A stretch of 64,000 bases of DNA, taken from the NCBI RefSeq assembly GCF_029212375.1, contig NZ_JARGNU010000015.1, positions 1 through 64,000 of the forward strand, written 5' to 3'. The notes under the pieces are model-generated. The model saw nothing but the letters and a program-made list of their open reading frames with translations. It made no database searches and was not told the origin of the DNA. Shown in pieces: positions 1 to 64,000 of this stretch (positions within the stretch are counted from its first letter, which is position 1; every line of letters begins with the position of its first letter). Source of the stretch: Zhongshania sp. (GTDB lineage: Bacteria; Pseudomonadota; Gammaproteobacteria; Pseudomonadales; Spongiibacteraceae). The translations under genes were made by a program, and so were the position numbers.

Positions 1-5
1 ATGAG

Positions 6-65
6 ATACCGGATCAAGTCCGGTATGACGTATACGAATTAGTCATTCTGAACTTAATTCAGAAT
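6..65. repeat. Pair of palindromic dispersed repeats
   Basis: Two inverted repeats lie back to back. ATACCGG/CCGGTAT (6-12 with 20-26) encloses a 7-nt loop, and ATTCTGAA/TTCAGAAT (45-52 with 58-65) encloses a 5-nt loop. Both recur, in related form, at 8575-8595, 8799-8819 and 8857-8877. They are therefore a dispersed intergenic repeat family of the host rather than a local terminator. No T-run follows either stem. Confidence 0.75.
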
Positions 66-200
66 CCAATACCACTAAACCCATTCATTGCCGCCGCACT
101 GTAAATTGACGTAAGAATTTAGGCATCTCTCGCGGTGAATTCAGTAAACTGTTGGTCTGGCGCGAGCTGAGACGCCCACCCCCACTCAATGGAGTACACC

Positions 201-1055
201 ATGTCGCGCCTGCGTTTAGCGTTCCTTACCGCAATGGCCATGCTGGTATTTGCGGCTAATTCACTGCTGTGCCGCGAGGCGCTGGCTAAGGGGCATATCG
301 ACGCGTCTAGTTTCACCTTGGTGCGAGTCGGTTCAGGCGCGCTGGTACTCGGCGTGCTATTGCTCATCAAGCTTCGCCGCTACTCGCTTGGCGGCAGTTG
401 GTTGGCAGCCGCGGCCTTGTTTGGCTACGCGGCGGGCTTCTCTTTTGCCTATGTGAGCCTAAGCGCAGGAACCGGCGCCCTGATATTATTTGGTGCAGTT
501 CAAGTAACCATGATTGGCTTTGGCTTATGGCGCGGTGAACGCCTTAGTGGCCTCCAAATTATTGGCGGTATTGCCGCCAGCGGTGGACTCGTTTGGCTGA
601 TGCTACCAGGTATTAAAGCACCATCGTTGCTAGGCGCGCTTATTATGTTTGGCGCTGGCATTTGCTGGGGAGTGTATTCACTGTTGGGTCGGCGTGCTCA
701 GGAGCCAACAATTGCGACCGCCGGTAATTTCATGCGTGCGGTCCCTTTTGCCGTTATCTTGTTTTTACTTACCGAAAACGCTGCGCCGGTTACTGGACTT
801 GGCGTTGCCTACGCGGCCGCATCTGGCGCATTGGCGTCTGGACTGGGTTATGCTTTGTGGTATGCCGTGTTGCCCACCCTGCCAGCAACGCGCGCCGCCA
901 CACTACAATTAAGTGTGCCAATACTGGCCGCCTGCGGTGGAATGGTATTTTTAGACGAGGTGATAACGCTGCGCTTTGGCTTTGCCGCAATGGCGGTATT
1001 GGGTGGCATAGCACTTTTTATTGCGAGCAAACAGCAGACACAAAGTGAGCCATAA
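201..1055 (+). CDS. EamA/DMT-family transporter
   Basis: Predicted inner-membrane transporter of the drug/metabolite superfamily with about ten hydrophobic helices and two EamA-like halves, about 284 aa, the usual size. The substrate cannot be read from sequence; relatives export metabolites or amino acids. An upstream in-frame ATG exists at 189, but GGAG at 191-194 sits 6 nt before the ATG at 201, so 201 is preferred. It is a single gene with repeats upstream and a K+ channel gene 83 nt downstream on the same strand. Confidence 0.85.
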   Translation: MSRLRLAFLTAMAMLVFAANSLLCREALAKGHIDASSFTLVRVGSGALVLGVLLLIKLRRYSLGGSWLAAAALFGYAAGFSFAYVSLSAGTGALILFGAVQVTMIGFGLWRGERLSGLQIIGGIAASGGLVWLMLPGIKAPSLLGALIMFGAGICWGVYSLLGRRAQEPTIATAGNFMRAVPFAVILFLLTENAAPVTGLGVAYAAASGALASGLGYALWYAVLPTLPATRAATLQLSVPILAACGGMVFLDEVITLRFGFAAMAVLGGIALFIASKQQTQSEP

Positions 1056-1138
1056 TATTAGCGCAGCTATACAACTACCTTATGGTTTATAGGTAAATAC
1101 GATTTGGGCTACTAACAGCCAATGCTGGGTAATTTAAT

Positions 1139-1585
1139 ATGATCTATGTTTTTTTAATAAATACGATTGTTGTCGCAACGTCGGTCGTTGTGCATTACGA
1201 GTTCCTTTATCGCATTACGCTTTATATTCCTAAAATGAAAATAAAACATCGCTATAGAATAGTATTTGGCGTTTTTGGCGCATTAATCGCACACGCGCTT
1301 GAAATTTGGATTTTTGCGGTTACCTATTATTTTATGAATCACACGGCTGGATGGGGAAGCTTAGAAGGCAATTTTAACGGCTCGTTAATGGATTGCGGCT
1401 ATTTTTCATTCACGGTGTTCACCACCTTGGGGTTTGGTGATATTCAACCAAATGGTAGTTTGCGGTATTTAACCGGCATTGAGTCGCTCACTGGCTTGGT
1501 GCTCATCACATGGACAGCCTCATTTTTATACGTTGAAATGCAACGATACTGGGGTTCTGATAAAAACATGTCAAAACGCCAATAA
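1139..1585 (+). CDS. Two-helix potassium channel family protein
   Basis: Small membrane protein of 148 aa. Hydrophobic helices lie at about 1-20, 43-65 and 108-130. The selectivity-filter motif TTLGFGD at residues 95-101 sits in a pore loop, as in the bacterial Ion_trans_2 family, where GFG or GYG selects K+. No voltage sensor or cytoplasmic RCK/TrkA domain is present, so it is a minimal pore. A role in ion homeostasis or membrane potential is inferred. It is convergent with the Na/Pi symporter gene, whose stop is 33 nt away. Confidence 0.8.
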   Translation: MIYVFLINTIVVATSVVVHYEFLYRITLYIPKMKIKHRYRIVFGVFGALIAHALEIWIFAVTYYFMNHTAGWGSLEGNFNGSLMDCGYFSFTVFTTLGFGDIQPNGSLRYLTGIESLTGLVLITWTASFLYVEMQRYWGSDKNMSKRQ

Positions 1586-1617
1586 TAAGCAAGGCGCACG
1601 AGCTGTCCCCGCTTATT

Positions 1618-3339
1618 TTATACCGGCATTTGCTCAACGGCTTCGTCTTGGCTGTTTTCTTCTGTCTCGGCATTTTTTTCTTGCTCGGCCGTTTCGGAAT
1701 CAGAATTTCCAGAATCTCGATTGCGGGCATCAATTTCTATACGCGATAATATTTTGACGGCTTTATACCATTGCTCGTTGAGCTGTTTAATCTCGGTAAT
1801 AAAGTCGATGGCATTGCTCATTTGCTCCAAACTAATTAAGCCTCGGGTACCAGTACTCAACAGGTTTTGTTTTAATACATCGCGCTCACTTTTAAGTGTG
1901 TGGTAATTGTTTTCGAGTTTTTCAAAATAGAGTTCTGAGTCGGCACTGATCGCAGAGTTGAGAAAATCTCGGGATTTATCGCGATACGTCTCAACCTCTT
2001 GTTCAAGGGTAAAGTTCGGTAAGCGGCCAAGCTTAGTTCGGGTTTCTAGCGTAGTACCCAGCACCACTGCACAGCTCATAAAATATTGGTCTACACGCAT
2101 TAAATCGGACAATTGGTGGGTAACCTCTTCGCTTAATGAGGCGCGCTCTAAATTAACAATAAAATTTGAAATGACGTTTGACAGTTGATGAACGGCATTA
2201 ATTTTTTGCTCAAGATCGTGATTAGATATTTCAGTATCAAGGGTTTGCTTAGCCGCGTCGCCAATATGAGTTGCCGCCCGCTGCAATTCCAGAATTAGCG
2301 CATTTACTGCCAGCATTGGCGCCGCTGCGGTGGTTTTGTCAAGGTATCTTGGCTTGGCTAATGATTCGCCAACCGTCACAAAACGCTTTTCTAAAAATCG
2401 TACAAATACGTTGTTAAACGGCAGTACCAACAGCACACCAAGGCAGTTAAATACGGTGTGAAATAGCGCCAATGAAACGCCAATATTAGGCGCGAGCTTC
2501 ATCATATCGCGCGCCGTTTCAACGGCGTAAAACAATACCGGTAATAACAACACCGCAACAATGGCCGTAGCAATATTAAATATTACTTGAGCCGTCGCCA
2601 GCCGTTTAGCATTAGGGGTAGCGCCAATCGACGCCAATACCGCGGTAGACGTAGTACCAACATTGGCGCCAATTACCATTGCCGCCGCCGCGTAAATACC
2701 AATCATATTGGCGGATGCCGCAGATATTGTGATGGCAATCGCCGCACTAGAGGATTGGGTAAGAATGGTCATCACGATACCAATAAGCAAATAGCCGGCA
2801 ACTTCGGCATTACCCGCTAGCGTTATGGTGGCTAAGTCGAAATTCGCTACAATGCCTTCAAATGCCTGTTGGAGTGTTGAAATGCCGAGAAAAAACAGAC
2901 CAAAACCAACCAGTGCGCGACCAACACCTAAACGCCGACCTTTGCTTTTGGCCAGCATAATAAATGCGCCAATACCAATAGCAGGTAGCGCAAACGCATG
3001 AACATCGAGTTTAAAACCGACTATCGCAACCAGCCACGCGGTCATGGTGGTACCAATATTGGCGCCATAAATAATGCCCAAGGCCTGGCGCATTTTAATT
3101 AGCTCGGCGTTCACAAAACCCAATGACGCAACCGTAACCGCGCTGGAAGATTGCACAATCGCGGTCATTAGCACGCCAGAAAACACGCCACGCATAAGCG
3201 TGTTAGTCCAGTTGCTTAACAATCGGCGCAGCGAATGACCCGCGGCAAGGGTAAGGCCATCGGTCATAAGCTCCATCGCAACAAGGAACAAACCCAAGCC
3301 GCCCAGTAGGGTGGCAACAACGGTATAGCTTTCTGACAT
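1618..3339 (-). CDS. Na/Pi cotransporter family protein with PhoU-like tail
   Basis: 573 aa. The membrane half (about 1-310) contains two inverted Na/Pi repeats, each with a QSSSA signature (residues 63-67 and 195-199), plus GANIGTT and GANVGTT motifs. These are diagnostic of the NptA/YjbB family of sodium-dependent phosphate symporters or exporters. The C-terminal half (about 340-545) is helical and PhoU-like, as in YjbB-type proteins, and the last ~25 residues are acidic. It probably moves phosphate across the inner membrane. The gene stands alone, divergent from the CBS-domain gene at 3503. Confidence 0.88.
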   Translation of the reverse strand: MSESYTVVATLLGGLGLFLVAMELMTDGLTLAAGHSLRRLLSNWTNTLMRGVFSGVLMTAIVQSSSAVTVASLGFVNAELIKMRQALGIIYGANIGTTMTAWLVAIVGFKLDVHAFALPAIGIGAFIMLAKSKGRRLGVGRALVGFGLFFLGISTLQQAFEGIVANFDLATITLAGNAEVAGYLLIGIVMTILTQSSSAAIAITISAASANMIGIYAAAAMVIGANVGTTSTAVLASIGATPNAKRLATAQVIFNIATAIVAVLLLPVLFYAVETARDMMKLAPNIGVSLALFHTVFNCLGVLLVLPFNNVFVRFLEKRFVTVGESLAKPRYLDKTTAAAPMLAVNALILELQRAATHIGDAAKQTLDTEISNHDLEQKINAVHQLSNVISNFIVNLERASLSEEVTHQLSDLMRVDQYFMSCAVVLGTTLETRTKLGRLPNFTLEQEVETYRDKSRDFLNSAISADSELYFEKLENNYHTLKSERDVLKQNLLSTGTRGLISLEQMSNAIDFITEIKQLNEQWYKAVKILSRIEIDARNRDSGNSDSETAEQEKNAETEENSQDEAVEQMPV

Positions 3340-3502
3340 AATTCTGACCCTTTAAATACCCCAAACTAGGCTACGCCATTTTATCTTAGCTGATTTTTTT
3401 AAAGTGGGTGTTGCGCTAAATCAACTAGACTGTGTCTAGGCAGTACTTGACTTTACCCCTCGCCAATGCGGCAATCGGGTTTTATATTTGCGCCGGTTTA
3501 AC

Positions 3503-4594
3503 ATGATTTTATTACTGATCTATATTGGCATTGCTTTGGTCGTGTCTTTTTTGTGCTCTGTATTAGAGGCGGTGCTGTTAAGTGTAACGCCCTCGTACAT
3601 TGCCGCAGAAGAGCGCCGTGGCCACCGCAATGGTCGTCTGTGGCGCGGCTATAAGACCGATATCGACCGGCCTCTTGCGGCGATACTGAGCTTAAATACC
3701 ATTGCCCACACCGTAGGCGCCGCAGGGGCTGGCGCCCAAGCAACCGCCTTATTTGGCGAGGTTTATTTCGGCATTATCTCTGCCGTTTTAACCCTGCTCA
3801 TTTTGGTTATCTCTGAGATCATTCCTAAAACCCTAGGCGCCCTATTCTGGCGTAAATTAGCACCACTGTGTGCAGTAATACTGCGCACAGTGGTGTGGTC
3901 TATGTTCCCACTGGTGGTGATGGCCAAAGGTATAACTCAGCTGATGGCACGTGGCGAAGCTGCCCACTCGATTAGCCGCGAAGAATTTGTTGCGCTCGCC
4001 GAAGTTGCCGTTAGCGAGGGCATTTTGGATCAAGAAGAGGCCAATGCGGTAACCAGCTTAATTCGCTTCCGCTCCCTGCAAGCCCGCGACGTAATGACCC
4101 CGCGCCTAGTTATTTTTAGCCTAGCAGAAGACGCCTGCGTAAATACCGTAGTTAACAGCAATAGCGCCATTCTGTTTTCACGAATCCCAATCTATGCGGG
4201 CGATGCCGACAATATCACCGGCTATATTCGCAAAGACGAACTAATGCAGGCAATGAGCCAAAGCCCAAACGCGCCACTGAGCCGCTTGCGCCGAGAATTG
4301 CTGGTGGTACCCGAGACCCTGCCAACACCGGATCTGCTGCAAAACTTAATTGAGACCCGAGTGCAAATGGCGCTGGTGATTAACGAATACGGCAGTGTGA
4401 TGGGTTTAGTCACCGTAGAGGATCTGATTGAAACCATGCTCGGCATGCAAATTGTTGATGAAACCGACACCACCGAAAATATGCAGATCCTCGCTAGGGA
4501 GTTATGGGCCAAGCGCGCGCGGCGTTTAGGGGTATTTGACGACGAAAAAATCACTGCGGCGGCGGGCTCAAATACTGCGGCATCGGGTACTTAG
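3503..4594 (+). CDS. CNNM/DUF21 and CBS-domain membrane protein
   Basis: About 363 aa. An N-terminal DUF21 transmembrane module (about 1-165, with the SEIIPKTLGA segment typical of the family) is followed by a CBS-domain pair (about 195-320). The CorC/HlyC C-terminal transporter-associated domain found in many relatives is absent, so this is the short form. Relatives are linked to Mg2+/Co2+ homeostasis; the precise role is inferred. An in-frame TTG lies at 3488, but ATG 3503 begins directly with the first membrane helix and is preferred. Confidence 0.82.
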   Translation: MILLLIYIGIALVVSFLCSVLEAVLLSVTPSYIAAEERRGHRNGRLWRGYKTDIDRPLAAILSLNTIAHTVGAAGAGAQATALFGEVYFGIISAVLTLLILVISEIIPKTLGALFWRKLAPLCAVILRTVVWSMFPLVVMAKGITQLMARGEAAHSISREEFVALAEVAVSEGILDQEEANAVTSLIRFRSLQARDVMTPRLVIFSLAEDACVNTVVNSNSAILFSRIPIYAGDADNITGYIRKDELMQAMSQSPNAPLSRLRRELLVVPETLPTPDLLQNLIETRVQMALVINEYGSVMGLVTVEDLIETMLGMQIVDETDTTENMQILARELWAKRARRLGVFDDEKITAAAGSNTAASGT

Positions 4595-4680
4595 GGGGCT
4601 GTTTGATCTCGCTAAATTTGCCGCCCCCCAGCATGCAGGCTACCATTAAGCCCTATACCAATAATGCCACAGGACACCTC

Positions 4681-5322
4681 ATGCGCCTTTTAATGCTGCT
4701 ACTCGCCACCACCGCCATGATCTCAATTGGCGGCTGTGAATCCACCTATTACAACGCCATGGAGAAAGTGGGTGTTCACAAACGTGATATTTTGGTCGAC
4801 CGCGTTGGCGAAGCCAAAGAAGCCCAAGAAGACGCCCAAGAACAATTTAAAGACGCACTGAGTGAATTCAGGTCGGTGGTGAGCTTTGACGGCGGCAATT
4901 TAGAGAGTCATTACAACCGCCTAAACAGCGAGTTTGAAGACAGCGAAGCCGCCGCCAAAGAAGTAACCGAGCGAATTAACAAGGTAGAGTCGGTAGCCGA
5001 GGCCTTGTTTGACGAATGGCAGGACGAACTAGGGCTTTACACCAATGCCCGCCTGCGCAGCGACAGTGCCAATAAGCTGCAAGCCACCAAACGCCAGTAC
5101 GCGGCACTTATTAAGTCGATGCGCCGCGCCGAAAAAAGCATAGACCCCGTACTTAATGCCCTGCGAGACAATCTGCTGTATCTCAAACACAACTTAAATG
5201 CCTCGGCGATTGGCGCCCTTAAAGGCGAGCTGGCGGGAATCGACCGCGATGTGCAGCAGTTGATTGGCGCGATGGAAAAAGCCATTAAAGAATCTGATGC
5301 GTTTATTAAGCAATTAAAGTAG
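4681..5322 (+). CDS. DUF2959-type lipoprotein
   Basis: The protein of about 213 aa starts with a lipoprotein signal peptide whose box (IGGC) ends near residue 18. A long charged helical region follows, opening with YYNAMEKVGVHKRDILVDRV, typical of the DUF2959 family. Much of it is predicted coiled coil. It is probably anchored to the outer membrane or periplasmic leaflet; function unknown. The open frame extends upstream to 4603, but AGGA at 4671-4674, 6 nt before ATG 4681, fixes the start at the signal peptide. Confidence 0.8.
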   Translation: MRLLMLLLATTAMISIGGCESTYYNAMEKVGVHKRDILVDRVGEAKEAQEDAQEQFKDALSEFRSVVSFDGGNLESHYNRLNSEFEDSEAAAKEVTERINKVESVAEALFDEWQDELGLYTNARLRSDSANKLQATKRQYAALIKSMRRAEKSIDPVLNALRDNLLYLKHNLNASAIGALKGELAGIDRDVQQLIGAMEKAIKESDAFIKQLK

Positions 5323-5346
5323 GCGCGGGACGGAAACGGTAAACGC

Positions 5347-5499
5347 TTAAATTCGGCGGTAGCCACCCGTTAACGGATCGACATTCGGCCGAGGCAGATA
5401 AACCGACGAAAGCAGCGAATGCCAGCGCGTATTTTTAAACCCCAACATCAGCCGAATTTTTTTCGCGTAAGGTGAATTCTCATAGCGGTGCAGAATAAT
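5347..5499 (-). pseudogene. Glutathione S-transferase N-terminal fragment
   Basis: Translating the minus strand from 5499 to the TAA at 5347-5349 gives about 50 residues, beginning ILHRYENSPYAKKIRLMLGF and ending PNVDPLTGGYRRI. This is the thioredoxin-fold N-terminal domain of a GST (relatives show SPFAEKIRLMLGFKG...MPKPDL..LTGGYRKTP). There is no ATG/GTG/TTG at the proper place, and the frame stops just after GGYR, so the C-terminal helical domain is missing. It lies directly 3' of the small gene at 5554. The assignment rests on motif recognition and no search was run. Confidence 0.65.
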
Positions 5500-5553
5500 T
5501 GACTCGCTCGTTCTTCCGCTCGATTGCTTAATGAATAGACGGCTACTCGCAAA

Positions 5554-5775
5554 TTAATAAGTAGAGTTAGGCGTATTCTCAGGGTTTATTTCGCCATAAA
5601 CCTCATCAGGGTCAACGTCATTAATCAGTAAAATTTCTCTCACTGTTTCAACGTGATCTAATACCTTTTGGTAGCCATCACCATACTCATATTTAGTAAC
5701 TTCAATGGCTTTTGGCATATAGGTAAACGCGATTTTTAATGCGTTTAAAGCAGATGGGCTTAGTTTTTCGGTCAT
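5554..5775 (-). CDS. Hypothetical protein, 73 aa
   Basis: Small acidic soluble protein with no signal peptide or membrane helix. Its central part (KYEYGDGYQKVLDHVETVREILLINDVDPDEVYGEI) looks like a compact helical domain followed by a disordered tail. Family not recognised. The coding call rests on a sensible start in a gap otherwise free of genes and on protein-like composition. The ribosome-binding site is weak. It sits in a decayed islet between a GST fragment and a DUF6988-like gene, so it may be accessory. Confidence 0.5.
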   Translation of the reverse strand: MTEKLSPSALNALKIAFTYMPKAIEVTKYEYGDGYQKVLDHVETVREILLINDVDPDEVYGEINPENTPNSTY

Positions 5776-5883
5776 TTTAATGCTCAGTATCTAATGGTTG
5801 GTATCCAGAGCGCTGCTAGTATGCGCGGCCTTGTAGTGGAGGTGAAGCCGCAACGAAAAAAGTTGTCGCAGTGACTAGCCTTG

Positions 5884-6504
5884 TTATAGATCGATCTCGT
5901 CCTTAGCGTGGAAGCAGTCTGCAAATTTATCAAATGATTCGTAAACATCTTTGGTTAACCGAGGTTGGCCGGTTAGTATTGATGCAAACACAGCTGTTAA
6001 TCCATTTACACCATTTGATGCTTTAAGAGCCTGTTCTAGTATTTGAATGGGGTAGCCTTTGCTATGGCGGTCAATCGCGTGCAGACCGCCATGCACATAG
6101 GAACTTAATGGCTTCCAAGAATATTGCTTAAACTCTAGGATGGGATCAATAGCATTTTGGGGAGCTTTCTTTTCAAGCTGCCTAATCATTTCACTCAACA
6201 TGGGGAGCTTGTTGGCTAGTTTTTGGTTCTCTTCGTTTAATTCAGCCGTTAGCTTAGCCAATGCTGTTTCAGAAGCAGCATAAAGAACCCACATACCACG
6301 TACCAAACACTCAAATTGAAGGCGAAGTAAACCTATCGCTGAAGTGAAATTCCTTGAGGCTAATAAAATCTTAAAGCTCTCTGCATGCTCTAAAGATACA
6401 CTGCACATGACCTTACTCACTCTGATCCTGTCAGAATTTTCATAAAGAGGCTGCTTGAGAATATGCAATACATAGTCTTCAAACTCTGAGGATCTTATAA
6501 GCAA
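5884..6504 (-). CDS. Hypothetical helical protein, DUF6988-like
   Basis: 206 aa, all-helical and soluble. The block FTSAIGLLRLQFECLVRGMWVLYAAS (residues about 53-78) and the later SSYVHGGLHAIDRH resemble the DUF6988 family of small bacterial proteins of unknown function. That assignment is from memory of the family pattern. The start is an in-frame TTG at 6504; no ATG precedes it, although GGGG lies about 15 nt upstream. The gene begins immediately after the truncated transposase and its palindrome, so its promoter and start may have been altered by that element. Confidence 0.6.
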   Translation of the reverse strand: MLIRSSEFEDYVLHILKQPLYENSDRIRVSKVMCSVSLEHAESFKILLASRNFTSAIGLLRLQFECLVRGMWVLYAASETALAKLTAELNEENQKLANKLPMLSEMIRQLEKKAPQNAIDPILEFKQYSWKPLSSYVHGGLHAIDRHSKGYPIQILEQALKASNGVNGLTAVFASILTGQPRLTKDVYESFDKFADCFHAKDEIDL

Positions 6505-6524
6505 CTTGTCGATGATGAATCCCC

Positions 6525-6650
6525 TTAAGTTTTAATAGTAAAAGGGGTCAGAGCCCCTTTACTCCGCCAAAATATAGGTTCTCGAGAATGACCTCGCTGA
6601 ACTATATGAACAGGTACACTCGGTAAATAATAGCGTGGCTTTCTAGGCAT
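6525..6650 (-). pseudogene. Truncated REP-associated tyrosine transposase (RAYT)
   Basis: A 41-codon frame starts at ATG 6650 with the Shine-Dalgarno GGGAAGAA just upstream. It encodes MPRKPRYYLPSVPVHIVQRG and then HSREPIF, the N-terminus of the Y1/TnpA-REP transposase family. The frame then runs straight into the GGGGCTCTGACCCC palindrome and stops at 6525-6527. The HUH and catalytic Tyr region is lost, so it cannot transpose. The flanking palindromes at 6541, 6724 and 6768 match the repeats these transposases normally border. Confidence 0.82.
6541..6560. repeat. REP-like palindrome GGGGTCAGAGCCCC, copy 1
   Basis: AAAGGGG/CCCCTTT arms enclose TCAGAG. The palindrome lies inside the end of the truncated RAYT frame, in the opposite orientation to copies 2 and 3, so the set forms an inverted pair around the transposase remnant. 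Confidence 0.8.
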
Positions 6651-6723
6651 CGTTTCTTCCCTGAAACAACTTCGACAAAATCAGACTAGCAAAGCGTCAA
6701 TGCGCAGTCATCCCAGCCGATCA

Positions 6724-6743
6724 AAAAGGGCTCTGACCCCTTT
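6724..6743. repeat. REP-like palindrome, copy 2
   Basis: The sequence AAAAGGGCTCTGACCCCTTT is the inverted form of copy 1. It lies 74 nt upstream of the RAYT start codon, and copy 3 follows 24 nt further on. Confidence 0.8.
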
Positions 6744-6767
6744 CAAGTGCCCCCTTTAAGTAAGGAA

Positions 6768-6787
6768 GAAGGGCTCTGACCCCTTTA
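6768..6787. repeat. REP-like palindrome, copy 3
   Basis: GAAGGGCTCTGACCCCTTTA has the same orientation as copy 2. Two direct copies spaced about 44 bp apart on this side and one inverted copy on the other side match the usual bounding of RAYT genes by their cognate palindromes. Confidence 0.78.
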
Positions 6788-6829
6788 ATTCTAATTATTG
6801 CCAATCCTTGTTGAGCCACTTGCTAGGCT

Positions 6830-8188
6830 TTATTTTATTAGAGCGGAAGGTACTGTCGGTAAACCGCACCACTCAGCCACCTTATTGTACTTAGCAGCTA
6901 ATTCACTAAAGATCTCCCAACCTGATTCTGCTTTTTTTATTGCGGAATTGAGTTCGCTACCATTTGCAACTACTTTGTCGATTAGCCTCTTAAACTTACT
7001 CATAGCCGGCGACCGCCTTACAGATTCGGGGTCATTATCAGTTTCAATAGCAGCCAAGGAACCTTCAAGTTCCTTTAGAGCAAAATAAGCATCGTTTGAG
7101 CTAGGTAGTTCTTCCATTAGCTCGTTGACATGGCTCAAAGCTGCGGCAATATCTTGGTTAATTGTTACGCTGTTTGAGAGGGTGATTGCAGGCTTAAAAT
7201 CTATCACCACTTGATGCTTCTGAGACAGACCATCACCGACAATATTTAGTAGTTTATCTATTCGACCATTTTGCATCCCTATCAAATCCTGTTGCGACTC
7301 AAGTCTAAATTTAGCTATCCTAAGTTCATTCCTCAGTTCAAGTATCAGTTTGTCACTTTTTGCAAATTTTTCTGGTGGCTCAGCACCAGTGACGATTAAT
7401 TCATATTCATGCAGTGCTTTTTCAATTATTTCTGATTTTCCATCTTTTGTTTGAATTACTAAACGAACCTTAAGTCCCTGCTGTTCAATTTTTACCGAAG
7501 CATTTTCATCTGGGTACTGCTCTCTGAGGTAAGTCCCGAAGTAGTTGAGGATATCTAAACCTGCTTGATGGTATTCTGGTGGAAATTCGATACATCTATC
7601 TATTATGGAGTTGTCTTTTTCAACGTAGGAATCAGACTCTAATTCGAAAACTTCAGGGGAGTTTATGCCCAATTGATTAGAATAACCGATAATTAAAAAC
7701 GGATATTGATGACTGAGAGGAGCCAGCATTTCTAGCTGACTTAAATTGATTTCAAAAGTCTCTCGCCTCATCCAATGAGTATCGAGCTCCTTCGCAAAAT
7801 CACGAACAGGAACCAACATAATTGGTATTTTTATCAGTCCATGTTTTACTGCAATAGTACTTTGTTGAAAAAGCCATCGACTTATATGGTCAAAGCTACC
7901 AAAAGGAAAAGTTGCACTGAGCCCATTTCTTATTGGCCCCAATCTTCCTATATTTATCCGTTTCCCGTCTGTAGAATAATGAGTTCTATCAATGAGCTCC
8001 CAACCCCTATCGTACAAGGCCTTTTCCCAGGCCTCACGCGGATGGCTTCTTCCCGAATCGGATTCTATTTCTACGTTGCCAGCAATAAAATCATCAAGTG
8101 CAGACTGAATATCAGACAACTCAATGGAGTAATTCTTACTTACTTCGCCCCAAGCATTTTTATAGCTAATGACTTTATCTATAAACAT
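6830..8188 (-). CDS. Multi-domain protein with BglII-like N-terminus, candidate defence effector
   Basis: 452 aa, soluble. Residues about 1-185 resemble a BglII-type restriction-endonuclease fold: the block NGLSATFPFGSFDHISRWLF leads to KIPIMLVPVRDFAKEL, where relatives have VAVEIQFGK and IDVGVEILP. If that alignment is right, the catalytic Glu is replaced. Residues 203-268 (YHQAGLDILNYFGTYLREQY onward) form a second module recalled from effector-type proteins. A predicted coiled coil follows at about 275-315, then a C-terminal helical domain ending YNKVAEWCGLPTVP. No partner gene adjoins it; RAYT debris lies just downstream. Function is unproven. Confidence 0.6.
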   Translation of the reverse strand: MFIDKVISYKNAWGEVSKNYSIELSDIQSALDDFIAGNVEIESDSGRSHPREAWEKALYDRGWELIDRTHYSTDGKRINIGRLGPIRNGLSATFPFGSFDHISRWLFQQSTIAVKHGLIKIPIMLVPVRDFAKELDTHWMRRETFEINLSQLEMLAPLSHQYPFLIIGYSNQLGINSPEVFELESDSYVEKDNSIIDRCIEFPPEYHQAGLDILNYFGTYLREQYPDENASVKIEQQGLKVRLVIQTKDGKSEIIEKALHEYELIVTGAEPPEKFAKSDKLILELRNELRIAKFRLESQQDLIGMQNGRIDKLLNIVGDGLSQKHQVVIDFKPAITLSNSVTINQDIAAALSHVNELMEELPSSNDAYFALKELEGSLAAIETDNDPESVRRSPAMSKFKRLIDKVVANGSELNSAIKKAESGWEIFSELAAKYNKVAEWCGLPTVPSALIK

Positions 8189-8589
8189 ATAATTCTCAAT
8201 TTTCCTAAATTCTCAATTCCAATTCTAAGTACGGTAACTAGCGCCCTAGCCTAACAGTTATTATAACGACTCAGCCCATATCACTTTGGCCCCCTTCTCA
8301 AAGCTAGCGCTTTTGCAGGGATAAAAAAACATGAGGGAATTCAAGAAGGTGACTGCATCGCTATAAGCGAGTGCAGGACAAACGATGACTACTTCCCTAT
8401 ATCTCTGCCAAACATTCCATTGCCCTGATCATATGCCGTTTTTTATAAATTTCAATGAGTTAATGCGTGGGTACAGCGAGTGCCTGCGAGGGATCGGCAA
8501 TCTGGCAAGTCGCTAATAGCGGGCTTGATCCAGTGTCCGGTTGGGGGGATATGAATTACTTCGGTGGTATATGGATTCTGAATCAAGTT
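8189..8589. other. Non-coding stretch upstream of the BglII-like gene
   Basis: No supported gene. A frame on the plus strand from 8266 to 8428 is open for 54 codons without a start and could be chance. The right end (from about 8510) is the beginning of the palindromic repeat block, including a decayed copy of the GGGCTTGATCC element and the ATTCTGAA/TTCAGAAT stem at 8575-8595. Confidence 0.5.
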
Positions 8590-8740
8590 CAGAATGACGA
8601 TAGGCGGAGCGCAGAATGACGAGACGGGGAGCGCAGAATGACAGTAGGTGGGTTCAGAAGACGATTTGTGGCGTCCAGAATGGCGATGCGCGGCGCTCAG
8701 AATACGGCACATACACTCAAAATAACGGGACGCCAAGAGC
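8590..8740. repeat. Tandem array of diverged 20-23 bp units, array 1
   Basis: Seven consecutive units of 20-23 bp, most starting CAGAATGACG-like, begin at 8590, 8612, 8634, 8655, 8676, 8698 and 8718. The first two units are nearly identical and later ones diverge. The array starts exactly at the right arm (TTCAGAATGACG) of the palindrome at 8575-8595, as though that arm had been amplified. Open frames across it are artefacts. Confidence 0.75.
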
Positions 8741-8798
8741 GATGGGGCGTAGAGGATTACTGTGCGAGTGAGGTAACCCCAATGTAGGCAAAGCCGTC

Positions 8799-9044
8799 AT
8801 GCCGGGCTTGATCCGGCATCTGGTGGGGGCGCTGTATATGACTTTGGTGGTACTGGATTCTGAATCAAGTTCAGAATGACGGGACGGGGAGTTCAGGACG
8901 ACGATTTGCGACATTCAGAAAAGCGATAAGCGGAGCGCAGAATGACGATACGGGGAGTTCATAATGACGGTAGGTGGGGTTCAGAAGGCGGTAGGTGGGG
9001 TTCAGAAGGCGGTAGGTGACGCGCAGATTTACGGCACTTACATT
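8799..9044. repeat. Palindromes plus tandem array 2
   Basis: Second copy of the composite. ATGCCGG/CCGGCAT (8799-8805 with 8813-8819) is followed by ATTCTGAA/TTCAGAAT (8857-8864 with 8870-8877). Eight 21-22 bp units then begin at 8872, 8894, 8916, 8938, 8960, 8982, 9003 and 9024. The units at 8982 and 9003 are nearly identical, which suggests recent slippage. The whole resembles a duplication of the 8510-8740 block. Confidence 0.75.
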
Positions 9045-9183
9045 ACTGGCCAGCATTGGGGTGACTCGCACTGTGGGTTTTTAGCCACCGCCTGCGCCAA
9101 AGCCAATAAATGCCACTCTGCACATATTGTCGAATTTCCATTTAGACCGTATAAAGGCGCACCTCAATTTTCTGTAGTCAATC

Positions 9184-10014
9184 ATGGCTTGGATTTCATT
9201 CGATATTTTCCGCACCCTTGGCTTTAACGACACTAAGCAGTTAAAACCTGAGCAAATTTTTAAGCACCGCGACGAGATCAGTGCCGCCGATTGGGTGTTA
9301 TACCCCGAGTACTGGCAGCTCAATGCCTTGATTTACGGCCTTAAAGCGCGGGTGTTCCCCAGCCAAGCCAGCTATTTGCTGGGCCACAATAAAATTGAGA
9401 TGAGCCGTGCCTTTGAGATGGTGGCACCGGCCAATACTCCGCACACCGAGATTAGGGCGAATACGCCCAGTAACGCCGATGAGTTGTGGGAGCTTATGCT
9501 GCGCCCCTTTGTTGCCAAGCTCCCCAAGGCGTCTCAGGGCAGTGGCGTGTGGTTAATCGAAACTCGCGCCGAGTGGAAAGCCTATCAGGATAAAACCGAT
9601 GTTTTGTATGTGCAGGAATACTTGCCCATAAACCGCGACATCCGCGTGGTTATTATTGGCGACAAGGTAGTGAGCGCTTACTGGAAATTGCAGTCTGACC
9701 AAGGTTTTTACAATAATGTGGCCAAGGGTGGGGTGATCGATCAGAGCCCCGTGCCGGCTCAGGCGGTGAACCTCGCCCTACATTTGGCGCAAACGCTCGA
9801 CATTGACCACGCCGGTTTTGATATTGCCATGGTTGGCGACCACCCTTATGTGTTTGAGTTTAATCGCCTGTTTGGCAATCAGGGCATAGAGGGTGGCGAG
9901 CAAAAGATTCGGGAAGCCATCGTCGACTATTTACTGCGCAAGCAGGAACCAACGGGGCCGAACTTTCCCAAAGCGCCAGCCAATGGCCGAAAGCGTCTGC
10001 GCCGCGCGGCCTAA
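9184..10014 (+). CDS. RimK-type ATP-grasp family protein
   Basis: 276 aa. The C-terminal two-thirds is an ATP-grasp fold: a conserved lysine in RPFVAKLPKASQGSGV for ATP, the strand LYVQEYLPINRDIRVVIIGDKV, NNVAKGG in the flexible loop, and Mg-binding Asp/Glu/Asn in GFDIAMVGDHPYVFEFNRLFG. This is the layout of RimK/glutathione-synthase-like ligases, which join a carboxylate to an amine or thiol with ATP. The substrate is unknown. A short basic tail (GRKRLRRAA) ends the protein. Start ATG 9184 has a weak ribosome-binding site. Confidence 0.8.
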   Translation: MAWISFDIFRTLGFNDTKQLKPEQIFKHRDEISAADWVLYPEYWQLNALIYGLKARVFPSQASYLLGHNKIEMSRAFEMVAPANTPHTEIRANTPSNADELWELMLRPFVAKLPKASQGSGVWLIETRAEWKAYQDKTDVLYVQEYLPINRDIRVVIIGDKVVSAYWKLQSDQGFYNNVAKGGVIDQSPVPAQAVNLALHLAQTLDIDHAGFDIAMVGDHPYVFEFNRLFGNQGIEGGEQKIREAIVDYLLRKQEPTGPNFPKAPANGRKRLRRAA

Positions 10015-10021
10015 TACACTC

Positions 10022-10055
10022 CCTGCAGAGTTGGGCAAATGGTCCTCTCTGCAGG
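10022..10055. repeat. Inverted repeat between ATP-grasp and LemA genes
   Basis: CCTGCAGAG (10022-10030) pairs with CTCTGCAGG (10047-10055) across a 16-nt loop. There is no T-run, so it is probably not an intrinsic terminator. An RNA processing or regulatory hairpin ahead of the lemA-like gene is possible. Confidence 0.45.
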
Positions 10056-10108
10056 TGTGCGTCGACAGTGTTACCATGAGGGCTTGTTCGTTCCTTGAGG
10101 CCTGAATC

Positions 10109-10723
10109 ATGCAAGCAGCTACATCGTCCTTTGCCCGCCGCAGTCACGCACTGCTTATATTGCTCTTTGCCAGCCTACTACTCAGCGGCTGTGGTATTAA
10201 CAATATTCCCCGCTTAGACGAAGAGGCCAAAGCCGCTTGGGCGCAGGTTGAAAACCAGTATCAGCGCCGCGCCGATCTTATTCCCAATTTGGTCTCTACC
10301 GTGAAAGGCTTTGCCGCGCAGGAGCAAGAAACCCTCACCGCCGTGGTTGAGGCTAGGTCCAAGGCAACCTCGATGCAGGTTGATGCCAGCATTTTAGACA
10401 ACCCCGAGAAACTTCAGCAGTTTGAGGCGGCCCAAGCCAAACTCAGCGGCGCGCTAAGCCGCTTGATGATGGTTCAGGAGCGCTACCCAGATTTAAAATC
10501 CAACCAGAACTTTTTGGCGCTGCAATCTCAGCTTGAAGGTACCGAGAATCGCATTAGCGTTGCCCGCCGCGACTTTATTCTGGCGGTAGGCCGTTACAAC
10601 ACCGAGATTCGTACCTTTCCCGGCAAGATCTGGCACAGCATGATGTACAGCGAGCTAAAAGAGCGCGAGACCTTTAAAGCCACTGCTCCCAAGGCGGAAG
10701 AAGCGCCCCAGGTTAACTTTTAA
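10109..10723 (+). CDS. lemA: LemA family lipoprotein
   Basis: 204 aa. A signal peptide ends in the lipobox LLSGC (cysteine at about 28). It is followed by the LemA domain with the hallmark ENQYQRRADLIPNLVSTVKGFAAQEQETL and, later, RRDFILAVGRYNTEIRTFPG. It is membrane-anchored with a helical domain outside the cytoplasm; the biochemical role of LemA proteins is not settled. Its stop overlaps the next start (TAATG at 10721-10725), so it is translationally coupled to a TPM protein, the standard LemA-TPM operon. Confidence 0.92.
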   Translation: MQAATSSFARRSHALLILLFASLLLSGCGINNIPRLDEEAKAAWAQVENQYQRRADLIPNLVSTVKGFAAQEQETLTAVVEARSKATSMQVDASILDNPEKLQQFEAAQAKLSGALSRLMMVQERYPDLKSNQNFLALQSQLEGTENRISVARRDFILAVGRYNTEIRTFPGKIWHSMMYSELKERETFKATAPKAEEAPQVNF

Positions 10724-11463
10724 TGCGCTTATTCCGAACGCCTTTATTAATCGTATGTAGCCTGCTATTCAGCCTGTCTGCCCTCGCCGCCGAGCCGGAA
10801 TTTCCCAAGCTTAGCGGCAGGGTGGTAGACAATGCCAAACTGCTGTCTGCCGCCACTGAGCAAGATCTGAATCGACAGCTGGCGGCGCAGGAGCAGCGCA
10901 CCGGCAATCAGATTGTGGTGGTTACCCTGCCCGACTTACAGGGCTACGAGATTAGCGACTACGGTTTTCAGTTGGGTCGGCATTGGGGCATTGGTCAAAA
11001 AGATACCAATAATGGCGCCCTGCTGATTATTGCGATGAAAGAACGCAAGATGCGCATTGAAGTGGGCTATGGCCTTGAGGGCTTACTGACCGATGCCCGC
11101 AGCGCCGAAATTATTCAGCAAATTCTGACCCCGGCCTTTAAATCTGGCGATTTTGACGGCGGTGTGAAAGCTGCCGTTGAGGCCATGGTGCTGATTATCG
11201 ACGGCAAGCCCGCCGCGATTCCTAAAACCCAGCAAGCCAATAAAAAGTCGCCACCAAAACTCGGTGGGCTATTGCTGCTGATTATTATATTTTTGATGAT
11301 GAGCGGTGGCCGAGGTGGTCGTGGTTTTCTGGGTGGCGCCTTGCTCGGCGCAGCATTAGGTGGTCGCGGTGGCGGCTTTGGCGGCGGCGGTGGTTTTGGA
11401 GGTGGCGGCTTCGGCGGTGGCGGCGGCGGTTTTGGTGGCGGTGGTGCATCTGGCGGCTGGTAG
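10723..11463 (+). CDS. TPM-domain protein (YgcG-like) with Gly-rich tail
   Basis: 246 aa. The signal peptide (about 1-23, ending ALA/AEPEF) is followed by a TPM domain (about 28-155, with GRVVDNAKLLSA and GNQIVVVTLPDLQGYE). Next come one transmembrane helix at about 182-197 and a long glycine/phenylalanine-rich tail (GGGFGGGG repeats) to the end. This is the classical YgcG architecture: the domain faces the periplasm and the low-complexity tail lies on the other side of the helix. It is coupled to the LemA gene and followed by a second TPM gene; a role in membrane integrity or stress is inferred. Confidence 0.9.
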   Translation: MRLFRTPLLIVCSLLFSLSALAAEPEFPKLSGRVVDNAKLLSAATEQDLNRQLAAQEQRTGNQIVVVTLPDLQGYEISDYGFQLGRHWGIGQKDTNNGALLIIAMKERKMRIEVGYGLEGLLTDARSAEIIQQILTPAFKSGDFDGGVKAAVEAMVLIIDGKPAAIPKTQQANKKSPPKLGGLLLLIIIFLMMSGGRGGRGFLGGALLGAALGGRGGGFGGGGGFGGGGFGGGGGGFGGGGASGGW

Positions 11464-11522
11464 CTGCCTGATAAAAGCCCAACACCTAACACCCAGCCCC
11501 TTTGCCTATTACGGAATACACT

Positions 11523-12152
11523 ATGTCTCTATTCAATAGCACTTTATTAAATGAGCGTGAGCAGCAGTTACTCAGCGACGCCATCCATAATATAGAAAGC
11601 CAAACCGACGCCGAGCTGGTGACGGTTTTGGCCAAGCAGGCCGATGACTACCATTATATTCCGCTGCTGTGGGCGAGCTTGCTGGCCCTATTATTACCAG
11701 GCGCGATTAACTACTACCCCGAGTGGCTCAATCCTCACCAGCTTATTTTGAGCCAGTGGGCTTTGTTTATTAGCCTTGCCATGCTGTTTCAAATTCCGGC
11801 GCTGCAATACCGCTTGGTGCCGCGTCGCGTTCGCCACTGGCGGGCAAGCAATTTGGCGCGTCGGCAATTTTTGGAGCAAAACCTCCACCACACTTCCGGT
11901 GAAACTGGGATGTTGATCTTCGTCTCGCAGGCGGAGCGCTACGTGGAAATTTTGGTTGATCGCGGTATTTCATCGAAAATACCCGACGCCTACTGGCAAG
12001 CCATTGTGAAGCAATTTACCGAGCAAGTTCGGGCGGGCAATGTTGGCAAGGGCTTTGTGGAATGCGTTGAAGCCTGCGGCGTTGAGTTACAGCGCCAGCT
12101 ACCTGCCACCAGCGAAAAAAACGAGCTGCCCAATCACTTGGTTATTTTATAA
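11523..12152 (+). CDS. TPM-domain membrane protein
   Basis: About 209 aa. Cytoplasmic-facing TPM-like segments (TDAELVTVLAKQ near the N-terminus; ETGMLIFVSQAERYVEILVDRGI later) are interrupted by two hydrophobic helices (WASLLALLLPGAI and LFISLAMLFQIPAL). It is the third gene of the LemA-TPM-TPM operon and probably works with the preceding protein. An in-frame TTG exists at 11502, but ATG 11523 with GGAA upstream starts the domain (MSLFNSTLLNEREQQLL) and is preferred. Confidence 0.82.
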   Translation: MSLFNSTLLNEREQQLLSDAIHNIESQTDAELVTVLAKQADDYHYIPLLWASLLALLLPGAINYYPEWLNPHQLILSQWALFISLAMLFQIPALQYRLVPRRVRHWRASNLARRQFLEQNLHHTSGETGMLIFVSQAERYVEILVDRGISSKIPDAYWQAIVKQFTEQVRAGNVGKGFVECVEACGVELQRQLPATSEKNELPNHLVIL

Positions 12153-12167
12153 GTGGCGAGAAAATAC

Positions 12168-12437
12168 TTAGCCAATAGGTTCGCGCTCGTTTAAACACTC
12201 ATAGGAACCGGTCGCAAATTCCCGACAAATAAAGGGCCGGTTTTCATAGATGGTACAAAGCATGGTGTGGCGGTCTAGCGCCGCGCACCAGCCATCATCT
12301 AAACGGGCCATCACTTCTCCCCCCCATTCATCGCGTTTAATAAAACGCTCGGGCACACCGGTCTCGGTAATTAGCATTACTTCTAAGCGGCAGCATGAGG
12401 CTCGGCAGGTAGAGCAGCTCACTGCCGGCTCACCCAC
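12168..12437 (-). CDS. YkgJ-family cysteine cluster protein
   Basis: 89 aa. Cysteines CSTCRASCC near the N-terminus and WCAALDRHTMLCTIYENRPFICREF further on match the YkgJ family, thought to bind zinc or an Fe-S cluster. The start is GTG 12437. The frame stays open upstream for about 40 codons but without ATG, GTG or TTG, and the cysteine block begins right after this GTG. It is convergent with the TPM gene (15 nt between stops). Molecular role unknown. Confidence 0.8.
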   Translation of the reverse strand: MGEPAVSCSTCRASCCRLEVMLITETGVPERFIKRDEWGGEVMARLDDGWCAALDRHTMLCTIYENRPFICREFATGSYECLNEREPIG

Positions 12438-12579
12438 GTCGGTGGCAATAGGCTGTTCGCGTAGGTTTGCCGCGGAGTGCGCGCTAATATGCGCAGCAAG
12501 ATCTTTAGTAAGCTCTTTGATATATCGCCTCTCTGGCTTAATTGACGGGCTGAATTAACGCGCTCAGTTTACGAATGCC

Positions 12580-13485
12580 CTATTGCCCCGCAGCGGATTT
12601 TTTAACGCCCTGCTCAGCAAGTAAAATACCACCCACCACCATACATAAAGCAAGAAAATGATAAGTTTTAAACTCTTCGGCCAGTATGACAACGGCCATT
12701 ACCGAACCAAACACCGGTACCAAATTAATGAATAAATTGGCGCGATTACCGCCGATTAAATCCACGCCGCGCATATATAAGGATTGGGCGATGAGCGAGG
12801 GAAATATCGCAATATATAACACCACGCCAAAACCCCGCGCATCCGGCATCAGCGAGTAACCCGCACCATATTCATAAGCGCTAAAGGGCAGCGACGAGAT
12901 AAACGCAAAAAATGCTAACACCATAATCATGCTGCGCCAATGCAGTGGTGGCCGAAAGCGCAGGGCAACGGTATAGCCGCCATAAAGCAAGGTTGCCAGC
13001 AGCATCAAGGCATCGCCGCGATTTAAGTCTAAGCTTAATAAACTGCCTAAGTCGCCGTGGGCCACGGTGATCAATACACCCAGCAAGGTCAAACTAAAAC
13101 CCAGCATTTGCAGTTTTACCGGCCGCAAACCAAACAAGAGGAAATTGCCCAAAAACACAATCAGCGGCATACCCGACTGCTCAATGGTCACGTTAATGGC
13201 GCTGGTGTAATTTAAGGCCCAGTAAAACAGCGCATTAAAGGTGGTGAATCCCAAGGCCCCATATAAAAATAAGGTGAGCCAATGCTGGCGAATGAGCGGC
13301 CACTCGCGCAGCGCATCCCGCCATGCAAAAGGGACAATAAATACACAGGCAAACAACCAGCGCAACGACGTGAGCAACATCGGCGACACATGGCCGACCG
13401 CTAATTTGCCGGCAACGGCATTGCCACCCCAAAGCAGGGCAACCACGATTAAAAGGATGAAGGGATTGCGAAACAGCGATTTCAT
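12580..13485 (-). CDS. EamA/DMT-family transporter (second)
   Basis: 301 aa with ten predicted helices and two EamA repeats. The opening VVALLWGGNAVAGKLAVGHVSP and the motif LRWLFACVFIVPFA are typical of RhaT/YdcZ-like exporters. It sits in the inner membrane with unknown substrate and is not closely similar to the copy at 201-1055. It lies downstream of the groEL terminator and has its own region of about 90 nt upstream. Confidence 0.86.
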   Translation of the reverse strand: MKSLFRNPFILLIVVALLWGGNAVAGKLAVGHVSPMLLTSLRWLFACVFIVPFAWRDALREWPLIRQHWLTLFLYGALGFTTFNALFYWALNYTSAINVTIEQSGMPLIVFLGNFLLFGLRPVKLQMLGFSLTLLGVLITVAHGDLGSLLSLDLNRGDALMLLATLLYGGYTVALRFRPPLHWRSMIMVLAFFAFISSLPFSAYEYGAGYSLMPDARGFGVVLYIAIFPSLIAQSLYMRGVDLIGGNRANLFINLVPVFGSVMAVVILAEEFKTYHFLALCMVVGGILLAEQGVKKSAAGQ

Positions 13486-13565
13486 TGCCTGCCAAACTAG
13501 CCATTATTGAGGCGAGCCAGTTTAACAGTAAGACAGTGGGAATACTTGACGGCCAATATATTTTC

Positions 13566-13603
13566 AAAAGACGAAAAGCACAGGGGGTATTCACCCCCTG
13601 TGC
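13566..13603 (-). terminator. Rho-independent terminator of groES-groEL
   Basis: On the minus strand, seven bases after the groEL stop, an 11-bp perfect stem GCACAGGGGGT/ACCCCCTGTGC (13578-13603) with a 4-nt loop is followed by TTTTCGTCTTTT. It is strong and correctly oriented. Confidence 0.92.
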
Positions 13604-13609
13604 AGCGGC

Positions 13610-15555
<1,946 letters not shown>

Positions 15556-15653
15556 GAATTAATCCTCCAACAAAAAAATGACACGCGTATATCTCATTTC
15601 CCTAGCGGGAATGAAGGAAGCGCTTATTCACTCACCACTCCCTTCTGAATTCC

Positions 15654-15682
15654 AAAATGGGATCCCTTAGCGATTTTTCAAG
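15654..15682 (-). promoter_or_regulatory. Heat-shock (sigma-32) promoter of groES-groEL
   Basis: On the minus strand CTTGAAA (15682-15676) and CCCATTTT (15661-15654) are separated by 14 nt. This matches the RpoH consensus CTTGAAA-N11-16-CCCCATNT. It lies about 100 nt upstream of the groES ATG. Confidence 0.85.
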
Positions 15683-15784
15683 TCGGTTTTTTTATATCTT
15701 TTTTTTATAAATTCAGGTGTTTTTTATAATTGGATTTTTTGATTATATAGCTATAGAAAAGCATCGCAGATGTTGGAGTAAAGC

Positions 15785-16381
15785 ATGGCAAATGACCCTA
15801 GCCTATCCCTTAATAGCAAGCTGGCCGACTATTTCCACCTAAGGTTACAAGAGCTTGGGCAACAGCAATCTGCGCCACCTCAAGACGACACGCTCTGGTA
15901 TATAGGTGATATGTTGGCGCGCTTTGGTGACAGCGATCAGTTATTTAGCTACGAGTACGGCCGCATGGGTTTACGCCCCCTCGCCTTACTTTATAAAGAT
16001 GCCCATGAAACCAGTAACCTTCGCGAACGCGGCTTAATTCTTCGGCAACTTGGCGATATGGCGCTGTTTGTGGGCGCCTTGTTTCCGGAAAACTACCAGC
16101 GCCGAGGCATTAAGAAAGATTATTTTGTGGGGATGGGCGGCGGCGCGTACAGTTATCTTTCTGAAACAGAATTGAAAAACCGTCACATATTTGCTGAGCT
16201 AGCAACAAGTTTTACCCTAATACTCGAATTGATCGCACAAGCCTGTGAGAAACAAACCGCCTTCGATCACGGCGATGTATTGACCCTGTACCAGCGCTGG
16301 CAAAAAACTCGTGAGCCGAGAGTCGCAGCGCAGTTACGCGCCTTGGGCATCGCGATACCAGATAGCAATTTTTTACACTAG
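15785..16381 (+). CDS. Conserved hypothetical protein, 198 aa
   Basis: Soluble and mostly helical, with no signal peptide. Recognisable segments are LWYIGDMLARFGDSDQLFSYEY, LRQLGDMALFVGALFPENYQRRGIKKDYFVGMGGGAYSYLSE and a C-terminal helix. I do not recognise a named domain. TGGAG lies 8 nt before the ATG. It is divergent from groES, so it shares that 229-nt intergenic region, but the sigma-32 elements point the other way. No function assigned. Confidence 0.7.
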   Translation: MANDPSLSLNSKLADYFHLRLQELGQQQSAPPQDDTLWYIGDMLARFGDSDQLFSYEYGRMGLRPLALLYKDAHETSNLRERGLILRQLGDMALFVGALFPENYQRRGIKKDYFVGMGGGAYSYLSETELKNRHIFAELATSFTLILELIAQACEKQTAFDHGDVLTLYQRWQKTREPRVAAQLRALGIAIPDSNFLH

Positions 16382-16433
16382 GGCCAAAATCGGAATCTAA
16401 AAATAAGCCCCGCCCAATTGCTCGTAATAGCAG

Positions 16434-18089
16434 CTAGCTTTCTATATGCAGTGCCTCGTCGCCGCGATCTGGGGCTTCATCGCTCCAGCGCACCGAGCCC
16501 GCCGGCCGGTCTAGCCAGCGCCGCACTTTAATAGGCTCAATGCCAATATGCATTCTGGCCGCTTCACGATGGAGTTTGCTGTCTTCAACCGTGCGCCGCT
16601 CGCGCAAGCGTAGGTAGTCGTGCCAGGTTGGGCAGCTAAAGCGCTCTAGCCAGCGTTCTGGATCGGCAATATCGCGAGATATCGACCAGCCGTAGGCGCC
16701 ATTGCGGGAGCGAACTTGCTGCTGCTGGCGCATGAGATTGTAAAAATCACGAGCCTTGTCTTCGGGAATAAGATATTGCAGTTCAATACTAATTGGGCCG
16801 CTGCGGCCGCTAATGCCCAATTTAACATCGGGATCGTCGGCAAGCTGCTCGTCGAGTTCGGTAGTTTCGCTGCGGTCGGCGACCGGCAAGAAATACCCCA
16901 ACACCAGCGACAGCGTAAGGCCTGCCGCTGCAAGCTCTAGCGCCAAAACAAGGCCGTAATCTCTGGCAACCAGCCCCCACAGCCACGACCCTACCGCCAC
17001 ACCAAGGGTAAACGAAGCACTGCAGGTGGCAATGGCACGCCCCGTTACCCAACGAGGTACCAGCAACTGCACTAATACACTGATGCTGGTGGTAATCATC
17101 ATCCACCCCATACCCGCGAACATGAGTAGCATTAGATCGAGGAGCAAACTCCTGCTAAACGCCAAGCCAACTAGGCTCGCAGCAATAACCAAACAACATA
17201 GGCGCAAGGTATTTTCATTGCCTATTTTTATTCGCAGGGGGTGCAGCACAAAGATACCGCACACCGCGCCAATACCAAAAGCACCCAGCAACAAGCCAAA
17301 GGTTCCCGCATTACCCACCAACAGCTCGCGTGCAATAAGCGGCATGAGTGACGGCAGCGCAGCGCCCAGCAAGCAAATAATAAATGCCCTACCCATTGCG
17401 CGGCGCACCGGCTGCATATTTAAGACATAACGCACCCCAGAGTTAATAGAGCGCAATAGTCGCTCTGGCGGCAGCCGTGATGTTTCTGGCTCTCGCCGCC
17501 AGCGCCGCAGTGACTCCAACATGGGTAAAAACGAAATTGCGTTAATCGCAAACGCCGCAGTTACGCCAAAGGCAACCACGATCAAGCCACCAATGGCCGG
17601 CCCGACGCTGCGCGCTAGGTTAAAACTAATATTGTTAAGCGCTACGGCTTGGGCAAGCATCCCTTTTGGCACTTGCTCGGCAATGGATGCACCCCGCGCG
17701 GGTGCAGACAGTGCATTGCCGGTACCCACCAAAAAACACAAGCCCAGCAAAACCCACGGGGTAATAAGCCCCAGTATCGACACCAGTGTCATTACAACCG
17801 CGGCGACCAGCGACAGAAAAAAGAACAGCAGCTGCACTTTGCGCCGATCATAGATATCGGCAATCGCGCCAGCGGGAAGTGCAAATAAGGCCATGGGTAA
17901 AAAAGTGGCGGTTTGCACCAGTGCCACATGATCGGCGCTTGAAATACTGGTCATTATCCACGCGGCGGCAACACTCTGAATGAGGCCGCCGGTATTTGAC
18001 ACCGTATTGCTCAGCCACATATTTCGAAATGGGGTTTGCGTGAGCGGCGAAAATATACCTTTGTTATTGTCGTTTTTCGACGCTGTCAT
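16434..18089 (-). CDS. MFS transporter, MFS_3/EntS-like with C-terminal ferredoxin-like domain
   Basis: About 551 aa. Twelve membrane helices occupy the first ~410 residues (start TPFRNMWLSNTVSNTGGLIQSVAAAWIM, with AIADIYDRRKV as the MFS loop motif). The soluble C-terminal part (about 430-550, GPISIELQYLIPEDKARDFYNLMR) resembles the antibiotic-monooxygenase-like tail of MFS_3 proteins. Relatives include the enterobactin exporter EntS. It probably exports a small molecule. A GTG lies at 18146, but ATG 18089 has GAGGGT 4 nt upstream and is chosen. Confidence 0.85.
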   Translation of the reverse strand: MTASKNDNNKGIFSPLTQTPFRNMWLSNTVSNTGGLIQSVAAAWIMTSISSADHVALVQTATFLPMALFALPAGAIADIYDRRKVQLLFFFLSLVAAVVMTLVSILGLITPWVLLGLCFLVGTGNALSAPARGASIAEQVPKGMLAQAVALNNISFNLARSVGPAIGGLIVVAFGVTAAFAINAISFLPMLESLRRWRREPETSRLPPERLLRSINSGVRYVLNMQPVRRAMGRAFIICLLGAALPSLMPLIARELLVGNAGTFGLLLGAFGIGAVCGIFVLHPLRIKIGNENTLRLCCLVIAASLVGLAFSRSLLLDLMLLMFAGMGWMMITTSISVLVQLLVPRWVTGRAIATCSASFTLGVAVGSWLWGLVARDYGLVLALELAAAGLTLSLVLGYFLPVADRSETTELDEQLADDPDVKLGISGRSGPISIELQYLIPEDKARDFYNLMRQQQQVRSRNGAYGWSISRDIADPERWLERFSCPTWHDYLRLRERRTVEDSKLHREAARMHIGIEPIKVRRWLDRPAGSVRWSDEAPDRGDEALHIES

Positions 18090-18326
18090 CGTACCCTCGG
18101 TCGCCAGTGACTGTGCTGAAAAGCCCGCAGCTATTTTGATCGCCACCGCGCCTGAAAGCCAGACCCTATTTTACCGCGGCAACGAAACGGGTATTGCCAG
18201 CCTACACTAAGTACACCGCCTAATAACCCGACGCGCGCCCATTGCGCTAACAAACGTGGCTTGCCGCGAGTGTATTGTCCATATTGCTTAGCAATGGCAA
18301 ATCGCTCCCCCCTCTTTATTGCGGGC
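18090..18326. other. Intergenic region, nothing recognised
   Basis: No credible gene on either strand. It lies between the start of the MFS exporter and the terminator of the TonB receptor and presumably contains the MFS promoter, which I could not place with confidence. Confidence 0.5.
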
Positions 18327-18362
18327 AAAAAAAAGCCCAAAACCGTTTTACCGATTCTGGGC
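18327..18362 (-). terminator. Rho-independent terminator of the TonB receptor gene
   Basis: On the minus strand GCCCAGAATCGG pairs with CGGTTTTGGGC through two G-U wobbles, followed by eight T. The wobbles become mismatches on the other strand, so it acts only for minus-strand transcripts, about 30 nt after the receptor stop. Confidence 0.85.
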
Positions 18363-18392
18363 ACAAAAGCAATTAGCTAGGTTTGCAGTGGT

Positions 18393-20801
18393 TTAGAACT
18401 CAAGTTTAAGTTTTGCGCCATACAGTTTGGGGGCGCCATAGTTTGCTTGTATACCGTAGTCGTTCTCGAGCAACTGAACAAAATAGAGTTCATCTTTCGC
18501 GTTACTCACGTATCCGGTCAAGGTTAGGCCCAAGGGCTCGTAGATCCAAGATATGCGACCACCCCAAAGCTCATACTGCGGTTGCAGTGCATTGGGATTG
18601 CCCGACGACGTAAGATAAAATTCACTCTTATAGGCGTAATCAATACCAATTTCTATATCACCAAAGGCACCAAACTGCAGGAACTGGTTAATAGAAACGT
18701 TTGAGCTAAAGCGCGGCGTGCGCGCTACGCGATTGCCAGTGAAATCACGGCCAGGAAGCTGGGTTAGCGCGCCAGGGCCGTAAGTTAAGCCGGTGTTTTC
18801 GTCAAAGCCAGAGCCATCTTTATAATCTGTGTAAATCGCGTCGATATAGGAAGCGCCGGTATTAATTGCCAGGCCTGGGTTCAAGTTAGCCATGGGTTGC
18901 CACAGTGCTTCTAACTCTACACCTTCGGTTTGCGACTCGCCGGCATTAAAGAATCGCACCACACCGCCCGATGTTAGCGACACTATCGACGCTATTGGAC
19001 GGTCTGTTGTGGACTGAAAGATGGCGCCATTGAATCGCAGCGTGTCATCAAATAGATCTGATTTAAAGCCGAGTTCAAATGCCGTTGTTGTAGATTTGTC
19101 TACCGCGTCAGGTGCCGAGAAGAAGTTTAGAATATTATAGGTCTGACTTTTAAATGCGCGCGAAGCCGATGCAAACACCTGCACAGAATCGCTGGCAAAC
19201 CACTGCAATGCAAATCGAGGAGCAATTGATTCATCACTGATATCTGGAACAGAGAAATTCGCTACATTGATATTCTGGCTACGATCATCGCCTTTAAAAT
19301 ATTCAATATTGTTTTGTCTATTAACCAGCGGGTCTACAACGTCTAGGTAATTTCTTACCAAACCGCGGGTTTCTTCTTGGTAGCGCACACCCACTGTTGC
19401 GGTTACATTTTCTGTGAGACGGTAATCTCCCTGGGCGTAGATCGAGTCAGACTCGATGGTGATGTTACCACCTGACTCCAAGGTAATTGGTAGACCAGTA
19501 ATAGGATGGAGAATATCCGTTACGATATCTGGCAGTGCATCCAGAATACTGCCTATTCCGGTTTCACCCGATATTTCAAAGAAAATTCGATCAAAGCCAC
19601 CACCCGCTTCCAAGTGATATAAACCCGCAACCCACGTTAAGTCTTCCGAAAGCCATGTTTCTTCGTTGGAGCTTATTTGTAGTTCAAAGGTTTCTTGGAA
19701 TGTTGGCTCATCGTAAGTATGAAAACTGGTGCGTTCAAACTCGGTGCCGTCATAATCGGTGTGGGCGCCAAGATCATTTTGAACATTAGATTTTTGATCT
19801 GAATACACAAACTTCAAGTCGACCGGCCCAGCCGCCCACTCGGCAATAAAGCCCAGCAGATCACTTTCGCTAGAGACAAATCCTGTCACATTATTTTTTG
19901 AAATGCGGTCAGGTTCATCGGGAACAGAGCCTATTGCTAAGCCTAATGGCTTAATATTTTCATTACGCAATGACTCCGCAATAACCTGCTCGGACTCTTG
20001 GTAAATGCCCGTTAATGTAATTGACTCACCCAAAAAATATCGGATCTTTACGCGCAGGCTTTTGGAGTAGTCGTCTAAGGCCTCGGTTTCTGTGCCAAAA
20101 AGCATATTCTTTCCGTACGGTTCGCGCTTGTCATCGTAATAAGATACGGACGCCGCCAAATCTTCGGTTAACGCCGCTGCGCCGTAAAATAGAATATGTT
20201 CAGCTTCGTAATTACCTTTATTGTAGGTAAGCTCGGCGCGATAGCCTTCGGTAGGCAAAGACTTAGAGATAATACTAATGGCACCGCCGGTCGCCGAACG
20301 ACCAAACAGTGTTCCCTGCGGTCCCTTAAGTACCTCTATACGTTCAACCGGACCAATAGCGTCTTGCTTGCCGTGTGAGCCCGCAATATTAATATTGTCG
20401 ATATAAGTAGCAACACTGGGTTCTGAGTTGGGAAGGAATGCCTCACTACCTACGCCTCGCAAATAGATAAGCGTGTAACCATATTGTTCTGTGAAGGTGA
20501 GTCCCGGCGTTATTTTTTGCAAATCTGCGGTGTCTTCAATACCAAAGGCTTCTAACTTTTCGCCACCTATCGCCGCCATGGTGATGGGTACATCTTGCGA
20601 ATTCTCTTCTCGTTTCTGGGCGGTAACTACGACCTCTTCTAATAGTCGGTTGGTTCTTTTCTTCGCTACTGGGGCATCTTGTGCTTCTACAGAAAATGCT
20701 AACAAGGGACTACTTACCACCAATATTCGCGCCGACGTTTTAACGATAGCGCCGAATCGACTTGGCCCGTTCAATGCTCTTATCACCTCAAGTACTCCCA
20801 T
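18393..20801 (-). CDS. TonB-dependent outer-membrane receptor
   Basis: 802 aa. A signal sequence (about 1-40, ending VEAQ) and a TonB-box-like stretch EEVVVTAQKR (about 55-64) precede the plug domain (about 65-180, IERIEVLKGPQGTLFGRSATGGAISIISK). The 22-strand barrel ends in a terminal aromatic (KLKLEF). It belongs to the large receptor subgroup common in marine degraders, used for steroids, terpenes or other hydrophobics as well as siderophores. Context beside a hydroxylase operon, with a shared operator 48 nt upstream, suggests uptake of that pathway's substrate. ATG 20801 has a weak ribosome-binding site; a TTG at 20774 is an alternative. Confidence 0.9.
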   Translation of the reverse strand: MGVLEVIRALNGPSRFGAIVKTSARILVVSSPLLAFSVEAQDAPVAKKRTNRLLEEVVVTAQKREENSQDVPITMAAIGGEKLEAFGIEDTADLQKITPGLTFTEQYGYTLIYLRGVGSEAFLPNSEPSVATYIDNINIAGSHGKQDAIGPVERIEVLKGPQGTLFGRSATGGAISIISKSLPTEGYRAELTYNKGNYEAEHILFYGAAALTEDLAASVSYYDDKREPYGKNMLFGTETEALDDYSKSLRVKIRYFLGESITLTGIYQESEQVIAESLRNENIKPLGLAIGSVPDEPDRISKNNVTGFVSSESDLLGFIAEWAAGPVDLKFVYSDQKSNVQNDLGAHTDYDGTEFERTSFHTYDEPTFQETFELQISSNEETWLSEDLTWVAGLYHLEAGGGFDRIFFEISGETGIGSILDALPDIVTDILHPITGLPITLESGGNITIESDSIYAQGDYRLTENVTATVGVRYQEETRGLVRNYLDVVDPLVNRQNNIEYFKGDDRSQNINVANFSVPDISDESIAPRFALQWFASDSVQVFASASRAFKSQTYNILNFFSAPDAVDKSTTTAFELGFKSDLFDDTLRFNGAIFQSTTDRPIASIVSLTSGGVVRFFNAGESQTEGVELEALWQPMANLNPGLAINTGASYIDAIYTDYKDGSGFDENTGLTYGPGALTQLPGRDFTGNRVARTPRFSSNVSINQFLQFGAFGDIEIGIDYAYKSEFYLTSSGNPNALQPQYELWGGRISWIYEPLGLTLTGYVSNAKDELYFVQLLENDYGIQANYGAPKLYGAKLKLEF

Positions 20802-20848
20802 ACCGAATTTTTATTTGCTGTATTGTCTATTCAGCGACGCCACTATAC

Positions 20849-20865
20849 CCAAACCCTAAGTTTGG
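20849..20865. promoter_or_regulatory. Operator-like palindrome, site A
   Basis: Reads CCAAACTTAGGGTTTGG on the minus strand: CCAAAC and GTTTGG arms around 5 nt, perfectly symmetric. It lies 48 nt upstream of the TonB receptor start. Sites B (24141), C (27487) and D (27608) are close variants. Confidence 0.7.
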
Positions 20866-21037
20866 TTTTTACCCAAGCCTAGAATACTGAGTAGTAGAGC
20901 AACGCTTAGCTCACCTTGAAATTGAATAATGAATCGGCGTGTATTCTGGGATAGCAATATAATTATGTAGTGTTACTACGCCAGAAATATCTTTATATAA
21001 CAAGCCACTAGCACCCGTGATAAATAGCTTCTTAATA

Positions 21038-21832
21038 CTAGCGGCCGGTGAATTTAGCCATTTCGCGCTTGATAAAGGCGCTCACACCAATTTTGAAATC
21101 TGCTGTTTTCGTCGCCGCGCAAAACGCGGCGCGCTCGGCATGGAGTTGCTCCTGAAGACTGTTAGTACGTCCCTCTCGAACCAACTTTTTATATTGGCTA
21201 TACGCTAGGGTCGGCCCCGCCGCGATTTTGGCTGCCAACTTGTCTGTTTCAATTTGCAAATCATTAGCAGACACCAGCTTATTCACCAACCCGTACTGCA
21301 ACGCCTCTTCGGCAGACCAGGTTTCACCTAGGTACATTAAGGCTGCAGCGCGACGCTCACCCAATAGCCGCGGTAAAAAATAGCTTCCGCCGCAATCTGG
21401 CGGTGCGCCAATTTTGTCGTAGGCGAGCATAAACCGCGTTTCGGTGGCGGCAATGCTTAAGTCTGCCGCCGCCATTAGGCTGATACCCGCGCCGGCCACC
21501 GCGCCGTGTACACTGGCCAATACTGGAGCGGGATGATGTTGAAAAGTCATCACCACCGGTTCTAGGGCATCGAGAAGTTGCTTAACGGTGCTATCCGCCG
21601 TATCGAAGTCGCTGGCAAACCCAGCCAAATCACCACCCGCCATAAAAGCGCGGCCCGCGCCCCGCACAATAATGCAACGCAAATCTGGTCGTGCAGCTAA
21701 CTTGGCGGCAACGGATTGCATAGCCTCTGCTGTTGCTACATCTAAGGCATTTAAAACCGCGGGGCGATTCACCGTCATAGTCGCAATTAACCGCGTTTCA
21801 TCTATCTCTAAGGTCGCTAGTTCCATTGCCAT
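21038..21832 (-). CDS. Enoyl-CoA hydratase/isomerase family protein (PaaG-like)
   Basis: 264 aa crotonase fold. The oxyanion-hole segments are GAGRAFMAGGDLAGFA (about 58-73) and VHGAVAGAGISLMAAADLSIAA (about 109-130). The first catalytic Glu of classical hydratases is absent. The second is Asp in APPDCGGSYFLPRLLG, the arrangement of PaaG-type isomerases. Isomerisation or ring-chain processing of a CoA thioester is therefore more likely than plain beta-oxidation hydration. It is last in the hydroxylase-reductase operon, 6 nt after the reductase stop, with GAGGTGG as ribosome-binding site. Confidence 0.87.
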   Translation of the reverse strand: MAMELATLEIDETRLIATMTVNRPAVLNALDVATAEAMQSVAAKLAARPDLRCIIVRGAGRAFMAGGDLAGFASDFDTADSTVKQLLDALEPVVMTFQHHPAPVLASVHGAVAGAGISLMAAADLSIAATETRFMLAYDKIGAPPDCGGSYFLPRLLGERRAAALMYLGETWSAEEALQYGLVNKLVSANDLQIETDKLAAKIAAGPTLAYSQYKKLVREGRTNSLQEQLHAERAAFCAATKTADFKIGVSAFIKREMAKFTGR

Positions 21833-21838
21833 ACCACC

Positions 21839-22906
21839 TCAGCCTGTGGGCATAAATTTATCGGCGTGAATTCGCTCGGGGTTCATACCCATTGCAATCA
21901 ATTTGGCCTCAACGGCATTCACCATCGGCAAGCCGCCACACACAAACGCCGCGACGCTAGAAAAATCCACACCTAATTGCTCATTGATTGGCGCCGTCAC
22001 CAAGCCCCTAGCGCCCTGCCATGTCGAGTTTTCTGGCTCGTGAGATACAATGGGGATGATACGCACCCTGCCAGGAAAACGGGTTTGCAGCGCTGCCAAT
22101 TTATCCATGGCGAATAATTCATTCGCGAATTTAACGCCGAAGATCACTACAAATTTGGCATGAGCTGAACTTGATAAGCGCTGTTCTAAAATAGACAATA
22201 CCGGCGCAAGGCCTGTGCCACCGGCCACACATATGCCAGAGGTATCGGCGTCATCAATACCCATTACACCGTAGGGGCCATGCAACCACATCTTTAGGCC
22301 TGTACGGTCTTCCTTAAACAGCCATTCAGAAAACTGCCCACCTGGTAGCCGCTTTATTAAAAAGCCCACTTCGGTGGCGCCAACGCCAGCTTCTGCAGGG
22401 GGCGCATCGCTAAAGCTAAAACAGCGACGCACAAAGGACCCAGATTCGGCGAGAAAGCCATATTGGCCAGCTTCGTATTGAAACGGCGTTTCTAGGGCAA
22501 TTCTAAGTTCTATTACTTCGCCTGGTAGCCGCTTCCATAGCGATATTCGGCCAGCGACTTGTTGCTCTGGCACCACGTGGTGCTGGCCCAATTTAATCTC
22601 GATATTTATATTGCCGCGCACTTTGCCTTGGCAGGCCAAGAAATAGCCACTTTCGATTTCGGCATTGGTCAACGGCGACAGCGCAAGATCGACCATTGGC
22701 GTTACTTTTCCAGAAATCAATTTGGTCTTGCACTGACCACAAACTCCAACGCGGCAATTGTGGGGATAGTCTATGCCTTGATCTAGCGCGGCCTTAAGTA
22801 GCATGTCATTTCGGTTTACCGAGAAGCCGTCTTTATTTGAGTCACCAACTGACACGGAGCAAATTTGCTCGGCAGCTAAATTGCGCTGCGCGCGTACATC
22901 ATTCAT
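21839..22906 (-). CDS. Ferredoxin-NAD(P)H reductase, XylA-like electron-transfer component
   Basis: About 355 aa. An N-terminal plant-type 2Fe-2S domain has CRVGVCGQCK and a distal FLACQGKV cysteine. The FAD domain carries RRCFSFSDAP, and the NAD domain carries GGTGLAPVLSIL and CGGLPMVNAVEAKL. The order matches XylA and similar reductases that pass electrons from NADH to membrane di-iron hydroxylases. The partner hydroxylase is the gene immediately upstream (27 nt gap). A GTG at 22930 is in frame, but ATG 22906 with GAGG 8 nt upstream is preferred. Confidence 0.92.
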   Translation of the reverse strand: MNDVRAQRNLAAEQICSVSVGDSNKDGFSVNRNDMLLKAALDQGIDYPHNCRVGVCGQCKTKLISGKVTPMVDLALSPLTNAEIESGYFLACQGKVRGNINIEIKLGQHHVVPEQQVAGRISLWKRLPGEVIELRIALETPFQYEAGQYGFLAESGSFVRRCFSFSDAPPAEAGVGATEVGFLIKRLPGGQFSEWLFKEDRTGLKMWLHGPYGVMGIDDADTSGICVAGGTGLAPVLSILEQRLSSSAHAKFVVIFGVKFANELFAMDKLAALQTRFPGRVRIIPIVSHEPENSTWQGARGLVTAPINEQLGVDFSSVAAFVCGGLPMVNAVEAKLIAMGMNPERIHADKFMPTG

Positions 22907-22932
22907 TACTTCTACCTCGTTCAAGCGCACTA

Positions 22933-24054
22933 CTAAGCAAGCGCCATTGCACCTGAATTTAAATTAGATGAGTCGTTATTTAACTCGTCCCAACCCGCGC
23001 GCGTGTTCTCCCTCGCGGCAATTTCTCGCTCTTGGGCGTTGGCGTAGTGGTCATCCCAATCTTTTAATAGAGGCTTCATCGCCATCATGAATAATGGCGG
23101 AATAAACGCCATAATCACGCACAAAATAAAGGGCGGTTGCTTGGGGCCAATTTCATCTGGCGCCAACTCGTAGAACGGCTTATAGCTGTCGTCGTGATGA
23201 CCTGCGTGGTTGGTAATTTCCAAGGCCAAAATTCGGGTAAATGGCGTTAGGTGATTCCATGTGTGATGCTTTTTAAAACGGCCGGGCGTTGCCGAAACCA
23301 ATCCGTAATGATTGCAGTAGTTAAATACTTCCAACTGCATACGAGGGCCGAGAATCAGTGTTGCGCAGGCCAGCCCGCCACCCACCAAACCACCAACGGA
23401 AAACAGCACGGCAAGAAACAGCGAGAAGTACGCAACTTTAAATACCCAGGCATTGCGAAGGTCGTACCACTTGCGGCCGCGCTTGGTCCACATCATTTTT
23501 TCAAGGTGGTAGGACTCTTTCCACTGGCCCGGAAAAGTACGAGTGAAATGGCCGTAAACGGTGTCGCCGCGGCGGGCGTAGTCTGGGTCAGTGGGGGTGG
23601 CGGTATGCATATGATGAGTCACCACATGGGTGATCTCCCGCCAGGGGTCAAACACTAGGCACTGACCAATCCGCCCTAAGGTTCGCAGCGCTAGGCCTTC
23701 GCGGTGAAACAGTTCATGCACTGGCGGCGCGCCAATAACAAAGCCAATCATAACGGTGCCTAAAAACGCGCCGGTCTGCGCTGCGCCGCCAACAAAATGG
23801 CCGTTGCCAGCAAGGTAAGCGTAAAAGAATATATTGGCAAAACACGCTAATACTGTGCAGGTAATTACCGCGTCGTAAATCCACGGATATCGCGTGTCGC
23901 GGATATGATGGCTGGGCTTAAGAAAGGCATCAAAACACAGTATCCACATAAGTACGGCGAAGCCGACCCACGCGTAGGCACCACCAAGCGCCATACCCCA
24001 CGCATGTAATACGAGGATAAACGGTGAAAGTAAGTACTTTATATAGTCGGTCAT
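22933..24054 (-). CDS. AlkB/XylM-type di-iron membrane hydroxylase
   Basis: About 373 aa, the size of xylene or p-cymene monooxygenase hydroxylases. Six or so helices and the histidine boxes HELFHR (113-118), HVVTHHMHTATPTDP (143-157) and NHAGHHDD (282-289), plus NYCNHYGL, form the di-iron site of the integral-membrane hydroxylase family. It likely inserts oxygen into a methyl group of an alkyl-aromatic, terpenoid or alkane. The exact substrate cannot be told. Electrons come from the adjacent XylA-like reductase. A TTG at 24090 is in frame; ATG 24054 with AGGAA is chosen. Operator site B lies 87 nt upstream. Confidence 0.92.
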   Translation of the reverse strand: MTDYIKYLLSPFILVLHAWGMALGGAYAWVGFAVLMWILCFDAFLKPSHHIRDTRYPWIYDAVITCTVLACFANIFFYAYLAGNGHFVGGAAQTGAFLGTVMIGFVIGAPPVHELFHREGLALRTLGRIGQCLVFDPWREITHVVTHHMHTATPTDPDYARRGDTVYGHFTRTFPGQWKESYHLEKMMWTKRGRKWYDLRNAWVFKVAYFSLFLAVLFSVGGLVGGGLACATLILGPRMQLEVFNYCNHYGLVSATPGRFKKHHTWNHLTPFTRILALEITNHAGHHDDSYKPFYELAPDEIGPKQPPFILCVIMAFIPPLFMMAMKPLLKDWDDHYANAQEREIAARENTRAGWDELNNDSSNLNSGAMALA

Positions 24055-24140
24055 GGCTAATTTCCTGTTGTCATTTTCCGGAGGTAACAACCGGTAAAAA
24101 CGTTACAGTGATAGCTTGAACGAAGTTGGGAACAGCCGCC

Positions 24141-24156
24141 CCATCCCTAAGTTTGG
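24141..24156. promoter_or_regulatory. Operator-like palindrome, site B
   Basis: Reads CCAAACTTAGGGATGG on the minus strand, sharing the first 12 bases with site A. It lies 87 nt upstream of the hydroxylase start, inside the 185-nt gap separating it from the LAL regulator gene. Confidence 0.68.
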
Positions 24157-24239
24157 CAATCCAAAATGCCTGCGCTCAGAGAGCTAGCGCCAGAGCCCTG
24201 TTACAAGACTGTGCTTATTTATTTTAAACCCTTTTAAAT

Positions 24240-26933
24240 TCAGTGCGATATAAGACTAAAGCTGCGCGCTTTTGAAATTGCAGAGGAGCGATTGGCAACC
24301 CCCAATTTATTGTAGAGGTTGTATAAATGCCATTTTACAGTGGCAACAGAAACATAGAGGCGGTCGGCAAGTTGCTGATTGGTTAAGCCAGCATCGATCA
24401 GGTGCAGTAGCTCTAGCTCACGTGGGGTGAGCGCTTCCAGCAGTTTTGGCTCTGCATCTAGACCATCAAGTTGCTCGAGCACCGCAATATTGGCAATGGG
24501 CAGGCTTTGGCATATTTCAGTAAAAAATTCTTTTTCTTTTGCGTCGGCAAAACCCCAGCTTTTGGGCTTGGTTTCATTTACCAAGCCAGCAATAAGGTCG
24601 GTCCGATCCCGAAATGGCCGAATATACCGCCGCTTTGCCGCGTAGCTTATGGCGCGAATAAAATGGCGCGGCGCGTTTTCTGGGTTGGTACCACGCATTG
24701 CACAGGTCATTTGCTGCAGCGATAGCTCCACAAGATGACCACCGCGACCCTGTGCTTTTGCAAGCTCAATTGCCTTGGTAATTCTGGCCTCGGCCTGCGC
24801 GAAGCGACCCTGGGCGAGATCTAGGTCGGCGAGGGTTTGATCTATTAAAAAATTAGTTATTGCGCAATGCTTTTCACTAATAGCATCGGCAGTTAAGCCC
24901 ATGCGTCTAGCCTCCTCTAGTGCGCCGTCGAGGCGTCCTAATCGAAGTAAGCGCTGCACGATAAAACAAGACAGCATTATCGACAGCCGCCACGGAAAGC
25001 CTGAGGCAATGTCCCTAAGCTTGGAGATTGAAATACCTTCGCCCAGCGGCGACGCCCAAAGTTTTACGGCGCAATTGAGGGCGTGCGCGGCGGTGTCTAG
25101 CAAACCGTGACTCTGCAATCGATCCATACTGGCGCGCAATAAGTCTGCGGCCTCGGCGTCGCGGCCAGTCTCAACCGCGGTTAACGCTGCCCACGCCGAT
25201 ATGGTGCTGGTCATGCCAGAATAGTCGCCAGCAAAACTCGCAATGCGCGCTATGGTCTCGCCTGCCTTGTCATAGCTATGGCCAAAGTCACCTTCGTAGA
25301 TACCCACGTGAGCCGATAGCACAGCGACCCACGCCGCGCCGTAGGCGCTATTTGCCTGACCAATGCTGTTTTGTGCATCGCCAAAATATTCTCTGGCACG
25401 CAGAAAATTAAACTGGTTGCTAAAGTGTATACCCACCGCGCAAGATACGGTTGCCACATCAAAGGGGTCGTCATCTTGCTTCGCCGCCAACCATTCCATA
25501 CCCATGTGCTCTACCGCCGAAAAATCGTCGGTATAGGTTGCACAGGTAATGCGAATAACCTCAACGCGGCGGCGCATTTCCGACTCTGCGCCACTGGCGT
25601 TAGTTTCTAAGCGCGCCGATAGGCGGTCTAATTGCCTTGCGGCATAATCGTAACGACGATGAAAAACCAAGGCCCAAACATACCAATAATCTGTTTCTAA
25701 GCCGGGTTCGGTGCCCGCGGCAAGAATCCGCTCAACCCAATTGATGTATTTGCTGAGATCGCCGCGGTCGCGCACAAAATTCTGCGCTACACGCTCTAAA
25801 CACTCTACCGCCACCTTGCTGTCGCCCGCTTCCAAAGCGTAGTCGATTGCCTCGGTCCAGCGGCCGCGCTCCTCAAACCAATACGAGGCTCTCAGTAATA
25901 ATTCGCCGCGTTTAGTATCGCTAATGTGCTGGTTGGCTTGGCCGAGCAAATACTCTCTGAAAAGCGAATGAAGCCGGTATTCGTCGCGGTTTCTGCTCAG
26001 GGGAATAATAAATAAATTATCGCTGATCATGCGCTTTACATACGCTTCAGCGGTGCTATTAGAGGTTAGATATTGACACAGCGAAACGGTAAAACTCTTA
26101 ACCAGCGAAATACTAAATAAAAATTCGCGGAAGGACGGTTCAAAGCCGCTAATCAATTGATCGTTTAGCATTTGCGCAAGATCGACATCGGCGCCGGTAA
26201 ACACCTGTAGCAGCGCTGAAGGGTCGTCGGCCTTGCCCAGAATTATTTGCATTAAGCGCAGCGCCGCCGGCCAGCCCTCGCTAATTTGTAGGGCCCGGTC
26301 AATATCTTCGGTGCTTAGCCTGCTATTCAATTTATCGGTAAACATGGCGCGAACACCGTCGGTGTCCAGCATGAGTTCTTCAAATCCGTACTTGCTCACC
26401 ATGCCTTCTAGCATCGGCCTATAAAGATTAATACTCGGCTGCCGCGTCGCCGCTAATAATAAGTAAAACTTGTTGCCGGTTCTTGATATGAGAATCTCAA
26501 TTAGCGAACTGAGCGTTTCATCGTGACACGCATCCAGATTGTCGATAAACAAAAAGACGGGGTCGTCGGTACCAGAAAATAGCGTGGTAACGCGCTCAAG
26601 GCGCTGCTCAATAGGGTCGTCGCTTCGATGTACATCTTCGCTACGAAAATAGCTTTCGCCAAGTGGCGCCAAAAAATATTCTAGCCGCGCCAATACACGC
26701 TCTGCACTGTCGTCATAATCGGATAGGCAAACCCAGTAACTGCTTGCGCCATTACTGACTGCAAAGCTGTATAACGCGCTCATTAAAACGGTTTTGCCAT
26801 AACCCGTGGGCGCAATAATTTGCGACACCTTGGTTGGCGGAAGGCCCAATTCAGTGAGCTTTTGGTAAGCTTTTGTGCGCACGAGCGGAAACGCAAAACT
26901 CGGTGGCTCATGACGCTGCAGGGAGTGTCGCAT
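24240..26933 (-). CDS. MalT-like LuxR-family (LAL) transcriptional regulator
   Basis: 897 aa, the usual size of large ATP-binding LuxR regulators. Walker A is APTGYGKT (41-48) and Walker B FLFIDNLDA (about 128-136). An STAND-type NTPase and helical TPR-like repeats fill the middle (about 380-800). A GerE/LuxR helix-turn-helix ends the protein (ALTPRELELLHLIDAGLTNQ at about 833 onward). Such proteins sense an inducer, bind ATP, oligomerise and activate catabolic promoters. It lies directly upstream of the hydroxylase operon and within 6.2 kb of all four CCAAAC palindromes, so it is the leading candidate to bind them. Confidence 0.93.
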   Translation of the reverse strand: MRHSLQRHEPPSFAFPLVRTKAYQKLTELGLPPTKVSQIIAPTGYGKTVLMSALYSFAVSNGASSYWVCLSDYDDSAERVLARLEYFLAPLGESYFRSEDVHRSDDPIEQRLERVTTLFSGTDDPVFLFIDNLDACHDETLSSLIEILISRTGNKFYLLLAATRQPSINLYRPMLEGMVSKYGFEELMLDTDGVRAMFTDKLNSRLSTEDIDRALQISEGWPAALRLMQIILGKADDPSALLQVFTGADVDLAQMLNDQLISGFEPSFREFLFSISLVKSFTVSLCQYLTSNSTAEAYVKRMISDNLFIIPLSRNRDEYRLHSLFREYLLGQANQHISDTKRGELLLRASYWFEERGRWTEAIDYALEAGDSKVAVECLERVAQNFVRDRGDLSKYINWVERILAAGTEPGLETDYWYVWALVFHRRYDYAARQLDRLSARLETNASGAESEMRRRVEVIRITCATYTDDFSAVEHMGMEWLAAKQDDDPFDVATVSCAVGIHFSNQFNFLRAREYFGDAQNSIGQANSAYGAAWVAVLSAHVGIYEGDFGHSYDKAGETIARIASFAGDYSGMTSTISAWAALTAVETGRDAEAADLLRASMDRLQSHGLLDTAAHALNCAVKLWASPLGEGISISKLRDIASGFPWRLSIMLSCFIVQRLLRLGRLDGALEEARRMGLTADAISEKHCAITNFLIDQTLADLDLAQGRFAQAEARITKAIELAKAQGRGGHLVELSLQQMTCAMRGTNPENAPRHFIRAISYAAKRRYIRPFRDRTDLIAGLVNETKPKSWGFADAKEKEFFTEICQSLPIANIAVLEQLDGLDAEPKLLEALTPRELELLHLIDAGLTNQQLADRLYVSVATVKWHLYNLYNKLGVANRSSAISKARSFSLISH

Positions 26934-27069
26934 AGTTTTTTTACTTATTAGCGGGCAGAAAACAATAACATGAACACTTAGATGCTCGCCAGAGACGATA
27001 TCTTAAGAAGCCTGCAGCAACTTCGCACCAAGCTTCTATATTAAAAACCAGTGCGCTGTGCGCTAGGGA

Positions 27070-27426
27070 TTATCCCACCATAAAGGCAGGAAAATACAAG
27101 AAGCTTAGCCCGATCACCGCGAGCATACCATGCCCCGCATACGTCCAAATTGGCGCCTTCTTTGGGAATAAAACACGGAAGAAAATCAAACCGCCGATGA
27201 GGCCTAGGGAAAAAATACCTAACGACCACCACGCGTAACTTCCGCCCTCGTCGCCAAACCGTAAATTAACCACAAAGAAAGCCGCTAGCCCAAATAGTGC
27301 TGCCATACCATGAACCGCACCAAGCCATGTAGGTAGGGAAACTTTAAGCGTTCGCATTACCGCAATCGACAGTCCGGCAAGGGATATGCTTGCAAAATAG
27401 AGAAATAAATAGAAATACGGAGCCAT
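27070..27426 (-). CDS. Hypothetical four-helix membrane protein
   Basis: 118 aa with four predicted transmembrane helices (about 5-22, 33-53, 66-84, 95-115) and short loops, one carrying NLRFGDEGGSYAWW. Family not recognised. It probably lies in the inner membrane. Site C lies about 60 nt upstream, tying it to the hydrocarbon island. It may help tolerate or traffic a hydrophobic compound, but that is inference from location only. Confidence 0.7.
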   Translation of the reverse strand: MAPYFYLFLYFASISLAGLSIAVMRTLKVSLPTWLGAVHGMAALFGLAAFFVVNLRFGDEGGSYAWWSLGIFSLGLIGGLIFFRVLFPKKAPIWTYAGHGMLAVIGLSFLYFPAFMVG

Positions 27427-27486
27427 TTGAAAACCACTATTATTGAATATTAGGCGGATAGTCTAACACTCTTTAACGGCACAACC

Positions 27487-27502
27487 CCAACCAAAGGTTT
27501 GG
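27487..27502. promoter_or_regulatory. Operator-like palindrome, site C
   Basis: Reads CCAAACCTTTGGTTGG on the minus strand, about 60 nt upstream of the start of the 118-aa membrane protein. A possible -10 element TAGACT follows 21 nt further on; site A has TAGACA at a similar 19-nt spacing. Confidence 0.62.
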
Positions 27503-27607
27503 CTCGCTAATCACGCCTACCCAAACTTCACTCGCCTAGTAGCCGCGCCGCGGTAGCTTAGAGGCCATGCTGCGATCTTATGAAATGTGACGCGGTCCTC
27601 ATGTTTG

Positions 27608-27623
27608 CCAAACTTTGGTTTGG
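27608..27623. promoter_or_regulatory. Operator-like palindrome, site D
   Basis: Reads CCAAACTTTGGTTTGG on the plus strand, 107 nt upstream of the secreted-protein gene at 27731. It faces site C across the 304-nt gap 27427-27730, which otherwise holds no gene. Confidence 0.65.
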
Positions 27624-27730
27624 TGCCCCCAGGCCCAACAAGACGCACACTGGCTTGGCTAAAAAACCAACACCTATTGTTATAACCATAAGAATCGCTA
27701 GATGGGTTTACTGAATCCAAGGAATACACT

Positions 27731-28291
27731 ATGACTAAACGAAGTCTTCCAGCCCTAACCTTGGGTGCAAGTATGCTGTTAAGCGTTTCTGCTGCGCAGG
27801 CACAGTCGATGGCATTTGCAAACCTAGGTTTAGTAAATGGCTTGCCTAGCTTATTGGGCACGCTTTCGTCCAGTGGTGGGCAAAGTTTAGGTCCTCTTAC
27901 CGGCGGCATGTACGCTTTAAACAGCGTACTACCTGCCTTGAATGACCTAACAGTCCTTGTTCCAACATCACTTGGCGGCACAGAAATTATCTTTGGATTT
28001 GTGCCCTCTGCGGAAATTCTCCTCACTAATCCCGTCGGCATTTTACAATTTGTTTCAGATGGCGGAAGCATTCTTTCATCTACACTGGGGCCGGTACCCG
28101 CGATACCACTTATATCTCAACCTTTAGCGTTAGGCGAATTGGGGGGGCTTGGAGGTTTTGGGCTGCCAGGCTTAGACAGCCTAGCCCTACCAGCAAATAT
28201 TTTGCCGCTAGACCTACTTAATCCGACTAGTATCATAGATCAAGTTTTAGGGATTGTGTCCGGATTGGCGTCAGCGGTTCCACCATTGTAG
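27731..28291 (+). CDS. Secreted Leu/Gly-rich protein of unknown function
   Basis: 186 aa. A clear Sec signal peptide (cleavage after SAAQA, about residue 24) is followed by an unusually hydrophobic Leu/Gly/Pro/Ser-rich mature chain with no cysteines, including LGELGGLGGFGLPGLDSLALP. There is no C-terminal anchor. It is the only plus-strand gene amid the island and has site D upstream and a strong terminator 97 nt downstream. An extracellular or surface role in contact with the hydrophobic substrate is possible; no family was recognised. Confidence 0.7.
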   Translation: MTKRSLPALTLGASMLLSVSAAQAQSMAFANLGLVNGLPSLLGTLSSSGGQSLGPLTGGMYALNSVLPALNDLTVLVPTSLGGTEIIFGFVPSAEILLTNPVGILQFVSDGGSILSSTLGPVPAIPLISQPLALGELGGLGGFGLPGLDSLALPANILPLDLLNPTSIIDQVLGIVSGLASAVPPL

Positions 28292-28388
28292 GCACACTTG
28301 GAAGCACGCGTTATTTTAATCAAGCCCTTCACTTTCGCTCATATCGTGATGACGGGCAAGTGCAACCATTAAGACCCATTTCGTCATT

Positions 28389-28413
28389 GCGAGCCGCCGC
28401 GGCTCGCTTTTTT
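28389..28413 (+). terminator. Rho-independent terminator of the secreted-protein gene
   Basis: GCGAGCCGC and GCGGCTCGC form a near-continuous 19-nt palindrome (28389-28407), followed by six T on the plus strand. Confidence 0.88.
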
Positions 28414-28424
28414 AATATTTCCGC

Positions 28425-29174
28425 TTAAATCGCTCGGTGCATTTGGGCGACTGGCACTTGCGCAAGCTGCCGCTTTTTCTCGGTGCTCGCCGCTTTAAGG
28501 GTAATCACGCTCATCGTAATGATCCAACCAAAAAACACAAACCACACAAACCAGAACGAGATCGCGCCGTCATAGGCAAACGGGCCGGTATAAAAGAACT
28601 CAACAAGCCCTGCGGGAACAATCAGAAGCGCTGTCCATAAATTTAAAAAGCCCACCCAACGTGGAAAAATAGGGACGGGGTTTTTGTCGCCAAGTATCGC
28701 CACGGCGATTAGCACCATAAATATTGCAAAGGGCGGCCAGCTTAGAATAAAAACAAACCACACGTAGTCATTGGCTAGCTGTAAAAAGGCAGGATCAAGC
28801 GACTCGGGTCTAAACGCCAAGGCCGCCCACGTAATTGGCATAAGTAGAAAAAACACATAGCCGCCACCGGCGTTGGCAATAGCGGTATAGCTCAATACCG
28901 GCATGCCCCGCTCCATTTTTTTCATAAAAAAGATAATGGACATTGACCAAGTGAGGTAGAAGGTAAAGCCAACGCACTCGATTAAAGTACCCAAGCGGAT
29001 GGCCATTTTGCGGTCGATGTAGATTTGCGCGATTTCGTCGGCGCTTAATGCCGGCGATGGCGGCGGAATAAAGCCCATCAACCAGCCTTGCGCAACAATT
29101 AAAGAGATGACCAACACAATACCCGACCACGCCATTAAACTGACCACGCGCGTGTTCATATACTCGTCTTGCAT
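28425..29174 (-). CDS. Hypothetical six-helix membrane protein
   Basis: 249 aa with about six transmembrane helices. A short loop between the first two contains PPPSPALSADEIAQIYIDRKMAIRLGT. The pattern resembles uncharacterised membrane proteins found next to steroid or terpene catabolism genes, from memory. It is probably last of a four-gene operon that starts at the phosphotransferase (66 nt after the preceding gene). No enzymatic motif seen. Confidence 0.72.
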   Translation of the reverse strand: MQDEYMNTRVVSLMAWSGIVLVISLIVAQGWLMGFIPPPSPALSADEIAQIYIDRKMAIRLGTLIECVGFTFYLTWSMSIIFFMKKMERGMPVLSYTAIANAGGGYVFFLLMPITWAALAFRPESLDPAFLQLANDYVWFVFILSWPPFAIFMVLIAVAILGDKNPVPIFPRWVGFLNLWTALLIVPAGLVEFFYTGPFAYDGAISFWFVWFVFFGWIITMSVITLKAASTEKKRQLAQVPVAQMHRAI

Positions 29175-29240
29175 AACATCTTTTCCTTATCAGTATTATT
29201 CGATTTTTTGCTAAGCAATGGGATGATAGCGGAATTTTCC

Positions 29241-30167
29241 TTAACCGTATTTACCAACGTAATCCCGCGCAAAGTTAAAGTAGTCGCGATTCCAACAAAA
29301 TTCACACCAGCCTACTCCTTGTTCGCCGTCTACGTCTAAGCGCAGCGCCGCTTCGTTGAGGTACACCATGGGGTCAAATTCTAGCTGAATATCGGCAAAC
29401 GCATTGGCACTTATATTGGCGACCCGCCCCGCTTGGTCCACAACGTGGATCTGCAGCGAACGCTGCATCATGTGCTCGTCGTAGCAAAAATCACACTCTA
29501 GCGTAGCTAGGTGTTCCATCTGGCCATCGCGCCACAGGAAGCCTCGCAATTGGCGACGGCCAAACGATTCCATCTCAAAGAAGTGTACCGAGCAGTTGTT
29601 GGTCACAGCATGGAACCACTTATAGTGCTGGTTTAGTCCCCATATCCGCGGCCCCCATGAGTGGTCGCGAATCAAGAACCCGTTGGCGGCCATTTCATGA
29701 CCATCCACCACCAAGTTTCCGCTAATGCGGCCGTGTTGCTCCGTTCGATTATTGCCAAAATACGGAGGATTTCCGGCTGGGTGCAAACTAAAGGCATAGG
29801 GCGGGTGCAGCGCCTCAAATTTAGCGCGGAACTGAAAGCGTTCGCCCATCCATGCTAATTCCACTGACTGATAAGGCTCGCCTACCGCCATGTGCAATGG
29901 CCCTAGCTGCAAGTTATCAAAGTTGGCTGCTGGGGAAATCTGGCTCGCCACCTGCTCGTGAATATCGCCGTCTATACCGGGTCCGATCAGGGTAGCGAGA
30001 ACTTTGGCCTGACCATCACTCAATACCGCCGGATAAATAAAGCCGGCAATTCCCAGCTCTGGAAACATGAGCATATGCGCCATCGACTCGCGTCCGCCGT
30101 CGTGCAATTTATGCCGAAATGCATGCTCAGTGGGGAAAGCCCGTGCGTCATCCGTAAGCGTAGCCAT
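29241..30167 (-). CDS. Lipocalin/CrtC-like fold protein (DUF7064/7065-like)
   Basis: 308 aa, soluble, no signal peptide, rich in predicted beta-strands. The segments GRISGNLVVDGHEMAANGFLIRDHSWGPRIWG and MESFGRRQLRGFLWRDG match a family of uncharacterised proteins (DUF7064/7065, related in pattern to hydroxyneurosporene-synthase-like hydratases). HDHSWG-type residues are common near the ligand pocket of that fold. AAGGAG precedes the start. It is in the phosphotransferase operon; binding or modifying a lipid-like substrate is a guess from context. Confidence 0.6.
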   Translation of the reverse strand: MATLTDDARAFPTEHAFRHKLHDGGRESMAHMLMFPELGIAGFIYPAVLSDGQAKVLATLIGPGIDGDIHEQVASQISPAANFDNLQLGPLHMAVGEPYQSVELAWMGERFQFRAKFEALHPPYAFSLHPAGNPPYFGNNRTEQHGRISGNLVVDGHEMAANGFLIRDHSWGPRIWGLNQHYKWFHAVTNNCSVHFFEMESFGRRQLRGFLWRDGQMEHLATLECDFCYDEHMMQRSLQIHVVDQAGRVANISANAFADIQLEFDPMVYLNEAALRLDVDGEQGVGWCEFCWNRDYFNFARDYVGKYG

Positions 30168-30181
30168 TATTTTCTCCTTGT

Positions 30182-30730
30182 TTATATTTGTGCGCTGCTG
30201 GCCAGTAACGATTCTATACTGGGCACGGCGTCAGGCTCGGGCTCCCAGCCCTGCAATACGACCAGGGCGCGGTCGCGAAGTAGTTGTTGTTTAGAGTATT
30301 CAAGTACTGCTTGCTCAATGCGCAGCGTCGTTTCTGGTGCCGCGGTCTGCCCAGCTTCGCGAACCATGGCGCCGATCATGTAACGGCAATCGCGCACTGT
30401 GTCACATAGTTCTGCCGGATCAATACGGCTGCCCTCCAAAGCAACATTGGCATCGTTGAGTTGGGTTTGGAACTGACACCGCAGCGTTGCTAAGCTGGCA
30501 TCTTGACTAGCTAAACTGTGTAATTTGCTCATTAACGCTACTGACCGCGCCAGTTCATCGCGATCAAATTGGTACTGTAGCGGCGCTTGATGCTGCATTA
30601 AGCGCAACATGCCAAGTACCAGCTGGGCCTGCTCCACGGCAAGGCTATTACTGGGATCAATGGCGGGAATGACCACATCCAACATTGCTTTGCTCATGCT
30701 TTTCAGTTGAACATCTGTGCGTAGTTGCAT
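30182..30730 (-). CDS. Hypothetical helical protein, 182 aa
   Basis: An all-helical soluble protein with no recognised domain. It starts 2 nt after the phosphotransferase stop, with GAGGAGG as an overlapping ribosome-binding site, and ends 14 nt before the next gene. It is therefore translationally linked to the phosphotransferase. That coupling suggests a partner or accessory subunit, by location only. Confidence 0.7.
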   Translation of the reverse strand: MQLRTDVQLKSMSKAMLDVVIPAIDPSNSLAVEQAQLVLGMLRLMQHQAPLQYQFDRDELARSVALMSKLHSLASQDASLATLRCQFQTQLNDANVALEGSRIDPAELCDTVRDCRYMIGAMVREAGQTAAPETTLRIEQAVLEYSKQQLLRDRALVVLQGWEPEPDAVPSIESLLASSAQI

Positions 30731-30732
30731 GC

Positions 30733-31947
30733 TTAAGCCTCCTCTTCAAGCTGGACGCGCATTTGATCTAAGATCATGGAACCCAAGCCCATCAACCAGC
30801 TAATCAATACGTCTTGGTGGGTTTTACCATTTGACGCAACACGATAACCGCTGCCAATAAGTAAAATGGCTAGGCTGTAATTATTATAAATTTTATACCA
30901 CTGTAGCGATTTGACATTTACGCTAAAGCCCGAGGCGCGTTCGTAGGCGTCGAGAAACTCGGCCTCTGGCAACATGCCACAAACGAGTACAGTTTTACCA
31001 TCGCTATCAAGATTGGCGAAGGCGCGGCTGGTGGTCCACGCTAGGTCTTGATGTCGATCACCAATGCGGCCCAACTCCCAGTCTAACCACGCGGTGATTT
31101 TAGCGTCGTGTTCAGTGAATAAGAAATTGCCCAGCCGGTAATCGGAATGAACAATGACCGGCGCTTGTAATTCGGGCATATTGCGTCGCAACCAATTGGC
31201 GGCAACCCGCAACAGGGGAATATCTTCATCGCTGTCTTCTTCCCAAACCCGCTCCCACCAATCCAATCCCCAAGCGGCGCACTGTGTGCCACTATTTGGA
31301 ATATCAAAGGCGCTGAGCTCGGCCTTGCGCCAGTCGTGGCTATGAATTGCAGCTAAGTGACTGGTAAATTGCGGTGCGAGTATTCGGCGTAATTCTGGGG
31401 TTAACTGCGTGCCGGCACCCGAGACGTTACTGGCCGCATTGGAAGGCTTGGTCACCCCAGTGGCAAAACTACATATTAATGCGGGGTATGGCAGGAACTC
31501 GCCGCCCTCATCGCACCAGAACACGGTGGGAACTGGCACCACGCCAGCCATCGCTTTAATCAATTGAAACTCTCTTAAACGACTCGTTTCAACGATGGAT
31601 TCTGCCGGTTCCATGCGCAAGACCATTGCCGTAGATTCTCGCCCCACTTCGGGTCGGTCCCAGCTCAGGGTAAACGCCATTTGCAATTTTGAGGCGCCAC
31701 CAGACAACCAGCGCGCCTCACTAATAACAAAATCTGATCCAATTTTGCTGTGCAGTAAGCTGCTTACCCCATGGGTGAGTTGCGCCAATGTTACGGGGCT
31801 GTAGCCTGGGCCGGCGCGACGCGCCAACTTGCGGCTTAGCAGCTGATCTATTGACGACTCCACGGTATAGCGGCGACGCAGCTCCGCGATCCACTCCGCA
31901 GACGGGTGGTTTTTATCTGGCCGATTTAAACGATTTTTTATTGTCAT
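30733..31947 (-). CDS. APH-family phosphotransferase (ACAD10/11-like kinase)
   Basis: 404 aa. Kinase-like fold with the catalytic loop HSDYRLGN (267-274) and the metal-binding WLDWELGRIGD (287-297), in which Asp replaces DFG. An N-lobe lysine is likely near 87 (GGASKLQMAF). Such phosphotransferases in degraders phosphorylate hydroxylated acyl-CoA intermediates or other alcohols, as in the ACAD10/11 kinase domains. It is first gene of the operon to 28425, with AAGGAAG before the ATG. The substrate is inferred. Confidence 0.83.
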   Translation of the reverse strand: MTIKNRLNRPDKNHPSAEWIAELRRRYTVESSIDQLLSRKLARRAGPGYSPVTLAQLTHGVSSLLHSKIGSDFVISEARWLSGGASKLQMAFTLSWDRPEVGRESTAMVLRMEPAESIVETSRLREFQLIKAMAGVVPVPTVFWCDEGGEFLPYPALICSFATGVTKPSNAASNVSGAGTQLTPELRRILAPQFTSHLAAIHSHDWRKAELSAFDIPNSGTQCAAWGLDWWERVWEEDSDEDIPLLRVAANWLRRNMPELQAPVIVHSDYRLGNFLFTEHDAKITAWLDWELGRIGDRHQDLAWTTSRAFANLDSDGKTVLVCGMLPEAEFLDAYERASGFSVNVKSLQWYKIYNNYSLAILLIGSGYRVASNGKTHQDVLISWLMGLGSMILDQMRVQLEEEA

Positions 31948-32324
31948 ATTGCCGATCTTCCTTGCCAGCGAAACGGTCTAGAGAATTACCACTTAGCGAC
32001 TAGTTTTTTCCTAGGGAAAATGCAAACAGCTAAGCGCAACGCCAAACCTGCAAAAAAGTATGTAAGAGACTGACGTCAATATCTGCCAGTGCTAGCGATT
32101 TGAACAGCTCAATACTTGTGGGCATGGTGGTCGACATTTGCGCGTCCTCTTAATACCGTATTTTATCTTTATAGTTACGGCTTAGGGTAATGCGAGAGGC
32201 GACAAAATAACCTGCACTAAAGTACGGCCTTAGCCGTATTTCATATGCAGCGACGCGAACAATTACAACTTTTAAAGAAATGTGTTTTTTTGATTCAGCG
32301 CCGCCGCGTTTATTCCGCTAGTGC
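31948..32324. other. 377-nt gap with one possible small ORF
   Basis: Apart from the candidate 35-codon frame at 32030-32137, I see no gene, palindromic operator of the CCAAAC type or terminator. It must contain the promoter of the phosphotransferase operon. Confidence 0.5.
32030..32137 (-). CDS. Possible small protein or leader peptide, 35 aa
   Basis: ATG 32137 preceded by AGAGGA at good spacing, encoding MSTTMPTSIELFKSLALADI and a short tail ending at TAG 32030-32032. It lies about 80 nt upstream of the phosphotransferase start on the same strand, so it could be a leader peptide or the first gene of that operon. It could equally be chance. Confidence 0.25.
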   Translation of the reverse strand: MSTTMPTSIELFKSLALADIDVSLLHTFLQVWRCA

Positions 32325-33719
32325 TTAGTTCCGCCTACTTGCCAGCGCGTGCTGATACTCAGCAAAGGATGCCTGAATACAGCTCATAAAAAATGCAATA
32401 TCGGGAAGAATGTTTTCTGTTGAAATCACATTGAAATACAAGTTGCCATTATAACTAGGGGTAGCAATAAAGAGTCCCATGCCTTCGCCAAGCGGAGGCA
32501 GCCCAAACAGACTTTCCAGTTGATGACCCGCAAAGGTAATCGGCTGGGCCGGGCCGGGCACATTGGATACAAATAAATTACATGCCGAGGCCACCGCCGA
32601 GGTCGCATTAAGTGCTCGAGCAAATAGGTACTGCTCAGCCGCAGGCAAACATTTTGTAAGATCCATAAGCAGGCCAGCGCCCGCTTTTTCTGCCTTGCCG
32701 CGCTGGGTTGCCGCATGGATTTTGGCGAGCCGCGCGGCAGGGTCGGCAATGTTGGTATAAATAGGCGCGGTGAACGCACTTATGCTATTGCCACTATCCG
32801 TGTTATCCGTACCACTTGTGGTGCGTGCATTGACCGGCACCCACGCCACCAAGGACTCGGGCGGTAGGTCTGCATGGTGCGCCAAATAGTGCCGCAACCC
32901 CCCGGCGCAAATCGCCAATACCACGTCATTTACTGTTGCACCGCGGTGAAGTGCTCGCAGCGCATTTAATGCGCTAAACTCTACACGGGTCACATCAAAT
33001 ATTTTCTCGCCTTTAACACTCGCGTTAAATCGGCATGCTGGCACAATCTTGCGCTCAGAGGGTTTGGTATTGAGGTAGTGCTTAGCAGACTCGCTAATGG
33101 CTGAGCGACTGTTATACAGAGAGCCGCCAAATTTCAGTGAGTAGCGAAGGCGATTCGTAGTCGCCTTTAACGCCATTGTTTTCCAAGGTAATGCAGCGGC
33201 GTTTGGTTGGGCCGGCGCGGGAGATTCTGGGCTCGTCAAATAAGCCAGTAATTTGGTAATACCAATCCCGTCAATGGCCACGTGGTGTACTCGCAGGGCT
33301 ATTGTAAAACCCTTTCTGTGAGCGCCATTACAGTGAACACCCGTGAATATTGTCACGTCCCATAGCGGCCGCTCCATGTCCATTGGCTGGGAGTGAAGCG
33401 CGCTGATCGCCTCTTGAAGTTGTCGCCAGTCACCCGGGTCGCTCAAGGCGTACACCGCAAAGTGCTCCTCGTGATTAAAATCTTTATCATCAACCCAATA
33501 CGGATAATCCAGCTCAGCGGGAAGACGCATTAATCGCCGGCGATAAATGGAATGGTGCTGTAATTTGTGCTGCAAATAGCCGCACAGCGCAGCGCTGTCT
33601 ACTTCGCTTGCCGCATCATCTGCCGGCCCATCAAAGTTGAGGAGAACGGTGATATGGTTAAAATTATCGTCGGTTTGGGTGTAGAGAAACTGCGCGTCTA
33701 GCGCCGTTAACTGGTCCAT
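32325..33719 (-). CDS. Wax ester synthase/diacylglycerol acyltransferase (WS/DGAT)
   Basis: 464 aa, standard length. The condensing motif HHVAIDG (145-151) follows the PLW motif (118-120). The C-terminal NVPGP segment and the GLPPLGEGMGLF stretch are typical of bacterial WS/DGAT. The enzyme esterifies acyl-CoA to fatty alcohols or diacylglycerol at the membrane, making storage wax or triacylglycerol. In this island it may store carbon from hydrocarbon oxidation. The gene stands alone, 139 nt from the HAD-PlsC gene. Confidence 0.92.
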   Translation of the reverse strand: MDQLTALDAQFLYTQTDDNFNHITVLLNFDGPADDAASEVDSAALCGYLQHKLQHHSIYRRRLMRLPAELDYPYWVDDKDFNHEEHFAVYALSDPGDWRQLQEAISALHSQPMDMERPLWDVTIFTGVHCNGAHRKGFTIALRVHHVAIDGIGITKLLAYLTSPESPAPAQPNAAALPWKTMALKATTNRLRYSLKFGGSLYNSRSAISESAKHYLNTKPSERKIVPACRFNASVKGEKIFDVTRVEFSALNALRALHRGATVNDVVLAICAGGLRHYLAHHADLPPESLVAWVPVNARTTSGTDNTDSGNSISAFTAPIYTNIADPAARLAKIHAATQRGKAEKAGAGLLMDLTKCLPAAEQYLFARALNATSAVASACNLFVSNVPGPAQPITFAGHQLESLFGLPPLGEGMGLFIATPSYNGNLYFNVISTENILPDIAFFMSCIQASFAEYQHALASRRN

Positions 33720-33858
33720 GTTGGTTCTCGCTTAATGCAATAAAGATATTCGCGCCGGTGTGCCTGCGGCCAGCAATATAAGGGAGCTGGCCAACCATGA
33801 CTTGATACCAGCACGGTGTTTTTCTTCTTTGTAAACCGCTACGTTAAACGTATACCAT

Positions 33859-35304
33859 CTAGCTATTAACGACCTTTGTTGCCTCGCCAAGCGTCGATTT
33901 ATAGAGCGCCTCTATTTTTGCTACGTTCTTGTTCAGATTGGCTTTGGTCCAACGGCTTGTGTCAATCGGTGCCAATATTTCAACCTCTACCGTACCAGGG
34001 TAATACAGGCTGTCGCCCTTTGGCGATACATCCATCGCATTGCGAATAACAATGGGCACAATAGGTACGCCCGCCTGCATGGCGAGGTGAAACGCACCCT
34101 TTTTAAAGGGCAAGATTTGCTTAGCGTGTGTGCGCGTGCCCTCTGGGGCGATCACCACAGAAATTTTCTCATCTTTAATTCTGTCAACGAGCGGCTGCAT
34201 AGCTTCAATGGCGCTCTTACTATTGCTGCGGTCGATCAGGACAACGCCGAACATCTCCATTGCCAAACCAATAAGGGGCATTTTCTTAATCTCGGCTTTT
34301 CCCACGCCAGAGAAATTTCGACGCAAAATTTTTGCGCATATCAAAACGTCAATATCGCTCTGATGGTTAAAAATAAATACCGCGGGCCGCGCTGCCCACA
34401 AATGTTCTTCGCCAACGATATCCAGCTTTAAACCGGCCAGCGCTGCGCCTACATCGGCAAAAAAGGACGCTGAAAAATTTCTCGCCTCTTGCTTTGATCC
34501 GGTTAACGCCCATATTGGCAGACCGGCGACAACCGAGCCGGCAAGGCTAAGCTTGGTGGCGATATTACGCACCGCGCCCAGCACTGGGCTGGCTGACCGG
34601 CTGCGAAAAGTTTGAGTCGGCCAGCCGCGCTGATCGGCAATAAGCCTGAGCTTTTCGCTTGGATTAAGTGGCCGCGGATTACCCACATATTCAAGCAGCT
34701 CTATGTCATCGGTACTGTCGGAGTAAAAATAGCTACGCGCCAAATCGAGACCCTTGGCGGCCGCCAGCTCAAGCGCGGCGTCAACCTTGCCCTGACCAAA
34801 GCACAGTGCCCCGCCCAGCTCTCCAGTAAAAATACCGTTTTGGATTTCCATTGTGCTGCACGCCACATTATCAATCCCGAGATATTTAGCACAGGGTTCT
34901 ACTTGGTAGGGCGTTGCCGAAGATATAATGGCAACGGTATGACCTTTACGCATATGCGCCTCAATTAAGGCGCGGGTTTCTGGAATAATTTTTTTAGCGA
35001 GGTCGCGATCGAAGATTTTTTGTGCGACTACAAGATAGTCCTTTTCTTGTAGTCCTTTCATATTGTGGGCGCAAAGCTGCATTAAAGTAGTAAAGTCGGC
35101 ACTACCCATTCCAAAGCGTGCCATGACCTCAACCGCCGCCAGCATTTCTACTGGTGAGAGATCTCCACGTCGCACTTGCTCCCGAAGAAAACTGAAAACA
35201 GAATAACCAGCGATAATAGTACCGTCGAAATCAAACAGCGCTGAGATATGCGGCCCTGCTGGGGAGGCATCGATTTCGGCGGTAATTTTAGAATGCAGTG
35301 GCAT
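33859..35304 (-). CDS. HAD-IB phosphatase fused to PlsC-type acyltransferase
   Basis: 481 aa. The N-terminal HAD phosphatase has DFDGT (25-29) and SDSTDD (195-200). The C-terminal 1-acylglycerol-3-phosphate acyltransferase has NHQSDID (313-319) and EGTR (388-391). The fusion can provide both acylation of lysophosphatidate and phosphatase steps on the way to diacylglycerol, feeding the WS/DGAT just downstream. It is divergent from the LysR gene. A ribosome-binding AAGGAT precedes the ATG. Confidence 0.9.
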   Translation of the reverse strand: MPLHSKITAEIDASPAGPHISALFDFDGTIIAGYSVFSFLREQVRRGDLSPVEMLAAVEVMARFGMGSADFTTLMQLCAHNMKGLQEKDYLVVAQKIFDRDLAKKIIPETRALIEAHMRKGHTVAIISSATPYQVEPCAKYLGIDNVACSTMEIQNGIFTGELGGALCFGQGKVDAALELAAAKGLDLARSYFYSDSTDDIELLEYVGNPRPLNPSEKLRLIADQRGWPTQTFRSRSASPVLGAVRNIATKLSLAGSVVAGLPIWALTGSKQEARNFSASFFADVGAALAGLKLDIVGEEHLWAARPAVFIFNHQSDIDVLICAKILRRNFSGVGKAEIKKMPLIGLAMEMFGVVLIDRSNSKSAIEAMQPLVDRIKDEKISVVIAPEGTRTHAKQILPFKKGAFHLAMQAGVPIVPIVIRNAMDVSPKGDSLYYPGTVEVEILAPIDTSRWTKANLNKNVAKIEALYKSTLGEATKVVNS

Positions 35305-35403
35305 TGCGCTTATATCCTTATTTATTGTAATCAGGTCAAAAATCCAAGGATATTTGACAACGTAACCATTATTCAGTCCAATACTATTTCTTCTGTAATA
35401 TTT

Positions 35404-35417
35404 GGTTTACGTATACC
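35404..35417. promoter_or_regulatory. Imperfect palindrome upstream of LysR gene
   Basis: GGTTTACGTATACC has two mismatched positions between the arms (GGTNTACGTANACC). It sits 1 nt before the proposed LysR start in the HAD-PlsC/LysR divergent region, so it could be the autoregulatory site. LysR sites are usually T-N11-A, so this is tentative. Confidence 0.35.
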
Positions 35418-35418
35418 T

Positions 35419-36300
35419 GTGAATACCAGCAAACTACGCTACATAGTCGCGGTTGATCACTATGGGTCAATGACTGCCGCTGCCGAGGCTATTCACGTTT
35501 CTCAGCCAAGCTTAACGAGAACCGTCGCCGAACTTGAAAAGGAGCTGGGCGTGGTGTTGTTTGAACGCAGAGCGCGCGGCGTTATAGCAACACCCCAAGG
35601 GCGCTATATTATTGATCGCGCGGCGAGGATACTGGCAGACATCGAACGGCTGAATATGGATGCAAAGGATTACCGAGCCTATCGCGAATCCAATCTGCGA
35701 CTGTGTATATCACCACCGCCGCTGGTTACCTTAATGAATCCCGCGCTACCGCGACTGCTAGCCGCCTACCCGAAGCTTAGAGCTGATCTCAAATCAGTAT
35801 CGACAGAGCGCGCGATAAGCCTGTTAAGAACCGGCGATACCGACCTTATTATTGGCCCTACTCGGGTGCTTGAAGAAAGGCGCGAATTTAATATTATTAT
35901 TTTAAAGCCCTTTGACGTTTGCTGCTTTACTAGGCGTTCGCACCCCTTAGCAAGCAGTAAAACGGTATCGCCACAGCAAATATTGGATTATCCGCTGATA
36001 CTTCCGGAGCGCGCCGGCTCCTCCCCAGAAATCACCAACCGTTTGTTTGGCGATACAGAAATTCCGGCCGATCACCAACTGCATATTATTGGACACTTTC
36101 CATTAGTCTGCGAAGTTGTTGCGGCCACCGACGCTGTAGCCACCGTCGGAGAAGCGTACCGCCACAATAGCGAGTTTTTAAAACGCTTCTCAATTCTACC
36201 CATCAACGCCGCGGACAAACTCAGTGTGTGCTGTGCGCACCGCCACGACTTTGAATTATCGGCGCCAGCGGCGGCGTTAGTTAAAATGCTTGCACGCTGA
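35419..36300 (+). CDS. LysR-family transcriptional regulator
   Basis: 293 aa. The N-terminal winged HTH is MNTSKLRYIVAVDHYGSMTA and AEAIHVSQPSLTRTVAELEKELGVVLFERRARGV. The C-terminal periplasmic-binding-like sensor domain runs from about 90 to 290. The frame opens at 35248, inside the divergent acyltransferase gene, but the HTH begins at GTG 35419, so that is the start. No good Shine-Dalgarno precedes it; it may be leaderless. It is divergent from the HAD-PlsC gene and so a likely regulator of it. Confidence 0.88.
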   Translation: MNTSKLRYIVAVDHYGSMTAAAEAIHVSQPSLTRTVAELEKELGVVLFERRARGVIATPQGRYIIDRAARILADIERLNMDAKDYRAYRESNLRLCISPPPLVTLMNPALPRLLAAYPKLRADLKSVSTERAISLLRTGDTDLIIGPTRVLEERREFNIIILKPFDVCCFTRRSHPLASSKTVSPQQILDYPLILPERAGSSPEITNRLFGDTEIPADHQLHIIGHFPLVCEVVAATDAVATVGEAYRHNSEFLKRFSILPINAADKLSVCCAHRHDFELSAPAAALVKMLAR

Positions 36301-36355
36301 ACGGATTTTTAGTGCGCGTTTTATAATAAATTTTTAATTAAAAATTAGTTTAGCG

Positions 36356-38185
36356 CTATTCTACAGTGACAGATTTTGCAAGGTTACGCGGCTGATCCAC
36401 ATCCGTACCTTTCAAAATAGCCACGTGGTAGGAAAGCAATTGCAGCGGAATAGTGTAGATAATCGGTGCTATTACGTCGCTTACGTGGGGCAGTTCAATG
36501 ATGTCCATGCCTTTGGCCGCTGTGAAGCCAGCGGCCTTGTCGCAGAATACAAAAAGCTGGCCGCCGCGCGCTTGAACTTCTTCGATATTAGATTTGAGTT
36601 TTTCTAAAAGCACGTCGTTGGGCGCAACGGCAATAACGGGCATATCGGCGTCGACCAAGGCCAGTGGGCCGTGCTTTAGTTCCCCTGCCGGATAACTTTC
36701 GGCGTGGATATACGATATTTCTTTTAGTTTTAATGCGCCTTCCATGGCCACTGGCCACTGTGCGCCACGGCCTAAGAAAAGCGCGTGGTGTTTGTCGGCA
36801 AAGGCATTGGACATTTGCTGAATACTGGAATTTAACGCCAGTGTTTCAGTTAATAAATCGGGGAGTTTATGCAGTGCGCTGACTATCTCGGTTTCTTCTT
36901 CTTCTGTCATATCGTGATGACGGCCAAGGGCAACCGTTAAAAATAGTAAGGCCACTAACTGGGTAGTAAAGGCTTTAGTAGAGGCGACGCCAATTTCTGG
37001 CCCCGCTTCCGTCATAAGATATAAATCAGATTCTCTAACCAGTGAACTCTGGGCCACATTGCATACGGTTAGTGATGCGCAGTAACCAAGCGTTTTCGCC
37101 AATCGCAAGGCCGCTAAGGTATCGGCTGTTTCGCCGGATTGAGAGATAGTGACTAACAGGGTGTTATCTTGCACTTTAAATTTTCGGTAGCGAAATTCAC
37201 TGGCTACCTCTACTCGGCAGGGTACCCCGGCCAGTCCTTCGATCCAGTATTTTGCAACCATGCCCGCGTGGTAGCTGGTGCCGCAGGCAACAATTTGTAT
37301 TGACGACACGGTTTTAAGTATTTCTTCAGCGCGGGCGCCCATGGCCTCAGCGAGAATTTTTTTGGCGCCCAATCTTCCAAGTAATGAGCGGCGGATAACA
37401 GCGGGCTGCTCATAAATTTCTTTGAGCATATAATGGCGGTATATGCCTTTATCGGTTGTTTCTGCAGCGGTATCTATCTGGGTAATATTTCGCGACACTA
37501 AATTAAAATCGCTGTCGCGGATAATATATTTGTCGGTGTATATTTCGGCAATATCGCCCTCTTCCAAATACACAAAGCGATCGGTAACTTGGCGCAGAGC
37601 GAGTTGATCTGATGCAATAAAGTTCTCGCCAATACCCATACCAATAACAAGCGGGCTGCCCTTGCGCGCGCAGAGTATCCGCTGAGGTTCCTTGGCATGA
37701 ATAACGGCTAAACCGTAGGCGCCGTCTAATTCGGGAATGGTGTCGCGCAGTGCTGTTAATAAGTCGCCACTTTGCTGGTAGTGGAAATGCATTAAATGCA
37801 CGATGGTTTCGGTGTCGGTTTGCGAGACAAAAACATAGCCGAGACTTTCTAAGCGTATGCGCAACTCGGCATGATTTTCAATAATGCCATTGTGAACCAA
37901 GGCGATATCACCCGAGTTGTGAGGGTGCGCGTTAACTTCTGAGGGTTGACCGTGGGTTGCCCAGCGGGTGTGGGCGATACCGATATGGCTAGACAGCGGG
38001 TTGTTATCCAGCTCCTCTGCAAGCTTTTGGACCTTACCCACTTCTTTGCGGGTATCTAGTTCGCCACTGGCGGTAATTACCGCCATACCTGCAGAGTCGT
38101 AACCACGGTATTCTAAACGCCGCAGGCCTTCGAGTAATATTCTGGGAACCTCACGTTGCGCGACCGCGCCTACAATGCCACACAT
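36356..38185 (-). CDS. glmS: Glutamine-fructose-6-phosphate aminotransferase
   Basis: 609 aa. [10 protein letters not shown] with the nucleophile Cys2 heads an N-terminal glutaminase domain (to about 240). Two SIS domains (about 285-600) carry [10 protein letters not shown] and the ending LAKSVTVE. The enzyme makes glucosamine-6-phosphate for peptidoglycan and LPS. It is 23 nt from glmU and probably transcribed with it. No ribozyme-like structure was noted in the short gap. Confidence 0.97.
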
Positions 38186-38208
38186 AGTCTGGTTTCCTTA
38201 TTAATCAT

Positions 38209-39591
38209 TTAATCGCGAGCTAGTTTTTTGGGCCGTTGCCAACCGCTTATATTACGTTGTTTGCCCCGCGCCACCGCCAATTCACCCTCGGCAATATTGC
38301 CAGTGATTACTGAGCCTGCGCCAATGGTTGCCGCTTTGCCAACGGTGACCGGCGCTACCAACGCGGTATTGGAGCCTACAAATACGTCGTCTGCTAAGGT
38401 AGTTTTATACTTGTTTACGCCGTCGTAGTTACACGTAATGGTGCCGGCGCCAACGTTAACGTTGCATCCTATCTCGGCGTCGCCGATATAGCTTAGATGA
38501 CTAACCTTGCTGCCAATACCGATATTGGCTTTTTTGGTTTCAACAAAGTTTCCTATTTTTACATCGGCAGCTAATACGGTGCCGGGCCGCAAACGCGCAA
38601 AAGGGCCAATACTACAATCCTCGCCGACAACCGCGCCTTCGAGCACGGAGTTTGCTTTTATCTCAGCCTTGCTGGCGATGTTTGAGTTAGTGATATGGCA
38701 GTTAGGGCCAATACGCACACCGTCGCCAATAATGACCTCTCCCTCAAATACGCAGTTAATATCAATGAATACGTCGCTACCAGTGATTAAGCTACCTCGC
38801 ACATCTATACGGCTCGCATCGGCTAAGCTCGCGCCCGCTAACATAAGCTGTTCGGCATAGCGCCGCTGATAGAAGCGTTCTAGCTGCTCTAGCTGTAAAC
38901 GGGTATTTGCGCCTTGAACTTCCATTGGTTCATCGGCCTTAGCCACATTTATTGCGATACCGTCGTTAACCGCCATGGCAATAATATCGGTGAGATAGTA
39001 TTCGCCTTGGACGTTGTTGGCGCTGAGCGCGGGTAGCCACCGTTTTAGCGCCGTCGCTGAGACACACATAATGCCGGTATTTACTTCATTGATTTTAAGT
39101 TGCTCTACGCTGGCCTCTTTATGTTCGACGATTGCAACAACGCGATTGTCGCTATTGCGAACAATACGACCGTAGCCGGCGGGATTCGCTAATTCAACGG
39201 TGAGCAAGGCGAGCTGCTCTGCAGCGGCCTTTTCAGTATTGATAGTGATTAGCTGCATTAGTGTTTCGGCCGTAATCAAGGGCACATCACCATAGAGAAT
39301 CAGCACCTGAGCTTGATCACTAATCGCGGGCAGGGCTTGCGCAACAGCGTGGCCTGTCCCTTTTTGCTCACTTTGCAGCGCCCATTGAATAGCTGTATCA
39401 GCAATAGTTTGCTTAACTTGCTCTGCGCCATGCCCTATTACGACATGTGTCTTATTGCTGGCAATGGCCTTTGCGAGGTCGAGCACGTGGCCCAGCATGC
39501 TTTTACCGGCGATGGGATGGAGTACTTTGGGGAGTGCTGAGCGCATTCGGCTACCCTGTCCGGCTGCCAATACCACCACTTCTAATGTCAT
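38209..39591 (-). CDS. glmU: GlmU bifunctional UDP-GlcNAc pyrophosphorylase/GlcN-1-P acetyltransferase
   Basis: 460 aa. The N-terminal uridyltransferase domain opens with VVVLAAGQGSRMRSALPKVLHPIAGKSM. The left-handed beta-helix acetyltransferase domain shows hexapeptide repeats (IGDGVRIGPNCHI; GDAEIGCNVNVGAGTITCNYDGVNK). The product, UDP-GlcNAc, feeds peptidoglycan and LPS. It keeps the classical atpC-glmU-glmS order, with a terminator separating it from atpC. Confidence 0.97.
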   Translation of the reverse strand: MTLEVVVLAAGQGSRMRSALPKVLHPIAGKSMLGHVLDLAKAIASNKTHVVIGHGAEQVKQTIADTAIQWALQSEQKGTGHAVAQALPAISDQAQVLILYGDVPLITAETLMQLITINTEKAAAEQLALLTVELANPAGYGRIVRNSDNRVVAIVEHKEASVEQLKINEVNTGIMCVSATALKRWLPALSANNVQGEYYLTDIIAMAVNDGIAINVAKADEPMEVQGANTRLQLEQLERFYQRRYAEQLMLAGASLADASRIDVRGSLITGSDVFIDINCVFEGEVIIGDGVRIGPNCHITNSNIASKAEIKANSVLEGAVVGEDCSIGPFARLRPGTVLAADVKIGNFVETKKANIGIGSKVSHLSYIGDAEIGCNVNVGAGTITCNYDGVNKYKTTLADDVFVGSNTALVAPVTVGKAATIGAGSVITGNIAEGELAVARGKQRNISGWQRPKKLARD

Positions 39592-39670
39592 TGTTATGCC
39601 CTTATCCCAGCGCGAATTTTGTTCGTAAAACTTACATACTTGATTGTAGCGGGAAATAGTAACGGATACG

Positions 39671-39697
39671 AAAAAGGGCGGCCAGAGCCGCCCTTTT
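39671..39697 (-). terminator. Rho-independent terminator of the atp operon
   Basis: On the minus strand AAAAGGGCGGC pairs with GCCGCCCTTTT around a 4-nt loop and is followed by T, about 20 nt after the atpC stop. A second small stem AATACAGC/GCTGTATT (39701-39719) overlaps the atpC stop. Confidence 0.9.
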
Positions 39698-39717
39698 CTT
39701 AATACAGCAGAGCTGTA

Positions 39718-40143
39718 TTATTTACTCAGAGATTTCCGAATTTGTTGCAGTGTCCGGAGCTGAGCGGTAGCTGCTGCTAACTGCGCGGCTGCGCGTGAGT
39801 AGTCGATATCACCACTCTGATTTAGCATCGCTTGTTGAGCGTGTTTCTGTGCTTCCAGCGCTGCAGCCTCATCGAGATCGCCAGCGCGAATCGCGGTGTC
39901 GGCCAGAATACTTACCACATTGGGCTGTACTTCTAGATAACCACCAGAAACATAAAAAATCTGCTCTTCGCCGTTGTCCAGCACAATACGTACCGGGCCG
40001 GGCTCTAGCGCTGTTAGCAACGGCGCGTGACCATAGGTCACACCCAAGTCACCCTGAGTACCGTTTGCAACAATCAGCTTAGCGCGACCAGAAAACAACT
40101 CTGCTTCTGCACTAACGATGTCACAATGAATAGTCATAGCCAT
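39718..40143 (-). CDS. atpC: ATP synthase epsilon subunit
   Basis: 141 aa, the inhibitor and coupling subunit of F1. An N-terminal beta-sandwich ([31 protein letters not shown]) is followed by a C-terminal helical hairpin. It is the last gene of the atpIBEFHAGDC operon, 38 nt after atpD. Confidence 0.97.
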
Positions 40144-40181
40144 ATTTTAGCCTCTCAGGCGTACAGCTCGCTTACGCGAGC

Positions 40182-41600
<1,419 letters not shown>

Positions 41601-41636
41601 TTAAATAATCAAATTCTGTTTCAGTGGTGAAAAATC

Positions 41637-42503
41637 TTACGACGCTACCGCCGCTGCACCACTCACGATTTCTGACAGTTCTTGGGTAATTGCTGCCTGA
41701 CGTGCTTTGTTATAAACCAGCTGCAGACCGTCGATAATATCGCCGGCATTGTCAGTCGCGTTCTTCATCGCGATCATTCTTGCAGCTTGCTCACAGGCAC
41801 CGTTCTCAACCACTGTTTGGTAAACCTGTGACTCAACGTAGCGAGTCAGTAAGCCTTCCAGTAATTCTTCAGGGCTGGGCTCGTAAATATAATCCCAATG
41901 ATGCTTTAAACTGTCGTCTTGCTCTGCTTCCAGAGGCAGTAACTGGCTTACAAATGGGCTCTGAGTCATGGTATTCACAAACTCATTACCAACCAGATAC
42001 AGGCGGTCGATATTGCCTTCGCCGTAAGCGTCGAGCATAACCTTTACACTGCCAATCAAATCAGCAACGCTGGGCGCTTCGCCCATGTCTTTAGCCGCTG
42101 CAACCACGTTGCCGCCGTAGCTCTTGAAAAATGCGCCGGCCTTGCTGCCGATTAAGCACAAATCAATTTCTACGTTCTTGTCAGACCAGCCTTTCATCGC
42201 CTTGATAGCTTTTTTGAACACATTGGTGTTCAAGCCGCCGCACAGACCGCGGTCTGTAGAAACAATGACGAAACCGACGCGTTTAACTTCCCGCTCAGTC
42301 ATATACTGATGACGGTACTCTGGATTTGCATTGGCGATATGGCCCACCACCGCGCGCATGCGCCGTGCGTAGGGTTTACCCACTTCCATGCGATCTTGAG
42401 CTCTACGCATTTTACTCGCCGCAACCATTTCCATGGCGCTAGTGATTTTTTGCGTGCTCTTGATGCTGGATATCTGGGTGCGTATCTCTTTTGCACCTGC
42501 CAT
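41637..42503 (-). CDS. atpG: ATP synthase gamma subunit
   Basis: 288 aa. This is the central stalk, with the N-terminal helix [36 protein letters not shown] and the C-terminal helix [19 protein letters not shown], both highly conserved. It rotates inside alpha3beta3. It lies between atpA and atpD with usual spacing. Confidence 0.97.
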
Positions 42504-42554
42504 GATTCAACAATCCTCAAGCAGAAAAGCTGCGCGATAGCGCAGCTTAACGTC

Positions 42555-44099
42555 TTACCAAGTCTGAGTTGCCTTGAACTTTTCAACGAGTTCTTTGAAC
42601 TTGCCTTCGAGTTCTGCGTTCCAGTTACCGCTGTCGTTGATTTCTTTCATTACGCCAGCGTATTCACTGTTGGCGAAAGACAGAATTGCAGATTCAAAAT
42701 CAAGAATCTTGGCAACTTCAACGTTTTTCAGGTGACCTTCGTTAGCGCAGTACAAAGATAGACCCATGTCAGCAATACTGAGCGGGCTGTACTGTTTCTG
42801 CTTCATCAGTTCGGTAACGCGCTCACCTTGTGAAAGCTGAGCTTTAGTCGCTTCATCAAGGTCAGAAGCGAACTGCGAGAACGCCGCCAATTCACGGTAC
42901 TGAGCCAGCGCGGTACGAATACCACCAGACAATTTCTTGATGATCTTGGTCTGCGCTGCACCACCAACCCGCGATACCGAAATACCGGCGTTCATCGCTG
43001 GGCGAATACCTGAGTTGAACATATCTGTTTCAACAAAGATCTGACCGTCGGTGATGGAGATAACGTTGGTCGGTACGAAAGCCGATACGTCACCTGCTTG
43101 GGTTTCGATAACAGGCAGAGCTGTTAATGAACCTGTTTTACCTTTCACTTCACCGTTGGTGAATTTCTCTACGTAATCTTCTGAAACGCGGGCTGCGCGC
43201 TCAAGTAGACGAGAGTGGAGGTAGAATACATCGCCGGGGTAAGCTTCACGACCCGGTGGACGACGCAGTAACAGGGAGATTTGACGGTAGGCCCAAGCCT
43301 GCTTAGTCAAATCATCATAAATGATCAATGCATCTTCGCCGCGATCACGGTAGTACTCACCAATAGTACAGCCAGTGAAAGGCGCAATGAACTGCATAGA
43401 TGCTGGATCAGAAGCCGTCGCCGCAACTACCACAGTGTGGTCCATTGCGCCGTGCTCTTCTAATTTACGCACAACGGCGGCAATAGAAGAGGCTTTCTGA
43501 CCGATTGCTACGTACACACACTTAATACCAGAAGATTTCTGGTTAATGATGGCGTCGATAGCAATTGCAGTTTTACCGATTTGACGGTCACCGATAATCA
43601 GTTCGCGTTGACCGCGACCGATTGGCACCATGGCATCAACGGCTTTAAGGCCGATCTGCACGGGCTGGTCTACCGACTTACGCCAAATTACACCGGGCGC
43701 AACTTTTTCAATTGCATCGGTTAATTTTGCGTTGATGGGGCCTTTACCGTCGATAGGGTTACCCAGTGCATCTACAACGCGACCAAGCAATTCCGGACCA
43801 ACCGGTACTTCTAATATACGACCAGTACACTTACAGGTCTGGCCTTCGGCGATACCAAGGTAATCACCTAAAACCACGGCGCCGACCGAATCGCGCTCAA
43901 GGTTAAGTGCCATACCAAAACGGCCACCTTCAAACTCGATCATTTCGCCGTACATCACATCGGTTAAACCGTGGATGCGTACGATACCGTCAGATACCGA
44001 TACTACCGTGCCCTCGTTTTGGGCTTGGGCAGACACATCTAAATTTTCGATGCGCTGTTTGATAATATCGCTAATCTCGGATGGATTCAGTTGCTGCAT
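42555..44099 (-). CDS. atpA: ATP synthase alpha subunit
   Basis: 514 aa. The non-catalytic F1 subunit has Walker [10 protein letters not shown] near residues 169-177, [12 protein letters not shown] and the [13 protein letters not shown] region. Length and motifs are standard. Confidence 0.98.
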
Positions 44100-44130
44100 G
44101 CTCTGTTCCTCAATCCTATTCTTTAAACGC

Positions 44131-44673
44131 TCAGGAATTTAATGCTTCAGCGAGTTTCGCTAAGCGACCGCGCACCGAGCCATCTATCACCAAGTCACCT
44201 GCTCTAATCACCACGCCACCGATTAACTTGGCATCTACATGGGAGTGAACATTCACTTGGCGAGCCAATTTCTTAATCAAAACTTCGGCAAGACGCTGCT
44301 CAGAGGCTGTGTCCAAGGCAAACGCGGAGGTAATTTCGACATCCACGGTTTTTTCTTGAATCGCCTTCAGCGCTTCAAACAATTCGCTGATTGTTGGAAG
44401 CAAGCTCAGTCGCTTGTTCTCTGCGAGTATCTTGATGAAATTTTCGCCGCCAGCATTAAAGGTATCGGCGCAAATATCAATAAATGCCTGCGCCTGCTGA
44501 GCGGTTGTCAATGCAGGGGAGCTCAATACGTTCTGAACACCCGCCTGCTGAGCAACTGCTGCTGCGGTATTCAGCATTTTTGACCATTCGGCCAATGCTG
44601 AAGATGCCAAAGCATGCTCGAAAGCTGCCTTGGCATAGGGTCTTGCTGTTGTGCTTAATTCCGCCATGATCAA
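44131..44673 (-). CDS. atpH: ATP synthase delta subunit
   Basis: 180 aa, the peripheral-stalk subunit joining b to the top of F1. Its N-terminal helical domain begins [16 protein letters not shown] and its C-terminal part includes [23 protein letters not shown], the family signature. The start may be internal (MAELSTT, 2 codons in). Confidence 0.96.
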
Positions 44674-44679
44674 CTCCGC

Positions 44680-45150
44680 TTACAGGCTTGCTGCCAGCTT
44701 GTCGACCATGTCTTTATGAACAGACTCATCGATAGATGCTTCCAGCACTTTGCTCGCGCCAACCAAGGCCAGTTTTGCAACTTGTGAACGCAGCTGTTCT
44801 TTAGCGCGGTTTACATCTTGCTCAATCTGGGCTTCGGCGGCGGCTTTCAGGCGTTCGCCTTCAGCACGTGCCACGTCTTTAGCTTCTTCAACGATTTGGC
44901 TAGCGCGCTTGTTAGCAGCATCAATAATAGTTGCTGCTTCGCCCTTCGCTTCGCGCAGTTGCTTGGCGGCTTTCTCTTGAGCTAACTCAAGATCACGGCC
45001 AGCGCGGTCTGCGGCATCCAAACCATCAGCGATTTGCTTTTCACGCTCGTCCATCGCTTTGCGAATAGCACTCCACACAAATGCGTGGCAGAACCATACA
45101 AAGAACAGAAAGCTGATCGATTGTCCAATCAGTGTGAGATTAATATTCAC
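44680..45150 (-). CDS. atpF: ATP synthase b subunit
   Basis: 156 aa. One N-terminal membrane helix (about 5-25) and a long charged helix forming the peripheral stalk. The start [20 protein letters not shown] is typical. It is 6 nt from atpH. Confidence 0.96.
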
Positions 45151-45203
45151 GCCGATACCTCTGCTGTATGAATTTGCTGTCTATGTTTTGTCGTAGCGAG
45201 CAA

Positions 45204-45470
<267 letters not shown>

Positions 45471-45486
45471 TTAATAAAAATGGTAA

Positions 45487-46443
<957 letters not shown>

Positions 46444-46455
46444 TTAAGCGTTGAG

Positions 46456-46881
46456 CTAATTTGACGCTTTTTTGTTTACCACGGTGAAGTGGGCAAGTAT
46501 TACAGCGTTCAGCAGCATAACGATCAGATATGCCAGAAATAAGACAAACACCTGCAAAGGCTTTACAACGGCAAATGTCGTGGCAAATAAACCCAGTGTT
46601 GCAATAAATTTCCCCGATTCACCACGGTAAAATGACTGAGTCACCTCACGTGCGTAAGCCGCACCTGTGTATCGAAATATTTGGCGCGCAAAATACGCAT
46701 TGGGTATTACGGAAATCATTCCCCCGATTACGATGGAATAGGCCACAACCACATCCAAGGGGATTGCTATAACACTGGCCAATAGCACCACTGCAAATTG
46801 CAAACCATACATTTTCATCACCGGCGGCCTAGCTATTTGATGAGCAGTGCGCGGGATTTTCCGCTGTCTTTCTGCTTTCAT
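46456..46881 (-). CDS. atpI: ATP synthase protein I
   Basis: About 141 aa, with four membrane helices after a basic N-terminus (MKAERQRKIPRTAH). It assists assembly of the c-ring or Mg2+ supply. The frame opens at 46977, but ATG 46881 with GGAAG 6 nt upstream is the better start. It heads the atp operon. Confidence 0.86.
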   Translation of the reverse strand: MKAERQRKIPRTAHQIARPPVMKMYGLQFAVVLLASVIAIPLDVVVAYSIVIGGMISVIPNAYFARQIFRYTGAAYAREVTQSFYRGESGKFIATLGLFATTFAVVKPLQVFVLFLAYLIVMLLNAVILAHFTVVNKKASN

Positions 46882-47125
46882 ATTGCTTCCGCTGTTGCCG
46901 AAAATGGCTAATTTTATGCCTGTACTGCTTGTCCAAAAAGCGGGGCGAATTATATGGGCTATATGGTTAATGTTCAACCGATTTCAGTACTTATGGTACT
47001 AAAGTCATATATTCACGAAATCTATTTTAACTACTAAAATCAAGAATTTATCTTTTAAGTCCACCATCACGCTCAATAAATACACTACATAATGTAGGGC
47101 TTTATACACATAAACACAAAATACG

Positions 47126-48061
47126 CTATTTAATGTGATTTAAAATGCCGTCTAGCTCATCTAGGCTGCTGTATTTAATACTTACCGTGCCGCGACCTTT
47201 GGCACTGTGAGCAATCGCCACGGGTGAACCGAGCCGCTCCGACAGACTTTCTTGCAATTGCTTAATATCGGGGTCGAGTGATTTTTGGGGCTTGAAGCTC
47301 TGCTTTTCGTCAACCATACGACGAACTAGCGCTTCGGTTTGCCTAACAGACAAACCTTTGCTTACTACCATCGACGCCGCGCCAGACTGCTCTTCTTGAG
47401 GCAAGCCCAATAGCGCGCGACCATGACCCATTTCAATGTCACCGTTTTCGAGCAGGGTTTGCACTTCCTCTCGCAAACCAGTGAGGCGCAATAAATTAGT
47501 GATTGTGGTGCGGGATTTGCCCACTAATTGTGCAATTTCAGCGTGGGTTAATTCAAATTCCTTTTGCAAACGGACCATGGCTAAGGCTTCTTCCATGGGG
47601 TTGAGGTCTTCGCGCTGCAAATTTTCGATTAGCGCCATCGCGGCAGCGGCTTCGTCGGGCACATCGCGAATTAAGGCGGGTACCGAATCCAGCCCAGCTA
47701 ATTGGCAGGCGCGCCAACGCCGTTCACCGGCGATTATTTCGTAGCGACCGCCATCGATTGGCCGCACTACGATCGGCTGCATAATACCTTGTGAACGAAT
47801 GGAGTTCGCGAGCTCTTCTAAGGCTTCTGGCTGCATATCGCGACGCGGCTGATAGCGACCGCGTTGCATAAATTCAACTGGCAAATTACGCAGCGTACCA
47901 TCTGGTGTCGCCACGTTAGACACCGTCGATGGCGGCGCTGCGAACTCATCTTCAGCTCCGGCGGGGCTTGGCGCATTATCTGGCGTTGCTATTGCGACTG
48001 GCGTTGACGCCGCGCCCAACAAGGCGTCCAAGCCACGACCTAAACCTCTTTTTTTAACCAT
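47126..48061 (-). CDS. parB: Chromosome-partitioning protein ParB
   Basis: About 311 aa. N-terminal box MVKKRGLGRGLDALLG. The ParB/Srx-like CTPase domain has RYQPRRDM and IIAGERRWRACQLAG. An HTH (LTHAEIAQLVGKSRTTITNLLRL) and a C-terminal dimerisation domain ending LDGILNHIK follow. It spreads from parS and works with ParA. ATG 48061 lies within the last codons of parA (8-nt overlap). No parS palindrome was noticed by eye in the window. Confidence 0.96.
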   Translation of the reverse strand: MVKKRGLGRGLDALLGAASTPVAIATPDNAPSPAGAEDEFAAPPSTVSNVATPDGTLRNLPVEFMQRGRYQPRRDMQPEALEELANSIRSQGIMQPIVVRPIDGGRYEIIAGERRWRACQLAGLDSVPALIRDVPDEAAAAMALIENLQREDLNPMEEALAMVRLQKEFELTHAEIAQLVGKSRTTITNLLRLTGLREEVQTLLENGDIEMGHGRALLGLPQEEQSGAASMVVSKGLSVRQTEALVRRMVDEKQSFKPQKSLDPDIKQLQESLSERLGSPVAIAHSAKGRGTVSIKYSSLDELDGILNHIK

Positions 48062-48875
48062 GAATTTGCCCAAGCTGTTCGTCTTCTTTTACGTCACCGT
48101 GGGAGTCTGTTTTCCCCGCGCGGCGCAACATTTCGCCGGCTAAGGCCAAGTACGCCAACGAGCCTTTTGACTGCTTATCGTAAAACAATATTGGCAGGCC
48201 ATGACTCGGCGCTTCCGCGAGACGGACATTGCGAGGAATAACAGTGCTGTATAATTTTTCGCCAAAATGCCGACGCAGCTCGTCAGTCACTTGGTTTGTT
48301 AAGCTATTGCGACCATCAAACATGGTACGCAAAATACCTTCAATTTCTAATTTGGGGTTTATTAGCTGCTTGACCCTGTTGATTGTATTAATCAAGGCGC
48401 TTAAGCCTTCCAGTGCATAGTATTCGCACTGCATGGGAATAATTACTGCGCCGGAACCAGCCAAGGCATTGATTGTTAACATGTTTAGCGATGGCGGGCA
48501 GTCAATTAGGATATAGTCGTAATCACCTAATATTGGGGCTAAGGCTTCGCGGAGACGAAATTCTCGACCAATCTCATTGAGTAATTCGACTTCTGCCGCG
48601 GTTAGGTCTTGGTTGGCCGGTAGAACCATAAACCCGCATTCTGGTGCCACCACTACGGTGTCTGCCACACTGCGGCCCGCGACCAACACATCGTAAACTG
48701 AGTATTCCAAACTGGCTTTATCTATTCCGCAACCCATGGTGGCATTGCCCTGAGGGTCGAGATCGATCAGTAGGATTTTACGTTTGGTTGCCGCCAGGGA
48801 CGCGGCCAGATTCACGCTGGTCGTGGTTTTGCCCACGCCACCTTTCTGGTTGGTGACTGCATATACCTTGGCCAC
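48054..48875 (-). CDS. parA: Chromosome-partitioning ATPase ParA (Soj)
   Basis: 273 aa. Deviant Walker A KGGVGKTTTSVNLAASLA (about 11-28), ILIDCPPSLNML and QCEYYALEGLSALINT, as in chromosomal Soj. It drives origin segregation with ParB. It is followed by parB and preceded by rsmG, the conserved mnmG-rsmG-parA-parB order. Confidence 0.97.
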   Translation of the reverse strand: MAKVYAVTNQKGGVGKTTTSVNLAASLAATKRKILLIDLDPQGNATMGCGIDKASLEYSVYDVLVAGRSVADTVVVAPECGFMVLPANQDLTAAEVELLNEIGREFRLREALAPILGDYDYILIDCPPSLNMLTINALAGSGAVIIPMQCEYYALEGLSALINTINRVKQLINPKLEIEGILRTMFDGRNSLTNQVTDELRRHFGEKLYSTVIPRNVRLAEAPSHGLPILFYDKQSKGSLAYLALAGEMLRRAGKTDSHGDVKEDEQLGQIHG

Positions 48876-48914
48876 GAAATTTCCCTGTCAATTGCGCTAT
48901 ATGGTGTTGGCCGA

Positions 48915-49541
48915 TTAGTGACGGCTAAGAACCAGTAAATGTCTGGCTTCATCCACGGCGGGCACAGACAAAACGTGCGAATGCTCGACGATAAAGTGTT
49001 TTGGAAGCTGACTCAACTCCCCTTCTGGAAAAACGCCTTTCATGGCGTACAGTTTGCCCTCTGGACTAAGCAAGCTTTGGCAACCGTTTACCATGTCGAG
49101 CAGTGAGGCAAACGCCCGCGACAAAATCCCATCGAATAACACATCGCTTTGAAATTGCTCAACCCGCGCGGTGTGGACGCTTATATTCGTTAATTTAAGC
49201 TGCATTTGCGCTTCAATCAAAAACCGCGTTTTTTTGCCATTACTGTCGAGTAAGCCAAATTGCTTGTCGGGGAAAAGAATGGCTAAGGGAATGCCAGGCA
49301 AACCTGCGCCGGTACCCACATCCAGACACCGCTTGGCGCTAATATACGGGGCAATGCTCAAACTGTCCAAAATATGGCGCGTAATCATCGCCTCTGGATC
49401 GCGAATGGCCGTTAAATTATAGGCCTTGTTCCATTTATAAAGCAGGGCGACATACTTCAGCAGTAAATCGCTTTGGGCCTCGCTAACATTCAGTCCCAAA
49501 GCACTAATCCCTTCAGTAAGGGTCTTTTTTAACACATCCAC
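48915..49541 (-). CDS. rsmG: 16S rRNA (guanine-527-N7)-methyltransferase RsmG
   Basis: 208 aa. SAM-binding fold with CLDVGTGAGLPGIPLAILFP (about 92-111) and the KWNKAYNLTAIRDPEAMITRHILDSL signature. It methylates G527 in 16S rRNA. Its ATG directly abuts the mnmG stop (49541/49542), so it is cotranscribed with mnmG. Confidence 0.96.
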   Translation of the reverse strand: MDVLKKTLTEGISALGLNVSEAQSDLLLKYVALLYKWNKAYNLTAIRDPEAMITRHILDSLSIAPYISAKRCLDVGTGAGLPGIPLAILFPDKQFGLLDSNGKKTRFLIEAQMQLKLTNISVHTARVEQFQSDVLFDGILSRAFASLLDMVNGCQSLLSPEGKLYAMKGVFPEGELSQLPKHFIVEHSHVLSVPAVDEARHLLVLSRH

Positions 49542-51434
49542 TCAGGCAGATTTCCTGTCCAGCAAGCCACGTTTTTTTAAATAGATAAGTAATAACGACA
49601 CAGCAGCAGGTGTTACCCCTGGTATCCGCGACGCTTGGGCTAAGGTTTGCGGCCGCGTATTACCAAGTTTTTGTTTCACTTCGTTAGACAGACCTTCGAT
49701 AATGCTGTAATCAAAATCTATTGGCAGCCGCGTGTCTTCATGACGGCGCAGACGATTAATTTCGTCTTGTTGACGATCGATATAACCCGCGTACTTCACC
49801 CCAATTTCGATCTGCTCGGCGATCTGTTCGTCGACAATACCCATTTCACCCTGTGCAAAAGGTGCCAAATCGGTGTATTTGAGTTCTGGACGTTTTAGCA
49901 AATCCAGCAAGTTGTACTCGTGGCTGAGGGGCTTTTCGATTTTTTCAGCCAATATCGCCGCTTCACTGCTGCCCGGCTGAACCCAACACTCGGCCAAGCG
50001 CTGACGTTCAATCTCGATGTTTTCACGCTTAGCTGAAAATATCGACCACCGCTCATCGTTCACCAAGCCTAATTCGCGGCCTTTCTCGGTTAAGCGCAAG
50101 TCCGCATTATCTTCTCTAAGCAATAAGCGGTATTCCGCCCGCGAAGTGAACATGCGGTAAGGCTCTTTGGTGCCCATGGTAATAAGATCATCAACCAAAA
50201 CGCCGATGTAAGCCTCATCGCGACGCGGACACCAAGCATCACGCCCTTGGGCCAATAACGAAGCGTTCGCGCCAGCCAGTAAACCTTGGGCCGCGGCCTC
50301 TTCGTAACCTGTTGTGCCATTAATTTGGCCAGCAAAAAATAGGCCTTTTACAAATTTTGTTTCCAGCGAGTATTTTAGGTCTCGAGGTTCAAAATAATCA
50401 TACTCAATCGCATACCCTGCCCGCGTCATATGAGCATTTTCGAAGCCCTTAATTGAACGGACCAAATTTAACTGCACATCGAAGGGCAAACTGGTCGAGA
50501 TGCCATTGGGATAAAGCTCGTGGGTATTTAAGCCCTCTGGCTCAATAAAGACCTGATGACCGGTTTTATCGGCAAAACGATGCACTTTATCTTCTATTGA
50601 TGGGCAATAACGGGGGCCAATACCTTCAATCACTCCGGTGTACATTGGCGAGCGATCTAAACCACCGCGAATAATTTCATGGGTCTTTTCGTTGGTATGG
50701 GTGATCCAGCAACACACTTGCTCTGGGTGTTGTTGGCGATTACCCAAATACGACATCACTGGCCGCGGGGTATCGCCCCACTGCGCTTCCAGCCCGTCAA
50801 AATTGACTGTTTTGGCATCAATTCGTGGTGGTGTTCCGGTTTTTAGGCGGTCTACCCGAAAAGGCAATTCGCGTAACCGCGATGCGAGCGCGATGGATGG
50901 CGGATCGCCTGCTCGGCCGCCACTGTGGTTGTCTAAACCAATATGAATTTTTCCACCGAGGAAGGTACCAGCAGTAAGCACCACGCTTTTAGCAAAAAAG
51001 CGCAAGCCAATATTGGTCACTACACCGCGGACTTCGTCGTTTTCAACAATGAGATCGTCAACAGCTTGCTGAAAAATAGCGAGGTTTTCTTGGTTTTCAA
51101 GAATCGTGCGAATCGCGGCCTTGTATAAAACGCGGTCTGCCTGAGCACGCGTTGCCCGCACTGCGGGGCCTTTACGGGCGTTGAGGACACGAAATTGGAT
51201 ACCGCCAAGATCAGTCGCTTTTGCCATTGCGCCGCCCAAGGCATCGATCTCTTTTACCAAATGACTCTTGCCAATCCCACCAATAGCAGGATTACACGAC
51301 ATTTGGCCTAGGGTTTCTATGTTATGGGTCAACAGTAGAGTTGCCGAACCCATACGAGCTGCCGCTAAGGCGGCCTCGGTTCCGGCGTGACCACCACCAA
51401 TAACTATAACGTCGAAATGCTGCGGATAATCCAC
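49542..51434 (-). CDS. mnmG: tRNA uridine-5-carboxymethylaminomethyl modification enzyme MnmG (GidA)
   Basis: 630 aa. FAD-binding [21 protein letters not shown] (about 10-30), and the conserved [22 protein letters not shown] and [10 protein letters not shown]. With MnmE (encoded at 56664) it makes cmnm5U34 in tRNA. It is the gene that flanks oriC in E. coli. Confidence 0.97.
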
Positions 51435-51765
51435 GAGACACCTAAAAAGGAAGAAAATGAGAAGGAGCGAAATTATACGTGTATCTAAGCATCCTGCAAT
51501 GAATTGGTGAAAATTTAATCAGTTATCATTTATATAATCTTTTATATACATATATGTTAATTATCTTAAGTTACTTATTATAAATACTGTTATTAAGAAA
51601 GCCTATTTTGTTGATAACTTAGCTAACATACTGAATTAAAAAGACTTTTTAAGATGATAAGTAGGGGTTTTATCCACAGGAAGGCTGTCAGGATCGTGGG
51701 GGGGAGCTGGGGATGAAATGTGGATAACTTTGCAGTTATTTTTGGTCTGTGAATAAAGCCACTAA
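51435..51765. other. Candidate oriC (mnmG side): AT-rich with DnaA boxes
   Basis: The gap contains a very AT-rich stretch (about 51510-51660). DnaA boxes follow: TTATCCACA at 51670-51678, its reverse complement at 51719-51727, TTATTCACA (reversed) at 51748-51756, and a one-mismatch box at 51609-51617. Three consensus boxes within 90 bp next to an unwinding-prone tract resemble oriC beside mnmG in E. coli. No gene found within it. It is an alternative to the rpmH-dnaA gap. Confidence 0.55.
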
Positions 51766-53697
51766 TTAAGCCTTACTATCCACATCTTCCGGTGGGCTTG
51801 TCCCAGGGCTTTGGTTTAGCCAAAAGGCGATTTTATTCTTCAATATGGTCAGCGAAACCGGTTTACTCAGGAAATCGTTCATGCCAACGGCGAAGCATCG
51901 CTCCCTATCTTCCTGAAAATTATTGGCAGTTAGGGCAATTATGGGAAGTTTGGCGTAATCCAAATGCTGACGTATTGCTCTTGTTGCCTCAAATCCATCC
52001 ATAATAGGCATTTGCAAATCCATTAAAACGATGTCGAAACGCTGCTTTTTCAGCTCAGCGAGCGCTTCTTCGCCATTGTCACTGGTGATGGTAGTCATCC
52101 CCCATCGACTCAATATGTTTTTTATGAGTAATTGATTAATGCGATTGTCTTCAACAATAAGCACTGATTTGGCGTTTAACAGATGGACGTCAGCAGGGGA
52201 GGTAGCGTCAATAGTGTCGGTATTGAGTTGGTAGGATGCTGCCCAGCGCACGTAAAAGCTTGAGCCAACACCTGTTTCACTCTTAAGCTCTATTTGCGCG
52301 GGTATTAGCTCACATAGGCGACGAACGATGGCAAGACCCAGCCCAGACCCACCGTAGCGGCGCCGATGCGAGCCGTCGGCCTGCCTAAAGCTGTTAAAGA
52401 TAATTTTTTGATCTGCGTCGCTAATACCAATTCCGGTATCGCTCACTTCTAGCTCAAGGCTTAGTTGCTCGCTATTTATTTGTTGAGCGTTGAGACGGAT
52501 GGCAATATTCCCTTTGTGGGTGAATTTAACCGCGTTAGCGGCTAGATTCAGCAGAATTTGCCGTATTCGAGTGTCATCGCCATGTATTTTTAAGGTAGTC
52601 AGTATCGGGTCTATATGGGTGCTAAAGACGAGGCCTTTCTTTTCTGCGTCATAACGCAATGGTGCAAGAAGATTGTCAAATAGTTGCAAGGCCGAGAAGT
52701 ACCTCTCGTGCAGTTTTAATTCACCTTTTTCAATACGGGAAAAGTCGAGAATATTATTTACGATATTAAGAAGGTGCTCGCTGGATTCCCTGGCGATATC
52801 AATATAGTGTTTTTGCTCAGTATCGAGCCTGGTATTTGCGAGAAGCTGTAACATGCCAAGTGCGCCGTTCATGGGGGTGCGCAATTCATGGGTCATGGTT
52901 GCTAGAAACATACTTTTTGCTGAGTTAGCTTCGTCGGCTTCCTCTTTGGCAATTTGCAGCAATTGTAGGTGTTCTTTTAATTCTTCTTGCTGCATTTCTA
53001 TACTTTTGGCCATATCGTTGATGTGGGTCTGCAGTTCTCCCAATTCGCCGCGGCTAAATTTTTCTATTCGACTTAAATAATTGCCTTCAGCTATATTTTT
53101 AGTTACTCGTCTTATTTCGGCGAGTGGGCTAGACAGTCGACGACTGATATACCAAGCGAGGCCGATACTAACCATTATGGAAATCAGCGCGATAAATGTA
53201 GAAACCTTGATAATACGTTGTTGGAGATGTATTAGTTGCGTTTTAGATTGCTTTATACTAACGCTACCAATTAGCTTATCTTGGCCTTCGTTGGTGCTCT
53301 CCCCTGTTATTGGGTCTTCTAGAAAAATACTATGCTGCAAAATGGGTACAGTTATTACTTGGTAGACATCATTAGTGCTTCTGTGATTATTTAAACTGAG
53401 TGATTTTCCTGTTTCAGAATTGTGAATGGTAATTGAGTGTATATCGGTCGCTAAAGCAGATCCCATGATATCCAGTAGCTGGCTATCGTTCCCGCTAATA
53501 ATAGCCAACTCACTAACTGCCGCAATATTTTCTGCAATTCGCCTAGCTATTTCCTGCTGGCTGTGCGCGGCATCATTGAGTCTTGCCACTAGCGAGTAAC
53601 TAAATAGGGCAATAAATAAAATAAAGGCTGGAGCAATACCGGCAATTAGTATTTGTTGAAATATGGTGTATTTTTTTAGGTAGAGACGAATATTCAT
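51766..53697 (-). CDS. Hybrid sensor histidine kinase
   Basis: 643 aa. A membrane helix at about 15-38, a periplasmic sensor region (about 40-165) and a second helix (about 167-185) lead to a HAMP domain (to about 235). The HisKA H-box is [11 protein letters not shown] (H270). The HATPase domain contains DTGIGI and a G2 box [16 protein letters not shown]. The C-terminal receiver domain (about 510-625) has [12 protein letters not shown]. The layout is BarA-like, without an Hpt domain. Its ATG overlaps the stop of the ABC-type binding protein by 4 nt (ATGA at 53694), and the product may sense that protein. Confidence 0.93.
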
Positions 53698-54569
53698 TGT
53701 GATTCGCTACCTGCTATTTCCTTGAGTAGAATCTCTTCTGAAGGCAGTTCTATACCGAGTGATTCCGCAACGCTGTAGTTTAATTTAACGTTGTAATTAT
53801 GCGGATGGCGAGCTTCTGGAATGATATTAGATTTAACAAACGAATTTACCATTGCTATTATTTCATTCGTGTATTGATCTGGACTTGAAATAATCGATGC
53901 CAGCGCGCCTGCGTTAACAAAGCCTTCGTTGGGACCAATGATCAGTGTTTGGTGTCGATAACTACTTAATAGTATTGAACGAATAGTTTGCGAATTGTAA
54001 AGTGTAGTTTCTGGAGTCGCTAAGACAATATCGCTATTTTGTATGACTTTGTTGATTGATCTTAATTTATTATTTTCGTTTGCCTGTTCAACAATAAAAT
54101 GCATTAGCGGAAATTTTTCTGCTTCTTTTTCCAGTGCATAAAGATAGTTGGGGTCTTGATATGCAATACCAACGCGAATTGACCTAAATTTATATATTGA
54201 CGATATTAGCGAAAGTTGTTTGTGTATGGATTGGTCAGAGAACAATGCGGTGGCGTTTTTATAATGCCCAGATTTATAAACAACCGAGTTTACATAAAGC
54301 GCAAAATTAGCCTTATAATGATTATTATTAATTAGTGGAAGTAATTTTTCGGAGACGATAATGAGTATTTCACCGCGGTCCTTCGCGGAGGGTAAATTTT
54401 TTGTATAAGTGTGTACGATAAAGTCGAGATTGCTTTCTATTTGTTTTGCTAGTAATTCAAGTTTTTCATTTTTTTCAGGCAATATTAAGTCTATCACCGG
54501 CTTAAAACTTTGTGGGAAAGCCGGTGTGCAAAAAACTAAAAGCAATATTCCATATAAATATTTTCTCAA
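53694..54569 (-). CDS. ABC-type substrate-binding-like periplasmic protein
   Basis: 291 aa. Signal peptide about 1-19 (ending PAFPQ). The remainder fits the ABC_sub_bind family, with [48 protein letters not shown] and [24 protein letters not shown]. No permease or ATPase is nearby, so it is probably a sensor-associated binding protein rather than a transporter part. The start is TTG 54569 with AGGA upstream. It is second gene of the receptor-binding protein-kinase operon. Confidence 0.82.
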
Positions 54570-54596
54570 GAGGCTAATCCTTGACCCTTGTTTAAG

Positions 54597-56580
54597 CTAG
54601 TAACGCAATATTACGCTAACTAATTGGCGTAGTTTGTTGGTGTAAATATTGTCGCGTAACAATTCACTGTCGTCATCGTTACGGTATTGACCACTGTAAC
54701 TTAGTTCAAGTTCATTACTATTTACGTTAAATGTTTTGGTAAGTTTAATATCTGTGCGTGAAAATTTATTTCCTGATGTACCTATTTCTTTCGCGTAATA
54801 TTTAGCCATGGAAAATTGAATATCAGGTTTGTACTTATAACTTAATAAAACACTAGCCGAATTTCTTGGTGTAAAGGTGGTTTCGGTATTGGTATTTGAT
54901 TCGTCTGATATATAGGCGTAACTTCCGTGAAGAAGCCATTGGTGATTTGGGCGGTAATCTATTTCGGTTTCTATGCCGCGTTGTTTAAGATAGCTATCAT
55001 TGACGGGATCAAATCTATCAAGTGATATTGAGTTAGACATGAGCTGTTTTAGGTGGTCACTAAAAATTTTTACATCCCACTGTAAACGCAGTTTTTTGTT
55101 ATTTCCGTAGTAGCCTATTTCCCGAGATTGTATTAATTCTGGTTTAAGATTGGGTTTTCCTTTTGCGGACTGAAGTAAAACGGCGCTAGTGGGGCCGCCA
55201 TTAGATGGCCTAACATTGCTCCCTGTGTAGGTCCAGTTTGCTGAGGTTTCTAGTAAGTCTGGTGTTCTTATTGCTTCTGAATAAATAAAACGGAAGCTGT
55301 GACTTGTGTTTAAGTGGTAGTGTAAGGCTAGACGAGGTGAGAAATTTTTCCCTATATTTTCTTCATACTCATAGGACCCGCCACTATTTACAGTAAATTT
55401 ATCGGACAGTTTTTTTTCTACATTATAGAAGAACTGATAATTATTACTTGTAAGGGTTCCACCATAATAGGTTTCTGAGCTAACTCTGGATTGCTTTAGA
55501 TGAACGCCTGCAATGCTTGTTAAGCTTTCATTCCAAATATAGGTATCTTGAAAATCGATGTCATGGCGATTTACTTGCTGGTCTTCGTTGGCGTCTACAA
55601 GAATAAAGGGTGCTGGATTATCAGCTAAGTTTGTATAGTAAGGTGGAATTTGTGCTGTCCAACGGTGTATTTGTTGCTGTCCAACGGTGTATTTGTTGCT
55701 GGCCGGAAAAATCATATTGGACTTTAAGCTGATGGAAAACGGATAGTTCGTGTTCAACTTTAGATGAGAAATAGTAGTCATCTACGTTGGTGTCTGGTGA
55801 AGTAACATCGATATCAGAATAGTCGTCGCTAACACGCCCTTCCTTATAGCCTAAATTTAAGCTGAGGCTTGTGTTACTAAATTGGCGTTCGTAACGGGTG
55901 TTGAAGAGTTGTAGCGTTTTACTGTCTAGTCGTTCTTTACCATTATTTTTGATATCAAATCCGTCGTCATGGCGACTGGCGATGGTAATTCGGTAGTGGC
56001 CACCGAGGTATTCGTCGGCGTGGCTGAGTCGATAGTTTTCGGTATGTTCTGAACCGCGCTGAGCACTTGCTTCTAAATTGGCGATGTCGGCGGGGTGCCG
56101 AGTAATAATATTTATAACGCCGAGAAAGGCATTGGCGCCATAACTGGCGGTAGACGGCCCGCGCACCACTTCTATGCGCTCAATATCCTCAATGGTAATG
56201 GGGATATCATTCCAGTCTACTGTCGCGAGACCGGCCTGATAAACAGAGCGGCCATCAATTAATACTTGCATGCGTCTAGAATCGCGGTAATTGCTACCGT
56301 GATAACTAACGACGTAATTCCAACCGTCGCGCGCGCCTACCGATGTGCCGGGAATGAGCCTAAAAAGTTCGGGAATTTCGTGTAAGCCAGAAGCAATAAT
56401 CATTTCACGGTCAATTACACTAACGCTGGCCGGCACCTCACTGCGATTTTGTTTTAGTCGCGCAGGGGTTAATACAATGGGTAGATCGTCGCTTTCTAAA
56501 AAGCTTGCTTGCAGCGGGCTTGCTAGACTGAGAACGATTAAGCCTAAGAGAATAAGGTGCGGCTGTTTTACACGGAACAT
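54597..56580 (-). pseudogene. TonB-dependent receptor split by a 22-bp tandem duplication
   Basis: Two overlapping frames cover one receptor. The N-terminal part (56580 to 55621) has a signal peptide and a plug domain with IERIEVVRGPSTASYGANAFLGVINIITR. The C-terminal part (from about 55700 to 54597) is the barrel ending ILRY. At 55655-55698 a 22-bp unit is exactly doubled. Removing one copy leaves 1,962 nt, 654 codons in one frame, a normal-sized receptor of 653 aa. As written, the barrel is out of frame. Good start with AGGA. Slippage could reverse it; sequencing error is the alternative. Confidence 0.88.
55655..55698 (-). repeat. Exact 22-bp tandem duplication in the receptor gene
   Basis: Copies at 55655-55676 and 55677-55698 are identical; the next three bases also continue the repeat. 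Because 22 is not a multiple of 3, translation shifts frame. Confidence 0.97.
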
Positions 56581-56663
56581 AAGTTATCCTTAACATTTTC
56601 AACAGAATTGAGTGTAGCGTTAAAAGAGTGAATTTGACTATGGCGGGATATAAGCGCTTGTGC

Positions 56664-58031
56664 TTATTTACCGATACAGAAGCTGGAAAAAATCCGTCCT
56701 AGCAGGTCGTCGGAGCTAAATTCGCCGGTGATTTCTGCCAAAGCCTGCTGGGCTATTCGCAGTTCTTCTGCCAATAGTTCGCCAGCATTGTAATGAAGCA
56801 GCTGTTGTTCGCCGGCGTGAATGTGCTCTCGTCCGAGATTTAATGCTTCGATATGGCGTCGGCGGGCGATAAAAGGGGTGTCGCCGTCGTTATAACCAAC
56901 GCAAGACTTAAGGTGCTCGCGAAGTAGATCGATGCCGTCGGCGTGTTTTGCGGAGAGGTATATACGGGAGATGTCGCTATTATCTATAGCTACTTGGTGA
57001 CCAGAGAGATCACATTTATTGTAGATAATACTGAGCTTTTGCTGGGCAATAAATGGCTGTAACTCGCTGGGAATAGCCTCCTTTTCATCCTCTGCGCTCT
57101 GGCTGTCGATAACCAGTAAGATACGGTCGGCATTCGTTATTTCGGTCCATGCTCGCTTAATGCCCTCTTGTTCTACTATGTCGTCGCTGTCGCGCAGGCC
57201 TGCGGTATCAATGATATGCAAGGGCATTCCGTCGATGAGAATATTTTCTCTTAGTACGTCTCGGGTGGTGCCCGCTATATTGGTAACAATGGCAGATTCT
57301 CTGCCGGCTAGGGCATTTAATAGGCTAGATTTTCCTGCATTGGGTCTGCCGGCGATAACAACGGTCATGCCTTCGCGAAGAATACTGCCTTGTTTGGCTG
57401 AGGCGAAAACGCGCTCGAGATTTTGTTTTATTCGGCTTAGTTCGCTGGCGACGCGGCCATCACTAATAAAATCGATTTCTTCTTCGGGAAAGTCTATAGC
57501 AGCTTCAACATAGATTCTAAGCTGAGTAATGGCCTCTACCAGCTGGTTTATTTCTTTGCTGAATTCACCCTCTAAGGAGCGCACAGCCTGACGTGCAGCT
57601 TGTTCTGAGGCGCTGTCAATAAGGTCGGCAATTGCTTCTGCTTGGGCGAGGTCAATTTTGTTGTTGAGAAATGCGCGTTCAGAAAATTCACCCGGCCTTG
57701 CCATTCTGGCGCCGGCTTTAATAACTTCACGCAGTAGGCAGTCGAGTATTATTGGCCCGCCATGGCCTTGTAGCTCGAGCACATCTTCGCCAGTAAAGGA
57801 GTTGGGGCCGGGAAAATACAGCGCAATACCTTGGTCGAGAGTGCGGGGGCCGTTTTCGCCAGCTTCAAAAAAGCTGCCGTAGTGAGCGTAGCGGGGTTTG
57901 AGGTCTGCTTTATCGAGCAGGCGATGGCCAATTTCTAGAGCTTTTGGGCCAGACACTCTAACAATGCCAACACCGCCTTTTCCGGGCGGTGTTGCAATTG
58001 CAGCAATAGTATCTTGATAGCTGTTTAGCAT
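56664..58031 (-). CDS. mnmE: tRNA modification GTPase MnmE
   Basis: 455 aa. An N-terminal formyl-THF-binding-like domain is followed by a central helical domain. The inserted G domain has GRPNAGKSS (G1), the G2 loop AGTTRD and DTAGLRD (G3). The C-terminal CIGK cysteine motif is present. It is the partner of MnmG in cmnm5U34 synthesis. It lies in the conserved mnmE-yidC-yidD-rnpA-rpmH block, 9 nt from yidC. Confidence 0.97.
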
Positions 58032-58040
58032 AGTGTGCTA

Positions 58041-59711
58041 TCAGCGGGTGGGAAGCCCGCTCTTCTCGATGCGCTTCGTAATAATATATTGCTGAATAAT
58101 AGATAAGGTGTTGTTAACCACCCAGTACAGTACCAAGCCAGACGGGAAGAATAGGAAGAAGAAGGTAAAGACCACCGGCATCCACTGCATGATTTTGGCC
58201 TGCATTGGATCTGGCGGCGGCGGATTAAGGCGCTGCTGGATAAACATAGATAAACCCATAACCAAGGGCAGAATAAAATACGGGTCCATGGCTGACAAAT
58301 CTTGGATCCACAAAATAAACGGCGCGTGGCGCAGCTCGATACTCTCCATTAACACCCAGTACAGCGACATAAATACGGGCATTTGCACGACCATAGGTAA
58401 GCAGCCGCCAAGAGGGTTAATTTTCTCGGTCTTGTAAAGCTCCATCATTGCTTGAGACTGCTTTTGACGGTCATCAGCATAGCGCTCTTTAAGTTCAGCC
58501 AGCTTGGGTTGAACTTTGCGCATATTGGCCATCGACGTAAACGCTTTGGCATTAAGTTGGAAGAACGCTGCTTTTACTAGCATCGTTAAGCCGATAATGG
58601 CGAAGCCCCAGTTGCCAAGAAAGCCGTGGATTTTGGTAAGTAGCCAGAACAAGGGCTGGGCAATCCACCACAGAAAGCCGTAATCGACAGTCAGTTCTAA
58701 ACCTGGTGAGATTTCCTCTAAGCGATACTGATCTTTTGGGCCGGTATAAAAAGACGCGGCAACACTGCCTTGGCTGTGAGGCTCAATGGTTACGGCGGCG
58801 CTAGTAGCGCGGGCAATATTGATACCCTGCTTGGTAACGATGGTGCTGAGTTCGTTAACGCTGTCTGGGTTTGGTATCCACGCACTTAAGAAATAGTGTT
58901 GGATGATGCCGATCCAGCCGCCATTGACGGCGGTTTTCAGCGGTTTGTCTTTCATTTTTCCGAAAGCCAATTTGCTGTATTTGTCTTCGTTGTCGGCGTA
59001 AGCCACGCCCATAAAGGGCTTCATGGCAAACATGCCGCCTTCGCCATCAACACTGGGGTCGGTGCTATTACCGCGTTTTAATTGGCCGAAGAAGCTAGCT
59101 TGAAATGCTGAATCGCTTTGATTGTCGATCAAGTATTCAATTTTAATTACGTATTCGCCGCGCTTGAAATGGAAGCGTTTAATAATGTTGATTTGATCGC
59201 TGTACTGATAGTGAAGATCAACATTGATCGTATCGCTGCCTTCACTAAGCTGGTAACTGTCGGTATTGGCAATAAATTGCGGACGACCTTTGGCGGTATC
59301 GGTTGCATTCTGGCCAATTAAGCCACTTTGGGCGATATAGTCACGTTTTTCGTTACTCTCGAGAATAACAAAGGGATCGTCTGATTCAAGGTTGGCGGTG
59401 TAAGCCGGTAAACCAGCGTAAACAATATCTCCGCCATGCAGGTCTATTTTAATATTTAGAACGTCGGTGCTAACGGTTAGGAAACCACTGCTATTACTAC
59501 TGTTCGCTGCGGGTAAGCTGCTGCCGGCATCTTGATTTAAAATGGGTAGATCGCTGTCGCCGCTACTTGTTACCGGAGACGCAGTGTTGTTAGCGGTTGT
59601 TGAGCTGGCAATAATTGTTTCAGGCCCCTCAAAATTCTTCCACTCGATCAATAACATAAAAGAGAGGGCAGCGATGGCGGCGATAAGGAGATAGCGCTGA
59701 ATATCAATCAT
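58041..59711 (-). CDS. yidC: Membrane protein insertase YidC
   Basis: 556 aa. The N-terminal helix is followed by a large periplasmic beta-domain (about 70-340). The five-helix core (about 355-550) contains [22 protein letters not shown] and a polar groove Arg. It inserts membrane proteins with or without SecYEG. Its start overlaps the yidD stop by 8 nt. Confidence 0.97.
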
Positions 59712-59967
59712 TGCTTGAATGCCTTGAAAGTTTGAGTTCGGTTGAATGACAGTGGCAGGATGGTACAGGATCGTAGCCGCCGCTGCTAAGGGGGTGGCAA
59801 CGGAGTAGGCGTTTTAATCCTAAATAGCTACCACGACGTGCGCCGTGGAGCTTTATAGCTTCAATAGCATAACTGGAACAACTAGGATAAAAACGGCAAT
59901 GCGGAGCCATCAGAGGACTGATAAACAGGCGGTAGAACGAAATGCAGGCGATAAGCAACCGCTGCAT
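59704..59967 (-). CDS. yidD: Membrane protein insertion efficiency factor YidD
   Basis: 87 aa. Conserved [58 protein letters not shown] basic amphipathic protein that aids YidC-dependent insertion. It lies between rnpA and yidC, as is usual. Confidence 0.95.
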
Positions 59968-59972
59968 AGTAT

Positions 59973-60350
59973 TTAACCCTCTCGCTGACGGAAGCGTTTT
60001 TCAGCTCGTTTTTCTAACTGCTGCCAAAGCTGACTACAGATTTCTTGCATTTGTGCGTTGTCTAGCTGGTCGAGACCACGCCGAGCAAGCACGATAACAT
60101 CAATACCCTTTAGATTATGTTGATAGTGTCTAAAGGTTTCTCTAATGTTGCGCTTTACTCTGTTGCGCTGAACGGATAAGCGCACATTTTTCTTGGCAAT
60201 TACTAAACCCAGTCGCGGCCGATCGAGATCGTTTTTTCGAGCTAAAAATAATATTTCAGCAGAAGAAACTTTCAGACGTGACTGATCGAACACCGCTTGG
60301 TATTCGCTGGCGTTTAGCAGGCGCAGTGTTTTTTCAAACTGAAAATTCAC
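59973..60350 (-). CDS. rnpA: Ribonuclease P protein component
   Basis: 125 aa. Conserved RNR motif region [25 protein letters not shown]. It binds the RNase P RNA to mature tRNA 5' ends. It begins 30 nt after the rpmH stop. Confidence 0.96.
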
Positions 60351-60380
60351 TGCGTTGCCAGTGATATTACAAGTCTAAAA

Positions 60381-60518
60381 TTAAGCTGACAGTACTACGC
60401 GGCCTTTGGCGCGGCGACGGTTAATCAGCTTGCGGCCATTCTTGGTAGCCATACGTGCACGGAAACCGTGGTTGCGGGCTTTTTTCAGGTTGCTTGGTTG
60501 AAATGTTCTTTTGCTCAT
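60381..60518 (-). CDS. rpmH: Ribosomal protein L34
   Basis: 45 aa, starting [20 protein letters not shown] and ending [12 protein letters not shown], read directly on the minus strand. It is too short to stand out as a long frame, but the identity is unambiguous. It is the first gene of the rpmH-rnpA-yidD-yidC-mnmE run and faces away from dnaA. Confidence 0.97.
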
Positions 60519-60997
60519 GATCTCTGACCTTGACTAAATTAGCCGACCTACGCAGTCGGCGCTGTTTGGTTTTAAAGCCCAATACAGCGAAAAATCGGAT
60601 CGCGAATTTTAGTGGATACCACGCCCAATAGCAAATACTTGTTATGGTAGGGGTGAGGTTTTCGATGGCTGGGGCTTTTAAGCGATTTAGCACAGCTTAC
60701 CCTCTGTTTATCCACAGTTAAAACGCCGTGTTATCCACAGCGAAAGGAATTTATCGGTTTTCCCTAGGGATTTTATTTTTTGTTCTTATCATGTTGAAAA
60801 CAAAGCGTTTTTAATATTTCCATAAAATGGTAAGGGATTAAATATGTGGATAACTCTGTTGTTGAAAGGTAGAATGGCGACTCATATAAGACTGTTTATG
60901 ACTGATTGCTGCTGGTTCAGTTCTGGCTCGCATTTAGCTGTCTTTTCGGCTGATAAATCTATCGGTTCTAAAATTTTTATTTAAGCTAATTTGGAGA
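60519..60997. other. rpmH-dnaA intergenic region with DnaA boxes (alternative oriC)
   Basis: A 479-nt gene-free stretch. Consensus DnaA boxes lie at 60708-60716 (TTATCCACA), 60731-60739 (same) and 60845-60853 (reverse complement). A T/A-rich tract spans about 60755-60845. It probably also holds the divergent rpmH and dnaA promoters, with boxes for dnaA autoregulation. In Pseudomonas the origin is here; in E. coli it is beside mnmG. Confidence 0.55.
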
Positions 60998-62491
60998 ATG
61001 GTGTTGTCAGAAGCGACGTGGCAGAAATGTATTGCGCATTTGCAAGACGAGTTGCCAGCTCAGCAATTTAACACCTGGATTAGACCGCTACAGGTGGAAC
61101 TTGGTGAGGATCTAATTTATTTGTTTGCGCCTAATCGTTTTATTCGAGACTGGGTAAACGATCGCTTCTTTGCGCGTATTTTAGAGTTGGTTTCGGAATT
61201 ATCGCCAGCGGGGCGTAAATTAGATGTAGAGCTGGGGATTGTAGATCGTCAGCCAATTCCGGTACGTGGTGGCGGGAGTTCGCGTCCTATGCCATCCTCG
61301 CCTAATCCAACTATTAATAATCGTGCGCCAATGCCGGCGCCGAGTCGGCAGCGCAGCGAACGTCAAAATACTGAAGTAAGTCCAGATTTTCACTCCCAAC
61401 CGGCTATTATAACTTCGCCACAAAATATAGGTGGCCAGCGCCAAGTAGAGGTTGAGGGCGGTATTCGCCACCAAAGCTCGTTAATGCAGGCTTATACCTT
61501 TGATACCTTTGTTGAGGGTAAGTCCAACCAATTAGCCCGTGCGGCCGCCAGCCAAGTTGCTAGCAATCCTGGGCGCGGTTATAACCCACTGTTCTTATAT
61601 GGTGGTGTGGGTTTAGGTAAAACCCATTTGATGCATGCGGTGGGTAATTCGCTAATGCAGCAGAATCCAAATGCCAAGGTGGTTTATCTGCACTCTGAGC
61701 GTTTTGTGGCCGATATGGTTAAAGCGCTGCAGTTAAATGCGATAAATGAGTTTAAACGCTATTACCGTTCAGTTGACGCGCTGCTGATAGATGATATTCA
61801 GTTCTTTTCTGGTAAAGATCGCTCGCAAGAAGAATTCTTCCACACTTTTAATGCATTGCTAGAAGGTGGGCAGCAAATGATCTTGACCTGCGACCGCTAT
61901 CCCAAAGAAATAAAAGGTCTTGAGGAGCGCTTAAAATCTCGTTTTGGCTGGGGGCTGACGGTAGCTGTTGAACCGCCCGAGCTTGAAACACGCGTGGCTA
62001 TTTTAATGAAAAAGGCTGAGCAGGATAAAACTGACCTACCCTCGGATGCGGCGTTTTTTATAGCACAGCGCGTTCGCTCCAATGTTCGGGAGCTTGAGGG
62101 TGTTTTAAAGCGGGTTATCGCGAGCTCGCGCTTTATGGCTAAGCCTATTGATATCCCGTTAATAAAGGAGTCTCTTAAGGATTTACTGGCCTTACAAGAC
62201 AAGCAGGTGAGTTTGGATAATATCCAGCGCACGGTAGCTGAGTATTACAAAATCAAGATGGCAGATTTAATGTCTAAGCGGCGGAGTCGATCGGTGGCTA
62301 GGCCTCGTCAGGTGGCAATGGCCCTATCCAAGGAATTGACCAACCACAGCCTGCCTGAAATTGGCGATGGCTTTGGTGGGCGTGACCACACCACCGTGTT
62401 ACATGCATGTCGGAAAATTAAAGAGTTGCGTGAAACAGACGGTGATATGCGAGAAGACTATCAAAATTTGATCAGGCTACTCACAAGCTGA
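60998..62491 (+). CDS. dnaA: Chromosomal replication initiator DnaA
   Basis: 497 aa. Domain I is about 1-90 and a variable linker follows to about 160. The AAA+ domain has Walker [16 protein letters not shown] (about 203-217) and Walker [11 protein letters not shown]. The C-terminal [21 protein letters not shown] and [14 protein letters not shown] binds boxes. ATG 60998 lies only 1 nt after GGAG; the GTG at 61001 or the TTG at 61004 (MSEATWQKC) has better spacing and may be the true start. Confidence 0.97.
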
Positions 62492-62605
62492 TGTCTTAAC
62501 GCGGCTTTATATAATAAAGTAATACCATAGTTGGGTGTTTTTGGTGGTGGTGTTTTTAACTGTCATCAGCCTTGAGATTTTTGATAAGGAACAGGAACCG
62601 AAAGC

Positions 62606-63715
62606 ATGAAATTTTCGATTTCGCGGGAAGCGTTAATCAAGCCATTAAATCTTGTTGCCGGTGTTGTTGAGCGTCGGCAAACTCTGCCTATCTTGGCGAA
62701 TGTTCAGTTGGTGCTGAATGGTCAAGAATTAGCGCTAACGGGAACAGATTTAGAGGTTGAACTTATCGGCAGAGTTCAGTTGCCTGAGGGCGCAGTGCAG
62801 CAAACCGGCGAAATTACCATTCCGGCAAAGAAGCTTGTTGATATTTGTAAGGCCCTACCCGATGGTTCCGATATCAGTATTCAGCTCGATGAGCAAAAGC
62901 TGGTGATGAAGTCCGGCCGCAGTCGCTTTCAGCTATCCACCCTGCCTGCCAATGATTTTCCGAGTGTTGAGCAAGCAAAAGGTGGCCAGGTTTTTTCGCT
63001 TAAGCAAGGTGAGTTGAAGCGCCTTATTGAGCGTACCAGTTTCGCTATGGCCCAGCAGGATGTTCGCTACTATTTGAATGGTATGTTGCTCGAGTTGAGT
63101 AGTGGCCATTTGCGTCTAGTGGCCACAGATGGCCATCGTCTAGCAATGGCTACCTATTTGGGCGACATCAACGTTGATCAAGTTGTACAGGTAATAGTGC
63201 CTCGTAAAGGTGTTGTTGAGCTCGCACGGCTTCTGATTAATGAAGAGGAGCAAGCCGAAGTTATTGTGGGTAGTAATCATATTCGGGTGGTGACCACTGA
63301 CTTTACCTTTACCTCTAAGCTTATAGATGGAAAATTCCCTGATTACGAGCGGGTATTGCCACGCAGTAGCACCAAGGTTGTACTCGGTGCTCGCGCAGAC
63401 TTAAGACAAGCATTTGCGAGAACGGCGATACTCTCTAATGAAAAATACCGTGGTATTCGTATGCTGCTCACTAATGGCGAGTTGCGAATTGTTGCGAACA
63501 ACCCAGAGCAGGAAGAGGCAGAGGAAACGGTTGCTGTTGATTATCACGGCGATAATTTAGAAATTGGTTTTAATGTTAGTTATTTGTTGGATGTTTTATC
63601 GGCTATACACGGTGAAACGGCCAAATTCTCTCTTTCCGATGCTAATAGTTCGGTTTTAGTAGAAGAGGCAGATGGTGGCAATTGCCAGTATGTTGTTATG
63701 CCTATGCGGCTTTAA
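62606..63715 (+). CDS. dnaN: DNA polymerase III sliding clamp (beta subunit)
   Basis: 369 aa. Three clamp domains; start MKFSISREALIKPLNLVAGV and end NCQYVVMPMRL are canonical. It tethers polymerase to DNA. It is 114 nt after dnaA. Confidence 0.98.
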   Translation: MKFSISREALIKPLNLVAGVVERRQTLPILANVQLVLNGQELALTGTDLEVELIGRVQLPEGAVQQTGEITIPAKKLVDICKALPDGSDISIQLDEQKLVMKSGRSRFQLSTLPANDFPSVEQAKGGQVFSLKQGELKRLIERTSFAMAQQDVRYYLNGMLLELSSGHLRLVATDGHRLAMATYLGDINVDQVVQVIVPRKGVVELARLLINEEEQAEVIVGSNHIRVVTTDFTFTSKLIDGKFPDYERVLPRSSTKVVLGARADLRQAFARTAILSNEKYRGIRMLLTNGELRIVANNPEQEEAEETVAVDYHGDNLEIGFNVSYLLDVLSAIHGETAKFSLSDANSSVLVEEADGGNCQYVVMPMRL

Positions 63716-63799
63716 TGGCACTACCTCCCCTATCGTTTTTAGCATCGGCAAATTCGAATTTATTGCAAGGTCGAAAGCAACTATCACTAAATTGTTTAA

Positions 63800-63821
63800 T
63801 TAGGGCCGTTTTTGGCCCTAA
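63800..63821. repeat. Hairpin between dnaN and recF
   Basis: TTAGGGCC/GGCCCTAA stem with a 6-nt loop (GTTTTT). No T-run follows on the plus strand, so it is more likely an attenuator or processing hairpin than a full terminator. Confidence 0.55.
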
Positions 63822-63889
63822 TATTAAGTGTGCCACAGCTTTATCTTTATTCCGTAACAGCTCCTCAAGCCTTTCTCGGTATTGATTAA

Positions 63890-64000
63890 GTGCGTATCCG
63901 TAAGTTAAGTATCCATAATTTTAGAAACCTTAAGGTATCCAGTTTATCTGGGCTTGAGGACTTTAATTTTATCCACGGGCTTAATGGCAGCGGTAAGACC
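63890..64000 (+). CDS. recF: DNA replication and repair protein RecF (partial)
   Basis: The first 37 codons, starting at GTG 63890, encode MRIRKLSIHNFRNLKVSSLS and then a Walker A GLNGSGKT at the very edge of the window. RecF is an SMC-like ATPase that loads RecA at gaps. The protein is cut by the window end. An in-frame TAA lies immediately upstream of the GTG, which supports this start. Confidence 0.93.
   Translation, partial: MRIRKLSIHNFRNLKVSSLSGLEDFNFIHGLNGSGKT

Follow-up and report, generated by a model that had tools for sequence, protein, structure and literature searches.

The window, by which we mean the whole 64,000-nucleotide stretch of DNA analysed, carries on its minus strand a gene for a membrane diiron hydroxylase of the XylM/AlkB superfamily (HYD; 22933..24054; Pfam FA_desaturase). 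It is followed by genes for a 2Fe-2S/FAD/NAD reductase (21839..22930; Fer2 and NAD_binding_1), an enoyl-CoA hydratase/isomerase family protein (21038..21832; ECH_1) and a TonB-dependent receptor (TBDR; 18393..20801; TonB_dep_Rec_b-barrel and Plug), the last with a 76% orthologue in genome G212. The hydroxylase matches the AlkB structures 8f6t and 8sbb, and the best NCBIfam match of the reductase is BenC, at a score under the BenC cut-off. On the other side of the hydroxylase gene lie those of a LAL regulator (24240..26933, minus strand), the proposed activator, and of a four-helix membrane protein, TM4 (27070..27426, minus strand). A Leu/Gly-rich protein, LG (27731..28291), is encoded on the plus strand; it has orthologues or homologues in relatives and an N-terminus that, judged by eye, is signal-like. 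No Pfam family was found for TM4 or LG.

Upstream of these genes are four palindromes of the degenerate form CCAAAC-N4/5-GTTTGG, all found where the preliminary description had placed them (20849-20865, 24141-24156, 27487-27502 and 27608-27623). They occur in two forms, with a spacer of 4 or 5 bp. CCAAACTTAGGGTTTGG (5-bp spacer; 20849..20865, minus strand) precedes the TonB receptor gene, CCAAACTTAGGGATGGG (24140..24156, given above as 24141-24156; minus strand) the hydroxylase operon, CCAAACCTTTGGTTGGG (27486..27502, given above as 27487-27502; minus strand) the TM4 gene and CCAAACTTTGGTTTGG (4-bp spacer; 27608..27623, plus strand) the LG gene. Scanning the window with CCAAACTTTGGTTTGG at up to three mismatches returned six matches at five places (the four sites plus 36035), where 0.80 would be expected; six matches were reached in 0 of 100 shuffles. 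Across the 3.8-Mb genome, CCAAACTTNGGNTTGG occurs five times with at most one mismatch (three times in a 6.8-kb stretch, once on contig C18 and once on contig C7) and its reversed control not at all, an enrichment that is in-sample because the pattern was derived from these same sites. Two sites are weaker: site 27487 has two mismatches to CCAAACTTNGGNTTGG, a level at which the genome holds 55 matches versus 22 for the reversed control, and the hydroxylase site at 24141 has poor arms (two mismatches; P 0.027 for such a site by arm score alone). In out-of-sample scans with CCAAACTTNGGNTTGG, 3 of 6 matches in genome G171 and 2 of 5 in G212 fell at the orthologous locus (P about 9e-7 and 7e-5, respectively; the region bounds were chosen after the matches were known, and the values are too small because the sequences compared are related).

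The palindromes stand at a fixed distance from a −10-like hexamer. Among 20 sites, a NANNNT hexamer begins exactly 38 nt past the first C in 16 and at an offset of 37-39 in all 20. The count was 16 of 18 (binomial 3e-18) before two later-found sites joined, and 13 of 16 (2.6e-14) outside the window; these P values too are smaller than they should be, the sites coming from related sequences. The control, 24 unrelated palindrome matches read in both orientations, gave NANNNT at 38 in 1/48 and at 37-39 in 11/48; sites L024 and L052, which precede LG orthologues and have the hexamer at 39, were counted among the 20 sites and not in the control. In the window the hexamers are GACAAT (20822..20827, minus strand; TBDR promoter, offset 38), CAAGCT (24113..24118, minus strand; hydroxylase operon promoter, offset 38), TAGACT (27460..27465, minus strand; TM4 promoter, offset 37, with GACTAT at 39 as an alternative) and CACACT (27646..27651, plus strand; LG promoter, offset 38). 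A consensus −35/−10 promoter was not found at any of the four sites. Since the hexamer lies 38 nt from the first C, the palindrome would be centred at about −42, where promoters of LuxR-type activators have the lux box; the centre of that box is at −42.5 (PMC3376562). Fixed −10 spacing lacking a consensus −35 is what dependence on an activator predicts.

The motif spans two genera, as seen in four congeneric genomes (G212, G171, G272 and G291) and in Solimonas genomes, including that of Solimonas aquatica (G663). Matching promoters carry it in G212 for TBDR, HYD, TM4 (a degenerate copy), LG and the aldehyde dehydrogenase (ALDH), in G171 for HYD, ALDH and a non-orthologous TBDR, and in S. aquatica for HYD and ALDH. 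In G670 both ALDH and a different FA_desaturase-family oxygenase, which adjoins LAL, have it, and in G668 it is found at a gene similar to that oxygenase, again with LAL adjoining. The TBDR palindrome has a counterpart, CCAAACTTAAGGTTAGG, at the G212 orthologue; the HYD palindrome is identical in G171 and 94% identical in G212, with 60-nt flanks 18-52% identical to those of the window; the 17-mer of the TM4 site recurs 5′ of ALDH in S. aquatica; and the LG palindrome is identical in G212 and reads CCAACCTTTGGTTTGG in G272 and G291. Overall, sites at matching promoters are 82-100% identical and their 60-nt flanks 17-52%, or 65-67% for the closer G272/G291 pair. Upstream comparison of orthologous clusters, which the preliminary description had called for, shows the motif kept where the flanks mostly are not. 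Promoter scans revealed no site at the G668 ALDH, at TM4 of G663 or G171, at the G171 SDR1, or at acyl-CoA dehydrogenase genes in either G212 or G663. The motif also precedes an operon for ALDH and an acyl-CoA ligase (ACSL) in four relatives, and the C18 site in the own genome, at C18:34906-34921, lies upstream of an unlinked acyl-CoA ligase orthologue; this branch and the activator spacing are additions to the gene set first described.

The scan of genomes with CCAAACTTNGGNTTGG at one mismatch or fewer gave 40 matches, 30 with their loci inspected. Some were rejected as regulon sites: the match at C7:35893, about 200 nt 5′ of a HAD-PlsC gene, has no NANNNT at 37-39 in either orientation, and CCAAACTTTGGTTTGA, matched in four genomes (G095, G148, G252 and G661), falls within coding sequence. 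In the promoter scans, matches 143 and 205 nt 5′ of ACSL in G171 and G212 were taken as chance. The four palindromes of the window are real, a chance origin being ruled out by the genome counts, the orthologous promoters, the −10 spacing and the conservation of sites over flanks. The shared control of the gene group claimed earlier gains strong support from cross-genome conservation and −10 spacing as a shared predicted operator. A literature search returned no title on the motif or regulon among the matches listed.

Which protein might bind the operator? The LAL product is a large regulator with a MalT-like body and a C-terminal LuxR helix-turn-helix. GerE scores over its gathering threshold (1.2e-15) and TPR_MalT under its cut-off (41.9 bits against 45); the MalT model PRK04841 matches at 2.9e-54, yet under the equivalog cut-off, and the MalT structure 8bob at 2e-10. 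Orthologues are present in G171, G212, G663, G668 and G670. Five of the six share the recognition-helix region SVATVKWHLYNLY (G670 has WHLWNLY), from which five LAL paralogues differ. The LAL and hydroxylase genes are linked in the window, G212 and G171; in S. aquatica both lie near contig ends and are presumably adjacent. LAL is the one DNA-binding protein recognised among the ten block proteins scanned, and Pfam families revealed no other there or among ten further proteins, eight of which are encoded by neighbouring genes in G171 and G212. From these features we infer that LAL is the likely binding protein.

The regulon could instead be real and its palindrome bound by a regulator coded elsewhere, LAL being a passenger or controlling other promoters. 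G291 has no LAL match at E 1e-60 and G272 only a 38% paralogue, and both keep LG with CCAACCTTTGGTTTGG, conserved between them, 91 nt upstream. G123, also with no LAL match at that threshold, has two candidate sites, intergenic one-mismatch matches close to catabolic-type genes and with hexamers at 37 or 39; the genes adjoining them encode a protein related to that at 28425-29174 of the window, a Metal_hydrol protein and an aldehyde dehydrogenase. Another protein may therefore use such sites, and no site lies directly 5′ of the three LAL genes scanned. Against this stand the lack of another DNA-binding family in the 20 proteins mentioned, the adjacency of LAL in G668 and G670 to a different oxygenase carrying the site, and the −42 position, typical of LuxR-type activators (PMC3376562). 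On balance we regard an outside regulator as unlikely.

We therefore favour, as probable, the reading that the palindrome is the operator of a LAL-driven, activator-dependent promoter class switching on the whole gene set. The substrate or an early product would switch on LAL, whose dimer would bind the inverted repeat. With its centre at about −42, the repeat would overlap the usual −35 location, and the bound dimer would recruit RNA polymerase to the −10 element, which begins 38 nt past the first base of the CCAAAC half-site. LAL would thereby turn on the TonB receptor, for uptake, together with the hydroxylase-reductase-ECH operon, as well as LG and the unlinked acyl-CoA ligase (plus the aldehyde dehydrogenase in relatives). 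It would also turn on TM4, probably with the downstream LAL gene, giving positive feedback: the LAL gene lies 3′ of the palindrome-bearing TM4 gene, across a gap of 136 nt in the window, where no terminator was called, and of 94 nt in G212, a layout that hints at possible autoactivation through the TM4 promoter. Most likely, the regulon genes take up and oxidise an oily compound, one activator switching the pathway on; "hydrocarbon" as the substrate class would follow from the enzyme family. A spacer of 4 or 5 bp is unusual for one dimer and counts against this reading.

Palindromes of 16-17 bp around the −35 region may serve as repressor sites, for example of TetR type. Such operators overlapping the promoters are very improbable here, given the fixed −10 spacing, the lack of a consensus −35 at four sites and the absence of a TetR-type family from the ten block proteins scanned. 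Least credible are intrinsic terminators or chance repeats: the 20849 copy, with its T run, is flagged terminator-like, but it is the only one of four, the sites lie upstream of genes, and asymmetric details (GGGATGGGG at the hydroxylase) are conserved along with the −10 distance.

The preliminary description had placed TM4 and LG, as two unknown proteins, in the hydroxylase pathway. For TM4 this assignment is well supported, its gene being linked to the cluster of the hydroxylase in three further genomes. H39 and H99 of TM4 are invariant in four sequences. Membership of LG in the regulon is likewise supported, but LG is perhaps not tied specifically to the hydroxylase, since LG and its site persist in two genomes lacking the cluster there. 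LAL paralogue clusters were searched for inverted repeats that precede NANNNT by 29-31.5 nt. This criterion picked out 34 of 750 null windows and missed 3/3 positive controls; by it, three of seven promoters from five clusters qualified (G212b and G663C16, with C-rich repeats at 30.5 and 31.5, and G212c, whose repeats resemble other hairpins), and none of four G000-C1/G272 or two Sphingobium xenophagum promoters did. Palindromes at these clusters are suggestive only. A more tentative idea, which we hold to be possible but somewhat doubtful, is that the LAL family forms paired modules, each paralogue commanding a TonB receptor, a membrane oxygenase and an LG-type protein of its own through its own palindrome at about −42. 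In the module described here, TM4, with its two invariant histidines, and LG would be new components that work in membrane hydroxylation or in the uptake of lipophiles. If so, the uptake-oxidation regulons of such bacteria would be readable from genomes. As it stands, a repeat found by eye becomes a testable predicted operator with exact promoter geometry. It gives a LuxR/MalT-type regulator a candidate cognate site and predicts co-switched genes, including the two lacking a known family and the unlinked acyl-CoA ligase. In other degraders, genes could be assigned to pathways in the same way.

The gene set resembles known systems in part. A membrane diiron hydroxylase, here about 31% identical to XylM, with a 2Fe-2S/FAD reductase recalls the XylM/XylA xylene monooxygenase of TOL-type plasmids. 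The TOL upper pathway is controlled by XylR with sigma-54, whereas here a LAL regulator adjoins and the promoter layout is LuxR-like. AlkB alkane hydroxylase has a rubredoxin partner; the gene adjacent to the hydroxylase here encodes instead a Fer2 and NAD_binding_1 reductase of XylA/BenC type. As with LuxR and the lux box, an inverted repeat (about −42 versus −42.5; PMC3376562) goes with a GerE-type DNA-binding domain, but the lux box, at 20 bp, is longer than the repeat here, and the LAL body is MalT-like, with no acyl-homoserine-lactone domain. In the AlkS/PalkB system, known from Pseudomonas putida GPo1 and from Alcanivorax, a LuxR/MalT-family activator has an inverted-repeat operator at the membrane hydroxylase promoter and, in GPo1, also at the promoter of AlkS itself (PMC8784404, PMC12740625). 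In the hydroxylase promoter of the window, sequence and −10 spacing likewise place an inverted repeat at the activator position. The palindromes, at 16-17 bp, differ in length from the 20-bp AlkS repeat given in the review, and the gene set here, unlike the AlkS system, includes TM4, LG and a TonB receptor. We propose that the regulon works like AlkS/PalkB, acting on an XylM/AlkB-like hydroxylase with a 2Fe-2S/FAD reductase.

The four related palindromes that the preliminary description placed upstream of the TonB-dependent receptor (TBDR), the hydroxylase operon, the four-helix membrane protein (TM4) and the Leu/Gly-rich protein (LG) were confirmed, in position and letters, by reading the window sequence. 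Two forms were recognized, CCAAAC-N5-GTTTGG at 20849 and CCAAAC-N4-GTTTGG at 27608; the sites at 24140 and 27486 are degenerate fits to the N5 form. The corresponding start codons lie 47 to 107 nt downstream from the palindromes, with 59 nt separating the TM4-proximal site from the TM4 start. In eight other upstream regions of the window (LAL, ECH, 28425, 29241, APH and the genes we take to be MFS, WS/DGAT and HAD-PlsC), the best match had 4-5 mismatches. The genome-wide scan suggested at the outset, performed with CCAAACTTNGGNTTGG at no more than one mismatch, returned 5 matches in 3.8 Mb, three of them at the window cluster; the 27487 site, with 2 mismatches to CCAAACTTNGGNTTGG, falls outside this count. 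The remaining two matches are C18:34906 and C7:35893, on other contigs. The former lies 150 nt ahead of the ATG start codon of a gene for an AMP-binding acyl-CoA ligase, which begins with MQFTQGLHRAVQQ, resembling the start of the ligase of congener G212. No convincing promoter was found at the C7 match, which is possibly fortuitous. This sequence (G000:C7:35893-35908) reads CCAGACTTTGGCTTGG and lies approximately 200 nt upstream of a HAD-PlsC gene, without the −10 spacing.

A search for the MalT-type LuxR regulator LAL (24240..26933; E 1e-60) in 293 genomes of the order, 12 of them from the genus, identified matches in 4, all within the genus and including the window's own. Judging from gene neighborhood, the proteins of G212 (64%) and G171 (60%) are orthologues, the G272 match (38%) being only a paralogue. 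Both G212 and G171 have the TBDR, ECH, reductase, hydroxylase, LAL and TM4 cluster (hydroxylase 83% and 77% identical to the window's, TM4 47% and 55%); LG is also found in the G212 cluster (32%), and the G171 TBDR is not orthologous (33%). The proposed comparison of orthologous upstream regions bore out the motif: matching G212 and G171 promoters carry sites, and both genomes have an extra site upstream of an aldehyde dehydrogenase (ALDH)/acyl-CoA ligase operon. Between matching promoters the sites are 82-100% identical, as opposed to 17-52% for the 60-nt flanks. In a 250-nt test, 11/4232 random own-genus windows and 0/1633 Solimonas windows had 0 or 1 mismatch. The own-genus hydroxylase sites, at 2 mismatches (P 0.027), are convincing through their conservation rather than their arm score.

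The motif extends to Solimonas aquatica DSM 25927 (L008; whole genome, G663), where CCAAACTATGGGTTGGG precedes a 71% identical hydroxylase gene, with TM4 (44%) nearby and LAL (45%) at a contig end. Upstream of the ALDH-ligase operon lies CCAAACCTTTGGTTGGG, an exact copy of the window's TM4 site; no site was found upstream of S. aquatica TM4. At E 1e-100, LAL is present in 3 of 11 genomes of this genus, S. aquatica included. In the other two, G668 and G670, its neighbors are the ALDH-ligase operon and a gene for another oxygenase, the latter preceded by a palindrome in both genomes; the G670 oxygenase belongs to the FA_desaturase family, and the G668 gene, whose start codon is uncertain, starts similarly. 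A palindrome was also found upstream of ALDH in G670 and none in the same region of G668.

Alignment of the sites on the first C of CCAAAC revealed a −10-like hexamer (NANNNT) starting at offset 38 in 16 of 18 sites and at 37-39 in all 18, the remaining offsets averaging 1.06/18 (maximum, 5). Two LG sites found later have it at 39, bringing the counts to 16/20 and 20/20, respectively; outside the window, 13 of 16 sites have it at 38. In reverse orientation, offsets 36-40 gave 0-1 of 20, and 24 unrelated palindrome matches read both ways gave 1/48 at 38 and 11/48 at 37-39. A consensus −35/−10 promoter was not detected at any of the four sites in the window. Orthologous genes contribute sites that are not independent of each other, so P values from such counts make the case look stronger than it is.

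LAL is the sole DNA-binding protein recognized among 10 scanned proteins of the block, and none was recognized among 10 further proteins, 8 of them neighbors in G171 and G212. Its helix-turn-helix is strongly conserved in six orthologues, with a recognition region differing from that of five paralogues, and its gene is adjacent to two unlike oxygenases in different settings. Nonetheless, LG, 71% identical between G272 and G291, retains an identical site and −10 in these congeners (flanks 65-67% identical in this closer pair), although, at E 1e-60, LAL matched nothing in G291 and just the paralogue in G272. In genome G123, also lacking a LAL match, one palindrome match precedes by 20 nt the gene for a 31% relative of the protein encoded at 28425-29174 of the window; a second lies 60 nt in front of a Metal_hydrol gene that has an aldehyde dehydrogenase gene close by. 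These matches may reflect chance or a related regulon. Either the palindrome belongs also to another regulator or a more distant LAL acts in G272, G291 and G123. As for LAL as the proposed activator, its gene is the first one after TM4 in the window, G212 and G171 (gaps of 136, 94 and 155 nt, the last depending on the start codon chosen). Since a site lies at TM4 in the window and at the TBDR ahead of TM4 in G171, LAL may activate itself.

The hydroxylase is 31% identical to XylM and matches AlkB structures. Combined with the reductase, ALDH, CoA ligase, ECH and further S. aquatica genes, presumably for a thiolase, an acyl-CoA dehydrogenase and a DUF1329 protein, it suggests methyl-group oxidation of a lipophilic compound, followed by CoA activation and beta-oxidation. 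TM4, for which no Pfam family was found, has H39 and H99 invariant in 4 sequences; good matches (47-100%) occur in 3 of 18 congeners, exactly those with the cluster, and weak ones (32%) in 2 others. LG homologues, many weak and partial, occur in 14/18 (E 0.001). LG also recurs beside paralogous TBDR-LAL clusters (own contig C1, G272, G212b) and may therefore serve receptors of this kind as a general partner. Between genes we take to encode an MFS protein and a glmS-like protein, G272 and G291 (L117+L118, L119+L120) have LG alone and the window a block of ~13 genes including LG (18146-36356); the hydroxylase cluster thus resembles an island that was either inserted or deleted, LG being the common remnant.

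In the paralogous TBDR-LG-LAL cluster of C1 (L058, L059) and G272 (L079, L080), tandem near-copies of TTGGCAATAAATGACC precede the hydroxylase paralogue, a candidate for a different, direct-repeat site. The 249-aa membrane-type protein at 28425-29174, without a Pfam family, has homologues in the vicinity of LAL genes, at two places in G212 and also in G272, G670 and C1. The DUF7064/7065 protein, 182-aa protein and APH-like kinase set (29241-31947) recurs at ~85.8-88.4 kb of C1, adjoining other catabolic-type genes. On the conjugative plasmid p2 of Sphingobium xenophagum (L121), a 28% LAL relative lies between ring-hydroxylating dioxygenase and TonB receptor genes, the same regulator-oxygenase-receptor arrangement.

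A literature search, with most subscription journals outside its coverage, gave no title on this palindrome motif among those listed. AlkS/PalkB is the closest described system (PMC8784404, PMC12740625). With the hexamer taken as −12 to −7, the palindrome centers around −42, the same place as the lux box (−42.5; PMC3376562); the layout is that of an activator contacting polymerase directly.
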